From Octadecabacter arcticus 238 (GTDB lineage: Bacteria > Pseudomonadota > Alphaproteobacteria > Rhodobacterales > Rhodobacteraceae): 64,000 nucleotides of DNA. The stretch is from assembly GCF_000155735.2 (NCBI RefSeq), contig NC_020908.1, positions 4,339,501 through 4,403,500 on the forward strand, written 5' to 3'. Below, piece after piece: positions 1-64,000 of this stretch. Within the stretch, counting starts at the first letter, position 1, and each line of letters starts with the position of its first letter. The translations under genes were made by a program, and so were the position numbers. The notes under the pieces were generated by a model, which searched no databases, was not told where the DNA came from, and saw nothing but the letters and a program-made list of their open reading frames with translations.

Positions 1-34
1 ACAGCGCGAATATGGTCCATGCTTCAAACGTCAT
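1..34 (-). CDS. Start of a gene cut by the window edge, LysE-like
   Basis: Only eleven codons are visible (MTFEAWTIFAL), starting 15 bases after the stop of the upstream XRE regulator on the same strand. A short hydrophobic start of this kind is typical of LysE/RhtB-type exporters in Rhodobacterales, but this is recalled resemblance over very few residues. If correct, the regulator and the exporter form an operon. The rest of the gene lies outside the window. Confidence 0.35.
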   Translation of the reverse strand, partial: MTFEAWTIFAL

Positions 35-48
35 TCATTACATCACCC

Positions 49-627
49 TCAATAGATTGGTGGCGCGATGACCCAGATCGCAACGCAGGGCGCGGCGTAG
101 GGGTTCATCCAGCGAAAGGCTTCGCCACGAATGCGAAAACTGTCACCTGCGTTCAGTGAAAAGGTCTTACCTGCGATCCACAAATCAAGGCGGCCAGACA
201 CGATATATCCAACTTCTTGTGTCGGACGCATAACTTCTTCGGTGATCTCGGAATTGGCCTCAAAGGTCGAATGGACCATCTCAAAATCATCCGTCAGATC
301 GGGGGACAAAAGTTCCTCAACCAAGCCCGCAGGGCGTGACCCGATAGGACGGCGCGCGTCTGCCCTAACAATCATGCCCCGTTCGTGTTCCGGCGCCGCT
401 GACCGGAACAGACTGGACACCGATACATCCAAGACCGATGCTATATGGCGCAGATCGGTAATTGACGGTTCAGACATGTCACGCTCAACCTGGCTTAACC
501 AGCCAACCGACCGCCCCAGCGTTTTACCCAATCCCGACAACGTCAGCCCGCGCGCTTTTCGCAAGGCACGAATGTCAGCCCCAAGCGTGTGGATTTCTGG
601 CGATGGCGCGTGAATCACTTGCTGCAA
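49..627 (-). CDS. XRE-family transcriptional regulator with C-terminal cupin domain
   Basis: The 192-residue protein has a helix-turn-helix of the XRE/Cro type at about residues 14-72, with the typical run SVGWLSQVERDMSEPS. A small cupin beta-barrel follows at about 115-190 (EVGYIVSGRLDLWIAG, LNAGDSFRIRG). Proteins of this layout are cytoplasmic DNA-binding regulators whose cupin senses a small ligand, often an amino acid or polyamine. The target is not visible. The next gene on the same strand begins 15 bases after the stop and may be an exporter, which would be a natural target. Domain assignment is firm; the ligand and regulon are unknown. Confidence 0.9.
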   Translation of the reverse strand: MQQVIHAPSPEIHTLGADIRALRKARGLTLSGLGKTLGRSVGWLSQVERDMSEPSITDLRHIASVLDVSVSSLFRSAAPEHERGMIVRADARRPIGSRPAGLVEELLSPDLTDDFEMVHSTFEANSEITEEVMRPTQEVGYIVSGRLDLWIAGKTFSLNAGDSFRIRGEAFRWMNPYAAPCVAIWVIAPPIY

Positions 628-696
628 ACTCCCTGTCTGACCAAAGTCGTGACACGAGTTTGTGAAAATTCAAAGGATTTTTTCACCAATCAGATT

Positions 697-1158
697 TTAT
701 TTAGTGACGACGCTGAAAACACTCTTCAAGATTGCAGCCATATGTGTGGCATCTTCAGCGGTGAAGGCATCCGGCTGATCACTGTCGATATCAAACACCG
801 CAATCAATTCTGCGGCCTCGTTGAACACCGGCAAGACCAATTCCGACCGCGTGGAACTGGCGCAGGCGATATGCCCGTCAAATGCCTCAACGTCCGCGAC
901 CAACTGCACCTCGCCCGTGCGCGCCGCCGCGCCACAAACCCCACGCGAAAACGGGATCTGCAAACACCCGTGCCCACCCTGATACGGCCCAATCTTAAGC
1001 ATCTCTGGCCCCGTCACGCGGTAAAACCCGGTCCAATCAAACCGCGCGTCGAAGTGATGCACTTCACACGCAACGGTTGCCATCAACGCAACGGCGTCAT
1101 CCTCGCCCTGCGTTAAGCTGGCGATTGTCTTGGTGAGAGTGTCGTAATCGGGCATCAT
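697..1158 (-). CDS. msrC: Free methionine-(R)-sulfoxide reductase, GAF domain
   Basis: This 153-residue single GAF-domain protein matches the fRMsr family, which reduces free L-methionine-(R)-sulfoxide in the cytoplasm using thioredoxin. Three cysteines sit at positions 65, 75 and 99 (GGHGCLQIPF, GVCGAAAR, HIACASSTRSE). Their spacing of 10 and 24 residues equals that of the E. coli enzyme (84, 94, 118, from memory), including the resolving and catalytic residues. The conserved run STRSELVLPVF is present. Two consecutive ATG codons give start options at 1158 or 1155. It stands alone between the regulator and the thiolase and is probably a housekeeping repair enzyme. Confidence 0.88.
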   Translation of the reverse strand: MMPDYDTLTKTIASLTQGEDDAVALMATVACEVHHFDARFDWTGFYRVTGPEMLKIGPYQGGHGCLQIPFSRGVCGAAARTGEVQLVADVEAFDGHIACASSTRSELVLPVFNEAAELIAVFDIDSDQPDAFTAEDATHMAAILKSVFSVVTK

Positions 1159-1214
1159 GCCTCCCGCAAAAAAAGGTTGGGTTTAGGTATTTAGAGCCAA
1201 AGAAGCGCAAAAAC

Positions 1215-2357
1215 CTAAGGGCGTTCAATCGCAATCGCCGTCCCTTCGCCACCCCCAATGCAGATCGCGGCTATGCCACGTTTTAGATTGTGGGTTTCCA
1301 AAGCATGCAGCAAGGTCACAATAATCCGCGCACCGGACGCGCCAATCGGATGCCCGAGCGCGCAAGCGCCGCCATTGATATTGACGATGTCAGGCGGCAA
1401 ATCCATCTCGCGCATGAACGCCATTGGAACAACCGCGAAGGCCTCATTGACCTCCCACAAATCGACACTGTTCTTGTCCCACCCAAGTTGGTCGAGCAGT
1501 TTTTGCGCCGCCGGAACAGGCGCAGTTGTAAACAGGTTTGGCGCTTGGGCGTGACTGGCGTGGCCGCGAATGTAGGCGCGGATTGGCAGATCAGTTTTAT
1601 CCGTTGTCAAAAGTAGGGCCGCCGCCCCATCCGAAATGCTGGAACTGTTGGCCGCCGTTACCGTGCCGCCCTCACGAAACGCAGGCTTTAACAAAGGTAT
1701 CTTATCTGGCCGCGCGTTTGCGGGCTGTTCGTCGACCGACACCGTGGTTTGCGCCGCTCGGCCTGCCACCTCTACGGGCGTGATCTCAGCATCAAATGCC
1801 CCCGACGTTTGCGCCGATAACGCCCGCTTCAGAGATCGCAGCGCATACTCATCCTGCGCCTCACGGGTAAACTGATAGCTCTGCGCGCAGTCCTCTGCGA
1901 AACTCCCCATCAAGCGCCCCGTGTCATAGGCGTCTTCCAACCCGTCCAGAAACATCGAATCTATCAATGTTCCATGGCCAATCCGCGCGCCGTCCCGCAT
2001 CTTTGGCAGCAAGTACGGCGCATTACTCATGCTTTCCATTCCGCCGACCAGCATGCGCTGCGTTTGTCCCAGCGTGATTTGATCAAACCCGATCATCGCC
2101 GCCTTCATCCCTGATCCACACATCTTGTTCAGCGTCGTCGCGGGGACGTTTTCGCAAAGACCTGCCAAGAACCCTGCTTGACGCGCTGGTGCTTGGCCCA
2201 ATCCCGCAGGCAATACGCAGCCCATCTAAACTTCGTCCACCAAACCGTAACCAGCCAAGGCTGCCTTCATCGCGGCCCCTCCAAGTACCGGCGCCGTCAG
2301 TCCTGCGAAAGCGCCCATAGGCGTGCGCGCCGCCCCTGCGATCACTACTTTGTTCAT
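1215..2357 (-). pseudogene. Acetyl-CoA C-acetyltransferase (thiolase) interrupted by an in-frame TAG
   Basis: Reading from an ATG at 2357, preceded by a strong GGAGG site, gives the thiolase N-terminus (MNKVVIAGAARTPMGAFAGL). After codon 43 there is a TAG at 2226-2228. The same frame then continues as a normal thiolase to 1215. The active-site cysteine (NKMCGSGMKA), the NEAFA motif, the GHPIGASGAR histidine motif and the C-terminal CIGGG cysteine motif are all intact. Family members read VDEVxMGCVLPAG here, so the TAG replaces one sense codon. The first 40 residues also look a few residues shorter than usual. A restart at the ATG just after the stop would lack the N-terminal strand. This is probably a recent pseudogene; a sequencing error is possible. 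Confidence 0.85.
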
Positions 2358-2661
2358 CTCCGCCTCCTCAACCTGCTAAGTCTGAAAAACCACAAAACTG
2401 CCCCACAATTTTTCGCATCCTCACCCGAATCCAATGTCAGAAAAGGACTTGTAGCTTCATAGGCTAACCTCGGCGTCACGTGTAATTGCCCCCACCCAGT
2501 GCGTGACGTCGAGGATCTATGATCCTCGCAATTTTTAGGTTGGGATCTACGATCCTCGCACACCTTAAGTTTGGATCTATGATCCACTCATAGCGCAAAG
2601 TGGATTCCCTAACGGAAATAAAGCTTTGCGGCCTTTCCCACCACCACCATGGCGCTATGAT
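2358..2661. other. Gene-free stretch between thiolase and ISL3 element
   Basis: These 304 bases hold no convincing gene. They contain the three-copy palindrome array described separately, followed by an inverted repeat CGCAAAG (2594-2600) / CTTTGCG (2624-2630). The bases next to the ISL3 element are the first copy of its 8-bp target duplication. Before the insertion this stretch was the common upstream region of the thiolase and of gamma-glutamyltransferase, which diverge from it, so promoters for both should lie here. Confidence 0.6.
2510..2585. repeat. Three palindromes GGATC-TAY-GATCC spaced exactly 30 bp apart
   Basis: The 13-bp palindrome GGATCTAYGATCC occurs with centres at 2519, 2549 and 2579. 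The first is extended to CGAGGATC/GATCCTCG with 8-bp arms, and the second shares the right arm TCGCA. The linkers are also partly alike (ATTTTTAGGTT and CACCTTAAGTTT), so the array is a degenerate 30-bp tandem repeat. A period of about three helical turns places the palindromes on one DNA face, as in an operator array. The array lies between divergent thiolase and ggt genes. Function is inferred; the repeats are directly visible. Confidence 0.8.
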
Positions 2662-4016
2662 GGCTCTTCTCCGCTTTGTTGAGTTATTCTAGGATTTCAA
2701 ATAGAACATAGATTGATTATCTGGGATGGATGATTGTCTAATTTTGAGTTTGAAGTATTCGGTATCCCTGATGCCCCTGGCTCGTTTGCGGATCATTCCT
2801 ATACTGACATTACCAGCCTCTATCCTGGCGCTTGTCAGCTTGTGTTTCGCGTAGTTGCATATGCCCACACAATGTTTTCTTAGGGATTTTGCGAACTTTT
2901 TCAGATAGAGCATGTGTGACTGATCTGCGATCAGGCACCAATTTTCCAGTTGCTCTGACATCCCCTCAAATGATGGGGCGCTCCACAGAGCCTGAAGCTG
3001 TTCTTTTAAGACGTAAAGCGTATTCAGGTTGCTATTGCTCTCCAGCAACGTTTGCAGCTTGTTACTTTGTTTTTCATTCAACTTATCCGCATTTTTGAGC
3101 AACAGATAATGCGTGCCCTTCATCAACTCTTTACCACTTTGATCGGCCTTCCTGAACTCAAGGCGACGCTGATTATGGATAGCCTTGCTGTAGTTTTTCA
3201 TGACGTGGAAACGGTCAAATACGATGTCGGCCATCGGCAAGGACTCCCTGACAGCCTTTTGGTAGGCAGGCCCCATATCCATCGACACGGCCTTTATTTT
3301 ATGGGCTGTATCTGGCCGCAGCTGTTTCAAAAACCTTGAAAAAACTTCGGCAGTTCGACCGGCTTCCACCCAGATCAGATGCCCTCCGACCATATCGTAG
3401 ACCACCGTCATATAGTCATGACCTTTCGCCCGGGCCACTTCATCGACACCAATGTATTCCAAGCCAGCAAGCTGTGCGGGATCAAGCGCAGGGAGCGTTT
3501 CCATCAGGTATGCCTTGTCGATATTCTTTACCGTCTCCCATCGTATACCTAAATGCCTGGAGACAGCCAGAATGGATAAATGACGGCACAATCCACTGAT
3601 AAGATGGCAAAATCGATGGGTGAAACGGCACCCTTTATCAACAAAAGGACACGCCTCAATGCGGCGCTCACCCTTGCTAATAAAAACCTGCGCTAGCTCA
3701 ATCTCAATCACACAAGGATACCCAAAAAACGGGATGTCGTTTACTTGTCGGCGAATATGTTGGTTGATGCTACCCTTCTTGCCGGTTGCAGGGTCTATAG
3801 CGCTCCTGCGGGCATCCCGACTGCACTGAACAATAACCTTCGCACCGTCTTCAGCCAGCTCAATTTCATTTACACGTTGCCCCTTCAGGCGTAAAATATG
3901 TTGCGAGATGTCGATGGTCATATACCTGCCCTATGTAAAGTTGTCAGAAACCTAACATATCAACAGGTTACTTGATGGTCAGCATCTTTTCTTACTCAAC
4001 AAAGCGGAGAAGAGCC
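2662..4016 (-). mobile_element. Complete ISL3-family insertion sequence with 8-bp target duplication
   Basis: The element is 1355 bp. Its ends are near-perfect inverted repeats of 23 bp (left GGCTCTTCTCCGCTTTGTTG, right CAACAAAGCGGAGAAGAGCC). It is flanked by the direct repeat GCTATGAT at 2654-2661 and 4017-4024, the 8-bp duplication expected for ISL3. It carries one transposase gene. Perfect duplication and intact ends indicate a recent insertion. It sits 31 bp before the start codon of gamma-glutamyltransferase and therefore separates that gene from its original promoter region. Confidence 0.95.
2689..3921 (-). CDS. ISL3-family transposase
   Basis: This 410-residue transposase fills its IS element. 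An N-terminal cysteine-bearing zinc-finger-like part (ACPFVDKGCRFTHRFCHL) precedes a helix-turn-helix-like region (AVSRHLGIRWETVKNID). The DDE nuclease core follows, with acidic residues visible in EYIGVDEVARAKG, VSMDMGPAYQKAV and RIEAGNVSIGM. The length fits the family, and no stop or frameshift interrupts it, so the element is likely competent to move. It is transcribed away from the neighbouring ggt gene. Confidence 0.93.
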   Translation of the reverse strand: MTIDISQHILRLKGQRVNEIELAEDGAKVIVQCSRDARRSAIDPATGKKGSINQHIRRQVNDIPFFGYPCVIEIELAQVFISKGERRIEACPFVDKGCRFTHRFCHLISGLCRHLSILAVSRHLGIRWETVKNIDKAYLMETLPALDPAQLAGLEYIGVDEVARAKGHDYMTVVYDMVGGHLIWVEAGRTAEVFSRFLKQLRPDTAHKIKAVSMDMGPAYQKAVRESLPMADIVFDRFHVMKNYSKAIHNQRRLEFRKADQSGKELMKGTHYLLLKNADKLNEKQSNKLQTLLESNSNLNTLYVLKEQLQALWSAPSFEGMSEQLENWCLIADQSHMLYLKKFAKSLRKHCVGICNYAKHKLTSARIEAGNVSIGMIRKRARGIRDTEYFKLKIRQSSIPDNQSMFYLKS

Positions 4017-4047
4017 GCTATGATCTTCTTCAATCAAGGGAGAGACC

Positions 4048-5625
4048 ATGCGCGATTTCCAACAACCGGGCCGATCCGCCGTTTTTGCTGACAACGGCAT
4101 CTGCGCCACATCGCACCCGCTGGCCGCAAAGGTCGCGGTGCAAATCCTCGAAGCGGGCGGCAACGCCATGGATGCCGCCATCGCAGGGGCTGTTTTGCTT
4201 GGCATCTGTGAACCGCAATCCGCCGGTATCGGTGGTGATGCGTTTTGTTTGTTCAATTTGGCGGGCAGCGATGACGTTCATGCACTGAACGCGTCCGGTC
4301 GCGCGCCAGCTGGACTAGACGCCGCAAAGTTGCGGGCCGACGGGTTGGATCATCTGCCCATTTCATCGGTACACGCCATCAGCCTGCCTGGCGCGATGGA
4401 CGGATTTATTCGGCTGGCCAAAGACCACGGCAAAATCGGGCTCAAGGCGATCCTTGCCCCTGCAATTCATTACGCCGACGCAGGCGTGCCAGTCGCCCCG
4501 CGGGTTGCGTTTGATTATGCGCGGTCAGGCGGCACGCTGCGCGGCGCCGGTCGGACGCATTTCATGTTGCAGGACAAAGCCCTGAGCCTCGGTCAGAAAT
4601 TCCGCGCATCAGGTCAGGCAGATGTTCTGCGACGGGTCGCGATGGACGGGCGCGCCGGTTTTTATGAAGGCGAAGTTGCACAAGACATGGTCGCATCCCT
4701 GAATGCGGCAGGCGGCACCCACAGCTTGGATGATTTTGCCAATGTGCGCAGCGATTACACTACACCGATATCGGGCGCCTACAAAGACATCGAACTGGTC
4801 GAACACCCGCCAAACGGCCAAGGCGCGACAGCGATTTTGATGCTCAACATTCTGAAACATTTTGATATTGCGGGGCTGGATCCGTTGGGGACACAGCGCG
4901 CACATCTGGAAGCAGAAGCCGCGAAACTTGCCTATGACACCCTCAACCGCGTTGTGGCCGATCCCGATCACACCGCGCGGCTAGAGCATATGTTGTCTGC
5001 AGATACGGCGGCGAAACTGGCAGGGCTTATCGACCCTAACACGGCCCTGCCCTCATCCCTGCCCAGCGCACAGGCGGTTCACAAGGACACAGTTTATATC
5101 ACCGTGGTCGACAAGGATCGCATGTGCGTGTCGCTGATTTATTCCATCTTTGAGGCGTTTGGATCAGGCCTCGCATCTGACAAATTCGGCATCCTGTTCC
5201 ACAACCGCGCCGCAGGCTTCACTCTTGAACAGGGTCATCCAAATGAGGCCATGGGCAACAAACGTCCGCTGCACACAATCATACCGAGCATGGTCAAACG
5301 TTCTGGCAAAATCAAAATGCCATTCGGCGTTATGGGCGGTGCGTACCAGCCCTGCGGCCACGCGCGATTGCTGACCAACATGCAAGATTTTGGTATGGAC
5401 GTCCAAACCGCCATCGACGCGCCGCGTTGCTTTGCCGAACACGGTGGGCTGACGGTGGAAACTGGCTACGCCGACAGCGTCGCGCAGGCTTTGGCTGACA
5501 AAGGCCACATCGTCAAACGCGCGACAAAGCCGATTGGCGGGGCGCAAGCAATCGTGTTACGCGACGATGGTGTCCTCGAAGGGGCCAGCGATCCGCGTAA
5601 AGATGGGATAGCACTTGGATATTGA
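4048..5625 (+). CDS. ggt: Gamma-glutamyltransferase family protein
   Basis: The 525-residue protein covers the whole N-terminal nucleophile fold of gamma-glutamyltransferases, which cleave glutathione and other gamma-glutamyl compounds. The family is made as a precursor that cuts itself before a threonine. Here Thr348 in KDTVYITVVDKD aligns with that nucleophile, followed by the glycine-rich FGSGL and PFGVMGG segments. No signal peptide is visible, so it resembles the cytoplasmic YwrD-like branch rather than secreted Ggt. The ribosome site AAGGGAGAG precedes the ATG. The ISL3 element inserted 31 bp upstream must change its transcription. The small membrane protein gene overlaps its end by 11 bases. 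Confidence 0.88.
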   Translation: MRDFQQPGRSAVFADNGICATSHPLAAKVAVQILEAGGNAMDAAIAGAVLLGICEPQSAGIGGDAFCLFNLAGSDDVHALNASGRAPAGLDAAKLRADGLDHLPISSVHAISLPGAMDGFIRLAKDHGKIGLKAILAPAIHYADAGVPVAPRVAFDYARSGGTLRGAGRTHFMLQDKALSLGQKFRASGQADVLRRVAMDGRAGFYEGEVAQDMVASLNAAGGTHSLDDFANVRSDYTTPISGAYKDIELVEHPPNGQGATAILMLNILKHFDIAGLDPLGTQRAHLEAEAAKLAYDTLNRVVADPDHTARLEHMLSADTAAKLAGLIDPNTALPSSLPSAQAVHKDTVYITVVDKDRMCVSLIYSIFEAFGSGLASDKFGILFHNRAAGFTLEQGHPNEAMGNKRPLHTIIPSMVKRSGKIKMPFGVMGGAYQPCGHARLLTNMQDFGMDVQTAIDAPRCFAEHGGLTVETGYADSVAQALADKGHIVKRATKPIGGAQAIVLRDDGVLEGASDPRKDGIALGY

Positions 5626-5815
5626 AGCGCTCAAAAAACGGCTGGCGCGCACGTTCGGACTGGCGTTCATGCTGGCGGGTGGCCTGCTGTGCGGGACGGC
5701 GGTGAACGACGCCCTAAACGGCGTGCCGGACGCGACGCTGTATGCAGCAATCTACGCGGCGATGTTTTCGTTCGGGGGGATGTTGTTCTTTTGGTCAAAA
5801 AGGACGCAAGACTAA
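5615..5815 (+). CDS. Small two-helix membrane protein, unknown function
   Basis: A 66-residue protein with two predicted membrane helices, about residues 15-33 (LAFMLAGGLLCGTAV) and 42-60 (LYAAIYAAMFSFGGMLFFW), a basic N-terminus and a short charged tail. It starts at TTG within the last codons of ggt, an 11-base overlap that suggests translational coupling. I do not recognise the family. The coupling to ggt is the only hint of a role. The start codon is the least certain part. Confidence 0.6.
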   Translation: MDIEALKKRLARTFGLAFMLAGGLLCGTAVNDALNGVPDATLYAAIYAAMFSFGGMLFFWSKRTQD

Positions 5816-5819
5816 CGCG

Positions 5820-6146
5820 CTAGTTCAGTTGGAAATGCAGCGGATACTGACCGTCTTCAAACGGGCCAAACAAATCATCTAGATCGGGGTGATCCACTGG
5901 CTGGCCCGAATAGTCCGCGACCAAGTTCTGCTCAGAGACATAGGCCACGTAATAGGATTGATCGTTTTCGGCCAGCAGATGGTAAAACGGCTGATCCTTT
6001 TGGGGGCGCGCTTCTTCAGGGATAGCCTCGTACCATTCTTCGGTATTGGTAAACATGGCGTCCACATCAAAAACAACCCCGCGAAACGGATGTTTGCGGT
6101 GGCGAACCACTTGGCCCAAATGATATTTCGCACGTGTCTTCAGCAT
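5820..6146 (-). CDS. hspQ: Heat shock protein HspQ
   Basis: The 108-residue protein has the HspQ/YccV fold. It contains HLGQVVRHRKHPFRGVVFDVD, like the start of E. coli HspQ, and PFYHLLAENDQSYYVAYVSEQNL, like the YHVV...YLAE stretch. HspQ promotes Lon-dependent proteolysis and was first described as binding hemimethylated DNA. The chosen ATG at 6146 follows AAGGGG at good spacing; the reading frame stays open to 6197 but those extra residues do not match the family. The gene converges with the ggt pair, ending four bases after it. Confidence 0.88.
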   Translation of the reverse strand: MLKTRAKYHLGQVVRHRKHPFRGVVFDVDAMFTNTEEWYEAIPEEARPQKDQPFYHLLAENDQSYYVAYVSEQNLVADYSGQPVDHPDLDDLFGPFEDGQYPLHFQLN

Positions 6147-6618
6147 GTTTTTTAGCCCCTTGGTCGTTACTAGACGGGTCGGCCCACATGAGTCCATGCA
6201 AACAAGGTAAAATTAAAGGGAACAAACTGTATTGCTAAACTTGAGCGTGTTGAGAATCCTCGCCCCAGTCTTTCTTTTGGCAGATGTTGGATTGGTTTGG
6301 GCAAAGCTGGCAAATGATAACATCCTGAAGTTGTTATAAAATCATCGGTCATGAGTTCCAAACTGACAGCACTAACCGCCACCGCCGCTATCGTCACCTC
6401 CCTTATCGCTGGCTGAACGTTACGGCGCGGAGTCTGTCAGCGTAGCGGGCCTGTTGCAGCGTTTCCGCAAGGCTTGTTGTGCATCAACGTACCTGTCGGT
6501 GCTCATTTTACCGCTCATCAAGGTGGTTGTGATCTAACCCATGCGCAAAACCGGTTCCCAGACCGCCCCACATCCGTTAAACTACTCGCAATAAAAAAAT
6601 AAAAGAAGCGAGAGGCAG
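6147..6618. other. Gene-free stretch with a possible lipoprotein remnant
   Basis: No intact gene is seen in about 470 bases. One frame on the plus strand reads from an ATG at 6351 as MSSKLTALTATAAIVTSLIAG, then meets TGA at 6414-6416 and stays open for 61 more codons to a TAA at 6600-6602. If the TGA were TGC, the sequence would be a lipoprotein signal peptide with lipobox IAGC. Codon choice after the stop is not strongly gene-like, so this may be chance. The last 40 bases should hold the promoter of the lipoprotein gene that follows. Confidence 0.35.
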
Positions 6619-7206
6619 ATGAGCAAACTCTTTCGCGCCGCCCTGTTATTAATGATCTTGGGAAGCTGTGCAGCCCGAGACGCTTCAGCGCCGCGCAATC
6701 TGGACAACGCCTGTTCCATTCTAACCGAACGCCCGCATTATGTGCGCGCCTTCAAACAGGCTGAACGAAATTGGGGTGTGGATACCCACGTTTTGATGGC
6801 AATGATCTACCAAGAAAGCAAATTTATTGCCGATAACCGTCCGCCGCATACCTACGCGTTGGGGATCATCCCAACGGGCCGCCAATCATCCGCCCTTGGC
6901 TACAGCCAAGCGTTGGACGGAACATGGGAAGAATACGTAGATCAGCAGGGTGGACGCCGGTCAAACCGGACCGACATTGCCGACGCGACAGATTTCATGG
7001 GTTGGTATATGGCCGCAACCGTGCGTGAAAATTCGATACCTCTGAATGACACTTACAACCAGTATCTGGCCTATCACGATGGTCGAACAGGGTGGCGTCG
7101 CGGGACATATCGCTCAAAACCTTGGCTGATGCGCATCGCCGGCGAAATTAGGGACCGCGCCGTGTTGTACGACGCACAATTGCAAAATTGCCGACAGTTC
7201 CGCTGA
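6619..7206 (+). CDS. Lipoprotein with lytic transglycosylase (SLT) domain
   Basis: The 195-residue protein begins with a lipoprotein signal peptide; the lipobox is LGSC and Cys17 would be acylated. The mature part is a short goose-lysozyme-like SLT domain, with the presumed catalytic Glu66 in AMIYQESKF, the substrate-binding run LGYSQALDGTWEEY, and the late YLAYHDGRTGWRRGTY motif. Such proteins cleave peptidoglycan glycan strands at the outer membrane. A GAAGCGAGAGG site precedes the ATG. It is a single gene ending at a shared terminator, with lolA converging from the other side. Confidence 0.85.
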   Translation: MSKLFRAALLLMILGSCAARDASAPRNLDNACSILTERPHYVRAFKQAERNWGVDTHVLMAMIYQESKFIADNRPPHTYALGIIPTGRQSSALGYSQALDGTWEEYVDQQGGRRSNRTDIADATDFMGWYMAATVRENSIPLNDTYNQYLAYHDGRTGWRRGTYRSKPWLMRIAGEIRDRAVLYDAQLQNCRQFR

Positions 7207-7227
7207 ACGGCACGTCATACAAATAAA

Positions 7228-7255
7228 AAGCGCGTCCCAACTTCGGGGCGCGCTT
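7228..7255. terminator. Bidirectional hairpin between SLT lipoprotein and lolA
   Basis: AAGCGCG (7228-7234) pairs with CGCGCTT (7249-7255), extended inward by CCC/GGG. It lies between two convergent genes and has A residues on one side and TTAGTTGTTT on the other, so it can serve both directions. Confidence 0.75.
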
Positions 7256-7292
7256 AGTTGTTTCTATTGCTTTGGGCAATTCTGCGACGACA

Positions 7293-7910
7293 TCAGTTCG
7301 CCCAGTTGCGCATCTCACGCTGGATGTTGAACAGGATATCAGGCACACGGCCATCCTTCTCAAGATCACCCAAAATTACCGTCGTCTGCTGACCTGTATC
7401 GTCCGTGACGATCCATTGGCGCAATTCAACAGGATTGGCCGTATAGACCATCTGGATACTTCCGTATTCGGGATGATCGGGGTCTTGTGCGGTTACGGTG
7501 GTTTTTGTTCCGTCACTGGTATGGCCTGTGACCATATCGGTGCGCGTGAAATCAATGTTGCGTTCCAGAATGATCGACAGTGGTGTCTGGTTCAGCGGGT
7601 AGCGATCCGGCCCATTGTTGGATCGCGGATCGAAAATCGCGACCTGCCCACCGCCCGCAACCACGAGCGATTCCTCGGGCGGATTATATTCAAACCGCAC
7701 ACGCCCCGGCCGTTTGATAAAAATCGTTCCTGTCGAAATCGTTCCATCCGCATTGATCTGCGTAAAAGCACCTTCGGCGCTGGTGAACGAATTGAGATAG
7801 CCGGACACTTGGCCCAACGACAATTGCTGTGCAAATGATGGCGAAGCCGCGAACCCTGCAAGCGCAAGGGGGACGGCCATAAGGCATAGTCGGCGTGTAA
7901 TCATATTCAT
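7293..7910 (-). CDS. lolA: Outer-membrane lipoprotein carrier protein LolA
   Basis: The 205-residue protein has a Sec signal peptide ending about residue 27 (AASPSFA). The mature part is LolA-like: short strands SAEGAFTQINADGTISTGTIFIKRPGRVRFEY are characteristic, then SLVVAGGGQVAIFDPRSN and the closing DILFNI. LolA carries lipoproteins from the LolCDE transporter across the periplasm to the outer membrane. In related bacteria it usually sits directly after ftsK; here an oppositely oriented cation antiporter gene lies between them. Confidence 0.9.
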   Translation of the reverse strand: MNMITRRLCLMAVPLALAGFAASPSFAQQLSLGQVSGYLNSFTSAEGAFTQINADGTISTGTIFIKRPGRVRFEYNPPEESLVVAGGGQVAIFDPRSNNGPDRYPLNQTPLSIILERNIDFTRTDMVTGHTSDGTKTTVTAQDPDHPEYGSIQMVYTANPVELRQWIVTDDTGQQTTVILGDLEKDGRVPDILFNIQREMRNWAN

Positions 7911-8156
7911 ATCTCATATCTAATCTGGCGGCGCATGATTTGCACCCAATCGATAGGACAAACATCGGTGATCCGTGCGGGTTAAGCGATATCATGCCAT
8001 TTGTTAACCGATAGCGTGTGGCCGTCATCAGGGCGAAGGGGCCGACTAGCGAACTGACGATCTCCCAAGATATTCATGCGGCGAAGGCAAATGGGTTACT
8101 ACCTTTCGCCCGTCGAAGTTCCCGCCTAGGTTAACCATTCAAAAATTTGGGGATAA

Positions 8157-10124
8157 ATGATGACCGGTTTCTTGATGCTCGCGTTCGTATTTTTAGTGGC
8201 GGGGGTAATTTCCGTTCCAATTGCATCGCGTTTGGGCCTTGGATCGGTGTTGGGTTACCTGATCGCCGGCATCCTGATTAGTCCGGTTTTGGCGCTGTTA
8301 AATGTCGATGTCATCGCGATCCAGCATTTTGCAGAATTTGGCGTCGTGATGATGCTGTTCCTTGTTGGCCTTGAACTTGAACCAAAGATGCTCTGGGCGA
8401 TGCGGGCGCGCCTGATCGGTCTTGGCGGCGGGCAAGTCTTACTGACCACACTGGCCGTAATGGCCGTGGCGTTGGCGTTCGGATTGGTTTGGACCGTCGC
8501 GCTGGCGATTGGTCTGGTCATGGCACTGTCGTCCACCGCCATCGTTTTACAGACCCTGAACGAAAAGGGCCTGATGAAAAGTGACGGAGGCCAGTCAAGC
8601 TTTTCGGTGCTCTTGACCCAAGACATCGCCGTGATCCCGATGCTGGCGTTCATTCCGCTTTTGGCTCTGTCTGGCCTCGGCGATGTTGCTGGCGACATGG
8701 TGACACACGGCGAAACAGCCCATGTTGAAGTCCTCGTCGATAGCCATGGTGACCCCGTCACCACAGGCGATCACGCCAGCCCAGATGGCGATCATAGCGA
8801 AAGCATGAGCCTCGTTGACGGCCTTAACCCATGGCAAACAGCACTTGTCACCATTGGCGCGGTAGCTGCCGTTGTGTTTTGTGGCAGCTTCCTGACCTCG
8901 CCGATCTTTCGGTTTGTCGCGGGCGCGAACCTGCGCGAATTGTTCACTGCGACGGCGCTGATGATGGTTATCGGCATCGCGCTATTGATGTCGCTGGTCG
9001 GGTTATCGCCCGCCCTTGGCACATTCATCGCGGGGGTTGTCCTTGCGAACTCCGAATACCGCCACGAACTGGAATCCGACATCGATCCGTTTAAAGGTCT
9101 ACTACTTGGCCTGTTTTTTATGACCGTCGGCGCAGGGATCAATTTCGGCCTGCTCGGGGCGAACCTGATGCTCATCATCGGCCTCACCCTCGGCCTCATT
9201 GCGCTTAAAATAGCTGTTCTCCTGATCCTTGCGGTGATCTTCAAAATCAGGGGCAGTGATCGGTGGCTGTTCGCCCTTGGCCTCGCGCAAGCTGGTGAAT
9301 TTGGCTTTGTGCTGTTGTCGTTCAACGTCGCCAGCAACGTCATTCCAAGCGCTATCGCGGATCAACTGCTGCTGGTCGTGGCGCTATCTATGCTTCTGAC
9401 CCCTTTGTTATTTATCCTTTATGACCGCGTGATCGTGCCACGTTTCAACACCGATCAGGACCGTGAAACCGATACCATTGACGAAGCAAATCATATCATC
9501 GTCGCAGGTCATGGCCGCGTTGGTGGGCTGGTGCGCCGCATGCTCGAAGGTGCGGGCTACGCGACAACTGTGATCGACTATTCATCCAAGCAAATCGACA
9601 TGATCGCGAAGTTCGGCTTTCGCGCCTATTATGGCGACGCCACGCGGCCCGATCTATTGCATTCCGCTGGCATCGATGAGGCCAAGATCTTCGTCGTCGC
9701 AATTGATGGCAAAGAACAGATCACCGAACTGGTGAAATACGTGCTGCACACCCATCCACATGTGCATGTCATTGCCCGCGCTGTGGATCGTAACCACGTC
9801 TATGATCTGTTTGCCGCGGGGTGTCGTGACATCATCCGCGAGACCTACGACAGCTCCCTTCGGATGGGCAAATCGGCTTTTGAGGCTTTGGGGCATTCGC
9901 CGGAAACCTCCGCGCAAGTCACCGAGGCTTTCAACGCACTGGATCGCCGCTCAATGATCGAAGCGGCTGAACATTACGACCCTGACATTCCAGCCTTCGA
10001 GAACGAGGCGTACATGGCAAAAGTTCGCGACATGTCGACTGGATGGCACGCAGATCTCAATGGCCAGATCAAAGCGATCCTTGCACAGTCGGATGCAAAA
10101 TCAGGGGTCACGAACGAATCGTGA
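8157..10124 (+). CDS. CPA2-family monovalent cation/proton antiporter with RCK domain
   Basis: The 655-residue membrane protein has about a dozen transmembrane segments up to residue 430, in the KefB/KefC/YbaL order. A cytoplasmic TrkA-N nucleotide-binding domain follows at about 450-570, with glycine motif IIVAGHGRVGGLV. It should exchange K+ or Na+ for protons under nucleotide control. Unusual is a polar loop at about residues 181-217, rich in His, Asp, Ser and Gly (VTHGETAHVEVLVDSHGD and GDHASPDGDHSES). It sits between membrane segments and could bind a metal. Two adjacent ATG codons give the start. The gene is alone on its strand, between ftsK and lolA. Confidence 0.9.
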   Translation: MMTGFLMLAFVFLVAGVISVPIASRLGLGSVLGYLIAGILISPVLALLNVDVIAIQHFAEFGVVMMLFLVGLELEPKMLWAMRARLIGLGGGQVLLTTLAVMAVALAFGLVWTVALAIGLVMALSSTAIVLQTLNEKGLMKSDGGQSSFSVLLTQDIAVIPMLAFIPLLALSGLGDVAGDMVTHGETAHVEVLVDSHGDPVTTGDHASPDGDHSESMSLVDGLNPWQTALVTIGAVAAVVFCGSFLTSPIFRFVAGANLRELFTATALMMVIGIALLMSLVGLSPALGTFIAGVVLANSEYRHELESDIDPFKGLLLGLFFMTVGAGINFGLLGANLMLIIGLTLGLIALKIAVLLILAVIFKIRGSDRWLFALGLAQAGEFGFVLLSFNVASNVIPSAIADQLLLVVALSMLLTPLLFILYDRVIVPRFNTDQDRETDTIDEANHIIVAGHGRVGGLVRRMLEGAGYATTVIDYSSKQIDMIAKFGFRAYYGDATRPDLLHSAGIDEAKIFVVAIDGKEQITELVKYVLHTHPHVHVIARAVDRNHVYDLFAAGCRDIIRETYDSSLRMGKSAFEALGHSPETSAQVTEAFNALDRRSMIEAAEHYDPDIPAFENEAYMAKVRDMSTGWHADLNGQIKAILAQSDAKSGVTNES

Positions 10125-10150
10125 CCCCTCGTTAAGTTATTGCTGTCAGA

Positions 10151-13100
10151 TCATTGCTGTCGTTCTGGGATCAAAATCTCGCGTTTGCCAACATGGTTGG
10201 CAGCGCTGACGATATTCTCGTCTTCCATCTGCTCAACCAATCGCGCGGCCTTGTTATACCCGATCGCCAATTTGCGCTGGATGTAGCTGGTCGAGCATTT
10301 GCGATCCTTGGCAACGATTGCGACTGCCGTATCATAAAGCGCATCTTCGCCGTCAGTGTTGCCGCCCAGACCAAGGACCTCGTCGATGCTGCTGGCATTA
10401 TCATCCGCTGGCCCTTCGACCACGCCGCTGAAGTATTCTGGCGGACCATAGGCCTTCAGATAGGTGACAATCTCTTCCACTTCTTCGTCCGAACAGAACG
10501 GCCCATGAACGCGCATGATCTTCGATCCGCCCGCCATATACAGCATATCACCCATACCCAAAAGCTGCTCGGCTCCTTGTTCACCCAGAATGGTGCGCGA
10601 ATCAATTTTGCTGGTCACTTGGAATGAAATGCGGGTTGGGAAGTTGGCCTTGATCGTGCCCGTGATGACATCCACCGATGGACGCTGCGTGGCCATAATC
10701 AAATGGATACCCGACGCCCGCGCCATTTGCGCCAGACGCTGAATACAGGCTTCGATCTCTTTACCGGCAACCATCATCAGGTCAGCCATCTCATCCACGA
10801 TCACCACAATATAGGGCAGGACTTCAGGCTTGAACTCATCAGTTTCAAACACAGGTTCGCCCGTGTCGTCGTCAAATCCCGTCTGCACCGTGCGGCTGAA
10901 CATCTCATCCTTGCCAAGCGCGTCTTTTACGCGACCATTGTAGCCATCAATGTTGCGCACGCCCATTTTGGACATCTTGCGATACCGTTCTTCCATCTCG
11001 CCTACGACCCATTTCAGGGCGACAACCGCCTTCTTGGGGTCAGTCACAACAGGGCTCAGCAAATGCGGGATACCGTCATAAACCGACAGTTCCAGCATTT
11101 TTGGATCAATCATGATCATGCGGCATTCTTCGGGGCTCAGCTTATACAGCAAGCTCAGGATCATTGTGTTGATCGCCACAGATTTACCAGAACCGGTGGT
11201 ACCTGCGATCAGCAAGTGGGGCATCTTGGCAAGGTTGGCGATGATTGGCTCACCGCCAATATTTTTGCCCAGCGCCAATGGCAGCTTCATGTTGCTGTCG
11301 CCAAAATCGCGCGCGCTTAGCATCTCGCGCAGCACGACCATTTCGCGGTTTTCGTTCGGCAGTTCGATCCCGATCACCGTGCGGCCAGGAACCGTGGACA
11401 CACGCGCCGACAAGGCCGACATGGAACGGGCGATATCATCTGCCAAACCAATAACCCGCGACGCTTTCAAGCCCGGCGCGGGTTCAAGTTCGTACATCGT
11501 GACAACCGGACCGGGGCGCACAGACACAATATCGCCTTTGACGCCGTAATCATCGAGCACGTTTTCCAACATGCGTGCATTTTCTTCCAGCGCTTCATCG
11601 CTCAACACATGGCGGGTGATTTCATCCGGCGAAGACAACAGGCTCAGCGGTGGCGTTTCATAGGCCGGACGCTTGTCCTCGAACTTCAACACGGGTTGGG
11701 ATTCGGCCTTGGCCTGGCGCGACGGCTGCACGGATTTGCGGGCCGGATGCTGAACGACCGCTTTGGCCTCCGGCACACGGATCAACGCAGGCGAAAACGA
11801 AGCCGCTGGGGTTTCCATCGGGGCCACGTCAACAGATGCATATTCCATTGCGGGCCGTGTATATTCCTTGACGTCCCCAACCACTGGCTCGGGCTTGGGC
11901 GCGGCCAGATCCAAGGCCGCCTTTTGTTGCGTGTTCAACAACAGCGGTTGTGGCCCAGAATGGCGTCCCATCGTCGGTTCAACGCGGGTTGATTGCGGCA
12001 CTATTCGGCTGGCAATGGCGGCGGTGATCGCGGGGTTCACCCCCGGTTTCGTGGCCACATGCACGTCTTGTGGTTGTCCACTGCGGCTGCGCACGGCGTT
12101 GGCAATACGTGCCGAAATACGATCTGTATCTGCGGCTGGCACGTCGCCCTGCAGGGCGGGTTTTTCAATCAATTCAGGTTCAGGCATCGGATCTGCGCGT
12201 TTCAGCAATGATGCAAAAATGCCTGGTTTTTGCGCTGGCTCCGTAACGCGTGCGGGCGCAGACAATGGCTTCGGGGCACTTGTGCGGGGCGCAGGTGCCT
12301 CAATCGGGTCGAAATCTTCGTAACGGGTCGGCATCGCTGGGTTCGCCCGAACCACGGCTGCAACGCGGGCCGTTTCTTGCGCAACTGACGGCGTCGGGAT
12401 CGCCCGTACCGCAGCCATTTCCGCCTCAACTTCGGCCCTCTCTTGGCGCGACCACTCACGGCGCTCCTGAACTCTGGAATTCAACGCCTGCGCACCCTTA
12501 TAAGACGCCGATGCTGTCTGGCCGAGCAGTTTGAGAATTCCTGAATAGGTGACAATCAAGCCTACCAATAGGAAACGACCCAAACGCCTGATCTCATACA
12601 ATGTGAAGCCCAACGCGAACGCCATCAGCGCCACTACACCAAGGCCCATAACGAAAGACATCAGTTTCACGCTGAACGTCGTGCCAAACGGCAAGACCGT
12701 CAAAAGGATCGACAAGACCATGTCGCCAAAGTGCCCGCCGAGACCAAAACTCTGTTCCCATCCAGCGCCTGTGTTCAATGTCGCGGCATATATCGCCGTC
12801 GCAGCAATCGCGATGGGGGCGAAAATCACCCGCCCGACCGCACGTTCCTGACCGCGGTGCAGCGTAAACCGCAAACCCCACGCCATCAGCACGAGCGGGA
12901 CCATCCAGCTTGCATAGCCAACTATCATAAACAGCGCCGCGGCAAATGACGCACCCGGCCGACCCAGCCAGTTTTGAACGGGAGCGTCTGTCGCGGACAT
13001 GAAATTCGGATCATCGGGCGCGTAAGACCACAGCATCATCGCGACCATCACGCCGACAACAAACAGGCCAATCCCCACAAGCTCACGACCACGTTTTTCA

Positions 13101-13162
13101 ATCGCAGCTTGGGTGCCACTATCAAGCAGGGGATCTCTTTGTCGGGATTGATAAGACGCCAT
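10151..13162 (-). CDS. ftsK: DNA translocase FtsK
   Basis: The 1003-residue protein has four N-terminal membrane segments (about residues 25-190), a long Pro/Ala-rich linker (about 240-510) and the RecA-like motor with Walker A GTTGSGKS and Walker [16 protein letters not shown]-terminal winged-helix gamma domain ([21 protein letters not shown]) recognises polar DNA motifs. FtsK joins division at the septum and pumps chromosome ends toward XerCD/dif. The ATG at 13162 has GAGG upstream; a GTG at 13177 overlapping the aminotransferase stop is the alternative. It follows the aminotransferase gene closely, suggesting an operon. Confidence 0.96.
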
Positions 13163-13173
13163 TTTGCCGTTCC

Positions 13174-14352
13174 TCACGTGTACAAACAGTCGCGGATCAG
13201 GGTCAGACCACGCTGCGTTTCATCTTTGGGGGCCACAAGTGCGACCCGAATATATCCTGAGCCCGGATCGCCCGCAGGATCGGGGCGGCTCAGATAGGCG
13301 CCCGGTAGAACCCGAACACCTGTTTCTTGCCACAGCTTCAATGCGGCCTGTTCACCGTCCTCAACAGGAAGCCACAGAAAAAATCCCGCTTCAGGTGAGG
13401 TATAGCTGTTCACACCTGCGAATATCGCATCAGCGTCGTTAAACTTGTCTTGATACATGGCACGGTTCGCAACGACATGATCCTCATCCGACCAGACCCG
13501 TTCGGAAACCCGCTGAATTGGCATCGGCACAGGCGCACCCGCATAGGCCCGCAACTGGCGAATTTCCTTAATGTTTTTTGGCCCACTAGCAACGAAACCA
13601 GACCGCAATCCGGGCAGGTTGCTGCGCTTGGACAACGAATGAAACACTACGACCCGTTCAGGATCACAGCCCGCCGCAACCGCAGCTTCAAGTGCCCCCA
13701 TTGGCGGCGTGTCACGGTAAATCTCTGAATAACACTCATCCGCGAAAATTTTGAAATCGTGCTTTTCGGCCAAGGCAATCAGCGTCGCCCAGTATTTACG
13801 TGACGCGACAGCGCCCTGCGGATTGGCAGGCGAGCAGATATAAGCAATCGTCGTGCGGTCCAAGACATCTACCGGCAGCGACGCATAATCTGGCAAATGC
13901 CCCGTTGTAGCGGTCGCGGGAACCATCACAGGTTCCGCATTCACCGACAAAGCCGCGATCGCGTAGACCTGATAAAACGGGTTCGGCACCAGCACGACGG
14001 GCTGTTTTCCATTCTTGACCTCAGGACACAGCGACATCGCAGCGTTATACAAACCCTCACGCGTGCCGTTCAAAACCATCACACGATTCGGCGTCAGATC
14101 AACGGAATAGCGCCGCGTGATCCAGCCACAGATTGCTGCCAACAACTCGGGCGCACCCTCGTTCGTTGGGTATTTGCTGAACTCACCGACTGATTTCGCC
14201 AAAATTTCTGGCACAAACGCAGGAAACGGATGCTGCGGTTCGCCAATCGTCATGTTTATAGTATCGCCGCCCGCTTCATGGACGTCGAGTAAAGCGCGCA
14301 AGCGCGGCCACGCATAGGCCGGAAGGTTCGAAAACCGCTTGGGGTACGTCAT
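13174..14352 (-). CDS. dapC: Class I/II aminotransferase, probable DapC (succinyl-diaminopimelate)
   Basis: A 392-residue PLP-dependent aminotransferase. The PLP lysine lies in [17 protein letters not shown], the aspartate/tyrosine site in [13 protein letters not shown], and the substrate-carboxylate arginine in the C-terminal GYIRVALV. The SLSKRSN form and [14 protein letters not shown] are typical of the DapC group, which transfers amino groups in lysine/diaminopimelate synthesis. The specificity is recalled, not proven. The ATG at 14352 has GAGG five bases upstream; an ATG at 14376 is possible but poorly supported. It is the first gene of a pair with ftsK. Confidence 0.85.
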
Positions 14353-14472
14353 CACTGCCTCAAACTGCGGCCTCATTTACGGGCCGCTTTCATTCAAAGT
14401 ACCGTAGGCGACCCTGCTAAGTCCAGAAAAAGCATGCAGTTGCGGTGGCTTGTGTGGCTTTTACGTCGTGGT

Positions 14473-15801
14473 CTACGCCAGCGCAGCCTCAGCCGCAGCA
14501 CCAATCCGCAGGAGACGTTCATCGTCGCCCCCGGCAACATTTAGCAAAATCCCCACAGACGGCACCCCTGTAGGCAATGCCAGCGACGCCAACCCCATCA
14601 GGTTCGCGACCCGCGTATTGCGCAGCGTCAGCAGGTTTTCCTGCAAGTAGTAATCGGCGTCTGTCGCCAGCCGTTCCAAGTTCGGCGGCATATTCGCAAC
14701 GCCGGGACACAGGACCGCATCATATCCGGCAGTCGCATCAGCATAGACACCGCGAATGTCACGCAATTCCGCCCAAAGCGACAGATATTCATGGGCCAGA
14801 ACATCCTTGCCCCCCCGCACACGCTGCAAAATCTGGTGATACATTTTATCTGGTTCCGCTTCGACCAAATCGCGCCAATTGGCATAGGCATCCGCCGTAT
14901 AAAGCGGCAAAGACATCGCAAAGGCGCGTTCCAACACGGGCACGTCTAGTGGCACGATTTCAGCACCCGCTGCCGCCAATTTTTCCAATGCTGCTGTATA
15001 TCCCGCCAACGATGCATCCGCGACATCATCCATAACCACGGTCTGCAACGCCGCAAATCGCATCCCCCTTACCGATGCACCCTTCAAATCCACCGATCGA
15101 CCACCTTCCAGTGCTACCAACATCAAGGCTGCGTCTTCAATGGATCGACATAGCGGTCCAACAGTATCAAATTCGGTACACAACGCGACCGACCCCGCCA
15201 CAGGCAGGCGTCCGAACGTCGTCTTCAGCCCCACGAGATCATTCCAGACCGATGGCACCCGAACCGAACCGCCCGTGTCCGACCCGACAGCCGCCGCCGC
15301 CAATCCAAACGCAACAGACGCCGCAGCGCCAGATGATGATCCCCCTGGAACCGCGTCCGGATCATTCACACACGGCGGCGTCGCGGTCATCGGATTATAT
15401 CCCAACCCGGAAAACGCGATCTCGCTCATGTGGGTTTTTCCCAGGCACACAAGCCCCATGCCCGTCGCCACACGCAGCACCTCTGCGTCCGTCGTCGGCA
15501 CGCGGCCCTCCATCAATTTAGTCCCCGCTTCGGTCGCGACACCTGCGGTATCAAACAAATCTTTCCAGCTGATCGGCACCCCGTCCAGAGACGACAACCG
15601 CTGCCCTGCCTTTGCACGTTCACTTGCGGCTGCGGCCTCACTGCGCGCGCGGTCCGCGGTTACCCGTGCATAGATTCGATCCCGCATCGGATGCTGTTCA
15701 ATCGCCGCCAGATAGACGTCGCACAGGTCAACTGGGTCAATCTCTCCCGACTCAATCCCACGCCCCAAATTTGCCGCTGTTGCCCAAAGCCAATCTTGCA
15801 T
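14473..15801 (-). CDS. Amidase family protein
   Basis: The 442-residue protein shows the amidase-signature fold: catalytic lysine in SWKDLFDTAG, then GGSSSGAAASVAFG with the cis-serine and nucleophile region GSDTGGSVRVPS. This Ser-Ser-Lys triad hydrolyses amides; the actual substrate cannot be told. The ATG at 15801 with AAGGAG six bases upstream is clearly the start, although the frame is open much further upstream. GatA is unlikely because there are no gatB/gatC neighbours. It is transcribed divergently from the UbiH-type hydroxylase 80 bases away. Confidence 0.88.
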   Translation of the reverse strand: MQDWLWATAANLGRGIESGEIDPVDLCDVYLAAIEQHPMRDRIYARVTADRARSEAAAASERAKAGQRLSSLDGVPISWKDLFDTAGVATEAGTKLMEGRVPTTDAEVLRVATGMGLVCLGKTHMSEIAFSGLGYNPMTATPPCVNDPDAVPGGSSSGAAASVAFGLAAAAVGSDTGGSVRVPSVWNDLVGLKTTFGRLPVAGSVALCTEFDTVGPLCRSIEDAALMLVALEGGRSVDLKGASVRGMRFAALQTVVMDDVADASLAGYTAALEKLAAAGAEIVPLDVPVLERAFAMSLPLYTADAYANWRDLVEAEPDKMYHQILQRVRGGKDVLAHEYLSLWAELRDIRGVYADATAGYDAVLCPGVANMPPNLERLATDADYYLQENLLTLRNTRVANLMGLASLALPTGVPSVGILLNVAGGDDERLLRIGAAAEAALA

Positions 15802-15880
15802 CGCGTTCTCCTTGTTTTCGGCGACGGTAGCGACCATCCCGCACATGGACAATCCCGACAAAGGGCGCATACTATGATCC

Positions 15881-17098
15881 ATGGACATTGATACAAATAT
15901 AGCAGCGGACGTGATTATTGTTGGCGGCGGGCTGAACGGCCCAACGCTTGCCCTTGCACTGTCCAACATCGGCTTGCGCACCATAGTCATTGATACGCTT
16001 CCGGCCCCGCTCCGTGGTCTACGTGATTTTGATGGCCGCTCATACGCCTTGGCCCACGCCTCCATGCGCCTGCTGCGCAACATCGGAATTTGGGGCGATA
16101 TCGCAGACCACACCCAACCTATGTTGGAAATCAAAGTGACCGACGGGCGCGCAGGCGAGGGACCAGCCCCGTGGATGCTGCATTTCGACCATGCTGAAAT
16201 AGAAGAAGGCCCCATGGGGTTCATGTGCGAAGATCGCTATCTACGCCACGCCTTACTGGCCGCGATGGACGCCAATGATCGCATCACGCAATTGTCCGGC
16301 GAAACCGTCGTGGCACAAGACGTAGGCTCGGTGACGCTGGCTTCAGGCCGAACACTCAAGGCAAAGTTGATCATCGGGGCGGACGGACGCACCAGCGGCA
16401 CCGTCACCCGCGCGGGTATCAAACGCACTGGCTGGGGCTACGGCCAAACCGCAATCGTTTGCGCGGTGGGTCACGAAAAACCCCACGGCGGTATCGCGCA
16501 CCAATTCTTTATGCCCTCCGGCCCGCTTGCTATTTTACCGCTACCACACAATCGCTGTTCTATTGTCTGGTCAGAAACGGATGCCCGCGCCGTTGAAATC
16601 ATGGCGATGGATGATCCCGATTTCCTCAACGCACTGCGCCCCGCATTTGGCGATTTTTTGGGTGAAATTTCATTGACAGGAAAACGCTACAGCTACCCGC
16701 TTGGCCTGACCCTTGCCAATCGCTTTATCTCAGATAAGGTGGCTTTGATCGGGGACGCAGCGCATGGCATGCACCCCATTGCGGGCCAAGGTCTGAACGC
16801 GGGCCTGCGCGATGTTGCCGCCCTCGTGGATGTGCTTTCAGACGCGAAAAAGCGCGGCGAAGACATCGGCAGTCCATCGGTTCTGACACGCTATGAGCAA
16901 TGGCGACGCTTTGACACCGCAACGCTTGCTGCCGCAACAGATACCTTCAATAAACTGTTCTCAAACGACAATTCCCTGCTGCGTGCGGTTCGCGATACGG
17001 GCATGGGCCTGATCAATTCAGCGCCCAGCCTGCGCCGCCGCTTCATCCGCGAAGCCGCAGGGCTGACAGGCGATCTACCCAGCCTGATGCGCACCTGA
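15881..17098 (+). CDS. ubiH: UbiH/UbiF-type FAD-dependent hydroxylase (ubiquinone biosynthesis)
   Basis: The 405-residue flavoprotein has the FAD dinucleotide motif DVIIVGGGLNGPTLALAL at its N-terminus, the middle motif IIGADGRTSGTVTRAGI and the late ribityl-binding motif ALIGDAAHGMHPIAGQGLN. The last is diagnostic of the aromatic ring hydroxylases of coenzyme Q synthesis. Alphaproteobacteria use one or more such enzymes (UbiH, UbiF, UbiL) with overlapping ring positions, so the exact position is uncertain. It stands alone and is followed by a convergent Trm112-like gene. Confidence 0.88.
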   Translation: MDIDTNIAADVIIVGGGLNGPTLALALSNIGLRTIVIDTLPAPLRGLRDFDGRSYALAHASMRLLRNIGIWGDIADHTQPMLEIKVTDGRAGEGPAPWMLHFDHAEIEEGPMGFMCEDRYLRHALLAAMDANDRITQLSGETVVAQDVGSVTLASGRTLKAKLIIGADGRTSGTVTRAGIKRTGWGYGQTAIVCAVGHEKPHGGIAHQFFMPSGPLAILPLPHNRCSIVWSETDARAVEIMAMDDPDFLNALRPAFGDFLGEISLTGKRYSYPLGLTLANRFISDKVALIGDAAHGMHPIAGQGLNAGLRDVAALVDVLSDAKKRGEDIGSPSVLTRYEQWRRFDTATLAAATDTFNKLFSNDNSLLRAVRDTGMGLINSAPSLRRRFIREAAGLTGDLPSLMRT

Positions 17099-17108
17099 TC
17101 GGGCCAGA

Positions 17109-17303
17109 TTAATCTTTGTCGATCACTCGGGCTTCGTCAATCAACAGCACCGGAATGCCGGCCCTGATCGGATAGGCAAGATGCGCCGCCCTGCTGGTCA
17201 GCTCTTGCGCCGCGGCATCATAGGTCAGTCGCCCCTGACATTGCGGACAGACAAGCGCCTCGAGCATTTTGGGATCGAACTTACGCACGTCTGTCTCTGT
17301 CAT
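17109..17303 (-). CDS. Trm112-family small zinc-binding protein
   Basis: A 64-residue protein with one Cys pair, [14 protein letters not shown], and the closing segment [16 protein letters not shown] characteristic of the YcaR/Trm112 family. Family members in eukaryotes activate methyltransferases; the bacterial role is less clear. Its start overlaps the stop of the LON-domain gene by four bases (ATGA type), so the two are translationally coupled. Confidence 0.88.
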
Positions 17304-17941
17304 TGCATGACCTGCGGATCATCACCCCCATGAAGCGCGTATTCGATCAATGTCACAAGCGTTTCCCGACGGGTCACCAAAGATGGCGCTTCTAACAGGG
17401 CTTGGCGGTCTTCTGGCTCAAACGGGCACAGCATCGACAGGGAATTGATCAACAATTCAGGTTCCGCGTCCGTCATCGACTCCCAGTCGGTGTTCAGCCC
17501 GCGTTCTTCAAAAAACCGCTCAAGCAAGTTCATCAGTGCGGCGCGATCCAAACCGGGGTCCGTTTCCTCGCCGCCCAAATCTGCGCCAAACCCATCCCAG
17601 TTCACCCGCGCACGGCGATAGGGCGCAAACCCTTCAACTTCGTCCAGCATGCGAAACCGCGACCTGCCCGACAGTGTGATCATATATCGACCATCTTCCG
17701 TCTCAGACATCGCCGTCACGCGCCCCGCGCAGCCAATCGAATGTAACTTTTTCGATCCGTCAGCCGCTACGTAAGGCTGCACCATTCCAATCAATCGCCC
17801 GTCCGATTTCAACGTATCATCCAGCATCGTCAAATAGCGCGGTTCAAACAGATGCATCGGCAATTGCGCGCGCGGCAACAACAACGCTCCGGGCAGCGGG
17901 AAAATTGGGATTACTTCTGGGAGGTCAGGTTGTTTTTTCAT
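17300..17941 (-). CDS. LON-substrate-binding (peptidase S16 N-terminal) domain protein
   Basis: The 213-residue protein is a free-standing LON N-terminal domain: [30 protein letters not shown] is the typical start, followed by GCAGRVTAM and the [13 protein letters not shown] segment. No ATPase or protease domain is present, so it cannot degrade protein itself. Such proteins may bind substrates or act with other partners. It lies between the CnoX-like thioredoxin gene upstream and the Trm112-like gene downstream, in one transcription unit. Confidence 0.88.
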
Positions 17942-17968
17942 GAGGAGTTAAATAGCCCGCGCACCCGA

Positions 17969-18880
17969 TCAGGCAAATATCATCGACGAAAGCCTGCGCC
18001 GACCGTTCAGCACCACAGGATCCGTTGGTTTCATTGCGTCAAAGACAGTGAACAACTGCGTTTTTGCAGCGCTGTCATTCCACTCCCGATCCCGCCGGAA
18101 CAAATCAAGCAATTGATCAACCGCGCCTTCGCTGTCGCCGGACGCATGCAGCGCCACGGCCAGATCAAGTCGCGCTTGGTGGTTGTTTTCATCAGCGTCA
18201 ACCGCAGCCTGCAATTCTGCCACCGGCCCCGCATTTGCCGCTTGTCTCGCCAATTCAATTGCCGCACGCGCCGCTTCAATCGGTGCCGCGTCAGAAATTT
18301 CCGCTGGTGCGCCGTTCAGCACTGCCTCTGCCTCATCCACTTGACCTTGCGCCAGATGGCAGCGTGCCAACCCACCGAACGCACCGGCGTGGTTGGGGTC
18401 TTCTTCGAGAATGGCCGCAAAGGTTTCGGCTGCATCGGCAAATTCGCCATCAGCCAGCATGGTCTCAGCCGCCTCCAACGCGTCGTCCAGCCCGTTGTCA
18501 GGCTCACCGGCCAGATCGGCAATCTTGGTCACAAACGCTTCAATCTCGCTGGGTGGCAAAGCGCCCTGAAACCCGTCAACAGGCTGGCCGTTAAAGAACG
18601 CATAAACCATCGGGATCGACTGCACTTTAAGCTGCCCCGCGATGCCTTGGTTCTGATCCACATCGATCTTGACCATCTTTACGCGGCCACCGGCCTTCTT
18701 AACGGCCTCTTCCAGCGCTGGCCCCAGCGTCTTGCACGGGCCACACCATGGCGCCCAGAAGTCCACGATCACCGGCACCGTCTTCGACACCTCAATCACG
18801 TCCTGCATAAACGACGCGTCACCACTGTCTTTTATCAAATCGTCCGCCGCTGCGGGTTGTTGTCCACCGAGTTCAAGCAT
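17969..18880 (-). CDS. Thioredoxin-like co-chaperone, CnoX/YbbN type
   Basis: The 303-residue protein has an N-terminal thioredoxin domain (about 25-125) with active site WAPWCGPCKTLG and the cis-proline loop QSIPMVYAF. A helical TPR-like C-terminal part (about 140-300) is rich in Ala, Glu and Asp. This is the architecture of E. coli CnoX (YbbN), which protects proteins from chlorine stress and hands them to chaperones. Here the full CxxC is kept, so it may also have redox activity. It heads the run with the LON-domain and Trm112-like genes, 27 bases before the next gene. Confidence 0.87.
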   Translation of the reverse strand: MLELGGQQPAAADDLIKDSGDASFMQDVIEVSKTVPVIVDFWAPWCGPCKTLGPALEEAVKKAGGRVKMVKIDVDQNQGIAGQLKVQSIPMVYAFFNGQPVDGFQGALPPSEIEAFVTKIADLAGEPDNGLDDALEAAETMLADGEFADAAETFAAILEEDPNHAGAFGGLARCHLAQGQVDEAEAVLNGAPAEISDAAPIEAARAAIELARQAANAGPVAELQAAVDADENNHQARLDLAVALHASGDSEGAVDQLLDLFRRDREWNDSAAKTQLFTVFDAMKPTDPVVLNGRRRLSSMIFA

Positions 18881-19024
18881 CTTAGCCTCCGATTAGTGCA
18901 TCCTATTTGATATCTATATGGGCAAGCCCACACCAAAGGCCAAGGGGGTCGGGTTTTTCGATTCCTGTGCATCCGTTGGCATACAGAATGTGCACAGGTT
19001 GTGTACACTGTATGCCACCCCGAT

Positions 19025-19813
19025 TTACAGATCAAACGTCGCAAAAACTGGTGCGTGATCGCTGGGTTGTTCCCACCCACGAACGGCACGAATAACGCGG
19101 CTCGAATGGGCCGAATTGGCAATGTCCGGCGTGGCCCAAACATGGTCCAGACGGCGGCCCTTATCGGCGGATTCCCAATCGGGGGCGCGGTAGCTCCACC
19201 AGCTGTATAAATTGCCGTGCGGGATGTCGGCGCGGGTCACGTCAACCCAATCGCCAGCTCCCTGCACATCCGCCAAATGTTCCACCTCAACGGGGGTGTG
19301 ACTGACGACTTTCAACAGTTTCTTGTGATCCCACACATCGTCCTCCCGTGGGGCGATATTCAAGTCCCCCACAAGGATCGATTTCTCCGGCGCGTTCGCC
19401 CCGAAATAGTCCCGCATTTCCGTAAGATAGTCGAGCTTTTGTCCAAACTTTTCATTCACTTCACGGTTCGGTTTGTCGCCGCCAGCTGGCACGTAAAAAT
19501 TATGAACCGTCACGCCATTGTCAAGCCTGCCAGCGATGTGGCGGGCATGGCCAAGTGATACGAAATCCTCAGCCGCGACTTCTTCGATTGGCATCTTTGA
19601 AAAGATCGCAACGCCATTATAACCCTTCTGGCCACGTGCCACCATATGGTGATATCCAAGCGCTTGAAACTGCTCCAGCGGGATCTTGTCCACAGGGCTT
19701 TTGCATTCCTGCAAACACAGCACATCGGGGGCTTCTTGCGTCATCAAACGCGCGACCAAACCCTCGCGCAGACGCACCGAATTGATGTTCCAAGTGGCCA
19801 GCGTAAATGACAT
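19025..19813 (-). CDS. xthA: Exodeoxyribonuclease III
   Basis: The 262-residue protein has all motifs of the exonuclease III/AP endonuclease family: LATWNINSVR, LQECKSP, GVAIFSK, VGDLNIAP with catalytic Asp and Asn, WWSYR, LDHVWAT and the closing SDHAPVFA with catalytic His. It repairs abasic sites in DNA and trims 3' ends. The length is normal and the start ATG is followed directly by the beta strand. It forms a single gene between the aminotransferase and the thioredoxin genes, all on the minus strand. Confidence 0.95.
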   Translation of the reverse strand: MSFTLATWNINSVRLREGLVARLMTQEAPDVLCLQECKSPVDKIPLEQFQALGYHHMVARGQKGYNGVAIFSKMPIEEVAAEDFVSLGHARHIAGRLDNGVTVHNFYVPAGGDKPNREVNEKFGQKLDYLTEMRDYFGANAPEKSILVGDLNIAPREDDVWDHKKLLKVVSHTPVEVEHLADVQGAGDWVDVTRADIPHGNLYSWWSYRAPDWESADKGRRLDHVWATPDIANSAHSSRVIRAVRGWEQPSDHAPVFATFDL

Positions 19814-19850
19814 GTCGAACTCCCCTAAATTTGGGCTTACCCTAGCGGTG

Positions 19851-20966
19851 TCACGGCTGCTTTGCCAGCCACACCGACACCCGCGCTAACCCTTCTTTAA
19901 GTACATCAGGGTAACATGCAAATCCGATTCGAACGTAGCCTTCAACGCCAAGCGCCGATCCCGGTGTGAACATCACGCCGGTGTCTTTCAGCAACGCCAC
20001 ACATTGATCATAGGATGCCATCGCCACATCCAACGCAACAAACGCCGTTGTCCCCGCCTGCGGCTTTACATACCTCGCCTTTGGTTCTTGCTGCACCCAA
20101 GCATCCAGCAGCGCCAGATTGCCCCGCGTGATGTCGCGCGACCTGTCTAACACGTCGGCCTTGGCCTCAAGCGCCATGGCAGCAAAGTAATCATCGACCA
20201 TACCAACGCTTATGGTCGTGTAATCACGGTGTACTTCACAATCATCCAACAATCCCTGTGGCCCAACGATCCATCCCAACCGCAGCCCCGCCAGCGAAAA
20301 TGCCTTGGATGTGGACCCTGTGGAAATGCCTTTATCGTAGACGTCCACAATCGACGGCACTGGTTCGCCCTGTTCGGTGCCGCGATATACCTCATCACAC
20401 AACACCCACGCATCAACACCGCGCGCAATGTCCGCCACCCGTTCCAACCCGTCACGGCCAATCAATGCCCCCGTAGGATTGTTCGGATTTGTCAGCGCAA
20501 TCACCTTTGTGGCTGGCGTCACGGCCGCTGCAACCTCATCCCAATCCGGCAACCAATTCTGCGCCTCTGACAGCGCCACTTCCGCCACCTCAGCCCCAAG
20601 GGATCGCGGAATCGCGGTATGTTGCTGATACGTCGGTGTCACGGCGACCACATGATCTCCAGTGCCGACAAGCGTCTGATAAACCATATGGTTCGCGCCA
20701 ATCGTCCCATGGGTGATCAGCACATTCTCGGCGCTCTGCGCCTCAAACATCCCTGCAACCAAGCCACGCAAACGCGTCGACCCACGGATTTCCCCGTAGG
20801 TCATCTGCATCGCGGCCAAATCGGCCGGCATCTGTTGCGTCGTTCCGGCAATCTGCATCAACTCAGCCAAGGTCAAAGACGCGACGCAGGTTTCTGCCAA
20901 ATTCAACTCACACTTGGTTTCCCAAGCATTCATCCACTGCTCGACGCCAAACGGTTCAATTTTCAT
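19851..20966 (-). CDS. Class I/II PLP-dependent aminotransferase, unknown substrate
   Basis: A 371-residue fold-type I aminotransferase: NPNNPTGALIG, the aspartate site WVLCDEVYRG, and the PLP lysine in GSTSKAFSLAGLRLGW are all present, with arginine in YVRIGFAC near the C-terminus. The N-terminus (MKIEPFGVEQWMNAWETKCE) differs from the common aspartate transaminases and the enzyme belongs to a less-studied COG0436 branch. Neighbours give no pathway. The ATG at 20966 has AAGGAG eight bases upstream and is chosen over an upstream frame opening at 21026. Confidence 0.85.
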   Translation of the reverse strand: MKIEPFGVEQWMNAWETKCELNLAETCVASLTLAELMQIAGTTQQMPADLAAMQMTYGEIRGSTRLRGLVAGMFEAQSAENVLITHGTIGANHMVYQTLVGTGDHVVAVTPTYQQHTAIPRSLGAEVAEVALSEAQNWLPDWDEVAAAVTPATKVIALTNPNNPTGALIGRDGLERVADIARGVDAWVLCDEVYRGTEQGEPVPSIVDVYDKGISTGSTSKAFSLAGLRLGWIVGPQGLLDDCEVHRDYTTISVGMVDDYFAAMALEAKADVLDRSRDITRGNLALLDAWVQQEPKARYVKPQAGTTAFVALDVAMASYDQCVALLKDTGVMFTPGSALGVEGYVRIGFACYPDVLKEGLARVSVWLAKQP

Positions 20967-21054
20967 CGGGCAGACTCCTTGTTGCGTCCCACTTGACCAG
21001 TGCCATACCAACACGTCCAGCACCACGACCCATGTTCCTTATTTTTGCCTTTGT

Positions 21055-21124
21055 CTCGAAAATATCCCGAGGGAGTCGCACAGCGACGGGGGGCAGCGCC
21101 CCACTGGATCGGATTGGCGCTGCC
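21055..21124. repeat. Cluster of three small hairpins, REP-like intergenic element
   Basis: Three inverted repeats follow one another: CTCG/CGAG (21055-21071), GTCGC-ACA-GCGAC (21075-21087, perfect), and GGCAGCGCC/GGCGCTGCC (21092-21124, perfect 9-bp stem). They lie between the regulator's terminator and the start of the aminotransferase. I recall similar GTCGC-NNN-GCGAC plus GC-rich hairpin elements recurring in Rhodobacteraceae genomes, but no second copy is seen in this window. It could be an RNA structure in the aminotransferase leader or a dispersed repeat. Confidence 0.6.
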
Positions 21125-21133
21125 AATTCGACA

Positions 21134-21164
21134 TAAAAAAATGCCCCGACCAAAAGCCGGGGCA
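21134..21164 (-). terminator. Rho-independent terminator of the response regulator gene
   Basis: On the minus strand TGCCCCG pairs with CGGGGCA over a loop of nine bases and is followed by a run of seven T residues. It lies 47 bases after the stop of the response regulator and is a textbook intrinsic terminator. Confidence 0.9.
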
Positions 21165-21210
21165 AGTCCAACAGGGAGGTGGTGATATAACCCCATCACC
21201 AAGGGATAAT

Positions 21211-21897
21211 TTAGGCCACCAAACGGTAGCCGCCGCTTTCGGTCACCAGCAAACGCGCATTGCTGGGATCGGGCTCAATCTTTTGGCGCAGACGGTAAAT
21301 ATGGGTCTCAAGCGTGTGGGTCGTTACGCCTGCGTTATAGCCCCAGACCTCGTGCAACAGCACATCGCGCGCAACAACACCATCGGTCGAACGGTACAGG
21401 AACTTCAGAATATTCGTTTCTTTCTCGGTCAGGCGAATTTTCTTGTTGTCCTCGGTCAGAAGCATTTTTTGGGCAGGCTGGAACGTATACGGCCCAAGCG
21501 TGAAAACCGCGTCCTCGGATTGCTCGTGGGTGCGAAGCTGTGCACGGATTCGCGCCAAAAGCACTGGGAATTTGAACGGCTTGGTGACGTAATCGTTCGC
21601 ACCCGCATCCAGCCCTAAAATCGTATCGCTGTCACCGTCATGGCCGGTCAACATCACAATCGGGCACTTCACGCCCTGCTTCCGCATCAGACGGCACAGC
21701 TCACGGCCATCGGTGTCGGGCAGACCTACATCAAGGATCACCAGATCATATAAACCTTCTTTGGCCTTGGTCATCGCTTCCGCGCCATTGCCAGCCTCAA
21801 AGACATCAAAGTCTTCGGTCATCAACAATTGTTCCCCCAGCGCCTCGCGCAGGTCCTCGTCGTCATCAACAAGTAGAATTTTCTTGAGTTGTGCCAT
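21211..21897 (-). CDS. OmpR/PhoB-family response regulator
   Basis: The 228-residue protein has a receiver domain (acidic pocket LLVDDDEDL, phosphorylated Asp in VILDVGLPDTDG, Thr in IVMLTGHDG, Lys in VTKPFKF). A winged-helix DNA-binding domain follows (LTEKETNILKFLYRS, THTLETHIYRLRQKIEPDP). No histidine kinase gene is adjacent, so it is an orphan here. It resembles the conserved CenR-type envelope regulator of alphaproteobacteria, but I cannot confirm that name. The ATG at 21897 with GGAG upstream is preferred to the open frame reaching 21954. It is divergent from ribA. Confidence 0.9.
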   Translation of the reverse strand: MAQLKKILLVDDDEDLREALGEQLLMTEDFDVFEAGNGAEAMTKAKEGLYDLVILDVGLPDTDGRELCRLMRKQGVKCPIVMLTGHDGDSDTILGLDAGANDYVTKPFKFPVLLARIRAQLRTHEQSEDAVFTLGPYTFQPAQKMLLTEDNKKIRLTEKETNILKFLYRSTDGVVARDVLLHEVWGYNAGVTTHTLETHIYRLRQKIEPDPSNARLLVTESGGYRLVA

Positions 21898-22050
21898 TAC
21901 ACCAATCTCCTTTGTTAGATCACAGATGTGTTTAGATACGTGATCGCGCAACATTTATGGCAGCGCCTCACGCCGTCGTGTCGTCAGCAGGGTAAATGTT
22001 TCAATTTCTCACACTTACAGGTATCGGAAGGGGACAAAGAGAGCCCGATT

Positions 22051-23145
22051 ATGACATTCGCCACAGAATCTTTTAAACCTGATCTTACAGAACGCCTCGC
22101 GCGCTCCCGCTCCGACCTGCGTATGGGTGTCCCAATCGTTGTGTGTGACGCAGACGCAGCAGGGCTCGTCTGCGCCGCTGAGGTCTTGAGCGCTGAAAGG
22201 TTGGCCAGCCTCGTAGGCATGAACCCAGTCTTGGCAATCACCAATCACCGCGCCGCCACATTAAAAGTGGCCGCTTATGATGGTGATCTGGCACGTGTGA
22301 TCCTACCCAAAGACGCTGGCATCGCGTGGGTTCAGGCCATGGCGGACCCTGCGGACGATCTGCGAAGCCCGATGAAGGGTCCGTTCAGAACAGCCCGTGA
22401 CGGTTCAGCGACGGTGCATCGCGCGGGGATCGCGCTTACAAAGGCGTCACGCCTTCTGCCTGCCTGTGTCGTGGTCGCGCTCAAGGATGGCCCTGCATTC
22501 GCGGCCCAGCACGATCTGACCCGCGTAGACGCGCAAACTGCACTGACAACGGCTCTTTCGCCATTGGACCCCGTCATTTCGGCTAAACTGCCGCTTGACG
22601 TGTCCGAAGCCGGGCGTCTGCACATTTTTCGCCCCGAAGATGGCGGCGAAGAACACTATGCAGTTGAAATCGGCACCCCCGACCGCGCGGCACCTGTCCT
22701 GACCCGTCTTCATTCGGCGTGTTTCACCGGTGATCTTCTGGGCAGCCTAAAATGTGACTGCGGCCCACAATTGCGCGGCGCTATGGCACAAATGGGGGCC
22801 GAGGGCGCTGGCGTCCTGCTGTATCTCAATCAAGAAGGCCGTGGGATTGGTCTTGCCAACAAAATGCGCGCCTATTCTTTGCAAGATCAGGGCTTTGATA
22901 CCGTCGAGGCAAACCATCGCCTAGGTTTTGCTGACGACGAACGTGATTTCCGCATTGGTGCCGAAATTCTACGCAAATTGGGGTTTTCACAGGTCCGCCT
23001 GCTGACAAACAATCCCGCCAAGGTCGCGAAGCTCGAAAGCAGCGGACTGACGGTTACGGAACGGGTACCGCTGAAAGTCGGTGAAAACCACCACAACGCC
23101 GCCTACCTTGCGACGAAAGCCGCGAAATCCGGCCACCTGCTTTAA
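22051..23145 (+). CDS. ribA: GTP cyclohydrolase II with degenerate N-terminal domain
   Basis: The 364-residue protein carries a complete GTP cyclohydrolase II domain in its C-terminal half: zinc cysteines in CFTGDLLGSLKCDCGPQL, catalytic NQEGRGIGLANK, and LLTNNPAKV. It opens GTP in the first step of riboflavin synthesis. The first half (about 1-165) looks like a diverged DHBP-synthase-type domain; family members of this form often lack that second activity. The start is the ATG at 22051, 42 codons inside the longest frame. It ends overlapping the convergent EamA pseudogene by four bases. Confidence 0.92.
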   Translation: MTFATESFKPDLTERLARSRSDLRMGVPIVVCDADAAGLVCAAEVLSAERLASLVGMNPVLAITNHRAATLKVAAYDGDLARVILPKDAGIAWVQAMADPADDLRSPMKGPFRTARDGSATVHRAGIALTKASRLLPACVVVALKDGPAFAAQHDLTRVDAQTALTTALSPLDPVISAKLPLDVSEAGRLHIFRPEDGGEEHYAVEIGTPDRAAPVLTRLHSACFTGDLLGSLKCDCGPQLRGAMAQMGAEGAGVLLYLNQEGRGIGLANKMRAYSLQDQGFDTVEANHRLGFADDERDFRIGAEILRKLGFSQVRLLTNNPAKVAKLESSGLTVTERVPLKVGENHHNAAYLATKAAKSGHLL

Positions 23146-23986
23146 CAGGCAAACCGCAGCAGGATCGCGCCAACCAGTGTCAGGAGCGTCGATCCGACCT
23201 TAAACAAATCCAACCGTTCCTTCATAAAAAAGACGCCGATAAATAATGCAAAGATGATTGATGTCTCCCGCAAGGCCGTCACCAGCGCGATCGGCGCTTG
23301 CATAAACCCCCAAACAACCAACGCATAGGCGCAATAGGACGCCGCACCACCGACGACCAGGACAAACCGACCTTCTGACCATAATCGCCCCAGCGTGCCG
23401 GGTTTGCTCACCCGCATGAACGCGGCAAAGACCAATGCATTGCCAATGGCTGACCAGCCATAAAACCCGACTGCCGTCCCCGCGACCCGCGCACCCAATC
23501 CGTCGACCAGCGAATAACCCGCAATAAACAGCCAGTAATCGCTGCCAGCATCGCGGCCTTGGGATTGCGTGCACCGCCGTGGCCCCGCACCAGACCAAGC
23601 GACAACAAGCCCGTCCCGATCAGCACAATCGCCGCGACTTCTTGCCAGCCCAACACGACATTTAAAAACGACACCGACACCATCGCGACGATCAGTGGCG
23701 CGATGCCCCGCGCGACGGGATAAACCTGCGTCAAATCACCAATCCGGTAGGAATTCAGCAAGAACACCTGATAACCAAAATGAAACGCCAGACTGCCCAG
23801 CAGATACGGCCAGCACGCTAAGTCCGGCATCGGCACAAACATCAAGCCGATGATCGCATACGGCAAATGGCCGATAACAACCCCCGCCATGCTCAGGTGT
23901 TTGTCCGCCGCATTCTTTGCCAGCGCATTCCAACAGGCATGGAGCAAAGCCGCACATAATGTGGTCGCAATAACAATTGTTGGCAT
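23142..23986 (-). pseudogene. EamA/DMT-family transporter with a frameshift
   Basis: Two overlapping minus-strand frames together make one ten-helix drug/metabolite transporter. Frame one runs from ATG 23986 (AAGGAACG upstream) through NALAKNAADK and ITGC. Frame two continues as SLVDGLGARVAGTAVGFYGW to the stop at 23142. The frames join cleanly if one base is added near 23527, where the minus strand reads TGTTTATTGCGGG; a longer T run or TTC codon is expected. The gene would need about 280 codons. It may be a real loss or a base-calling error in the T run. Substrate is unknown. Confidence 0.82.
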
Positions 23987-24063
23987 CAATCGTTCCTTTT
24001 GGCGCACCCTATGCCCAGCAGGGGCGCTTGAACAACCTGCACAGTTCTGGTCAGGCTGGACCC

Positions 24064-24558
24064 ATGAAAGCCACCGACCTTGTCATCACCCCGTCCCATC
24101 TGCGATTTATGAACCGCAAATTTCCGTGCTCAATTGGGCGGGGCGGGATCAGCAGCCGCAAAACTGAGGGCGACGGTGCAACGCCGCGCGGCACGCATTG
24201 TCTTGTGGGGATGCTGTATCGACCCGACCGGATGGAACGGCCGACCGATTGGGCGCTGCCGATCCACACGACCGATTTGTGGTCAGATGACCCGACCCAT
24301 GAAGACTATAATCTGATGGTGCGCGCGCCCTATCTATACAGCCACGAAAAACTGCGCCGCGCCGACCCGCTTTATGATCTTGTTATTCTGACGAATTGGA
24401 ACTGGCCCTACCCTGTCAAAGGCCGCGGATCAGCGATTTTTATTCACCGTTGGCGCAAACCGGGGCATCCGACAGAAGGCTGCATCGGCCTGCGCGCGGC
24501 TGATCTGGCATGGATCGCCCCGCGCATCCGGTATTCGACACGTTTGATCGTTCTATAA
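24064..24558 (+). CDS. L,D-transpeptidase family protein
   Basis: The 164-residue protein ends with the catalytic pattern of YkuD-like transpeptidases: IFIHRWRKPGHPTEGCIGL, where the His and the Cys in the TEGCIGL motif are the active-site pair. The N-terminal part contains the family's GRGGISSRKTEGDGATPRG segment. These enzymes make 3-3 crosslinks or attach proteins to peptidoglycan. No signal peptide is visible from the chosen ATG at 24064, which is unusual for a periplasmic enzyme but common in this short subgroup. It converges with the YggS gene eight bases later. Confidence 0.83.
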   Translation: MKATDLVITPSHLRFMNRKFPCSIGRGGISSRKTEGDGATPRGTHCLVGMLYRPDRMERPTDWALPIHTTDLWSDDPTHEDYNLMVRAPYLYSHEKLRRADPLYDLVILTNWNWPYPVKGRGSAIFIHRWRKPGHPTEGCIGLRAADLAWIAPRIRYSTRLIVL

Positions 24559-24566
24559 GACAAACC

Positions 24567-25220
24567 TCAGGTCGGCACGCGGTCACCAAAAATCGCCGAT
24601 CCAACCCGCACATGCGTCGCGCCATGCGCCACAGCCGTTTCAAAATCACCCGACATGCCCATCGACAGGCCGTTCAACCCGTTGCGCGCCGCGATGTCGC
24701 CCAGCAATTTGAAATGCGGCGAGGGGTCTTCATTGACCGGCGGAATACACATCAACCCAGCAACTGGCAGGTCTAGCGCGACGGATTCGGCAATAAACGC
24801 ATCTGCGCTGGCAGGCAGCACACCGGCCTTCTGCGGCTCTGCTCCCGTGTTCACTTGTATATAAAGGTCAGGGCACGCGCCCATCTCTTGGGCCAAACGC
24901 GCGAACATATGGGCCAGCTTGATGCGATCCAACGTGTGAATAGCCTGCGCCAATTCCATTGCCGCCCGTGCCTTGTTGGTTTGCAGCGGTCCGATGATGT
25001 GCAGTTCAATCCCGTCAAACTGTTCGCGGAACGCAGGCCACTTGTCTGCGGCCTCCTGCACACGGTTTTCACCATAGATGCGGTGGCCCTGTTCTAGAAT
25101 CGCTTGGACCCGTTCGTTGGGCTGTACTTTGGAAACGGCTATCAGTTTGGTTGACCCATCGCTGCGCCCGGCCTTCGCCTCTGCGGCGCTGATGCGTTTC
25201 TTGATCTCTAACAGGGACAC
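24567..25220 (-). CDS. YggS-family pyridoxal phosphate homeostasis protein
   Basis: The 217-residue single-domain PLP-binding protein has the PLP lysine in LIAVSKVQPNERV, the signature YGENRVQEAADKW, the IGPLQTNKARAAM loop and the GLSMGMSGDFETAV phosphate-binding segment. YggS proteins hold PLP without known catalysis and keep vitamin B6 pools balanced. Length and motifs are complete. The 235 bases upstream separate it from the divergent first porin gene. Confidence 0.92.
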   Translation of the reverse strand: MSLLEIKKRISAAEAKAGRSDGSTKLIAVSKVQPNERVQAILEQGHRIYGENRVQEAADKWPAFREQFDGIELHIIGPLQTNKARAAMELAQAIHTLDRIKLAHMFARLAQEMGACPDLYIQVNTGAEPQKAGVLPASADAFIAESVALDLPVAGLMCIPPVNEDPSPHFKLLGDIAARNGLNGLSMGMSGDFETAVAHGATHVRVGSAIFGDRVPT

Positions 25221-25419
25221 GGCAACCTCCTGATTACTTGGTGTGATTCATTTTTAACTGCTAACTAGACTGTTATTGGCCGTCTGCCACGGCCCGAATG
25301 CCGGTATTTGGTGTGTGACCCGTCTGCATCATTTTTGCAGCAGATCCGAAGTAAGTGGGCAATTACCTTGAGTGTATACGCCTTTGGGGGCATAGACCTC
25401 ATCAATGCTAGTTGAACTG

Positions 25420-25436
25420 GCATTCTCGCAGAATGC
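25420..25436 (+). promoter_or_regulatory. Perfect inverted repeat in the porin leader
   Basis: GCATTCT-CGC-AGAATGC forms a perfect 7-bp stem with a three-base loop, 19 bases before the porin start codon and just before its ACGAGGAATT ribosome site. It could be an operator or a 5' mRNA hairpin affecting translation or stability. It is not present upstream of the second porin copy. The role is inferred from position alone. Confidence 0.5.
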
Positions 25437-25455
25437 AAACACGAGGAATTATCTA

Positions 25456-26727
25456 ATGAAAAACATCCTACTCGCAACTACAGCACTCGTCGCCTTCGCT
25501 GGCGCCGCTGCTGCTGACGGTCACACATCTGTTACCTGGTCCGGTAAAGCAACTGCTGGTGTCGCACGTGAAGGCGGAACTGACGCCGTTGCTGCAACAA
25601 TCACTGACGATACCATTGATACAGCACTTGCTGATTATGACGCTGCCGTGACTGCCACAAACACCGCTGCTAATATCGCATTGCCAATAACTGCCGCAAC
25701 CGTATCAAACGTTGCAGGCTTGGTAGCATCGGCAATTGCTGCACTGAATTCAAACTCTGTTTCTGTTCCTGCAAACAAGGCTGCTAACGATACAGACGTA
25801 TTGGTTTATCAAGACGTTCTGAACATCCTTAGCGTCGGCGCTGGGTCTGCTGCAGTTGCCACTGGCGATGGCGAAACATATGCTGAAATCAACGCGACTG
25901 TTACTGGTACTGTTGTAACAGACTTGGGCATCACATTGTCCGCTTCCATGAGCGTAGACGCTGGCACAGGTTACGACTTTGCTGACGACGACGGCTTTGA
26001 CAGTGCAAAAACCAACGGCGTTGGCTTTGACAATGCTGTTTTGGACGCAGGCGTATATGGTGTGTTGACATTCGCACCAAACGATCTTGCACAGCTGGTT
26101 GACGATGACGACGACGCAGCTGCTGACATCAAGTACGTGAACACCTTCGGCCCTGCCACGTTCACAATGGTTGCTGACGTCGACGAAACAGACACAAATG
26201 TAACAGCTGCTAGCGCCGCTGCTGCAACTAACACAGCCACAGCTGCCGACGGTAGCGCAGGTGACGTCGCATACGCTGCCGGCACAGACGCTGTTGCTGC
26301 TGACGTTGCGTGGTCCGCTAAAGTTGAATCAGCAATTGGTGACATGGGAACTGTATACGCAGCATTCGACGAAGAAGGCGGCAACGCATTCGGCGGTACT
26401 GTGGCAATGGAAGGCGTAACCTTCAACTTCTCCAGCAAGCTTGAAGCTCTGGAAGAAGAGGAAGGCACTGATCGTTCAAACACAATCGGCGCATCCTACG
26501 TAATGGGCGCAGTGAGTGTTGGCGCTTCGTGGAACTCAATCGAAGATGACAACCAGTGGTCCATCAACGGTGCATATGCTGCCGGTGCAATCTCCCTCGC
26601 AGCATCCACAAACGAAGGCGAAGAGTGGGAAATCACAAGCGCATACGATCTGGGTTCTAACGCAAGCGTAAAAGCTGGCGTTAACTACACAGATGACGCA
26701 TTCGTAGGCGTTGCATTCAACTTCTAA
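25456..26727 (+). CDS. Outer-membrane porin, first copy (intact)
   Basis: The 423-residue protein has a signal peptide (MKNILLATTALVAFAGAAAA, then DGH) and ends in the outer-membrane sorting pattern with a terminal Phe (FVGVAFNF). The second half shows alternating beta strands such as VSVGASWNSI and SVKAGVNYTDD. The first half has long Ala/Thr/Asp-rich stretches that probably form extended, acidic surface loops. Porins of this type pass small solutes through the outer membrane. Ribosome site ACGAGGAATT precedes the ATG. It heads a duplicated porin-terminator-lipoprotein module; see the second copy at 30838. Confidence 0.88.
   Translation: MKNILLATTALVAFAGAAAADGHTSVTWSGKATAGVAREGGTDAVAATITDDTIDTALADYDAAVTATNTAANIALPITAATVSNVAGLVASAIAALNSNSVSVPANKAANDTDVLVYQDVLNILSVGAGSAAVATGDGETYAEINATVTGTVVTDLGITLSASMSVDAGTGYDFADDDGFDSAKTNGVGFDNAVLDAGVYGVLTFAPNDLAQLVDDDDDAAADIKYVNTFGPATFTMVADVDETDTNVTAASAAAATNTATAADGSAGDVAYAAGTDAVAADVAWSAKVESAIGDMGTVYAAFDEEGGNAFGGTVAMEGVTFNFSSKLEALEEEEGTDRSNTIGASYVMGAVSVGASWNSIEDDNQWSINGAYAAGAISLAASTNEGEEWEITSAYDLGSNASVKAGVNYTDDAFVGVAFNF
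25465..25509 (+). repeat. Signal-peptide-coding repeat, left copy (possible attL)
   Basis: This stretch and 30838-30882 are alike: both start with the shared ATCCTACTCGC and end with a 23-bp identical run (25487-25509 and 30860-30882). Similarity to the left stops abruptly at ATCC. They are direct repeats about 5.37 kb apart that flank the recombinase region. A pair like this is what integration into porin signal-peptide codons would leave. Alternatively they are just the best-conserved part of two duplicated genes. Confidence 0.55.
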
Positions 26728-26750
26728 TAGAAGCTGAACTTACTACAGCG

Positions 26751-26778
26751 AGAGCGGCGCTTCGGCGTCGCTCTTTGC
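26751..26778 (+). terminator. Hairpin terminator after the first porin
   Basis: AGAGCGGCGC (26751-26760) pairs with GCGTCGCTCT (26765-26774) across a TTCG tetraloop, followed by TTTGCGTTT. It lies 24 bases after the porin stop and before the small lipoprotein gene, so the latter may depend on read-through or its own promoter. Confidence 0.8.
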
Positions 26779-26828
26779 GTTTAAAGACTTCAAACTTGCT
26801 GCAAACATCAACATAACTGAGGCAACCA

Positions 26829-26972
26829 ATGAGACATCTTATTATTGTACTGTGCATATCTACGACGCTCACAAGTTGCGGCACAACAGGCGGAATACTC
26901 AACGGCACTGGCACTGTACTTGAAGGTGTGGCAACAGATTTGCGCAGTGTAAGCAGGATGCTGAACCGCTAG
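26829..26972 (+). CDS. Small lipoprotein, first copy (entericidin-like)
   Basis: This 47-residue peptide begins with a lipoprotein signal (MRHLIIVLCISTTLTSCG) whose Cys17 would be acylated. The mature part is only about 30 residues (CGTTGGILNGTGTVLEGVAT then DLRSVSRMLNR), Gly/Thr-rich and then amphipathic. It is clearly paralogous to the gene at 32055, with SCGT, GTG, VLEG and ATD-R shared. Size and style resemble entericidins, an assignment from memory. It lies 102 bases behind the porin stop. TGAGG lies upstream of the ATG. Confidence 0.78.
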   Translation: MRHLIIVLCISTTLTSCGTTGGILNGTGTVLEGVATDLRSVSRMLNR

Positions 26973-27162
26973 CTGCACGGCTACAAGCACCCGTTAACTA
27001 TCATGAAAAACGCAGCCTGAGTGCTTGTTGCGCTATAACTACGATGCACGCTAGTATTTGACTGTGTTAGCTTGTTGTAGTGCGAGCTGTGTGCGCAACA
27101 CGAATACCTTGCGCTGTGACAGCTGCTGTTGCTTGGTACGAGGCAAATTTGAGTTATTGTCA

Positions 27163-28525
27163 AATCTGGTGTTTGAGTATTGTTGGTCATGCGGTGATCT
27201 GGTCGGGGTTTGTGGTTTCGATTCCGTCTTTGAACGTGACGCCTGTGATGACTTTTGCGAGGTAGTCAAAGCCGCGTAGCTTCCTCCAGTTTTGCTCAGC
27301 ACATTGCCCCAGTTTGAACATCATGTGCAGCATGCCATCGCGTGACAGGCAGCCCTTTGAACGCTTGGTACGATGCCGGATCGTCGCGAAGGCCGATTCA
27401 ATTGGATTGCTAGTGCGGATGCTTTGCCAATGCTGCGCCGGGAAGTCGAAGAATGCCATGAGTTCCTCACGATCTTTTTGCAGGCATAGTGTGGCCTTGG
27501 GATATTTGGGTTCGTAGGTTTTGATGAACAGATCGAACGCCTTTTCTGCATCGACTTTGGTCTCGGCCTGCCAGATGTCGTGCAGCGCGGCCTTGGCTTT
27601 TGGCTGAGACAGCTTGGGTAAACAATTGAGCACGTTCATCGTTTTGTGTTGCCAACAGCGTTGATGGCGGGTCTCAGGATAGACTTCGTCCATGGCCGCC
27701 CAAAACCCCATGGCACCGTCCCCGATGGCCAGTTTGGGCGCATTCATGCCTCGGCTTTTGAGGTTAAGCAGAACCTCGCGCCAGCTCTGCGTGGACTCGC
27801 GCACCCCATCCTCAATTGCCAGAAATCGCTTCTTGCCACGGGCAGTTACCCCAATAATAACAGGGGCACAGAGCTTGTCATCCTCGCCCCGAAGGCCGCT
27901 GTGAACGCCGTCGGCCCAGATATAGACGATGGGCTCGTCATCTAACTCAGCGCCTTTCCAAGCCTCGTATTCATTGGCCCAATCGCGTTTTAAACGCGAA
28001 ACCGTATTAGCCGACAAGCCAACGGCATCTGGGCCCAGAAGAACCTTGAGGGCGGGAGCCATCTCGCCGCTGGAGATCCCTTTGAGGTAAAGCCATGGCA
28101 AGGCCGCTTCCAGCGTCTTCGTGCGGCGCACATAGGGCGGCACCAGGGCAGACCGGAATGTCACCGGTGTGCCGTCCTTGGACCGAACCTTTGGAATGCG
28201 CACGCTCACAGGGCCAATGCCCGTTTGAAACGGGCGGGCCGGATGATGTCCATTACGCACGACTGCCGCGTGACCGGCATCGGTGCGTAAGCCGGTAAAT
28301 TGCGCCAAATAACTGACAAGCTCAGCCTCAACTGCTGTCGCGATCAATTGTTGTGCTCCCGTTTTCAGCAACTCCGTCAACGCGTCCGTCATCTCGTCTC
28401 GACGCGCAAAATCAACAATGTTAGTAGTTCCCATGGTGGTGTATCTCCTTTGGTTGGGCTGCTGTCTTCCAACAACAATTCAACCAGATACGCCGCCAAC
28501 CTTCAAACCACTCAAACACCAGATT
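27163..28525 (-). mobile_element. IS256-family insertion sequence, no target duplication
   Basis: The ends carry the inverted repeat AATCTGGTGTTTGAGT, perfect over 16 bp on both sides, enclosing one intact transposase gene (about 1363 bp). The flanking eight bases differ (TATTGTCA left, CAGTCATA right), so no duplication is seen. It cuts the recombinase gene after its catalytic arginine motif, and no recombinase C-terminus can be found on the left side. A deletion starting at the IS end would explain both facts. Confidence 0.88.
27187..28434 (-). CDS. IS256-family transposase (Mutator type)
   Basis: The intact 415-residue transposase shows the DDE core: first Asp in VYIWADGVHSG, second in LAIGDGAMGFW, and Glu in SNPIESAFATIRHRTKRSKG, together with the C/H region RHQRCWQHKTMNVL typical of IS256. 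The N-terminal part (VSYLAQFTGLRTD, VRNGHHPARPFQTGIGPV) is also normal. Nothing interrupts it, so the element may still be active. It is transcribed leftward toward the first porin module. Confidence 0.94.
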   Translation of the reverse strand: MGTTNIVDFARRDEMTDALTELLKTGAQQLIATAVEAELVSYLAQFTGLRTDAGHAAVVRNGHHPARPFQTGIGPVSVRIPKVRSKDGTPVTFRSALVPPYVRRTKTLEAALPWLYLKGISSGEMAPALKVLLGPDAVGLSANTVSRLKRDWANEYEAWKGAELDDEPIVYIWADGVHSGLRGEDDKLCAPVIIGVTARGKKRFLAIEDGVRESTQSWREVLLNLKSRGMNAPKLAIGDGAMGFWAAMDEVYPETRHQRCWQHKTMNVLNCLPKLSQPKAKAALHDIWQAETKVDAEKAFDLFIKTYEPKYPKATLCLQKDREELMAFFDFPAQHWQSIRTSNPIESAFATIRHRTKRSKGCLSRDGMLHMMFKLGQCAEQNWRKLRGFDYLAKVITGVTFKDGIETTNPDQITA

Positions 28526-28827
28526 CAGTCATAGCTCCTTTGCGACTGCGACCACTTTTGCTGAGTGCGATCAACAACTCGCTGCTGTTGGCGTCAATGT
28601 CTTTCCATTTTGCAAGCCGCAACTCGCTCTTTCTAGTTCCAGTAAGCAACAACAGCTTGATAAACAGATGAAGGTAAGGGTGCGTGCTTTGCTTGCACGC
28701 GCTCAGCAGCTTGCTGATCTCACTGCGTGTCAAAAAACGCTGTATATGATCTCCAACCCCTCCGTGCCAATAAGCGTGAGACAATTGACTGGCTAAAGTT
28801 TACACTTGAGGGCGTAGGAGAAGAACC

Positions 28828-29310
28828 ATGGTTATGCCTTCACAATCACCACTTTCGCCAGATGCTGGATCTGGAGCCGTTTTGGCCCCGACGTCGCCTC
28901 CCCGCGTTGTTAATGCGCCGTTGGCTCCCACAGCGGAACTGACGAGCATCCCGAAGCGACGCAACTTCACAGCCAAATACAAACTGCGCATTCTGGATGA
29001 GACGGACCAAGTGGCAGACACTGGCGGGGTTTCCGTCATTCTACGGCGGGAGGGGCTTTATTCCTCTGCACTGACCGATTGGCGCCGTGCGCGGGCGGCC
29101 GGCACATTGGGTGCATTGCAGCCAATGCGCCGTGGCCCACAAAAGGCACCTGCCAATCCATTGCAAGCTGAGCTGGCCAAGGCCAACCGTGAGGTGACAG
29201 CCTTGCGGCGCCGTCTGGATCAGGCGGAAGCCATCATTGCCATCCAAAAAAAAGTGGCGGGACTTCTGGACGAGATGGAGCAGACGCAAGAGCGCAGCGG
29301 CAAATCATGA
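28828..29310 (+). CDS. IS3-family transposase OrfA (DNA-binding)
   Basis: The 160-residue protein has a helix-turn-helix ([40 protein letters not shown]) followed by a leucine-zipper-like coiled coil ([20 protein letters not shown]) used for OrfA/OrfAB dimerisation. A Pro/Ala-rich leader of about 40 residues precedes it. GGAG lies upstream of the ATG. It overlaps OrfB by four bases (ATGA), so OrfB is probably made by coupling rather than only by frameshifting. Confidence 0.88.
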
Positions 29311-30320
29311 TGGCCGTCGCGATTGCATTGCCCACCGGCAGCGGCTTGACCTCGGCTGTCTGCGCCGCGCTATCATTATCGCGCGCGAGCGTTCTTCGAC
29401 AGCGTGCGGCGCTGACGGCACCACCACGCACACGCCCACCGCGCGCAGCGTCTTCGCGGGCTCTGCCGGAAAGGGAAAGAGACCAGGTATTGCACCACCT
29501 GCGCGAACCCCGCTTTGCGGATCAGACGCCCACAGAGGTCTTTGCCACCTTGCTGGATGAAGGCACCTATCTGTGTTCAATCCGCACGATGTATCGGATA
29601 TTGGCCGCGCAGGGCGAAGTTGGCGAACGCCGCCGACAGCGCACACATCCCGTCTATCAAAAGCCTGAACTTCTAGCTGAAGCCCCCAATCAGGTCTGGT
29701 CTTGGGACATCACCAAGCTGAGGGGCCCGGTGAAATGGTCCTACTTCTATCTCTATGTCATCCTCGACATCTTCAGCCGCCGCGTTGTTGGCTGGCGCGT
29801 CGAGCACGCGGAGAGCGCCAGCCAGTTCAAAGAGCTGTTCATCGACGCGATGGAAAAACACGAGGTTCCACGCGATCAGCTGACATTGCATGCAGATCGC
29901 GGTGGGCCCATGAAGGCAAAGACGACAGCCCTGATGCTGGTTGATCTTGGTGTGCTCAAGTCCCACAGTCGGCCCCACACCTCAAACGACAACCCGTTCT
30001 CCGAAGCCCACTTCAAAACACTGAAATATCAGCCAGAGTTCCCCAAGAACTTTGAAACCATCGAGCAGGCTCGCGCATTCTGCCGCAGGTTCTTTGCATG
30101 GTATAACCAAGACCATCATCACGCCGGGATTGGTCTGATGACGCCCAACCAAATCCATTTTGGGCAGGCCCAAGAAATCTACACCGCGCGACAAGCAACA
30201 CTAGACGCGGCATTCCTCGCCACGCCCGAACGCTTCGTACACAAACCACCAAAACCGCCTCAAATCCCGACCGCCGTCTGGATCAACCCACCAAAACCAA
30301 CCGAAGAAACCCAAGCCTAA
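29307..30320 (+). CDS. IS3-family transposase OrfB (DDE integrase core)
   Basis: The 337-residue protein has the retroviral-integrase-like core: Asp in [14 protein letters not shown], Asp in [11 protein letters not shown], and Glu in [18 protein letters not shown], with the usual [19 protein letters not shown] after it. The N-terminal HTH_21-like part precedes the core ([20 protein letters not shown]). All catalytic residues are present and no stop interrupts it. It is the catalytic subunit of the IS3 element interrupting the recombinase gene. Confidence 0.92.
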
Positions 30321-30738
30321 AGTCCAAAAGCCACTGTCTCAAAGTCGTTGACACGTTCCGAACAGGCAACTTGCGTATCGCAGCGCCTTTTAATGCGTTG
30401 CGCTCCAAATAGTTCCAATGCACACCAATATTAAGGATACGGTTCAGCATTGCGGCGTGCTTGTTCACAGTGCTTGCTTTGTATCCATCTTCTATCTGCT
30501 GCAGCATCCAAGAATCAATGTCTTCGCTTGTAATATCAGTTAACAGCTTTGCACCAAGCGTAGGTCGCAAGTGCTTGTTGAACAGATAGAGGTCATGCGT
30601 GCTGCGGCGCTTGGTGGCTTTGACGAAGGCATAATACTTGAGGTCAAAGAACGCTTCGAGCGTGAGCGCTGCACGTTGCTTGGTGGTTGTAATATCGGTG
30701 CGTCTTGGATGACGAAACAGCTTAGACAGTGATCGCAA

Positions 30739-30837
30739 ATAACCCCCCTCTTCACTGCACTGCTAATGTCAGCTGCTTGCGAGAACGAGTTATATCTGCA
30801 TTAAAGCAGTCAAAAAGACATCGACATCTTAAAGTGG
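30739..30837. other. Putative element end between integrase and second porin (attR side)
   Basis: These 99 bases separate the integrase start from the point where porin sequence begins. They contain GACATC twice in a row near 30817-30828, then CTTAAAGTGG directly before the porin-like ATCCTACTCGC. No porin promoter, ribosome site or start codon is present; in the porin frame the first upstream stop is TAA at 30802-30804. If the integration idea holds, this is the right end of the element. Confidence 0.45.
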
Positions 30838-30882
30838 ATCCTACTCGCTTCCACAGCAATCGTCGCCTTCGCTGGCGCCGCT
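30838..30882 (+). repeat. Signal-peptide-coding repeat, right copy (possible attR)
   Basis: Direct-repeat partner of 25465-25509. ATCCTACTCGC is followed by ACAGCA and then the identical 23-bp run at 30860-30882. Recombination between the two copies would join the intact promoter and start of the first porin to this porin body in frame. Confidence 0.55.
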
Positions 30883-31947
30883 TTCGCTGACGGCCACTCT
30901 GCCGTATCCTTCGCTGGTGACGCCTCACTGGGTTACAACGACGACATCTCAGACGGTTTCTTCTGGGACTCCAAAATCATCGCCGGCTTCGCATCTACAC
31001 TCGACAATGGCCTGACAGCATCAGCGTCTTTCGACATTAACATCGCTAACGATGATGATGCCGATGTTGTTGATTTTGACGATTACACCTTGTCCCTGAC
31101 ATCCGAAATGGGTGGTTTGTACTACGGTGTGACTGCATACGCAGCAGAATCCCTGTGGCAGTCCGCTGGTGACATGGCTGCTGACGGCTTCTCCGAAGCC
31201 GACAACGACATTGTTCTGCGCGGCGAACTGACATTCGGTTCTGTCACTGCTGCAGTGTCTACCGCAATCGAAGACCATGCTGGTACCGAAGCTGACGACG
31301 ATGCGACACAACTGTCCGTTGCTGCGGTTGCAGATCTCGGCAACTACACTGTTGGTTTAGCGTACCAGGAAGAGTCCGGCTTGTTCGGTGCTGCTCCTGC
31401 TGTAGCTGGCGACTACAACATGAACGAAGTTTTGGGTCTGTTTGCAAGCACAACGGTTGCAGGCTTTGACTTAACTCTTGCTTATGCTGAACAAACAGTG
31501 CTCGGAGGCGGTATGTCTCGTTCTTCTGTGGGCCTCGAAGTTGGCTACACAATGGGCGACATCACTTTGGGTGCGTACTACGTAGCTGAAGATAACAACA
31601 CAGCAGACGAATCATACGGTGTAAGTGTTGGTTATGCATCCGGTCCAATCGCACTTGCAGCATACTTCAACACAGATCTGGACTCAGATGAGTTCGCTGT
31701 GCAGGGTTCCTACGACTTGGGCAACGGTCTTGTTATGACTGCTGGCTCAATCGACGGTGACAGCACCACAGACAACGATTTTGCGGCCTTCATCGTTGCA
31801 GATTATGACCTTGGTGGCGGTGCATCTGTGATGGCGTCCTTCGCTGATGCCAACAATGTAGGTACATTGACTTCTGATGACATCGACACTTTCGGTGGCT
31901 ATGAGCTGAAGGCTGGTACAACTATTGAGCTTTCCTTCGCGTTCTAA
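30838..31947 (+). pseudogene. Outer-membrane porin, second copy, lacking a start codon
   Basis: From 30838 the frame reads ILLASTAIVAFAGAAFADGH, a porin signal peptide without its first residues, and continues uninterrupted for 370 codons. The end is LKAGTTIELSFAF with the terminal Phe of outer-membrane proteins. Upstream in this frame there is no ATG, GTG or TTG before a stop at 30802. The first internal ATG (31090) lies after the signal peptide. The gene is therefore silent unless joined to another 5' end. It shares the signal-peptide region with the porin at 25456 and is followed by the same kind of terminator and lipoprotein gene. Its body differs clearly from the first copy and lacks the long Ala-rich loops. 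Confidence 0.85.
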
Positions 31948-31973
31948 TTGAACCGAATGACACTCTAAGGCTT

Positions 31974-32006
31974 GGGCGGTTCCTTCGGGGGCCGCCCTTT
32001 TCTTTT
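31974..32006 (+). terminator. Hairpin terminator after the second porin
   Basis: GGGCGGTTCC (31974-31983) pairs with GGGGCCGCCC (31988-31997) over a TTCG loop, followed by TTTTCTTTT. Its position, 27 bases after the stop, mirrors the terminator of the first porin. Confidence 0.9.
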
Positions 32007-32054
32007 GCTCAAATAAAATGTTAATCTATGGCAAATGATGTGCCGGAGGTATTG

Positions 32055-32198
32055 ATGAAGAAACTTATCCTTTTCTTATCCATAGCTATGTTCATGACAA
32101 GTTGCGGCACAGCCGAGGGCGTTATGTACGGCACTGGAAGCGTTCTCGAAGGAATGGCGACAGACTTTCGCGGCCTTGGTGATCTGTTCACACGCTGA
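32055..32198 (+). CDS. Small lipoprotein, second copy (entericidin-like)
   Basis: A 47-residue lipoprotein: signal MKKLILFLSIAMFMTSCG with Cys17, then CGTAEGVMYGTGSVLEGMAT followed by DFRGLGDLFTR. It has exactly the length of the paralogue at 26829, and both sit just over 100 bases behind a porin stop. A good CGGAGG ribosome site precedes the ATG. The repeated pairing with porins suggests a functional link at the outer membrane, which is inference. The family name is tentative. Confidence 0.8.
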   Translation: MKKLILFLSIAMFMTSCGTAEGVMYGTGSVLEGMATDFRGLGDLFTR

Positions 32199-32354
32199 CC
32201 GCCGCCGCATTGGTCATCAGCACAAAATCCATCTGCTGTTCGCTTCGCCAACGGTGCCTTTGTTTTTTCTGAGGTTCGGGTGTGTTCACTGGCCTTGTGA
32301 CATCTGCCCCCCTTCGCTACACAATTGCTAAACAAACGACGGGAAGATCGACAC

Positions 32355-32840
32355 GTGACCGGATTTACAAAACTTATTCGCCTAACCTTTGGAATCGGCC
32401 TTGTGGCCACACTGTCCGCCTGTGGCGGTTCAGGCAGCCTTAGCAGCAACCCATTCGGGTCAATCGGCAGCTTGGGCGGCATATTTGGTGGCGGCGGCAC
32501 AACCGCCGCAACACAGCAAGCAGCGCGAACCGGTGGTGTCGAAAACGTCGCGGTGAACCGCTACCTTTGGGCCGCATCCCTTGATGTTCTGAGCTTCTTA
32601 CCGATTGAATCCGTTGATCCTTTTACCGGTATTATCGTCATGGGCTACGGCACCCCGCCTGGTGGCAGCCGCAGTTACCGCGCGACGATCTTCATCACTG
32701 ATCCAGCCCTTGATGCGCGGTCTTTGGATGTCGCCTTGCTGACCCGCTCCGGTCCCGCCGCGGCGGAAACCACCCGCGCCATTGAGGACGCAATTCTGTC
32801 GCGTGCGCGTCAGTTGCGCATTGCAGACGGTGCTCTATAA
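32355..32840 (+). CDS. DUF3576 lipoprotein
   Basis: The 161-residue protein has a lipoprotein signal peptide (MTGFTKLIRLTFGIGLVATL, SACGG) and a Gly/Ser-rich linker (GSLSSNPFGSIGSLGGIFGG). The conserved domain follows: NRYLWAASLDVLSFLPIESV, GGSRSYRATIFITDPALDAR, IEDAILSRARQLR. This is the DUF3576 family, widespread just upstream of leuS in alphaproteobacteria; its function is unknown. The GTG at 32355, with GGGAAG upstream, fits the signal peptide better than the TTG at 32325. Confidence 0.85.
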   Translation: MTGFTKLIRLTFGIGLVATLSACGGSGSLSSNPFGSIGSLGGIFGGGGTTAATQQAARTGGVENVAVNRYLWAASLDVLSFLPIESVDPFTGIIVMGYGTPPGGSRSYRATIFITDPALDARSLDVALLTRSGPAAAETTRAIEDAILSRARQLRIADGAL

Positions 32841-32881
32841 GAACTGGGCGCTGTAGAACGGCCCCAAACCCATAGTATTTC

Positions 32882-32913
32882 AACGCCGGGTCCAGCACCC
32901 GGCGTTTGCTTTT
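32882..32913 (+). terminator. Terminator between DUF3576 gene and leuS
   Basis: AACGCCGGGT (32882-32891) and ACCCGGCGTT (32897-32906) form a perfect 10-bp stem with a five-base loop, followed by TTGCTTTT. It separates the lipoprotein gene from leuS, though leuS begins only 14 bases after it. Confidence 0.85.
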
Positions 32914-32926
32914 CAAGGACTAAAAC

Positions 32927-35482
32927 ATGGCTCCCTACACCCCGTCAGAGATCGAAGCCAAATGGCAAGCCGCTTGGGACAAAGCGGAGACATTCAAGAC
33001 CACACGGAGCGATGACAAGCCCAAGTACTACGTGCTTGAGATGTTCCCCTATCCGTCAGGCCGTATCCACATCGGCCACGTACGTAACTACACGATGGGC
33101 GACGTAATCGCGCGTTATAAACTGGCAACGGGCCACAACGTCCTACACCCCATGGGCTTTGACGCCTTCGGGATGCCGGCTGAAAACGCGGCGATGCAAA
33201 CCGGCATTCACCCCAAGGATTACACCTACCAGAATATCGACGACATGGTCGCGCAGATGAAACCGCTTGGCCTTGGTATTGATTGGTCCCGCATGTTCGC
33301 GACCTGTGATCCCGAATACTACGGCCAACAGCAGTCGCTGTTTATCGACATGCTGGATGCGGGTATGATTGATCGCAAAAATGCGACCGTGAACTGGGAT
33401 CCGGTCGACATGACCGTTCTGGCCAACGAACAGGTGATCGACGGCAAAGGCTGGCGATCCGGCGCCGAGGTCGAACGCAAAGACCTGACACAATGGTTCT
33501 TCAAAATCTCCGATTACGCAGATGAGCTGCTTGAAGCGCTGGACGGTTTGGACAATTGGCCCGCCAAGGTCAAACTGATGCAGGCAAATTGGATCGGTAA
33601 ATCGCGCGGGCTGCAGTTTGCGTTCTCGCTTGTTGAAAACGTCGGCGGACGTGACCGGATTGAGGTTTACACAACCCGTCCCGATACGCTCATGGGCGCG
33701 TCGTTTGTCGGCATTTCGCCCGACCACCCGATCGCCAAAGAGATGGAACAGGTTAACCCTGACCTCGCCGCGTTTAACGCAGAATGCCGCAAGGGTGGCA
33801 CGACCGCCGAAGCCTTGGAAAAAGCCGAAAAGATGGGTTTTGACACGGGCCTGCGCGTGCGCCACCCGTTTGATACATCGTGGGAACTGCCCGTCTACGT
33901 CGCCAACTTCATCATGATGGACTATGGCACCGGCGCGATCTTTGGCTGCCCCGCACACGACCAGCGCGACTTTGACTTCGCCAAGAAGTACGACCTCCCG
34001 ATTATCCCGACTTTCCTCCCGTCCGAAGATAGCGACCCCGAACTGACAGAAGCCTTCGTGCCCACCAAAACCGATATGGTTCACTGGACAGCACCGTTCG
34101 CGTGGGACCCCGCAACCAACGGTGCAGACGCAATCAACGCCGCGATTGATTTCTGTGAAGCCAACGGTGTAGGCCAAGGTGTGACCAAGTTCCGACTGCG
34201 CGATTGGGGCTTGTCGCGCCAACGCTACTGGGGCGCGCCGATCCCTGTTGTGCATTGCGACGACTGTGGCGTGGTGCCGGAGAAGAAGGAAAACCTCCCC
34301 GTTGAACTGCCCTACGATGTGTCCTTCGACATTCCCGGCAACCCGCTTGATCGCCACCCCACATGGCGCAACACGCCTTGCCCTGCGTGCGGCAAGGCTT
34401 CGCTTCGCGAAACCGACACGATGGACACGTTTGTGGATTCCAGCTGGTATTTCGCGCGCTTCACAGCGCCCCACGCACTGACACCAACGCAGGCCGAAGA
34501 CGCCGCCTATTGGATGAACGTCGATCAATACATCGGCGGTATTGAACACGCGATCCTGCACCTGCTGTATTCGCGTTTCTTTGCCCGCGCGATGCACAAG
34601 ACGGGCCATTTGCCCGCGACCGCCATCGAACCGTTTGATGCGTTGTTCACCCAAGGCATGGTGACGCACGCAATTTTCAAGACCGAATCTGCAGATGGTC
34701 GTCCAGTCTATCACTACCCAGAAGCCGTTGACCTACGCGACGGCGGGGGCTTCCTGAAAGATGGCACTCAAGTCGACATCATCCCCTCCGCGAAAATGTC
34801 GAAATCCAAAAACAATGTGGTCGACCCCGTGGCAATCATCGAACAATACGGCGCGGATACCGCCCGCTGGTTCGTCTTGTCCGACAGCCCACCCGAACGC
34901 GACGTCGAATGGACAGCGTCAGGCGCGGAAGCGACATTCAAACACCTGTCACGCGTCCACCGCATTGCCTGTGATATTGCTGAAAACACTGACGCGGCGA
35001 ACGACCAAGACGAAGCCCTGCTGCGCGACATGCACAAAGCGATCTTTGAAGTCACGCAGGGTGTGGAATCGTTTGGGTTCAACGCTTCAATCGCGAAACT
35101 CTATGGGTTCACGAACGCGATTGCCAAATCCAAGGCAGGCAGCGACGCAAAGCGCACAGCAATGAAGACCCTCGCTCAATTGATGTCCCCGATGACACCA
35201 CACTTGGCCGAAGACATTTGGGAAATGTTGGGAGGAGCAGCACTGATCGCCAACGCGCCTTGGCCCGTCGCGATTGAATCGATGATGATTGAGGAGACGA
35301 TCACCATGCCTATTCAAATCAATGGCAAACGTCGGTCAGAAATCGCCGTGCCAAAAGACATGGGCAAGGAAGAGGTTGAAAAACTCGCGCTCGCGGACAA
35401 GGCTGTGATTAAGGCTTTGGAGGGCGGACAACCCAAAAAGCTTATCGTTGTACCAGGCCGGATCATCAATGTTGTCATCTGA
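32927..35482 (+). CDS. leuS: Leucyl-tRNA synthetase
   Basis: The 851-residue class I synthetase has the HIGH motif in [16 protein letters not shown] and the KMSKS motif in [14 protein letters not shown], a CP1 editing domain ([31 protein letters not shown]) and a zinc-ribbon-like segment ([12 protein letters not shown] ... CPACGKAS). It charges tRNA-Leu. AAGGAC precedes the ATG. It is the first gene of the leuS-lptE-holA operon. Lengths and motifs are complete. Confidence 0.97.
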
Positions 35483-35996
35483 CCGACGCGCCTTTCTAAC
35501 GCGAATTACGGCCTTACCTGTCTTAGGACTGCTCGCCGGATGCGGATTTACGCCCGTTTATGGCGCAGATGGCGCGGCGCGCAATTTGCGTGGTCGGATC
35601 GCCTACCGCGCACCCAACACACCCGAAGGCTTCCGTCTGCGTACGCGACTGGAGGACCGATTCGGCCGTGTTGAACGCGGGGATTATTTGCTCACAGTGC
35701 AGCTCGAGATCGAAGAAGACGCAATCGTCATCAGTTCCGCACAAGATATTAACCGCTTTAACCTGCCGGGCAAGGCGATGTGGACCCTGACTGAACCGGG
35801 CAATGACACACCGCTCGCGTCCGGTATCGCGCAGACATTCACGGCCTATTCGGCGTTTGGCACCACCGTCGCCACCAGCGAAGCACAAGACGACGCGCAC
35901 GACCGGTTGGCGGTGGCCCTTGCGGATTTGATCGTGACAGACATCATCGTCGCCTCCGCAGGCGTGGCCGCAAATATTTCGTCGCAGGACCGCTGA
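35469..35996 (+). CDS. lptE: LPS-assembly lipoprotein LptE
   Basis: The 175-residue protein has a lipoprotein signal ([20 protein letters not shown], then GFTPVYG), where GFxPxY after the Cys is the hallmark of LptE. LptE plugs the LptD barrel that inserts lipopolysaccharide into the outer leaflet. The start overlaps the end of leuS by 14 bases. The gene is followed three bases later by holA, the conserved leuS-lptE-holA order of proteobacteria. Confidence 0.92.
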
Positions 35997-35999
35997 CCA

Positions 36000-37028
36000 A
36001 TGAAGCTGTCCGTCCGTGACGCAAATTCCTATTTCCGCAAGCCTGATCCGAACGGCGCGGGCATTCTAATTTACGGCGGTGACGCGATGCGGGTCGCGCT
36101 GAAACGCCAAGACGTGATCAAAACCCTTGTCGGGCCCAATGGGGAAGAAGAAATGCGACTGACGCGGATGTCGGGCGCTGATCTGCGCAAGGACCCCGCG
36201 CTGCTTGGTGATGCGATCAAAGCGCAAGGGTTTTTCCCCGGACCGCGTGTGGTTTTCGTCGAAGAAGTGACCGATGTTGCGGCAAAGGCGATCATCCCTG
36301 CACTGAAAGATTGGGTTGCTGGGGACGCGCAGGTTGTTGTGACGGCAGGCCAGTTGGCCGCAAAGTCATCCCTGCGTAAATTGTTCGAAAGCCACCCGTC
36401 CGCCTATGCCGCTGGCATTTATGACGACCCACCCACGCGCGACGAAATTGAAACCGCGCTGCGTGTTGCCGGCCTTAATAATATTGACCGTGATGCGATG
36501 GATTTGATTGCAGCACTATCGCGTGAGATGGCGCCGGGGGATTTGCGCCAAACCATTGAAAAACTCGGCCTCTATATGGCAGGTGAAACTGCGGCGGTGA
36601 CGGTCAGCGACGTTGAAGCCTGCGCGCCCCTCTCCAACGAGGCGGCACTGGATGATATTTTGAACGCTGTAGCGGACCTCAAAGCGACTGAGATCGGTCC
36701 AATCCTAAGCCGTCTATACGCCCAAGGCACGCAACCCGTGGCGCTGTGCATAGGAGCGATGCGCCACTTTCGTCAGCTGCACGTTGTGGCATCCGATCCA
36801 GGTGGGCCGCTCGCGGGCATCGGACGTTTGCGTCCACCCGTATTCGGGCCGCGTCGTGACCGGATCGTGCGTCAGGCCAGCACGTGGGGTCGATTCAGAT
36901 TAGAACGCGCGCTTGGCACAATTACAGATGCAGACCTGACCTTGAGGTCGTCCAGCACCGCGCCCGACCGCGCCTTGGTGGAACGCATGTTTATCCGTCT
37001 GGCAATGTTAGGCCGTAGTCGGGGCTAG
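36000..37028 (+). CDS. holA: DNA polymerase III subunit delta
   Basis: The 342-residue protein fits HolA, the clamp-loader subunit that opens the sliding clamp. Visible are the N-terminal ILIYGGDAMRVALKRQDVIK, the FFPGPRVVFVEEVTDVAAKA segment, and the helical C-terminal ALCIGAMRHFRQLHVVASDP collar region. As usual for alphaproteobacteria the Walker-type motif is degenerate. Third gene of the leuS-lptE-holA unit, ending at a shared terminator. Confidence 0.93.
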   Translation: MKLSVRDANSYFRKPDPNGAGILIYGGDAMRVALKRQDVIKTLVGPNGEEEMRLTRMSGADLRKDPALLGDAIKAQGFFPGPRVVFVEEVTDVAAKAIIPALKDWVAGDAQVVVTAGQLAAKSSLRKLFESHPSAYAAGIYDDPPTRDEIETALRVAGLNNIDRDAMDLIAALSREMAPGDLRQTIEKLGLYMAGETAAVTVSDVEACAPLSNEAALDDILNAVADLKATEIGPILSRLYAQGTQPVALCIGAMRHFRQLHVVASDPGGPLAGIGRLRPPVFGPRRDRIVRQASTWGRFRLERALGTITDADLTLRSSSTAPDRALVERMFIRLAMLGRSRG

Positions 37029-37057
37029 CATCCGTCAGCGCCAGACACCGGAATCGA

Positions 37058-37084
37058 AAAAGGCAGACGCGAGGCCTGCCTTTT
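37058..37084. terminator. Bidirectional terminator between holA and yjbE-like gene
   Basis: AAAAGGCAG (37058-37066) pairs with CTGCCTTTT (37076-37084). The flanking A and T runs make it usable from both strands, and the neighbouring genes converge on it. Confidence 0.85.
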
Positions 37085-37114
37085 CCAAATTCCTAGTCGT
37101 GACGTTCGGCTTAG

Positions 37115-37378
37115 TTAGGTGCCGGTGCCACTACCAGAGTTGGAGGCGGAGGCACCTGCGCCAAGCAAGAAGAGGATAAGTATAGCAGATTCTTCAGCAG
37201 TAAGGCCCATAAGCGCGAGGCTACCTGCGGAACTAGCTGGGGTACTACCTGCTAGGCTTGGGCCCATGTTCTTTTCAATCATAACGATGTCACCAGTTGG
37301 TGTCGTAACGTTCTGAGCGATTGCTGTTGTGAACATGGCGCCAATTGCTGTGGCGGCGAAAAGTGTCTTGATCTTCAT
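37115..37378 (-). CDS. YjbE/GfcA-like small secreted protein
   Basis: The 87-residue protein has a signal peptide (MKIKTLFAATAIGAMFTTAI, AQ) and a low-complexity mature part ending in Gly/Ser/Thr (GAGASASNSGSGTGT), with a hydrophobic stretch SAILILFLLGAGA. E. coli YjbE/GfcA is of similar size and has a similar Thr/Gly-rich tail. Together with the adjacent yjbF and yjbH remnants this marks a YjbEFGH-type exopolysaccharide operon. GGAG precedes the ATG. It is the only member that looks intact, though it sits right behind a deletion. Confidence 0.7.
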   Translation of the reverse strand: MKIKTLFAATAIGAMFTTAIAQNVTTPTGDIVMIEKNMGPSLAGSTPASSAGSLALMGLTAEESAILILFLLGAGASASNSGSGTGT

Positions 37379-37784
37379 ACGGGTACTCCAATTCTTTTAC
37401 ATACTCATCAGACCCGCGGGTGCCAACGAGCAGACCGTCATCAAAAACGAAGCTCACGCCTTCGAGGCTGAGCCACGTGACTTTGCTGCCATTCGCGCGA
37501 CCAAAAAAGACCAATCCAGTTGCACCCCTAGACAAGATGCTGAGCCGCAACAGACCGACGTCCTGCGCGTCGATAAACGCGCGCGTCAATGTCTGACCCT
37601 CTGTTGCGAACCCCGAATCGCCCGCGGTAACGTCACCTGCACCGTCAGAGGCCACAGCACCGGTTATTCCCGCAAGGACACCTTTTAGTGCGTTGTTGTT
37701 TGCATTGTCTTGCTGGAGAGGCCCGCACCCCGTTAAGGCCGTCAATACGACACAGCCAAGTCCAGTGATCCATGTCATCTTCAT
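37290..37784 (-). pseudogene. YjbF/GfcB-like lipoprotein, C-terminus lost
   Basis: It starts with a lipoprotein signal (MTWITGLGCVVLTALTGC) and continues as the YjbF family (LRLSILSRGATGLVFFGRAN, WLSLEGVSFVFDDGLLVGTR). After GTRG at about 37430 the family sequence stops. The frame runs through the ribosome site and start of the yjbE-like gene and ends at 37290 with unrelated residues. The family normally continues for tens of residues after this motif, so a deletion seems to have removed the C-terminal part plus most of the intergenic DNA. Its start overlaps the yjbH stop. Confidence 0.75.
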
Positions 37785-39836
37785 CGCCAGAACCGTCCCC
37801 AATTTTCCGCCATCTGTCCTTGGTGCCCTCCCTCGACCACATCGTAAAGACGCCCCTCGATGTTCAGCCACGCACCACCGTCACGCGACAGCGAACTTAG
37901 GTTCGTTACATTTGTGTCTCGAGATGGTGCGCCGAACAACCAATCAGCTGGGATCTCGATGCGGATCCCCTTGTCGAATGATCCTTCACCAAAGTCATCA
38001 AACGGCACATCCGTTAGAGTGAAGTACGCCCCAACCTTCCAGCCGTTTTCGAATTCACGATCAAGACTGAATGTTGCACCGATATCACCCGCTAAATACT
38101 GACTAATATCGACCTGAGCCTCAAAGCCATTGTCAAAATCGTAATAGGCCGACACATGCCCTGTGACGGCATCATAGTCTTGGAACCCAAAACCGAGATC
38201 AAAATCGCGCTGCGTGGCGTAATTCACCTCTGCGCCCAATGCGAATTGGCTGTCCACAGGTTTCCACAGAACTTCGGCAGACACCCCACCATACATCCGT
38301 TCAAGATAGCCGAGTGACACCCGTGAATAGAGATCACGACCGGGTCGCCCTTACCAAGACAGAGACACGTTCTCAATTCCGCCACCACTTTCAGCACCGT
38401 AGCGCTGCCCTTCGCGGCGAACGGGCGGCAGAGTCGAGCGCGCAATTGAACCGACTTCGTCGCAGTTGCCCAAAATCCGTTGACGGTACGCGCCTGAGAG
38501 AATCAAATTGGGACGCAATTCGTATTCGAAACTCGCCTCGAGCCCGACGTCGCCGCGTGCGGGTTTATTTCCGTCAAACAGCGTTATTTCGAGGTAAGGT
38601 GCAACGCCCCACAAGAATGCAGAGGTAGGATCATCCCAGCCAATTGTTGGCGCTGGACCAGCCGCATCACTAAACCCTGCACGATCATATGACAGGGCCG
38701 CAGCATTGGGGGCATTTTCCAACATCTCAAGATCGCCGCGGCGCAGTGTAACTGCGGACAAAGCGATACCACGTTGGATAGGCTCAAGAATAAAGGTTTC
38801 TACATTCGCGGGAGCAAACGGCGTCAACAAATGCGCAACACGCCCGACACCCTGCGCTTCGGCCCGGAAGTCATTATTCTGATACCGCAGGCGCATTGTG
38901 CTGCCCGTGATCTCCGCTGCGATCAGGCGGAAACCAAGCGCGTCCATGATTGGTCCAAGGGCGTTAACGCTCTCCGCCTGAACCTGTGGCGTGTCCCAAG
39001 ATGCGGCCGCAGCCAAGCTGGCACCGCGCGGCGCAACCGGAATAGGAGATGTTTCCATCCCACTGGGGAATTTTGCCGATGCTGGATCGATCACAAAGGT
39101 CGCTGAAAAACCCAAGTCTGTGCCGTACATATAATACGCACCCAGTTGGTAGCTGCTGTTGGGCTGCCAAGCTACACCAAAATTAAGCGGTGATTCGCGG
39201 TCAAACCCGACAAGCTTTGTTTCAAAGTCATAGGCATCGGACGAATATTCGGCCAGCGCGGTCCATTCATCATTGATGCGCCATTCGACTCCACCAAAAA
39301 ATGCGGCATCCCCACGGAAAAATTGGCCCGCAAGAACGGTTCCACCCGTGATAATACTGTCGTCCGGTCGGGTTTCAAACGCATCGTCGATAAGACCAAG
39401 AGGGTTGGAAAATCCATTCACAGACCCCAAACGACCCCAACCCAAACCAGCGGTCGCGCGCACATTCGGGCTTAGCGTTTTTTGTCGCGACCACGTATTC
39501 GCTGCTGCAGCGGCCTGTACCAAGGAAGTCGCGCAGACCAACGGCTATAGCGGGGCGATACTGCCCTTCGCTTGCGATTTGATACTGCAAATCAAAACTA
39601 CGGTCGTAGGTGTCGATCAATGAGTATCGAAAACTACCTGTGACACGCGGCAAGACCTGAAACGAAAATGTCGCACGCTGCGTCTCACCAAAGGCCGCAA
39701 TGGTTGCCGAAAGCTCAGCATCTGCCGGTGCCACGGCTGACGGCATATCGATTATGCCGGGCGTACCATACAGGGTGTAGTTTGCCCGCCAATCATCTTG
39801 CGCGGCAACAGAGGTCGCAGAAATCGCGGCAACCAT
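37781..39836 (-). pseudogene. YjbH/GfcD-like outer-membrane protein with frameshift and nonsense stop
   Basis: About 685 codons of a YjbH-family beta-barrel protein of exopolysaccharide export can be assembled. From 39836 the frame reads NYTLYGTPGIIDMPSA through GLRDFLGTG. At 39477-39483 the minus strand has six A residues where five restore the frame into TLSPNVRATAGLGWGRLGSV. At 38351-38353 a TAA interrupts SLSW-GRPGRDLYSRVSLGY, which otherwise continues in the same frame to 37781. The signal peptide is short and an IS630 element lies nine bases before the ATG. Two independent lesions plus the IS mark a dead gene. Confidence 0.85.
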
Positions 39837-39845
39837 TATACTATA

Positions 39846-41034
39846 CTCCCGCGCCTGAATTGACCTGAGGTTTTCCCCTCAAATCACTTTGTATTCCTTG
39901 AGCGATATGACGCGGAAGTTGTCGGTGACGGTGTCGCGAAACTCTGGCCATTTTTCTGGCAGGGTCTTGCGGAAGAAGTCGAAAATGGCCTCTGTGAATT
40001 GGTTGAACGTTGCATAGTGCCGATTGTGGGTGACCCATTTGTGCATAACACCCCAAAGACGCTCGATCGGGTTGAGGTGCGGGGCATATGCTGGCAAGAA
40101 ATGCAACTTCACCCGACGTTCTGGGCTGTCCAGCCATGGCTGTAGTATCTTGGCATGATGATAGCGGGCATTGTCGACAAAGACGTGGATGGCCGTCTTG
40201 GTTTGGTTGTTGCGTTCCAACTTTTCCAGCATCTGTCGGGTTGTCTGGGCATTGATCTTCTCGCCTTCCACAAAGGTGAACTGGAAAGTCTCAAGGTCAA
40301 GCGCGCCCTGAATGTTGAGCCGCTTGCGCCCTGATGTCGCCTTCAGGGCCGTCTTTTGTCCCTTGGGGAACCAACCATGGGCGGGGCGGCTCTGGTGTTC
40401 GGGGTGGACAGCGTCCGAAAAGACAACCATCTCATCTGCGGCCAACCCGTTCATCAGGGCCTCATATTTGGCAATAAACGCAGCCTGCTTGGCTTCATCG
40501 GCCTGTGCAGGCAGTAATTGTGGTTTCTTATACGCGAACCCCAGGCGGCGCATCAGCTTGGCGGCTCCCGACGTGCTGTAGTTTTGGTCGCACTCGGCTA
40601 GAACATAGGCACAGACCTCATCGGCATTGCGGGCAGGCTGCGCGGTGAAATGGGCTCTCACCGCCTGCTCTTGCACGACGGACAAATGACCCTGACGCTG
40701 GCTGTAGTCCTTCAGACCGAAAAACGATAGTCCCACACCGGCAAAGGCAAATCGCCACTCCGTCAAAACTGTCGGGCCAATATCCAAAATCCGGCAAACC
40801 GTTCCGGCGTCTTCTCCTGCGTCCAAAAGAAGAAACGCGCGCGCCCGTTTCCAAACAAGGGCGTCAACTTTGCGGCGGCGGCAAAGCGCTTCAAGTGCTA
40901 TGCGCTGCTCGTCGGATAAGGAGACTGTTTTGTATTGCTTGCTCATAAACTCAAAATACAGACTGAACCGCCTTTGGCCATGCGACGAAGTGAATCGCAG
41001 GCCCAAAATCGTCAGGTCAATTCAGGCGCAGGAG
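39846..41034 (-). mobile_element. IS630-family insertion sequence flanked by TA
   Basis: The 1189-bp element has inverted ends (CTCCCGCGCCTGAATTGACC left, GGTCAATTCAGGCGCAGGAG right, one mismatch) and is flanked by TA on both sides, the duplication expected for IS630/Tc1-type transposition. It carries one intact transposase. It sits in the promoter region of the yjbH remnant, only 20 bp from an IS66 element. Confidence 0.93.
39879..40946 (-). CDS. IS630-family transposase
   Basis: The 355-residue transposase has an N-terminal helix-turn-helix part (LDIGPTVLTEWRFAFAGVGL) and the DDE core: Asp in MVVFSDAVHPEHQS, Asp in IHVFVDNARYHHAKI, and Glu in YAPHLNPIERLWGVMHK. It is uninterrupted. The ATG at 40946 (MSKQYKTVSLS) is preferred over an upstream opening at 41006. 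Probably active. Confidence 0.93.
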   Translation of the reverse strand: MSKQYKTVSLSDEQRIALEALCRRRKVDALVWKRARAFLLLDAGEDAGTVCRILDIGPTVLTEWRFAFAGVGLSFFGLKDYSQRQGHLSVVQEQAVRAHFTAQPARNADEVCAYVLAECDQNYSTSGAAKLMRRLGFAYKKPQLLPAQADEAKQAAFIAKYEALMNGLAADEMVVFSDAVHPEHQSRPAHGWFPKGQKTALKATSGRKRLNIQGALDLETFQFTFVEGEKINAQTTRQMLEKLERNNQTKTAIHVFVDNARYHHAKILQPWLDSPERRVKLHFLPAYAPHLNPIERLWGVMHKWVTHNRHYATFNQFTEAIFDFFRKTLPEKWPEFRDTVTDNFRVISLKEYKVI

Positions 41035-41054
41035 TATAATACACTTAAAAATTC

Positions 41055-42659
41055 GTAACTCCCAAGCACCCCAGCCGATAACGGGTTTTTGTCAGTTTTG
41101 ATGTGAGTCTCCTTAGCCATTAGGCGCATGAATTTTCTGTTGTGGTCTGAATTTCGTGGCGCTGTGACGATTTCTCTGAATCATTGGTGGAATGGACCAA
41201 GTTACTGCTCTTGAACAACCCCTTGCCACGGCTCAGCGCTGGATCGCCGAGTTGGAAGCCGCGTTGGCGAGCATGGCGCAAGAGAATGCGGATCTGCGGC
41301 GTCAGTTGGCCAAGAACAGCAGTAATAGCAGCAAGCCGCCTTCGAGTGATGGGTTGAAGAAGCCGGTACCGCGTAGCCTGCGTGGTAAGTCCGGTAAGAA
41401 AAGTGGTGGCTAAGTTGGCCACCGAGGCGACACCCTACGTCAGACCGCAACGCCTGACTTTGTGGAGCGACATGAGGCTGAGGCCTGTGGCACCTGTCAG
41501 CATGGCTTGACGGCTGGGATGATCAAGGCGGTGGAGAGGCGTCAGGTTTATGACATACCGGTGCCGCGTCTGGAGGTCACAGAGCATCAGGCAGCGATTT
41601 ATTGTTGTGGCTATTGCCGAGCCACGACGACAGCCACCTTTCCCGATGGCGTGAATGCACACGTGCAATACGGTAAGCGCATTCGGGCGGCGGCGGTCTA
41701 CTGCAATGTTCAGCAGCTGATCCCCGAGGATCGGGTCTGCCAACTCCTGCGTGATTTGTTTGGTGCCACCAGCCTATGCGCGGCCAGCGTGACCAACTGG
41801 GTGAACGGCACAGCGCGTACCTTGGGTGGCGTCGTCGAACACATTCTGGCCCGGCTCAATGAAGGCGGCGTTCGGCATCTGGATGAGACCGGACTTCGTG
41901 TTGCTGGTAAGCTGCACTGGCTGCACTCAATCAGCGATCTCGCCTTCACGCATTATCGCATCAGCGCCAAGCGCGGTGCTGTTCCATCCTTCCTGACCGG
42001 CGGGACAATTGTTCATGACCACTGGAAGTCCTATTACGCCCATATGAGTGGGGTGGACGCGCACGCCCTGTGCGGGGCGCATCATTTACGGGAACTCAAG
42101 GCCATCGAAGAAATCGAAAAGGAGCCGTGGGCGTGCGCGATGAGCGTGCTGCGCAACAGCGCCAATCAGCTCAAGTGCGCGGCTCAGGGGCGAGGCGAGA
42201 CCGAACTCCCCACGTCGGTTCACCACGGCATCCTCACCAAATACATGGCAATCCTCACCGAGGGCCTCGCCTTCCATGAGCGACAAGACCCACTGGCTAG
42301 ACGCACTGGTGCGCGAGGCCGAAAAGCCAGGCGGCCAGGCCATAACCTTCTGGTCCGCTTGCGCGACTACCGTGATGACGTCCTAAGGTTCCTTACGGAC
42401 TTCACAGTTCCCTTCACCAACAATCAGGCCGAACGGGACCTGCGCATGATGAAGTTGCGCATGAAAATCTCGGGAACTTTCCGCACCCTCGAGGGCGCGC
42501 AGGTCTTCGCTGACATCAGATCCGTCATCTCGACGGTCAGAAAACACGGGGGCAATATCCTCGAAACACTCACCCTATCACCACAACAGATCATCGCTGG
42601 GCTCTAACGTCGCAAGGGCAACACAAAACCCGATATCCGATGGGGTCCCTGGGAGTTAC
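41055..42659 (+). mobile_element. IS66-family element (single-transposase type)
   Basis: The ends are imperfect inverted repeats beginning with the GTAA typical of IS66 (GTAACTCCCAAGCACCCCAG left, GTAACTCCCAGGGACCCCAT right). The direct repeat AAAAATTC flanks it (41047-41054 and 42661-42668), offset by one base from the right end. Only the large transposase gene is present, without tnpA and tnpB, as in the ISBst12 subgroup. The transposase has a stop codon, so this copy is likely immobile by itself. Confidence 0.88.
41192..42607 (+). pseudogene. IS66-family transposase interrupted by TAA
   Basis: The N-terminal leucine-zipper part and the SSKPPSSDG motif are encoded from 41192. At 41411-41413 a TAA replaces the CAA expected in KSGGQVGHRG, after which the same frame continues without a break to 42607. 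The catalytic core is intact (HLDETGLRV, IVHDHWKSYY, NNQAERDLRMMKLRMK). A single C-to-T change explains the stop. The gene would encode 471 residues. Confidence 0.88.
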
Positions 42660-42797
42660 CAAAAATTCTTGTAATGGTTGAGTTCTGACATTGTATTCAG
42701 CAATACTGCAACCCTAATCTCGACAAATATTAAACTCGGAAGTTGAGGGTGTGAGATATGCCATACCCTTAGCCTGCGGATACAGAAAGCCTTTGGA

Positions 42798-43676
42798 GTG
42801 AATACAACGTTGGTTGGCGCAAACGGCAAACTGGGCACAATTCTAGCGTGTTGTGCGGCGCGTGCGGGCTTGGGATGGCGGACACAGTCACGGACAAACT
42901 TGACCGATGTTCAATGGTCCGGTGCCTTTGACGGTTCCGCGACTGACTCTGTCTTTGTGCAGGGCGTCACGCTGATCAACATGATCGGCTACACCGGAAC
43001 TGATGAAAAACTGTTAGGCGACATAAATGTTCGTTTCGTAAAAGACCTCTTGGTCAAAGCCGTCGACACTGGCGTCGCCCATGTGGTTCTCGCGTCATCT
43101 GCCGCTGTCTACGGAGCAGGCGGCGACACGTCCTTTGACGAAAATGATCCCCTCCGGCCGATCACACCTTACGGAGTCAGTAAATCCAAGATGGAAGAAT
43201 TTGCGCACCGTATTGCTGCCACTTCAACATCGCCTGCCATAACGATTCTTCGTATCGGTAACATTGTCGGCGCTGATGCGTTGAGCGCGGCCGCCAATGA
43301 CCATGTTAGGGCAGGCACGCCCATGCCGTTGCATCGGTTTCCCGATGGCACCGCAGCGCTACTGTCCTACATCGCACCGCGAGACCTGTTCGACGTTGTG
43401 TGCGCACTTTCAACGCCCCACAACGGCCCCCTGCGCATGATAAATGTCGCCCACCCGCAACCTGTCTCGCTTGATGACATGCTGCGCGCTTATAAGACCC
43501 ATCACATACCCCAGCTGACATGGGTCGACATGCCCGCCCCCAACGGCATTTCACATCGCGTGACCCTATCAACAGATAAGCTGCAAAGCTTTGTTAACTT
43601 TCAAGAATATGGCGATCCCGAAGATGCAATGGTCCGACAAATGGTGGGGGGCCAACCCGATGAAACGCGTCTTTGA
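42798..43676 (+). CDS. NAD-dependent epimerase/dehydratase family protein
   Basis: The 292-residue short-chain epimerase-like protein has an N-terminal nucleotide-binding loop (TTLVGANGKLGTILA), the catalytic Ser and Tyr-Lys in ASSAAVYG and PYGVSKSKMEE, and ILRIGNIVGADAL. It likely modifies a nucleotide sugar. The start is GTG at 42798. It opens the polysaccharide operon and overlaps the sugar transferase gene by 17 bases. The exact reaction is unknown. Confidence 0.83.
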   Translation: MNTTLVGANGKLGTILACCAARAGLGWRTQSRTNLTDVQWSGAFDGSATDSVFVQGVTLINMIGYTGTDEKLLGDINVRFVKDLLVKAVDTGVAHVVLASSAAVYGAGGDTSFDENDPLRPITPYGVSKSKMEEFAHRIAATSTSPAITILRIGNIVGADALSAAANDHVRAGTPMPLHRFPDGTAALLSYIAPRDLFDVVCALSTPHNGPLRMINVAHPQPVSLDDMLRAYKTHHIPQLTWVDMPAPNGISHRVTLSTDKLQSFVNFQEYGDPEDAMVRQMVGGQPDETRL

Positions 43677-44265
43677 TATCCTCCTTGCTCTCATCGGACT
43701 GATTGTGACAGCGCCTATCATTATCGGCATCACGATCGCTATTTTATGGCGTGACGGTGGGCCCGTTTTCTATGTGGCAGAGCGGATGAAGACACCTGAC
43801 CAGGCGTTTAATCTCATCAAGTTTCGCACCATGTCCAATGTGCCACATGACCAAAATAGGGGTGTCACAGGTGGCGACAAATCCAACCGAATTACCCCGA
43901 TTGGTCAGAAACTTCGCCGCTATCGGCTTGATGAATTGCCCCAGTTCATAAACGTGCTGCGCGGGGACATGGACTTCGTTGGTCCGCGGCCCCCATTGCG
44001 CCAATACACCGCCGCTTTCCCCCAGCTCTATGAGCGAGTCCTGCAGTCCCGCCCCGGTGTCACTGGCCTCGCGTCGCTACACTATCACCGTCACGAAGAA
44101 CGCTTGATCGCCAGCGCCAAGACGCCTGCACAGACCGAAACTATCTACACCACCCGCTGCATCCCACGCAAAGCCGCGCTCGACCTGATCTATCAGCGCC
44201 ATGCGTCGGTCTGCTTTGACGCTACGATCATTTGGCAAACACTGCGCCGCGTGTTGAGGCGTTAG
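43660..44265 (+). CDS. Undecaprenyl-phosphate sugar transferase
   Basis: The 201-residue protein is a WcaJ/ExoY-like phosphoglycosyl transferase: one N-terminal membrane helix (FDILLALIGLIVTAPIIIGI), then NLIKFRTMSNVPHD, RYRLDELPQFINVLRGDMDF and VGPRPPLRQY, with Asp-Glu in the catalytic RLDELPQ. It places the first sugar phosphate on the lipid carrier for a surface polysaccharide. The tail RPGVTGLASLHYHRHEERLI is normal. It starts at the ATG at 43660 inside the preceding gene. Confidence 0.9.
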   Translation: MKRVFDILLALIGLIVTAPIIIGITIAILWRDGGPVFYVAERMKTPDQAFNLIKFRTMSNVPHDQNRGVTGGDKSNRITPIGQKLRRYRLDELPQFINVLRGDMDFVGPRPPLRQYTAAFPQLYERVLQSRPGVTGLASLHYHRHEERLIASAKTPAQTETIYTTRCIPRKAALDLIYQRHASVCFDATIIWQTLRRVLRR

Positions 44266-44364
44266 AAGCACATCCCGCACGCACTTTCGCCGTGCTTGAA
44301 ATTTGGACTGGTCGCTCGTCAGCACGCTACGTTATGCAACGGAAAAAGTAAGTTAGGGTTGGCC

Positions 44365-45702
44365 ATGAAAATTGCAGTAATCGGAACGGGTTATGTTGGC
44401 CTTGTGTCAGGTGTGTGTTTCTCAGACTTCGGACACGATGTTGTCTGCGTGGACAAAGACCCAGCCAAGATTGCCAAGCTAGAAGCCGGCGAAGTCCCAA
44501 TATATGAGCCCGGACTTGAAGACTTAATGGCCAAAAACGTCGAGGCGGGTCGTCTGTCATTCACATTGGATCTGGCATCGGCCATCGACGGCGCAGAAGC
44601 TGTGTTCATCGCAGTCGGCACACCAACCCGTCGCGGTGACGGTCACGCCGATCTAACGTTCGTGATGGCTGTTGCCGAAGAAATTGCGCTCGCGGCGAAA
44701 AACTACACAGTCATCGTCACCAAATCGACGGTACCCGTTGGCACCAATCGCAAGGTCAAACAGGTCGTCCACAAGGCCAATCCTGACCTGGATTTCGACG
44801 TGGCATCCAACCCAGAATTTCTGCGCGAAGGCGCTGCGATTGATGATTTCATGCGCCCTGATCGCGTTGTGGTCGGCGTGCAAACCGACCGCGCGGGCGA
44901 GGTCATGAACAACGTCTATCGCCCGCTCTTCCTGCGCGACTTCCCCGTCGTCATCACCGATCTGGAAAGCGCAGAGATGATCAAATATGCGGCCAACGCG
45001 TTTCTCGCAACGAAAATCACGTTTATTAATGAAATTGCGGCGCTCTGCGAACGAACCGGTGCCGACATCAAACAAGTCAGCAAGGGTATGGGTCTGGATG
45101 GGCGCATCGGTAACAAGTTCTTGCACGCAGGCCCAGGCTATGGCGGGTCTTGTTTTCCGAAAGATACCAGAGCACTCGCCCGTATGGGCCAAGAACACGC
45201 CGTCCCAATGCAAATCACCGAGGCCGTGATCAAGGTCAACGACGAGGTGAAGCGCCGCATGGTCGATAAGCTGCTCGACCTGTGTGATGGCAGCTTTAAC
45301 GGTAAGGTTATCGCGGTGTTGGGCGTCACGTTCAAACCCAACACGGATGACATGCGCGACGCACCTGCACTGACGATCATCCCAGCGTTGGTTGGCGGTG
45401 GTGCAAAGGTACGCGTGACCGACCCACAAGGCCGCCACGAAGGGGAGGCCCTGTTGCCCAGCGTGAACTGGGTTGAAGATGCCTACAAGGCGGCGCGCAA
45501 TGCAGATCTCGTTGTGATCCTGACGGAATGGAATGAATTTCGCGGGCTTGACCTGAAACGCATGGCAAAACACATGGCAACTCCGCGCATGGCCGACCTG
45601 CGCAACATCTATTCCAACAAAGACGCCAAGCGCGCTGGGTTTGACGCCTATATTTCCATCGGACGAGCTCCTTTGGAACCATCCAAAAGCGGAGACGCAT
45701 GA
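44365..45702 (+). CDS. ugd: UDP-glucose 6-dehydrogenase
   Basis: The 445-residue protein has the NAD motif KIAVIGTGYVGLVSGVCF, the substrate segment FVAVGTP-like VFIAVGTPTRRGDG, and the catalytic cysteine in GPGYGGSCFPKDT with the upstream EMIKYAANAFLATKITFINE. It oxidises UDP-glucose to UDP-glucuronate for polysaccharide synthesis. The following UDP-glucuronate epimerase gene overlaps its stop by four bases, so the two steps are coupled. The ATG at 44365 follows a modest AGGGTTGG site. Confidence 0.95.
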   Translation: MKIAVIGTGYVGLVSGVCFSDFGHDVVCVDKDPAKIAKLEAGEVPIYEPGLEDLMAKNVEAGRLSFTLDLASAIDGAEAVFIAVGTPTRRGDGHADLTFVMAVAEEIALAAKNYTVIVTKSTVPVGTNRKVKQVVHKANPDLDFDVASNPEFLREGAAIDDFMRPDRVVVGVQTDRAGEVMNNVYRPLFLRDFPVVITDLESAEMIKYAANAFLATKITFINEIAALCERTGADIKQVSKGMGLDGRIGNKFLHAGPGYGGSCFPKDTRALARMGQEHAVPMQITEAVIKVNDEVKRRMVDKLLDLCDGSFNGKVIAVLGVTFKPNTDDMRDAPALTIIPALVGGGAKVRVTDPQGRHEGEALLPSVNWVEDAYKAARNADLVVILTEWNEFRGLDLKRMAKHMATPRMADLRNIYSNKDAKRAGFDAYISIGRAPLEPSKSGDA

Positions 45703-46706
45703 TGCCCAAAGTCCTCGTGACCGGATCAGCGGGCTTTATCGGCTATCACCTGTGCAAACACCTCCTGGCAGAAGGCTTCGACGTCATCGGGCTTGACGCC
45801 ATGACCGACTACTACGATGTGCGCTTGAAAGAACGGCGGCTGGCCAACCTTCTGCAATCCGGCAGTTTTCGAGCAGTCAATGATCGCTTGGAAGCAGATG
45901 GCGTTCTGATGGACCTCGTCGCGGCTGAAAAGCCTGATTTCATCGTGCATTTGGCGGGTCAGGCTGGCGTGCGTTATTCAATTGATGAACCACGATCCTA
46001 CATTGACGCCAACATCATCGGCACTTTCAATCTGCTCGAAGCGGTGCGTGCGACGCCGGTGAAGCACCTTCTGCTGGCGTCCACGTCGTCCGCCTATGGT
46101 GCCAACACGCAGATGCCATACGCCGAGACAGATAAAGCCGACACGCAGATGTCATTTTATGCCGCGACTAAGAAATCAAACGAGGTGATGGCCCACAGTT
46201 ATGCCCACCTCTACGACATTCCGACGACAATGTTCCGGTTCTTTACGGTCTATGGCCCGTGGGGGCGCCCCGATATGGCGCTGTTCAAGTTCACCAAGGC
46301 CATTCTTAATGGCGATCCGATCGACGTCTACAACCACGGCGACATGAGCCGCGATTTCACCTATGTGACCGACCTCGTGCGCGGAATTCACCTGTTGCTG
46401 GACGCCGTCCCGGAACGATTGGACGACGTGCCGATCGGCGACAGCCTGTCGCCCGTCGCGCCACACAGGATCGTTAACATCGGCAACGGCGAGCCGGTTC
46501 AGTTGATGGACTTCATCGACGCGATTGAAGAAGCACTGGGTCAGCCTGCGACGAAGAACTTCATGGATATGCAGCCCGGCGACGTGCCCGCAACTTGGGC
46601 CGACTGCGCGCTGTTGCAAAAGCTGACCGGCTACACACCAAAGACAGATGTTGTCACTGGCGTAAAAGCCTTCGTCGATTGGTACCGCGACTATTACGAC
46701 GTCTAA
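45699..46706 (+). CDS. lpsL: UDP-glucuronate 4-epimerase
   Basis: The 335-residue extended SDR has VLVTGSAGFIGYHLCKHLLA, DYYDVRLKERRLANL, LAGQAGVRYSIDEP, the active-site Ser and Tyr-Lys in ASTSSAYGAN and SFYAATKKSNE, and FFTVYGPWGRPDMALFKF, all typical of UDP-glucuronate epimerases. It would make UDP-galacturonate from the product of the preceding ugd gene. The gene symbol is by analogy with rhizobial LpsL. It ends the polysaccharide operon, overlapping the convergent flavoprotein gene by four bases. Confidence 0.9.
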   Translation: MMPKVLVTGSAGFIGYHLCKHLLAEGFDVIGLDAMTDYYDVRLKERRLANLLQSGSFRAVNDRLEADGVLMDLVAAEKPDFIVHLAGQAGVRYSIDEPRSYIDANIIGTFNLLEAVRATPVKHLLLASTSSAYGANTQMPYAETDKADTQMSFYAATKKSNEVMAHSYAHLYDIPTTMFRFFTVYGPWGRPDMALFKFTKAILNGDPIDVYNHGDMSRDFTYVTDLVRGIHLLLDAVPERLDDVPIGDSLSPVAPHRIVNIGNGEPVQLMDFIDAIEEALGQPATKNFMDMQPGDVPATWADCALLQKLTGYTPKTDVVTGVKAFVDWYRDYYDV

Positions 46707-47884
46707 GGCTGGGACGTTTGAAGCTGACGTGCGGCGGCAAGTCCCGCATGGCGGCCCGTCGCAAGGCATGCGGTGATCAAATAGCCCCCAGTTGGGGCCT
46801 CCCAATCGAGCATTTCGCCAACGCAATAGACCCCGTTCCGCGACTTCAGCATCAAATCATCCGTCAGCGCATCAAACCGCACACCACCAGCCGTTGAAAT
46901 GGCTTCGTCGATGGGACGTGGACTCATCGGTGGAAATGGCAGAGCTTTGATCGTCTCTGCCAATGAAAGCCCACTATCATGGCCAAATTCGTTCAACAGT
47001 GCGCGTTTTATTGGGTTCAGTTTCAGCGCCTTGCGCAGCGTATTTGCCATGGATTGTTTACCCTTGGGATCGCGCAGTTTCGCAGTGATGTCCGCAACCG
47101 ACATGTCTGGCAAAAGATCCAACACCAACGATGCGCCGTCACGGATCGCGGCGGACACTGTGTAGATACCGCCGCCCTCAATCCCCTTGGAGGAAACCAC
47201 GAACTCACCCCGTGAGGTCAAGTCGCCCGCCCGCATCTCACACCCCTTCACAGCGGCGCCGAAATGCTGCGTCATATGATCAGACCATGGGACGGTGAAT
47301 CCTACGTTAGCAGGTTGGAACGGTGCGACAGCATCCAGTAAATGCCCTGCCCATTGCCCGTCCGACCCCAACCGTTTCCAGCTGGCACCGCCCATCGCGA
47401 GGATCGTGGTTTTCGCAGAAATCGTCGCCGGACCATCCGGTGTATCAAACGTTGCCACATCACCGGTGTCATCTTTGGTCCAACCGGTCCAGCGCCAACG
47501 CGTTTGGATGGTGACGCCCTGCTCGGTCAACCGCGCGAGACATGCGCGCAGCAGTGGCGAGGACTTCATCTTCGTTGGGAACACGCGGCCTGTGGTGCCG
47601 GTAAAGACCGTTTGACCCAAACCTTCCGCCCACGCGCTTACGTCGTCTGGGCCGAACGCCGATAGGATCGGCTTCAAGATCGCCTTCGATTCGCCATAGG
47701 CCGTTTGGAAGGTCCCGAAATCTTCAGCCTTTGTGAGGTTCAGGCCAGACTTTCCAGCCATCAGAAACTTGCGCCCCACGGTCGGCATCGCATCAGTGAT
47801 GGTCACACTATGCCCCGCCGCTGAAAGCACTTCTGCGGCCATCAGTCCTGCCGGACCACCACCGATAATCAGGGCATCAATCAT
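46703..47884 (-). CDS. HI0933-family flavoprotein (TIGR03862 type)
   Basis: The 393-residue protein starts with the FAD motif ALIIGGGPAGLMAAEVLSAA, followed by VGRKFLMAGKSGLNLTKAED, the hallmark of the HI0933/BaiN flavoprotein family. It ends with GVYCVGEMLDWEAPTGGYLI. Family members are oxidoreductases of mostly unknown substrate. Its start overlaps the stop of the MscS channel gene by four bases, so the two are co-transcribed. Confidence 0.88.
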   Translation of the reverse strand: MIDALIIGGGPAGLMAAEVLSAAGHSVTITDAMPTVGRKFLMAGKSGLNLTKAEDFGTFQTAYGESKAILKPILSAFGPDDVSAWAEGLGQTVFTGTTGRVFPTKMKSSPLLRACLARLTEQGVTIQTRWRWTGWTKDDTGDVATFDTPDGPATISAKTTILAMGGASWKRLGSDGQWAGHLLDAVAPFQPANVGFTVPWSDHMTQHFGAAVKGCEMRAGDLTSRGEFVVSSKGIEGGGIYTVSAAIRDGASLVLDLLPDMSVADITAKLRDPKGKQSMANTLRKALKLNPIKRALLNEFGHDSGLSLAETIKALPFPPMSPRPIDEAISTAGGVRFDALTDDLMLKSRNGVYCVGEMLDWEAPTGGYLITACLATGRHAGLAAARQLQTSQP

Positions 47885-49194
47885 TCGCTTACTCCTGCGG
47901 GAAAACCGCCTTTGATTTCGACAACTCGTTGCGGAAACGGAATTTCGATGCCAGCGTTCTTAAGCGCATTCCAGACCGCAAATCGCACGTGGCTTCGGTA
48001 TTTGAAGCGTCCATCATCAATGCCACTTACCCAGAATTCAACTATAAAATCAATGCCATTATCGCCAAACCCATCCAGTTCAATGTCTGGCGGCATCAGC
48101 GCGTCGAGCACGAAATCCAAGGCTGCGACAGCGGGCAAAGCAATGCCAGTCACTGTGTTGATATCGGTGTCGTAGCTAACAGAAAAGGCCACATCATAAC
48201 GGTTCGCAGACCCGGAATCCGAATAGTTGATGACCCGTGTCACAATGAAATCTTCGTTGGGAACGACGATCCATTTGCCGTCATATGTTTCAAGAATGGC
48301 CGCGCGGGCTGTCATTTTTACAATGGTGCCCGCCTCTCCTCCGTCGAGTTCGACGTAATCCCCGACAGTCGCTTGCCCTTCAAGCAGTAGGATCACGCCA
48401 GATACGAAATTCGACGCGATTTTCTGCAGGCCAAAACCGATACCAACACCCAACGCTCCTGTCAGAACCGCCAGCGATGTGAGGGGAACACCCGCGATAT
48501 TCATCACAACCAAGAAAGCTACTCCAAAAATCGCAATCTCGGTCGCTTTGACGGCCAGTTGCTGGGTCGCTGGGCGCATTTCCTGTTTGCTAATAATTGA
48601 CGTGCTTTGATCGTTGGACCAACGCCCCAGCCAGAACATGATCGTCGCCACCACAAGAAACCGCAGCAGACCCAGAAGCGAAAACGACATATTGCCGAGC
48701 GGAATGATTGTCGCTCCAAGCCAAAACAGAACCGGATCAAGAAACCCCAGCGCATAAATTGCCGCCATCGGGATCAAAACGGTTCTTCCGATCAGTTTCA
48801 ACAGTGTATCGCTCAGCATATCGCGCACGAAAGCGCGTACCGCGAGGAACAAGAACACGCGCTTGCCGAACGCGATAACCTCGCCCGATCCAAAAATGGA
48901 CCGCGTGATCTGTTCGCCAATCGCCGTTAGACCGAACGCCAACAATGGCAACAACAACGGCATGAACACCAAAATAAAGCGGCGGGCATGTGACAGCATC
49001 GAAAAGTTGTCCTGCGCCGGCGTCAACAATTTCGTCAGCCGTGGGTTCAGCTTGCGCGTAATGAATACCGCGACAAGATACGCACCGACCAACAGCGCAA
49101 ATTGTACCCAATTCGCCGGATTGATAAGCCAAACAAACGCGACCTCATAAGCAGTGGCGATATAACCAAGGGTGGTGTTCAAAAGGTCATTCAT
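47881..49194 (-). CDS. MscS-family mechanosensitive channel
   Basis: The 437-residue protein has several N-terminal membrane helices. The MscS core includes the pore-lining helix region (LTSLAVLTGALGVGIGFGLQ), the QKIASNFVSGVILLLEG signature and a cytoplasmic beta domain (ATVGDYVELDGGEAGTIVKM, YDGKWIVVPNEDFI). Such channels open on osmotic downshock. It is longer than E. coli MscS because of additional N-terminal helices. First gene of a pair with the flavoprotein. Confidence 0.92.
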   Translation of the reverse strand: MNDLLNTTLGYIATAYEVAFVWLINPANWVQFALLVGAYLVAVFITRKLNPRLTKLLTPAQDNFSMLSHARRFILVFMPLLLPLLAFGLTAIGEQITRSIFGSGEVIAFGKRVFLFLAVRAFVRDMLSDTLLKLIGRTVLIPMAAIYALGFLDPVLFWLGATIIPLGNMSFSLLGLLRFLVVATIMFWLGRWSNDQSTSIISKQEMRPATQQLAVKATEIAIFGVAFLVVMNIAGVPLTSLAVLTGALGVGIGFGLQKIASNFVSGVILLLEGQATVGDYVELDGGEAGTIVKMTARAAILETYDGKWIVVPNEDFIVTRVINYSDSGSANRYDVAFSVSYDTDINTVTGIALPAVAALDFVLDALMPPDIELDGFGDNGIDFIVEFWVSGIDDGRFKYRSHVRFAVWNALKNAGIEIPFPQRVVEIKGGFPAGVSE

Positions 49195-49252
49195 ACCGCC
49201 CTTTACACCACGTTTAGCCCTATGAAAACTGGCACTTCGAAAACGGCTCAGT

Positions 49253-49858
49253 TCAACCTATGAGCGCTTTGATCGCCGTAACCTGTGCCGGATCGGCTGC
49301 GCGGGCGGGGGCAGTCAGTATTTCGACATCGGACGTCAAATCAGTAGCGCTGACTTGGTCCAGAAGACCAAGGGCCAGCGCCTCATCCACCGTGATCCGC
49401 GCCCCAGTCAGCAGGATGCGCTTGGCGGCTGATGGACCGACAAGGTCGCGCAGGCGTGCAGGGTCAGACGGCTGTGGTAGCACACCCATTTTAATGACTG
49501 GGTAAAAGAACTTGGCGGTTGGCACAGCAATGCGTAGATCGCACGCCAAAACCATGCCCAGCGCCCCACCCGCACACGACCCGTTCATCGCCGCGACGCT
49601 GAGGCCCGTGAAATTCACCACGGCAGACGACAGGCGTTCCCATTCCGGCGATGTCGCGAGGGTGCCGCCCCGCACATCGTCAAGGTCCGCTCCGGCGCTG
49701 AACACTTTGCCAGCACCCGTCAAAACCAGCACCCGGGCATCCGTTTCGGCGATGATGTCAGCCAGTTCAGCCAACATCGCTTCGGTAAGCGCGTTGGCTT
49801 TGTCTGGGCGGTTGATCGTCAGGGTCAGCTGGCCGTCGATCGTATCAGAAGTGATCAT
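49253..49858 (-). CDS. Enoyl-CoA hydratase/isomerase family protein
   Basis: This 201-residue crotonase-fold protein contains the GKVFSAGADLDD oxyanion-hole segment and NGSCAGGALGMVLACDLRIA, then FFYPVIKMGVLPQ. It lacks the long C-terminal helical part of full-length enoyl-CoA hydratases (about 255 residues), and the Glu in the second active-site loop is not obvious. It may act on another CoA ester. It follows the SDR gene with a four-base overlap. Confidence 0.83.
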   Translation of the reverse strand: MITSDTIDGQLTLTINRPDKANALTEAMLAELADIIAETDARVLVLTGAGKVFSAGADLDDVRGGTLATSPEWERLSSAVVNFTGLSVAAMNGSCAGGALGMVLACDLRIAVPTAKFFYPVIKMGVLPQPSDPARLRDLVGPSAAKRILLTGARITVDEALALGLLDQVSATDLTSDVEILTAPARAADPAQVTAIKALIG

Positions 49859-50604
49859 ATCAGGCCAACACGTTTGCGAATGTCGTCTTCGCGCAAAGAA
49901 ACATCAGTGCCGCAGAATTCATCCGCATCGGCGCTACACATCCAGACAAGCGTTTGCGCAGGCCATTCGGGGGGGATGTGGTCGGACCATTCAAGTTGGC
50001 TCACGGGGTTGATGCCGGACGCCTTAATCTCGCGCTGCATGTCAGTCGCGACGGTACCGGGGGACAGTCCCATGATGCGCAGACCCTTTTCGCGGGCTTC
50101 TTTGTCAGCACACCGCGTCAACATATAGGCTCCGGCTTTGGATGCACAGTACGCCGACCAAGCCTCAACTGGGCCATGCGCTGCGCCGGATGAAACTGTA
50201 ATAATGGTGCCTTGGCCGCGCTTGATCATTTCGGGCATGGCTGCACGCATTCCGTTGAACACGCCTTTCAGGTTCACGTCGATGGTTTTGCCCCAAACGT
50301 CGGGATCGGCGTCGGCCAGATGACTGATCGGGTCCAGTGACCCCGCATTGCCGATAAAAATATCTAGCGGTCCAAACGCATCTTCGGTCTTTGCAACAGC
50401 CGCCACAACATCGCCAAACGACGACACATCGCACGAAATTGCGATGGCGTTGGGGCCAATATCTGCTGCCAATTTCTCAATCTGCGCTGTTGATCGCGCC
50501 ACCAAGGCCACCTTTGCCCCCGCGTCGGCGAAAGCCCGCGCACTGGCAGCCCCAATGCCTCGACTGGCCCCTGTTATCAAAACAACCTTGTCTTTCATAT
50601 ACAT
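49855..50604 (-). CDS. Short-chain dehydrogenase/reductase
   Basis: The 249-residue SDR has the NAD(P) motif VVLITGASRGIGAASARAF, the NAG motif (IGNAGSLDP), the catalytic Ser in VSSGAAHGPV and the Tyr-Lys in AYCASKAGAYML. It reduces or oxidises a small alcohol/ketone of unknown identity. An ATG at 50604 with AAAGGG upstream is chosen; a second ATG two codons later is possible. It is coupled to the enoyl-CoA hydratase gene, which suggests CoA-ester or fatty-acid-like metabolism. Confidence 0.88.
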   Translation of the reverse strand: MYMKDKVVLITGASRGIGAASARAFADAGAKVALVARSTAQIEKLAADIGPNAIAISCDVSSFGDVVAAVAKTEDAFGPLDIFIGNAGSLDPISHLADADPDVWGKTIDVNLKGVFNGMRAAMPEMIKRGQGTIITVSSGAAHGPVEAWSAYCASKAGAYMLTRCADKEAREKGLRIMGLSPGTVATDMQREIKASGINPVSQLEWSDHIPPEWPAQTLVWMCSADADEFCGTDVSLREDDIRKRVGLI

Positions 50605-50730
50605 CTGTCGCCCTTTCAAAAAACTGCACGTTTGGGGCAAGTCTGCTGCACTCCGTCACGTTTTCCTGACCTTGACCCGCGCGCGAAGACTTGAAAAGCT
50701 CTGTCTAGTAATTTTAAGCAGGAGGTTATC

Positions 50731-52242
50731 GTGAAAAGCATTCGTCATTCAGCCATTATCGCCGCCATATTGTGCGGCACGACCGCATACGCCGATGTCA
50801 CGGCCCAACAGGTTTGGGATAATTGGACCGACCAAATGGCCGTCTATGGACAAGGATTCACAACCGGCGGCGAAGACATGTCAGGCGGCACGCTGACAGT
50901 TTCCGACGTGAAAATTGAAATGTCGGATGAGGAAGCATCCATAGTGGCCGCCCTCGGCGATATCGCCCTGACCGAAAACGGTGACGGCACAGTGAACATC
51001 ACGATGGGCACCAGCTACCCGATCACGGTCGATCTCACGCCTGAATACGGCGATCCAGCAACAGTGAATGTGACAGTGTCGCAATCGGACATGGTTTTGA
51101 AAGTGTCCGGCGTTCCCGACGCTATGATCTATGATGTCACCGCCGACAGCTACGGGATGCGCGTCGACAGCATTGAGGGCGGTCAGTCGATGGACGTTGA
51201 AGTCGTGGATCTTGCGATTGCCATGCTTGATCTGTCCGGCACCTATTCAGTAAGCCAAGATACGCTGACCCACATTGCCTATGCGTTCAACGTCGGGGCC
51301 TTGGATATCGACGCACATTTCAACGAAATCGACGGCGGCGGCGTCATCAAGGCCAATGGCGATATCGCCGACCTTGCGATGTTTGCCAACATTGTCACCC
51401 CGATCGACATGGACTTTGACGCGGAAATGCCGCCCTTCGTTGACGGACTGGCAATGGAGGGTGGCTATTCCTTCGGTGAAACCGCTTATTCTTTTGACTT
51501 TGATGTCGCAGACGACGCCGGTTCGGGCGCTGCGACCATCGAGGGTGGCGGCCTTGAATTTTCAATCGATGTCGACGGGGCGGCCTATCGCGGTGAATCC
51601 CGCGGTATCGACGTCAGCCTGTCGATTCCCAACGAAATCCCGTTCCCGCTTCAGGCGTCGTTGGCCAAATACGGCTTTGAATTCTTGATCCCGCTGAGCC
51701 AAGGCGAAGATGGCCCACGCGACGCACGCTTGGCCTTTAATCTAACTGACTTCGCTATCAGTGAAACATTGTGGAATATCGTCGATCCAGCGGAATTTAT
51801 GCCGCGTGATCCGCTGACAGTCGCACTTGCGGTTGATGCACAGGTCACGCCGTTCTTTGATTTCCTCGACCCTGCCCAGCAGGAAGCTGCCATGATGTCC
51901 GACATTCCCGGTGAAGTGAAAGGCGTTCAAATTACCGAGCTGACCGTACGCGGCGCGGGTGCCGAAATTACAGGCGACGGTGCGTTCACATTCGACAACA
52001 CAGATCTCCAAACCTTCGATGGTTTTCCCCGCCCCGAAGGTCAGGCAAACTTTGCCATCAATGGCGTCAATGGGTTGGTGGACAAATTGATCCAGATGGG
52101 TCTCATTCCAGAAGATCAGGCGATGATGCCACGGATGATGTTGGGCATGTTTGCGACACCTGTTGGCGATGACATGCTGACATCAACGATTGAGGTTAAC
52201 GCCGAAGGTCACGTTCTCGCCAATGGGCAACGGCTTCGCTAG
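50731..52242 (+). CDS. DUF2125 protein, first tandem copy
   Basis: The 503-residue protein has a signal peptide (HSAIIAAILCGTTAYA) and the long DUF2125 domain of beta-rich envelope proteins. Starts at a GTG with GGAGG upstream. The C-terminal 40 residues (MMPRMMLGMFATPVGDDMLT through EGHVLANGQRLR) are nearly the same as in the next gene, whereas the N-terminal halves differ. Function is unknown; the secretion signal and the AsmA/YdgA-like style suggest a periplasmic or membrane-associated role. Confidence 0.85.
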   Translation: MKSIRHSAIIAAILCGTTAYADVTAQQVWDNWTDQMAVYGQGFTTGGEDMSGGTLTVSDVKIEMSDEEASIVAALGDIALTENGDGTVNITMGTSYPITVDLTPEYGDPATVNVTVSQSDMVLKVSGVPDAMIYDVTADSYGMRVDSIEGGQSMDVEVVDLAIAMLDLSGTYSVSQDTLTHIAYAFNVGALDIDAHFNEIDGGGVIKANGDIADLAMFANIVTPIDMDFDAEMPPFVDGLAMEGGYSFGETAYSFDFDVADDAGSGAATIEGGGLEFSIDVDGAAYRGESRGIDVSLSIPNEIPFPLQASLAKYGFEFLIPLSQGEDGPRDARLAFNLTDFAISETLWNIVDPAEFMPRDPLTVALAVDAQVTPFFDFLDPAQQEAAMMSDIPGEVKGVQITELTVRGAGAEITGDGAFTFDNTDLQTFDGFPRPEGQANFAINGVNGLVDKLIQMGLIPEDQAMMPRMMLGMFATPVGDDMLTSTIEVNAEGHVLANGQRLR

Positions 52243-52313
52243 AGCTACATAATAAGAAGTCTTTCGCGGCGTCCGAATCGTTCGGGCGCCGCACATCCGT
52301 TAGGAGACAGCCT

Positions 52314-53816
52314 ATGACGTACCGCTTGGCGACGAGTTTCATCGCCCTCTCCACCGCCCTCGCAGCACCCGCTTTGGCCGATGTTAATGCCGCTGATGTT
52401 TGGTCCAACCAACAGGCACTTTATGGCGCAATCGGTGCAACATTGAGCGGCGATATCTCCGGCGACCAGCTGAACAATCCAGAGATCAACGTGATCCTGC
52501 CGCAAGGCGTCGCCAGCTTTCAGATCAAGACCGATAGCGTCATGATGACTGAAAACAGCAATGGCACGGTCACGATCAGTTACCCCTCCCCTATGTCAAT
52601 TTCGGTTGCAGGCGGCGCACCGGGTAAAGGCAGCTTCAGCGCCACGGCTAAGATGACCCATGATGGTTACACTGTCACGGCGTCCGGTGAACAGGGTGAC
52701 ATTTCCTACGAAAGCAACGGCCAAAACATTCAGATCGTGATCGGTGACATTTCCGTTGATGACGCCACGGTTGAGGACATGAAGGTTGAGGGATTGATGA
52801 CCCTAACGGACTGGACGGGCACCACGCGCGTCACAGAAGGCAACTTGATTACCTACACCGCTGCTTCACAGGTTGGCACCACGAATGTTGATTTCACCGT
52901 CAGTGGCGACAACGTCTCGTCTCGGACCACGCAAACAACTTTGCCGATAACATCTGCCATCGAAGCGACGCTGCCTGTGGGTGGGTCTGATGTGATGAAC
53001 CTGTCTGCGGCATTGCGTGACGGGCTATCTGTCGCGTTGCAAAGCACTGGTGAAGGCAGTTCATCCAGTGCCGTGACGATGCAGGATGGTGAACTGCTGA
53101 GCAATCAGAATACATCGACTGGTCCGCAGGTCTTCGATTTGAGATTCAACGAAGATGGCCTCGCAATGAGCGGCGACTCGTCGGAATTTGCCGTGGTAGT
53201 GAACAACCCCATGATGTTTCCAGGCGATCTGGAATTTGGCATCGACGCGATCAGTTTGGATTATGACGTGCCGCTGAACGCATCGGATGCTCCGCAAGAT
53301 TTCCGCGTCGCGACGGGCTTGTCCGGCATCACCATTGGCGATGCGATCTGGAACATGTTTGACCCGTCATCCCAGTTGCCCCGCGATCCGGCTGAAATTT
53401 CGTTCGACGTCACAGGCATGGGCACCAACGGCATGGACCTGCTGGATTTTGCAGCCTTGTCGCAATTGTTCGGCCCGCCACCAATCCAGATCGATGAGAT
53501 GACGATCGAAAACCTGCGAATTGCAGCCGTCGGCACCGAGGCGACTGCAACAGGTGCCATGACGTTTGATTGGACCGACTTTCTGACAATTCGAGGCATC
53601 GCCCGTCCCGAAGGCGCGGTCACTGTAAACCTGAATGGTGCCAACGCGCTGATGGATACGCTCGTCGCAATGGGTCTGATCCCCGAAGGCGACCTGATGA
53701 TGCCCCGCATGATGATGGGCATGTTCGCCACAACTGTCGGTGACGACATGCTGGAAAGCGTGATTGAAGTGAACAGCGAAGGTCATGTGTTGGCGAACGG
53801 CCAGCGCCTGCGATAA
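52314..53816 (+). CDS. DUF2125 protein, second tandem copy
   Basis: A 500-residue paralogue of the preceding gene: signal peptide (ATSFIALSTALAAPALA), then the DUF2125 domain with WNMFDPSSQLPRDPAEISFD, matching WNIVDPAEFMPRDPLTVALA in the first copy. The C-terminus EVNSEGHVLANGQRLR is shared. The spacer of 71 bases contains an inverted repeat (GCGGCGTCCG / CGGGCGCCGC, 52267-52292) that could end the first transcript. A good GGAG site precedes the ATG. Confidence 0.85.
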   Translation: MTYRLATSFIALSTALAAPALADVNAADVWSNQQALYGAIGATLSGDISGDQLNNPEINVILPQGVASFQIKTDSVMMTENSNGTVTISYPSPMSISVAGGAPGKGSFSATAKMTHDGYTVTASGEQGDISYESNGQNIQIVIGDISVDDATVEDMKVEGLMTLTDWTGTTRVTEGNLITYTAASQVGTTNVDFTVSGDNVSSRTTQTTLPITSAIEATLPVGGSDVMNLSAALRDGLSVALQSTGEGSSSSAVTMQDGELLSNQNTSTGPQVFDLRFNEDGLAMSGDSSEFAVVVNNPMMFPGDLEFGIDAISLDYDVPLNASDAPQDFRVATGLSGITIGDAIWNMFDPSSQLPRDPAEISFDVTGMGTNGMDLLDFAALSQLFGPPPIQIDEMTIENLRIAAVGTEATATGAMTFDWTDFLTIRGIARPEGAVTVNLNGANALMDTLVAMGLIPEGDLMMPRMMMGMFATTVGDDMLESVIEVNSEGHVLANGQRLR

Positions 53817-53934
53817 CCGACGTATGGGGCGGCTCGCACTTGCAGGCTGCCCAAACTGTGACTACCTCAACTACGTGGCAAACTTGCCTACGCCAGAAAT
53901 GCGTCGACTGAATGTGGCGACCAAAGGAACTCCA

Positions 53935-55281
53935 ATGACAAAGTCGCTCGACGATCTGACCCACCAATTGATTGATGCCGCCAAAGCCGCAGGTGCTGAT
54001 AGTGCTGACGCCGTTGCCGTCGCTGGCACGTCTGTGTCCATTGATGTGCGCAACTCGGTGCTGGAACAGGCCGAACGATCCGAAGCGACGGACATCGGAT
54101 TGCGCATTTTCGTGGGCCGCAGATCGGCCAATGTTTCCGCATCCGACACGTCAGACCGCACCATCGAAGAAATGGCCGCGCGCGCTGTAGCTATGGCGAA
54201 CGAGGCCCCCGAAGACCCATACGCTGGGATCGCGGACGTGGCGCAATTGGCCACGGATATTGATCCCGCACGACTGGATTTGGTCGACGACGGGCCAGAA
54301 CCCGATCCAGCTTGGCTGGAAGAACAGGCACGCACCGCAGAGGCCGCGGCGAAAGGTGTTGAGGGCGTTGCACAAGTCCAGTCAACATCTGCTGGATATG
54401 GGCGTCGTCAGGTGCATCTTGCGGCGACGAACGGTTTTTCCGGCGGCTACGAAAGCACCGGCCATTCGCTGAGTTCGGTTGCCATTTCCGGCACTGGCAC
54501 GGGGATGGAGCGCGATTATGACTACGACAGCCGCATTCATCTTTCTGATATGCGCGACGCCGCTGAAATTGGCCGCATCGCGGGCGAACGCGCCGTCGCG
54601 CGGCGCGGTGGACGCAAGCCCCAAACTGGCACCTATCCTGTCCTGTTTGATGAACGCATCGCAAGCTCACTGATCGGGCATCTTTTGTCCGCCAGCAATG
54701 GTGCGATGATAGCACGCGGATCATCTTGGCTGCGCGACAACTTGGGCGAACGTGTTTTGCCCGAAGGCATTGACCTGATCGAAACCCCGCACCGTGCCCG
54801 CGTTTCCGGATCGCGGCTGTTTGACGGCGAAGGGCTGCCAACGTCCGAGCGTAAAATCATTGAAGACGGGGTGCTGACGGGCTGGACTCTCGACCTCGCT
54901 ACGGCACGCAAACTGGGACTTCACAGCACCGGTAGCGCGTCTCGCGGTACATCTGGCCCACCATCACCATCTGTGTCGCACGTGACGCTGACGCAAGGCA
55001 CGCAAAGTCCTGCACAGATGATCAGCGATATGGGCACCGGCCTGCTGGTCACGTCCATGATCGGATCCACCATCAACGCTAACACAGGCGATTATTCGCG
55101 CGGCGCGTCAGGCTTCTGGATCGAAAACGGTGAAATCGCCTATCCCGTCAATGAATGCACAGTTGCGGGCAATCTGCACGACATGCTGGCGCGGATCATC
55201 CCTGCCAACGATGCCCGCACGCACATCAGCCGCGTCATCCCGAGCTTGATGATCGACAGAATGACGCTTGCTGGTGCCTAA
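53935..55281 (+). CDS. tldE: TldE/PmbA-family metalloprotease subunit
   Basis: The 448-residue protein matches PmbA (TldE): SVLEQAERSEATDIGLRIFV in the N-terminal domain and the C-terminal TGSASRGTSGPPSPSVSHVT, LLVTSMIGSTINANTGDYSR and GFWIENGEIAYPVNECTVAG, typical of the family. TldE lacks the metal motif and works with TldD, which is not in this window. The start is the ATG at 53935 after AAAGGAAC, 50 codons inside the longer frame. It begins the run tldE-cysQ-DUF4170-waaA-lpxK. Confidence 0.92.
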   Translation: MTKSLDDLTHQLIDAAKAAGADSADAVAVAGTSVSIDVRNSVLEQAERSEATDIGLRIFVGRRSANVSASDTSDRTIEEMAARAVAMANEAPEDPYAGIADVAQLATDIDPARLDLVDDGPEPDPAWLEEQARTAEAAAKGVEGVAQVQSTSAGYGRRQVHLAATNGFSGGYESTGHSLSSVAISGTGTGMERDYDYDSRIHLSDMRDAAEIGRIAGERAVARRGGRKPQTGTYPVLFDERIASSLIGHLLSASNGAMIARGSSWLRDNLGERVLPEGIDLIETPHRARVSGSRLFDGEGLPTSERKIIEDGVLTGWTLDLATARKLGLHSTGSASRGTSGPPSPSVSHVTLTQGTQSPAQMISDMGTGLLVTSMIGSTINANTGDYSRGASGFWIENGEIAYPVNECTVAGNLHDMLARIIPANDARTHISRVIPSLMIDRMTLAGA

Positions 55282-56041
55282 AGACCTTGACCTCTTACTT
55301 GATGCGGCGAGGGCTGCGGGCGACATCGCACGCGGCTATTTCAATGCTTCACCGGACGTCTGGGAAAAGTCCGATGGCCAGGGCCCCGTGACCGAGGCCG
55401 ACCTGCACGTGAATCGCCAACTGTCTGCCGATCTTCAATCCGCGCGGCCCAACTACGGATGGCTCTCTGAGGAAAGCGAAGACAGTGCAGCACGGCTTTC
55501 AACCGAATATCAGTTCATTATCGACCCTATCGATGGCACGCGCGCTTTCATTGAAGGCAGCAAGGACTGGGCGCATTCGATTGCGATAGCCAAGGGCGGT
55601 GTCGTCACAGCGGCCGTGATTTATCTGCCCATGCGCGACGCAATGTATACGGCTGCCCTGGGCCAAGGCGCGGCGCTAAATGGCACGCCAATCAACGCGC
55701 TCCCCAACAAACAGATTGAAACCGCGACGGTACTGTCGTCAAAGCCAAACATTAATCCCAAATATTGGGCCGGTGCTGTGCCGCCGTTCAAACGCACGTT
55801 TCGATCTTCATTGGCCTACCGCCTTGCCCTCGTTGCCGAGGGGCAGTTTGACGGTATGCTCACGCTGCGCCCGACGTGGGAATGGGACGTTGCGGCTGGC
55901 GCGTTGATCGTGACTGAAGCGGGCGGCGGTGTGAGTGATCAAAAAGGCTTAACGCCCGTGTTCAACAATCCGCACCCGCAGATCAACGGCATGGTCGCGG
56001 CTGGAGGAATTCACTCGAAACTGGTCGCAGCCCTCGCCTGA
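55268..56041 (+). CDS. Inositol-phosphatase family protein, CysQ-like
   Basis: The 257-residue phosphatase has the metal-binding motifs WLSEES, FIIDPIDGTRAFIEG and WEWDVAAGALIVTEAGG of the inositol monophosphatase/CysQ superfamily. CysQ removes phosphate from PAP, a by-product of sulfate assimilation; the choice between PAP and inositol phosphates cannot be made by eye. It starts at TTG (55268) or GTG (55274), overlapping the tldE end by up to 14 bases, so it is translationally coupled. Confidence 0.88.
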   Translation: MLVPKDLDLLLDAARAAGDIARGYFNASPDVWEKSDGQGPVTEADLHVNRQLSADLQSARPNYGWLSEESEDSAARLSTEYQFIIDPIDGTRAFIEGSKDWAHSIAIAKGGVVTAAVIYLPMRDAMYTAALGQGAALNGTPINALPNKQIETATVLSSKPNINPKYWAGAVPPFKRTFRSSLAYRLALVAEGQFDGMLTLRPTWEWDVAAGALIVTEAGGGVSDQKGLTPVFNNPHPQINGMVAAGGIHSKLVAALA

Positions 56042-56129
56042 GCAGCTTACCCACCTTTACCCTGTGAGGCCAACGCCATAGGGTTGGTGCAACAAATTTT
56101 AGCCTCCATCTTCAACCTATAGGTGCCCC

Positions 56130-56372
56130 ATGTCCCAGCGTCTTCACCTCGTCTTTGGTGGCGAACTCGTCGACCCGACCAAGAACGCATTTAAGAATGT
56201 TGATGATATCCACGTCGTCGGGATGTTCCCTGATTACGATTCGGCGTTCAACGCATGGAAGTCCGAAGCACAAAAGACCGTGGACAATGCCCACATGCGC
56301 TATTTCATCGCCCACATTCACCGCTTGCGCGACGAGGAGGCAGAAACATCCCCCACCGAAGAGCTGGACTAA
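56130..56372 (+). CDS. DUF4170 protein
   Basis: An 80-residue soluble protein: RLHLVFGGELVDPTKNAFKN, VGMFPDYDSAFNAWKSEAQK, HMRYFIAHIHRL. This is the DUF4170 family, regularly found before waaA in alphaproteobacteria. The function is unknown; the constant position in a lipopolysaccharide cluster suggests a role there. It precedes the Kdo transferase by 15 bases. Confidence 0.85.
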   Translation: MSQRLHLVFGGELVDPTKNAFKNVDDIHVVGMFPDYDSAFNAWKSEAQKTVDNAHMRYFIAHIHRLRDEEAETSPTEELD

Positions 56373-56387
56373 GCGAGGTACTGGTCG

Positions 56388-57500
56388 GTGATTTGGATTC
56401 ATTGCGGTGACAAGAGCGAAGTCATCACGACCCTGTCGTTGGCCACACGTTTGCATGAACACAGTGAAGCGATGGATGTGCTGGTCACTGCTGGCGCTGA
56501 TATTCTACCACTTTTGACGCCGGTTCCAGATGGCATTCATGTTGTCCCTATTCCGCATGATAGCCTCGTCAAAGCGCGGGCGTTTCTTGCAGATTGGGTT
56601 CCACAATACCTGATCTGGAACGGCGGCCCAGTACGCCCGATCCTGTTGCGCTGCGTCGAAAAAAGCGGCCTCGGTGCGACCATGATCAACGCTCGCAATT
56701 CAACGCTTTTTGCCGGCAGATCGCGGTGGATGCTGGGCGCTTCACGCAATGCAGTTCTACCATTCAATCGCGTTCTGACCGCAGACGGTGCGACAGCCAC
56801 CCGTTTGATCCGTGGCGGGGTACCGCGCGAAAAGGTCCTGGCGACAGGTCCTGTTTTGGAAGAACCGATGACGCTTTCCTATGATGCAAACGAACTCACG
56901 GTCTTGAACGAAGCGTTAAGCGCGCGCCCACTTTGGTTTGCCGCAAGTGTCACCACACCCGAAATTGTCCATATTGTCGCGGCGCATTTGACGGCGGGCC
57001 GCAAAAACCACCGACTCCTGCTCCTCATCACCCCGCGTGATATCGACAGCGGCCCAGACGTCGCACAAGTTCTGCGCGAGGCTGGTTTCAAGGTTGGTGT
57101 TCGATCACAAGGTGACGATCCTGAACCAGAACATCAGGCCTATGTCGCGGACTTGGACGATGAACTTGGCTTATGGTACCGGATTGCACCGCTCACATTT
57201 ATCGGCGGCACGTTAAGTGCTGGTGGCGCAGTCTCCCCGTTTGAGCCAATTGCACTGGGGTCTGCCGTTATTCACGGCCCCCGCAAATCGCCACACGCGG
57301 CACAGTTCGCGCGGTTGGCACAGGCACAGGCAAGTCGTGAAATCCGTTCGGCAGCAGAGCTCGGGATCGCAGTCGGTGTGCTGATCTCACCGGAACAAAC
57401 CGCACGGATGGCATTGGCCGGATGGTCTGAAATTACCCAGAACGCTGAAACGATAAACCAGCTCGTGTTGGATGCTCGGCAAAGCGCAGAGGTCACGTGA
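56388..57500 (+). CDS. waaA: 3-deoxy-D-manno-octulosonic acid (Kdo) transferase
   Basis: The 370-residue GT-B type glycosyltransferase resembles WaaA/KdtA, which adds Kdo to lipid A at the inner membrane. Visible are [31 protein letters not shown] in the donor domain and the family's [20 protein letters not shown] with HGPRKSPH near the end. It is somewhat shorter than E. coli WaaA. It starts with GTG and overlaps the lpxK start, so the two act as one unit. Confidence 0.87.
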
Positions 57501-58486
57501 TGAGGCCACCACTATTTTGGCATCAAGACCGCAGCGTCATCGCCGCTGTTTTATCGCCCTTGGGATCGCTTTACGGCGCGGCGACTGCATTGCGCCTGCG
57601 CCAAAGCCCGACCCACCTCGCAACAGTCCCTGTCATCTGCATTGGCAATATCAACGCTGGCGGAACCGGCAAAACGCCCACCGCGATCGTGCTAACGCAG
57701 CGGTTGACTGAGTTTGGGCAAAAACCACACATCGTCAGCCGAGGCTACGGCGGATCGCTGGACGGCCCGGTGCTAGTCGACACGGCCACCCACCGGGCCA
57801 ATGACGTGGGCGATGAACCACTTTTGCTTGCCGCGTTCGCTCCAACATGGGTGTCCAAAGATCGCGCGCAGGGCGTGATGGCGGCCGAAGCTTCGGGCGC
57901 GACCGTCATCTTACTCGACGACGGATTCCAAAACCCGAGCGTGCGCAAGGACCTGAACATCGTTGTGGTGGATGCCGTCAAAGGGTTCGGAAATGGCCGC
58001 GTCATTCCGGCGGGACCTTTGCGCGAACCAGTCAAGGCAGGTCTTGCACGTGCGGACGTCGTGTTGGCGATTGGGCCCAACGCTGCACGCGCCGCATTTG
58101 CACCCGATTTACCGCCGTCCTGTGTGCGCTTGAACGGTCGCTTGGACGCGCTGCCCACGGAAATGCCTTGGGACGGTTTGCGCGTCTTGGCCTTTGCTGG
58201 GATCGGCCATCCTGAAAAGTTCTTTGCGACACTCAAAGCCCTCGGCGCGGATGTTGTGCGCAGTGAGGCGTTGGACGATCACCAACCGTTCACCAACGCG
58301 CTGCTGGCCCGCCTGGAAACCGAGGCAAAGTCGCATGGGCTGATAATGGTCACCACCGAAAAAGATGCCACGCGATTACCAGAAAATTTCCGCACGAAGG
58401 TCACCGTGCTCCCAGTGCGTTTAGCCCTGTTGGATTGGCGGCCTCTTGACGCGAAATTGGCGCTCCTTGGGATCACCCGTCAATGA
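57497..58486 (+). CDS. lpxK: Tetraacyldisaccharide 4'-kinase
   Basis: The 329-residue kinase has the Walker A-like [35 protein letters not shown] and [20 protein letters not shown], all LpxK signatures. It phosphorylates the lipid A disaccharide at the inner membrane. The start is GTG at 57497 inside the waaA stop, or the ATG at 57500. It ends the lipopolysaccharide run and overlaps the convergent CaiB/BaiF gene by 14 bases. Confidence 0.95.
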
Positions 58487-59597
58487 TGTCTTGATCCTGA
58501 CCAAGCGATGGCGCTGGCCGGTCTAGCGCAAGGTCCGCGTCCGAAAATCGCATCGGCGGACGCACGGACAGCGCACCATGTATGTCAAGTTTCAGTCCAC
58601 GCGCTATCACCTGCGGGTCAGCAAAAACATCCTCAAACGTGTTGATCGGTCCAGCAGGGACGCCCTTGGTTTCACATGTCGTCAGAATATCTGCTTTTGT
58701 CCAATAAAGCATCTTATCTGCCAGAAGTGGTACTAACACCGAACGGTTTTTAAGACGTGCGGGATTGGTCGCAAAACGCGGATCAGTGCCCAGCGCATCC
58801 AGACCCAGAACGCTGCAAAATTTACGAAACTGCCCGTCATTTCCCACGGCAATAATGACATGCCCATCGCCACATTCAAACACTTGATAGGGCACAATAT
58901 TGGGGTGGGCATTGCCAAGACGTTCGGGCGACTTGCCCGTCGCCAAATAGTTCATGGCTTGGTTGGCCGTGGTCGCCACTGCAACATCAAGCAGCGCAAG
59001 ATCAATATGTTGCCCGCGCTCTGTACCATGGCGCTGGTGAACCGCCGCAAGAATCGCGTTGCTCGCGTACAAACCGGTGAAAATGTCGGTCACAGCAACG
59101 CCAACCTTTTGTGGCTGGCCGTCTGGATCGCCGGTGACGGACATCAATCCTGACATGCCTTGGATGATGTAATCGTAGCCAGCGCGCGCAGCATACGGTC
59201 CGTCCTGACCAAAACCCGTGATAGAACAGTATATCAGGCGCGGGTGGCTTTCGCGCAGGCTTGCGTAATCCAGCCCATATTTGGCAAGTCCACCAACCTT
59301 GAAATTTTCAATCAGCACATCGGCGTCCACCAGAAGCCGCAGCAACGCCGCCTTGCCCTCATCGGTGCGGAAATCGATCACGACAGACTTTTTGCCCCTA
59401 TTGCAGCCATGAAAATAGGCGGCCGACCGTTCGCCACCGTGTTCAATGAACGGCGGGCCCCATGTACGGGTATCGTCACCTTCGGGCGCTTCGACCTTAA
59501 TGACCTCAGCGCCCATATCGGCAAGCAATTGTCCCGCCCATGGCCCCGCCAATATGCGGGCCAATTCAACGACCTTCAGGCCCGCAAGTGGTGTCAT
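58473..59597 (-). CDS. CaiB/BaiF family CoA-transferase
   Basis: The 374-residue class III CoA-transferase starts with [20 protein letters not shown] and has [23 protein letters not shown], and the catalytic Asp in [19 protein letters not shown]. These enzymes move CoA between carboxylic acids such as formate/oxalate, succinate or carnitine derivatives; the acceptor is unknown here. It abuts the DsbA-like gene on the same strand. Confidence 0.92.
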
Positions 59598-60262
59598 CAG
59601 TTGGATTCTGCCAGCTTTTCGCCAAGCACTTCTGCAAAATCGGCGTAGTTCATGTTGGAATACTTTTCACCGTTGATTAGAAACGTCGGCGTCCCCTGAA
59701 CATCGTCCGCATCAGCGTTGGAACGATACCAACCCGTCAGTTCCTGCGCCTTTGCTTCGTCGGTCAAACAAACGTCGAGTTCAGCATCAGACAGTCCCGC
59801 GACTTTGCCGATATTGCGCAGTGATGTGATGATCTCTTCGCCACTTTCGCCACGCGCCCAGTCTTGCTGATTTTCATACAGCAGGCTTGAAATGCCAAAG
59901 AAGCGCATTTCGCCACCGCAACGAGCTACCATGGACGCCCAAAGGCCGGGGGCGTCAAAATAAACTTCGCGGTAGGTGAAGCCAATCAAGCCAGTGTCGA
60001 TGTAATTTTCTTTGATCTGCTGATATTGATCAGCGTGAAAAGATGCGCAATGCGGGCAGGTGTAGGACGCATATTCAAGGACTTGAACAGATGCGTCCGG
60101 ATTGCCTTGGGTCATTTCGATGATGTCGAACTGGGCCGCTTCCATTGTCTCTGTTGCTCCGCTCGATTGTGCAGACGCGGCGGTGCGGTTCATGAACCAC
60201 GCGCCACCAGCGACGGCAACAATAGCAACAACAGCGACGGAAGAGAGGATAGATTTATTCAT
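59597..60262 (-). CDS. DsbA-family thiol-disulfide protein
   Basis: The 221-residue protein has an N-terminal signal/anchor (SILSSVAVVAIVAVAGGAWF) and a DsbA-like thioredoxin domain with active site YTCPHCASFH, cis-proline QGTPTFLING and an inserted helical domain. It oxidises or shuffles disulfides in periplasmic proteins. The ATG at 60262 lies inside the longer open frame and fits a signal sequence better. It follows the DUF721 gene with a 17-base spacer, an arrangement common in Rhodobacterales. Confidence 0.9.
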   Translation of the reverse strand: MNKSILSSVAVVAIVAVAGGAWFMNRTAASAQSSGATETMEAAQFDIIEMTQGNPDASVQVLEYASYTCPHCASFHADQYQQIKENYIDTGLIGFTYREVYFDAPGLWASMVARCGGEMRFFGISSLLYENQQDWARGESGEEIITSLRNIGKVAGLSDAELDVCLTDEAKAQELTGWYRSNADADDVQGTPTFLINGEKYSNMNYADFAEVLGEKLAESN

Positions 60263-60279
60263 CAGGTTTACTTTCAGAG

Positions 60280-60795
60280 TCAAGAATCGGAGGGGCGTTT
60301 ACTTATGACATTTGCGCCCAAAGCCGAGAGGGCCGCGCGCAATGATTCATTTTTTACAGCGGCAGCAAGATCTTGTGCTGCAGATTTCGCTTCGGGTTTC
60401 GGGCCACGCGGGGTCGCCGCACCGTGATCAAACGCCATCTGCCCTTCGGCAAATCCTGTCGCCGCCGTCTGTGTGATGCGGATACGGGCGATGGCATTAT
60501 AGCCGTAACAGGCGTTCACCTTGGCACGAATTTGTTCTTTTTGCATTTCTAACATCGGGGCTTGCGCGCCCGACGTTAGCACGGTGAGCGTAGCGCCCAT
60601 CCCGCCACGGGCATAGCCCACATCAACGGGGTGCGCGATTTTCGCTGTCGCTTCGCCGACAATTTCAGCCCAATGGGTCAACACGCGACTTTGCGCAAAG
60701 CCACGCGTTTCGGTTGCCCCGCGAATGCGTTTTTGCATCAGGGTAACAGCACGAGAGAATCCGCGCGTTGTGCTATGAGGGCGTGGTTGTTTCAT
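60280..60795 (-). CDS. DUF721 (DciA-like) protein
   Basis: The 171-residue protein contains the DUF721 pattern HWAEIVGEATAKIAHPVDV, LTVLTSGAQAPMLEMQKEQI, NACYGYNAIARIRITQT. DUF721 is the DciA family, which helps load the replicative helicase in bacteria that lack DnaC; that role is established elsewhere and inferred here. An Ala/Lys-rich tail follows the domain. It is transcribed with the DsbA-like gene and divergently from mutY. Confidence 0.88.
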   Translation of the reverse strand: MKQPRPHSTTRGFSRAVTLMQKRIRGATETRGFAQSRVLTHWAEIVGEATAKIAHPVDVGYARGGMGATLTVLTSGAQAPMLEMQKEQIRAKVNACYGYNAIARIRITQTAATGFAEGQMAFDHGAATPRGPKPEAKSAAQDLAAAVKNESLRAALSALGANVISKRPSDS

Positions 60796-60863
60796 CGTTA
60801 CGCACTAATCTAAACTCTTGAGGCGTCAACGCCAGAGAAACCACTCTTAAAGGCTCATAAAGA

Positions 60864-61916
60864 TTGCGTGACATCACCGAAACCTTGTTGGATTGGTACG
60901 ATATCCACGCCCGCGAAATGCCGTGGCGCGTGATGCCTGCGATGCGCAAAGCAGGGCATCTGCCGGACCCCTATGCCGTTTGGCTGTCAGAGGTAATGTT
61001 ACAACAGACCACCGTTGCCGCTGTGCGGGCCTATCACACAAGATTTATGGCCTTGTGGCCAACTGTAAGCGCCTTGGCAGCAGCCAAGGACGCAGATGTC
61101 ATGGCAGCATGGGCCGGGCTTGGCTATTATGCGCGCGCCCGAAATCTGTTGAAATGCGCCCGCGCAGTGGTGGCCGATCACGGCGGCGCATTCCCACAAA
61201 CCTATGACGCGTTGATCGGATTACCCGGCATCGGCCCCTATACCGCAGCCGCCATTTCCGCGATTGCGTTTGATAAAGCGTCGACAGTCCTAGACGGCAA
61301 TGTCGAACGGGTCATGTCGCGCCTTTACAATGATCACACGCCCCTGCCTGCTGCCAAACCCTTGCTGATGGAGTTTGCAAAACGGCACACTTCACAGGTC
61401 CGCCCAGGCGACTACGCGCAGGCCGTGATGGATCTAGGCGCCACGATTTGCACGCCCAAGAATCCCGCCTGCGGGATTTGTCCGGTGCGCAGTGCCTGCA
61501 AAGCACATGAGGCTGGCAAACAAGGAAATCTTCCAAAAAAGACGCCAAAAAAGCCGAAACCAACGCGCCACGGCATCGCTTATATTGCGCGACGTGATGA
61601 TGGTGCGTGGTTGCTTGAAACGCGACCCGACAAGGGGCTGTTGGGTGGTATGCTCGGCTGGCCAACGACAGACTGGGGTGGTGCGCCAACGGACCAAGAG
61701 CCTGTTTCAGCGGATTGGCAGGAACTTGATATCCAAGCGCGCCACACCTTCACTCATTTCCACCTGATTCTGCGCGTCCAGACGGCATGGCTGCCCCCTG
61801 ATGCGTTGCCCGATCGTGGACAATTCATCCCCGCCGACACTTTTAGCCCCGACGCACTGCCAACCGTGATGCAAAAGGCCTACACTCTCGCAGTTGCGAC
61901 ACTACGAAATGTTTGA
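60864..61916 (+). CDS. mutY: A/G-specific adenine DNA glycosylase
   Basis: The 350-residue protein has the MutY catalytic start PYAVWLSEVMLQQTTVAAVR, helix-hairpin-helix LIGLPGIGPYTAAAISAIAF with the following Asp (VLDGNVERVM), and a 4Fe-4S cluster motif C-x6-C-x2-C-x5-C (CTPKNPACGICPVRSAC). A C-terminal MutT-like domain follows (LLETRPDKGLLGGMLGWPTT). It removes A opposite 8-oxoG. The start codon is TTG at 60864 with AAAGG upstream. Confidence 0.95.
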   Translation: MRDITETLLDWYDIHAREMPWRVMPAMRKAGHLPDPYAVWLSEVMLQQTTVAAVRAYHTRFMALWPTVSALAAAKDADVMAAWAGLGYYARARNLLKCARAVVADHGGAFPQTYDALIGLPGIGPYTAAAISAIAFDKASTVLDGNVERVMSRLYNDHTPLPAAKPLLMEFAKRHTSQVRPGDYAQAVMDLGATICTPKNPACGICPVRSACKAHEAGKQGNLPKKTPKKPKPTRHGIAYIARRDDGAWLLETRPDKGLLGGMLGWPTTDWGGAPTDQEPVSADWQELDIQARHTFTHFHLILRVQTAWLPPDALPDRGQFIPADTFSPDALPTVMQKAYTLAVATLRNV

Positions 61917-61961
61917 GCAAAGGGCGCAACCCGCTATGTTACAGCCAAACAGGAGACCACA

Positions 61962-63110
61962 ATGACATCCTTTCCCGTCGTGTCCCACACGAACATGGCC
62001 CGCATCGCACGCGCAGCACCATTCTGGTTATCATTGGCGCTGATCCCGCTGGCGTGGATCGGCGCGGTCTTTGGCGGCTGGACTGTGATCCTGATGCCAA
62101 TCGCGACGTGGTATCTGTTTTCCGCAATCGACGCATTGGCTGGCACCTACAACGAAAACGCAGACCTTGAGACAAGCGAAGATGAGCTGTTCTGGTACCG
62201 CCTAGTGACGCTTATCTGGGCGCCATTGCAATTTATCACAGTGTATGGCGTGCTGTGGTATGTCACCGCGACAGGGCATTTGGGGGGCGTAGAAAAGGTC
62301 GCGTTGTTTTTCGGAGTTGGCGTGATTTCAGGCACGATCGGCATTACCTACGCGCACGAGCTGGCCCACCAAAAGCCTAAGTTTGAAAGGTGGCTGGGCG
62401 ATATTTTGCTTGCTATGGCGCTCTATTCCCACTTTCGCAGCGAACATCTTCTGGTGCATCACCGCTATGTGGGCACCCCCAAAGACCCGGTAACCGCGCG
62501 CTACAACGAAGGCTTTCACCGATATTTCCCCCGCGTCCTGCGCCAGCAACCCGTGTCAGCTTTCAAGGCAGAGGCTGCGATGCTCGCGCGCAAGAACCTG
62601 CCATGGCATCACCGCAGCAACCCGATCTGGCGCTACGCCGTACTGCAGATCACATTTCTGGTTCTGGCGGTTTGGGTCGGCGGCTGGGCCGGGCTGGGTC
62701 TGTTTCTGGTGCAGGCATTTACCGCCATGTGGCAGCTGGAACTGGTCAATTACGTCGAACACTACGGCCTCACGCGCAAACATCTGGGGGATGGCAAATA
62801 TGAACACGTGCTGCCACGCCATTCATGAAACGCATCGCAATTGGCATCAAACTGGCTGCTGATCAATCTGCAACGCCACTCGGATCACCACTACAAACCG
62901 GACCGCCGCTTCCCACTTCTGCAAACCTACGACGAAGACGACGCCCCGCAATTGCCTTACGGCTATCCAATCATGACAACGGCCGCGATGATCCCACCCA
63001 TCTGGCGGCGCGTGATGAATCCGCGGGTGCGGGCATGGCGCAAGAAACATTACCCAGAGATCAAGGATTGGACGCCGTACAAAAACGCAACCAACCCGAT
63101 GCCCCGCTAA
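61962..63110 (+). pseudogene. alkB: Alkane 1-monooxygenase (AlkB-like) with in-frame TGA
   Basis: A membrane non-haem di-iron hydroxylase with the His boxes HELAHQK, HLLVHHRYVG and NYVEHYG. At codon 289 (62826-62828) a TGA stands where RHS-NAS indicates Trp (TGG). The same frame then continues with the last His box LQRHSDHH and LLQTYDEDDAPQLPYGYPIM to a stop at 63110. Truncation at the TGA removes a metal-binding box needed for activity. A single G-to-A change restores 382 residues. AGGAG precedes the ATG. Either a recent loss or a base error. Confidence 0.88.
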
Positions 63111-63117
63111 GTATGCG

Positions 63118-64000
63118 CTAGTGTGTGTTGCGTCGCTGGCCGCTGACCCATTCCCAGCTTGATTTACACATATCGGCCAAGGATCGCTTTGCCTCAAAAC
63201 CCAATTGTGCCTTGGCCTGTTCTGGTCGCGCAGTTAGAACGGCAACGTCCCCATCACGTCGCGGGGCGATCGTATGGGCGAGGTCTTGGCCGCATGCCTC
63301 TGAATAGGCCGCGAGCACATCCAGCACTGACGATCCTTCGCCTGTGCCGAGGTTGACCGTGTGGCTCTTGCCCGTTTCCAACAATGATTTCAGCGACAGC
63401 ACATGACCGTCGGCAAGGTCTTCAACGTGAATGTAGTCCCGCACGCCGGTGCCGTCAGGGGTATCATAGTCATCGCCAAAAACGCTGAGCTCTGCCAGCT
63501 CACCCGTCGCAACCTTGGCGATATATGGGACAAGATTATTGGGGATATCTTCTGGGTCTTCGCCGATCATCGCCGATTTATGCGCACCCACGGGATTGAA
63601 ATAGCGCAAGATGCCAACAGCCCAAGTGTCGGGCAGTTGCTCTAGAATCTGCTCGCCTGCGATTTTTGTGGATGCGTATGGTGACGTATATGTCCGTGCA
63701 TTATCTTCTGGAATCGGCTGGATGATTGTATCACCGTAAACAGTCGCGGAGGATGAAAATACAATGCGGCGCACGTCTGCTGCATCCATCGCCGCGAGCA
63801 GGTTGAGCAATCCACCGATGTTATTATGCATGTAATCGAGCGGCTTTGCGACGCTTTCGCCGACGGCCTTCTTGGCTGCGAAATGCACTACACCGTCGAT
63901 CTTATGGGCGGCAAATACATCGTCCAAATCTGCGTGGTTTAGCACGTCGCCTTGAAAGACATCGACCATTTTTCCGGCGATATCTTGCAAACGGTTCGGA
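63118..64000 (-). CDS. galE: UDP-glucose 4-epimerase, 5' end outside the window
   Basis: At least 294 residues of an extended SDR are visible, with GDVLNHADLDDVFAAHKIDG, VVHFAAKKAVGESVAKPLDY, active-site SSSATVYGD and YTSPYASTKIAGE, RYFNPVGAHKSAMIGEDP and GVRDYIHVEDLADGHVLSL, the GalE pattern. It interconverts UDP-glucose and UDP-galactose for surface sugars. The NAD-binding N-terminus lies beyond base 64000, since the frame stays open to the edge. Confidence 0.94.
   Translation of the reverse strand, partial: PNRLQDIAGKMVDVFQGDVLNHADLDDVFAAHKIDGVVHFAAKKAVGESVAKPLDYMHNNIGGLLNLLAAMDAADVRRIVFSSSATVYGDTIIQPIPEDNARTYTSPYASTKIAGEQILEQLPDTWAVGILRYFNPVGAHKSAMIGEDPEDIPNNLVPYIAKVATGELAELSVFGDDYDTPDGTGVRDYIHVEDLADGHVLSLKSLLETGKSHTVNLGTGEGSSVLDVLAAYSEACGQDLAHTIAPRRDGDVAVLTARPEQAKAQLGFEAKRSLADMCKSSWEWVSGQRRNTH

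What the first reader, a model, noticed from the sequence alone, without database searches (positions are those of the whole stretch)
25456..32198. Possible porin-swapping element: a recombinase between two porin modules, inserted in signal-peptide codons
Two porin-terminator-small-lipoprotein modules lie in the same direction. The left porin is complete. The right porin has a full body but no start codon, and its porin-like sequence begins abruptly at ATCCTACTCGC (30838), which is also present in the left porin at codon 4. A tyrosine recombinase starts about 100 bp from that junction. All this fits an element whose circular form carried a promoterless porin body plus lipoprotein plus integrase. 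Integration in the signal-peptide codons would give the incoming porin the resident promoter, ribosome site and first codons, and silence the old porin downstream. Such last-in, first-expressed capture resembles an integron but exchanges a major surface protein. Junctions are visible; the mechanism is inference. A plain duplication followed by an unrelated insertion is the main alternative.
Basis: partly seen in the sequence, partly recalled or inferred. Interest (0 to 1): 0.85.

Follow-up and report, generated by a model that had tools for sequence, protein, structure and literature searches.

The report
Recombinase that swaps the bacterial porin
Some marine relatives of Rhodobacter appear to use a dedicated DNA-recombining enzyme to change which version of an outer-membrane pore protein they make, by joining a different protein body to one shared start; the copy in this window is a broken, locked example.

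Summary
In 8 of 8 fetched congeners a single porin with its own start lies between yggS and leuS, without integrase. In the window that gene is split at codon 4 (25465 | 30838) by a 5373-bp insertion carrying a foreign porin body, a lipoprotein and a tyrosine recombinase. The foreign porin took the resident promoter and start; the resident body lies start-less downstream. The recombinase is dead here: two transposons cut it and its catalytic end is missing. Relatives occur in 29 other genomes (28 intact), and in all 30 genomes it lies beside a porin. In 27 of the 30 I found an expression porin plus at least one start-less porin whose homology mostly begins at codons 4-5. Same-contig pairs are inverted (11) or direct (5). 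Best reading: the recombinase switches the expressed porin by recombination inside signal-peptide codons, by inversion or by insertion. This is inferred from sequence; recombination itself was not observed.

The parts
24567..25220 (-). yggS-type gene (Ala_racemase_N), conserved left neighbour
   Evidence: PF01168, 53.8 bits; same neighbour in relatives
25221..25455 (+). resident promoter region and ribosome site (expression site)
   Evidence: aligns with the same region of four congeners through into the signal peptide; promoter itself not tested
25456..26727 (+). left porin: resident codons 1-3 joined to a foreign porin body; the expressed copy
25465..25475 (+). core shared with the right copy, ATCCTACTCGC (left junction)
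26829..26972 (+). small lipoprotein of the left module (47 aa)
   Evidence: reading frame (no family); 26750-27131 matches the elements of G552 and, in part, G117
27163..28525 (-). Mutator/IS256-type transposon; transposase 27187-28434
   Evidence: PF00872; 16-bp perfect inverted ends (I6)
28526..28784 (-). tyrosine recombinase, middle fragment
   Evidence: PF00589 positions 2-71 of 172
28785..30372 (+). IS3-type transposon (ends approximate); ORFs 28828-29310 and 29307-30320
   Evidence: PF00665 rve; ends judged from the break in the recombinase frame
30373..30738 (-). tyrosine recombinase, N-terminal fragment
30739..30837 (.). recombinase-side end of the insertion
   Evidence: 30361-30957 matches the corresponding ends in G552 and G117 (aligned by eye)
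30838..31947 (+). right porin: resident body without start codon
30838..30848 (+). core shared with the left copy (right junction)
32055..32198 (+). small lipoprotein of the right module (47 aa)
   Evidence: reading frame (no family)
32325..32840 (+). DUF3576 gene, conserved right neighbour
   Evidence: PF12100
32927..35482 (+). leuS, conserved right neighbour
   Evidence: PF13603 and others

Best explanation
This is the locked remnant of a porin-switching system found in scattered members of the Rhodobacteraceae. Each carrier genome has one expression site: promoter, ribosome site and the first codons ATG-AAA-AAx of a porin. A dedicated tyrosine recombinase recombines a core at about codons 4-8 of the signal-peptide sequence (often TCTTCGCTAC) with the same core at the front of a start-less second porin. 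Where the two cores are inverted, recombination inverts the DNA between them and puts the other body under the promoter. Where they are direct, the arrangement is that of an insertion of [new body + recombinase], which turns the newcomer on and leaves the resident start-less downstream. Shown from sequence: the junctions, the association, the empty sites, the split of the ancestral locus at the core, and low dN/dS of start-less copies. Inferred: that this enzyme does it, that it is reversible, and that only the porin at the expression site is made. In the window two transposons then destroyed the recombinase, locking the foreign porin on.
For: Recombinase beside a porin in 31 of 31 places in 30 genomes, against 0 of 75 more distant integrases. 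Exact junction at codons 3-5 in 13 of 15 pairs; core 18 of 315 differences within genomes against 82.4 on average when partners are shuffled, minimum 37 in 20,000. Window insertion resolved to codon 4 in three of four congeners. G395 locus split in G235 at 13 nt into the gene. In 8 genomes the yggS-linked body is expressed, in 8 others it is the start-less one, and both states occur in genus g369. 20 of 20 uncut start-less bodies are open; dN/dS 0.08-0.45 in seven active/start-less pairs. Catalytic residues invariant in 18 intact relatives. Six of 58 cores lie within 200 bp of a contig end, 0.6 expected.
Against: No recombination was observed and no reads were available. Codons 13-25 are also more alike within genomes than when shuffled (129 of 585 against 266.9), so gene conversion may contribute. 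In 8 of 31 places the recombinase is not at the front of the start-less copy. Within genus g369 the DNA around the recombinase differs between species, and the expected exchange of flanks between G650 and five unswitched species was not seen. In G144 the second porin has its own ribosome site and ATG; in G224 the shared tract runs back to codon 2; in G030 the second copy has an in-frame ATG at about codon 5 behind a possible ribosome site. No second porin was found in G129. dS is near or above 1 in several pairs. Some start-less pairs have higher ratios (0.50 for G011/G650).
Confidence: 0.78

Rival explanations
1. A selfish integrative element uses the porin gene as its attachment site and carries a replacement porin body only so that its host keeps a working porin. 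Silencing of the old body is a side effect and there is no switching.
For: Five direct arrangements look like simple insertion: window, G117, G552, G144, G467. The elements of G117, G552 and G289 hold a second small recombinase, and that of G117 a DUF6626 protein. Carriage is patchy: 18 of 393 genera, 1 of 7 Marivivens-genus genomes, 1 of 19 in the window's genus. The recombinase sits at different places within genus g369.
Against: Eleven same-contig pairs are inverted, not direct. Start-less bodies stay open with low dN/dS. Recombinase identity tracks LeuS identity, never more than 2 points above it in 19 genomes. No close relative appeared on phage records (best about 31%) or among the 80 best viral contigs (at most 34%).
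Confidence: 0.15
2. Ordinary RecA-dependent recombination or gene conversion between porin paralogues made the joints, and the integrase is a bystander.
For: Some shared tracts are long (74 bp G117, 89 bp G174, 69 bp G144), similarity extends beyond the core, and about 60 bp at the 3' end of porins is alike between copies.
Against: The left limit of identity is nearly the same in 13 of 15 pairs and the tract can be only 8-11 bp (G045, G289b, window). The recombinase is beside the porin in 31 of 31 places, and distant integrases are not.
Confidence: 0.05
3. A plain tandem duplication of the porin module in the window followed by unrelated insertions.
For: Two similar modules lie in tandem.
Against: The bodies are only about 26% identical and the left one is not the resident type. 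Congeners have one gene whose two parts map to both sides of the insertion. The same junction recurs in other genera.
Confidence: 0.02

Closest known systems
Shufflon-type inversion of SusC/SusD outer-membrane genes by Tsr0667 in Bacteroides fragilis (passages in PMC4747536, and PMC11852207)
   Same: Tyrosine-type recombinase, outer-membrane transport proteins, several bodies sharing promoters by inversion.
   Different: Different phylum and protein family; there one invertase serves several clusters and other regions, here the recombinase is tied to one porin locus, and the core lies in signal-peptide codons; insertion-type capture is seen as well.
R64 shufflon and Rci (passages in PMC11852207)
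   Same: Sites with a conserved core and right arm and a variable left arm, as in the sites here; inversion is the main outcome.
   Different: Rci varies the far end of PilV (recalled); here nearly the whole mature protein after the signal peptide changes. Rci has an extra C-terminal domain; the recombinases here end soon after the catalytic tyrosine.
Omp1 phase and antigenic variation of Dichelobacter nodosus (Moses et al. 1995; seen only as a reference entry in PMC5903667; details recalled)
   Same: Outer-membrane protein genes switched by several site-specific inversions at a shared front part.
   Different: Different organism and protein; the relation of the enzymes was not tested.
vsa switching in Mycoplasma pulmonis (named in PMC11852207; details recalled)
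   Same: One expression site and silent genes without a front part.
   Different: Surface lipoproteins of a wall-less bacterium; no insertion-type capture known to me.
Integron cassette capture (recalled)
   Same: A promoterless gene gains expression by insertion next to a resident promoter.
   Different: The recombinase lies within the inserted DNA with the porin body, and the site lies inside a coding sequence; attC sites were not searched for.

Membership tests
Tyrosine recombinase family (PF00589) | Catalytic Arg ... HxxR ... His ... Tyr | tested here: met
   Invariant in all 18 intact relatives aligned; PF00589 in the window's middle fragment and in G552. The window's own catalytic C-part is missing.
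Expression-site switching by site-specific inversion | One expression site and start-less silent bodies with a shared front sequence | tested here: met
   found in 27 of 30 carrier genomes.
Expression-site switching by site-specific inversion | Inverted orientation of the recombining sites | tested here: inconclusive
   11 same-contig pairs inverted, 5 direct (window among the direct); 13 genomes have the copies on different contigs and the other genomes are incomplete.
Expression-site switching by site-specific inversion | Reversible switching in a clonal population | not testable with these tools
   No reads. Indirect only: sister species in both states and contig ends at cores, 6 of 58.
Rci-type shufflon invertases | Extra C-terminal domain after the catalytic domain | tested here: not met
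   The 18 recombinases mostly end some 20-30 residues after the catalytic tyrosine; this feature of Rci is.
Integrative element with a protein-coding attachment site | Insertion at a fixed site, with an empty site in relatives | tested here: met
   Window against four congeners; single porin in 8 of 8 fetched congeners.
Integrative element with a protein-coding attachment site | Free circular form and transfer between lineages | tested here: inconclusive
   Circle not testable; recombinase tracks LeuS in 19 genomes.
Integron | attC-bearing cassettes and an IntI with its extra motif | not tested
   No attC search was run; the profile matched the IntI4 structure at 57.9 bits, behind XerA, HP1 and XerD.

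The most novel reading that the evidence does not exclude
A clade-specific recombinase of the Rhodobacteraceae is dedicated to one porin locus. It uses the codons of the porin's own signal peptide as crossover site, toggles the expressed pore protein by chromosome inversions from about 6 kb to several hundred kb, and can also let a foreign porin body take over the resident start. It would thus be both a phase switch and a capture device for a likely phage receptor and nutrient gate.
Probability: 0.5. Interest if true: 0.9.

Novelty: new variant of a known kind. Interest (0 to 1): 0.82.

Why it matters
Porins are common phage receptors and a main entry route for nutrients (general knowledge). 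A heritable, reversible porin swap would let clonal marine populations hedge against phages. It could also explain why porin bodies differ sharply between G369 and G564, whose flanking DNA is 84-90% identical. Five searches of the open library for a porin switch or porin-linked recombinase in this group showed none in their listings, and one inversion survey reports no positive among its four alphaproteobacterial samples (PMC5903667, passage). Carriers include cultured strains with names, such as Marivivens donghaensis KCTC 42776, so it can be tested directly with long reads, junction PCR and phage challenge.

Tried and rejected
Chance similarity and simple duplication: rejected by the congeners and by recurrence across genera. 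Phage origin: no close relative among phage records or the 80 best viral contigs. A 37%-identical integrase on plasmids (31 records matched, 30 of them Pseudosulfitobacter; I opened one) has no annotated porin within 9 kb and served as an outgroup. The Alcaligenaceae relative L043 (37%) has no hit of the porin profile and sits among other genes; G515 (245 bits) has none on its 13.5-kb contig and lies beside an RTX-repeat protein. Strain-level comparison through plasmids failed: the right porin has no plasmid match. Contig ends at the core: my first count was 7 of 58, but one position was 222 bp from the end; corrected to 6 of 58 against 0.6 expected. Positions were typed by hand from earlier outputs, a few are approximate, and repeats alone can cause some breaks. 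In genus g369 I expected the flank of G650's expressed porin to match the flank of the start-less porin of G369, G564, G651, G654 or G649; it did not. No structure was predicted.
Full report
WHAT IS IN THE WINDOW. Between a yggS-type gene (24567-25220, minus) and DUF3576-leuS (32325-35482) lie two porin + lipoprotein modules in the same direction. The left porin (25456-26727) has a ribosome site and ATG-AAA-AAC. The right body (30838-31947) has no in-frame ATG, GTG or TTG and begins abruptly at ATCCTACTCGC, which also starts codon 4 of the left porin. The recombinase reads leftward from about 30738. It is dead: N-part 30373-30738 and middle part 28526-28784 are separated by an IS3-type transposon, the remainder gives way to a Mutator/IS256-type transposon with 16-bp perfect ends, and no catalytic C-terminal part was found next to it. 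The N-part matches only itself in the whole genome.

THE EMPTY SITE. In the window's genus 1 of 19 genomes, the window itself, has a match to the N-part. I fetched the locus of eight of the other 18 (G516, G145, G594, G644, G658, G659, G664, G669). In all eight, one porin with its own start lies between yggS and DUF3576-leuS. Four were aligned with the window. The left part of the window matches through the promoter into the signal peptide (to 25517-25553). The right part resumes at 30838, 30838 and 30837 in three of the four, which in L168 is 9 nt into the gene, codon 4; in the fourth (L170) the first match on that side begins at 31090. The right, start-less body is the resident type (45-48% to the four) and the left one is foreign (22-30%). 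So the insertion is 25465-30837 and the incoming porin took the resident start.

THE RECOMBINASE FAMILY. The N-part found relatives in 18 of 394 family genomes (18 of 393 genera; own included), at 19 places. All 19 lie beside a porin reading frame. A profile of 18 intact relatives (A1), with invariant catalytic residues, showed a gap in 390 order genomes, where at most six candidates per genome were scored: 13 places at 399 bits or more in 12 genomes, then G515 at 245 bits, G467 at 224 bits (with a second fragment on another contig), and the other listed matches at 164 or less. This added G412, G564, G640, G552, G513 and the fragmentary G467, all beside a porin (G467's second fragment has none on its 5.2-kb contig). 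G515 has none on its 13.5-kb contig. A genus search found 9 of 13 genomes of g369 positive, adding six, all beside a porin. Total: 30 genomes, 31 places, the window and G467 being broken. The other 75, at most 37% identical and eight of them with names of this bacterial family, have none found within the up to 10 kb held, by a porin profile built from this group. Equal contig lengths identify G117 as Marivivens donghaensis KCTC 42776 and G650 as LSUCC0031.

ONE EXPRESSION SITE, START-LESS COPIES. A fixed pattern for the expression start met a porin in 16 of 18 genomes, once each except twice in G144; the other matches were unrelated, and it missed the window's own porin and G384. G384's was found later. 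In 27 of the 30 carriers I found an expression porin and at least one start-less copy. The exceptions are G144 (second copy with its own start), G129 (no second copy) and G654 (no expression copy found). In G030 the second copy has an in-frame ATG at about codon 5 that might serve as a start. Fifteen pairs from 14 genomes were compared. In 13 the exact shared tract begins between the last base of codon 3 and codon 5; in G224 it runs back to codon 2 and in G144 past the start codon. Tracts range from 8 bp (G045) to 89 bp (G174). The 21-bp core differs at 18 of 315 positions within genomes; with shuffled partners the mean is 82.4 and the minimum 37 in 20,000 shuffles. Codons 13-25 are also closer within genomes (129 of 585 against 266.9). 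Where both bodies could be compared they are 23-84% identical. Of 22 start-less copies, two are cut by contig ends; the other 20 are open throughout (277-370 codons). None has a start at the normal place with a ribosome-site match; one (G369) has a possible one further upstream. dN/dS is 0.16 between the start-less copies of G369 and G564, 0.08-0.45 for seven active/start-less pairs, and 0.50 between the start-less copies of G011 and G650; two active pairs of congeners give 0.27 and the active pair of G369/G564 gives 0.58. Low ratios are hard to explain if these copies were permanently silent, although past swaps could have kept each copy expressed for part of the time, and dS is near or above 1 in several pairs.

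BREAKPOINT EVIDENCE. In carriers of the GTTCTCTTCGC type the ancestral order is leuS - DUF3576 | promoter - porin - yggS - ribA. G395, G645 and G656, without recombinase match, have this order with one full porin. In eight carriers (G024, G154, G369, G564, G649, G651, G384, G224) the expressed porin is still followed by yggS within about 5 kb. In eight others (G011, G235, G259, G289, G513, G174, G650, G655) it is the start-less porin that is followed by yggS, while the promoter has another body. Eight carriers could not be placed for lack of sequence or markers, G144 and G467 are direct, and the window, G117, G552 and G045 have the other gene order. Against G395, the left part of G235's expression locus matches to 104 nt into the gene, and its start-less locus matches from 13 nt into the gene onward. 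Both states occur within genus g369. Where both copies lie on one contig, 11 pairs are inverted (G045, G174, G148, G224, G154, G289 twice, G369, G384, G513, G412), from about 6 kb to 0.76 Mb apart the shorter way round if G369's single contig is circular. Five are direct (window, G117, G552, G144, G467).

DIFFICULTIES. In seven places the recombinase lies downstream of a porin in the same direction (G129, G030, G154, G174, G024, G384, G148) and in one it faces the porin (G259). In genus g369 it sits at different chromosomal places, so a two-site inversion is not the whole story. Bodies are also replaced between sister species with conserved flanks. In a porin-profile search of 14 genomes, the four without integrase had one full-length match each (three plus a fragment). 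Of the ten carriers, eight had two copies, G129 one, and in the window only the right body was matched.

MOBILITY. Recombinase and LeuS identities correlate (Spearman 0.445; 14 of 2000 permutations as high) and the former never exceeds the latter by more than 2 points in 19 genomes, so recent transfer between genera is not seen. Elements of G117, G552 and G289, and the relative G515, hold a second, about 197-residue catalytic-domain-only recombinase; that of G117 also a DUF6626 protein. Parts of the window insertion match those of G552 and G117.

MECHANISM: STATUS OF STEPS. Shown by sequence: insertion at codon 4, resident and foreign bodies, recurrence, association, split at the core. Inferred: that the adjacent recombinase acts within the shared core, that inverted pairs toggle, that start-less copies are silent, and that phages or nutrients select. 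The sites look asymmetric (right side conserved, left variable), as described for Rci's sfx sites (PMC11852207, passage).

LITERATURE. Searches looked for a porin switch or porin-linked recombinase in this group; I saw listings with starts of abstracts, none on it. Searches looked for analogues. Passages were read in PMC5903667, PMC4747536 and PMC11852207. No paper was read whole.

Noticed in passing
L020:13352-13951, L158:12358-12951, L160:6600-7193, L027:6643-7233: A second, about 197-residue tyrosine recombinase made of little more than the catalytic domain accompanies the main one in several elements; its role (helper, directionality, own sites) is unknown.
   Followed up: partly
window 26829-26972 and 32055-32198: Each porin is followed by a terminator-like stretch and a similar 47-residue lipoprotein without Pfam family; porin and lipoprotein may act as a module.
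   Followed up: no
G289: L027, L037 and L122: One genome holds two separate recombinase + start-less porin units, both inverted relative to a single expression site, so a three-way switch is possible.
   Followed up: partly
L030:4769-5911 and 9993-11072: In G144 both porins have ribosome site and start, identical over 69 bp, as if the front part had been copied onto the second gene.
   Followed up: no
L036, L156, L163, L164, L124: About 60 bp around the porin stop codon are 84-92% alike between active and start-less copies of sister species; a possible second exchange point.
   Followed up: no
L160:541-4398 and 4580-5767: The G515 relative of the recombinase (245 bits) starts beside a divergent 1286-residue RTX-repeat protein instead of a porin.
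   Followed up: partly
window 39879-41006: A further transposase (DDE_3, HTH_33), in line with a genome rich in insertion sequences.
   Followed up: no
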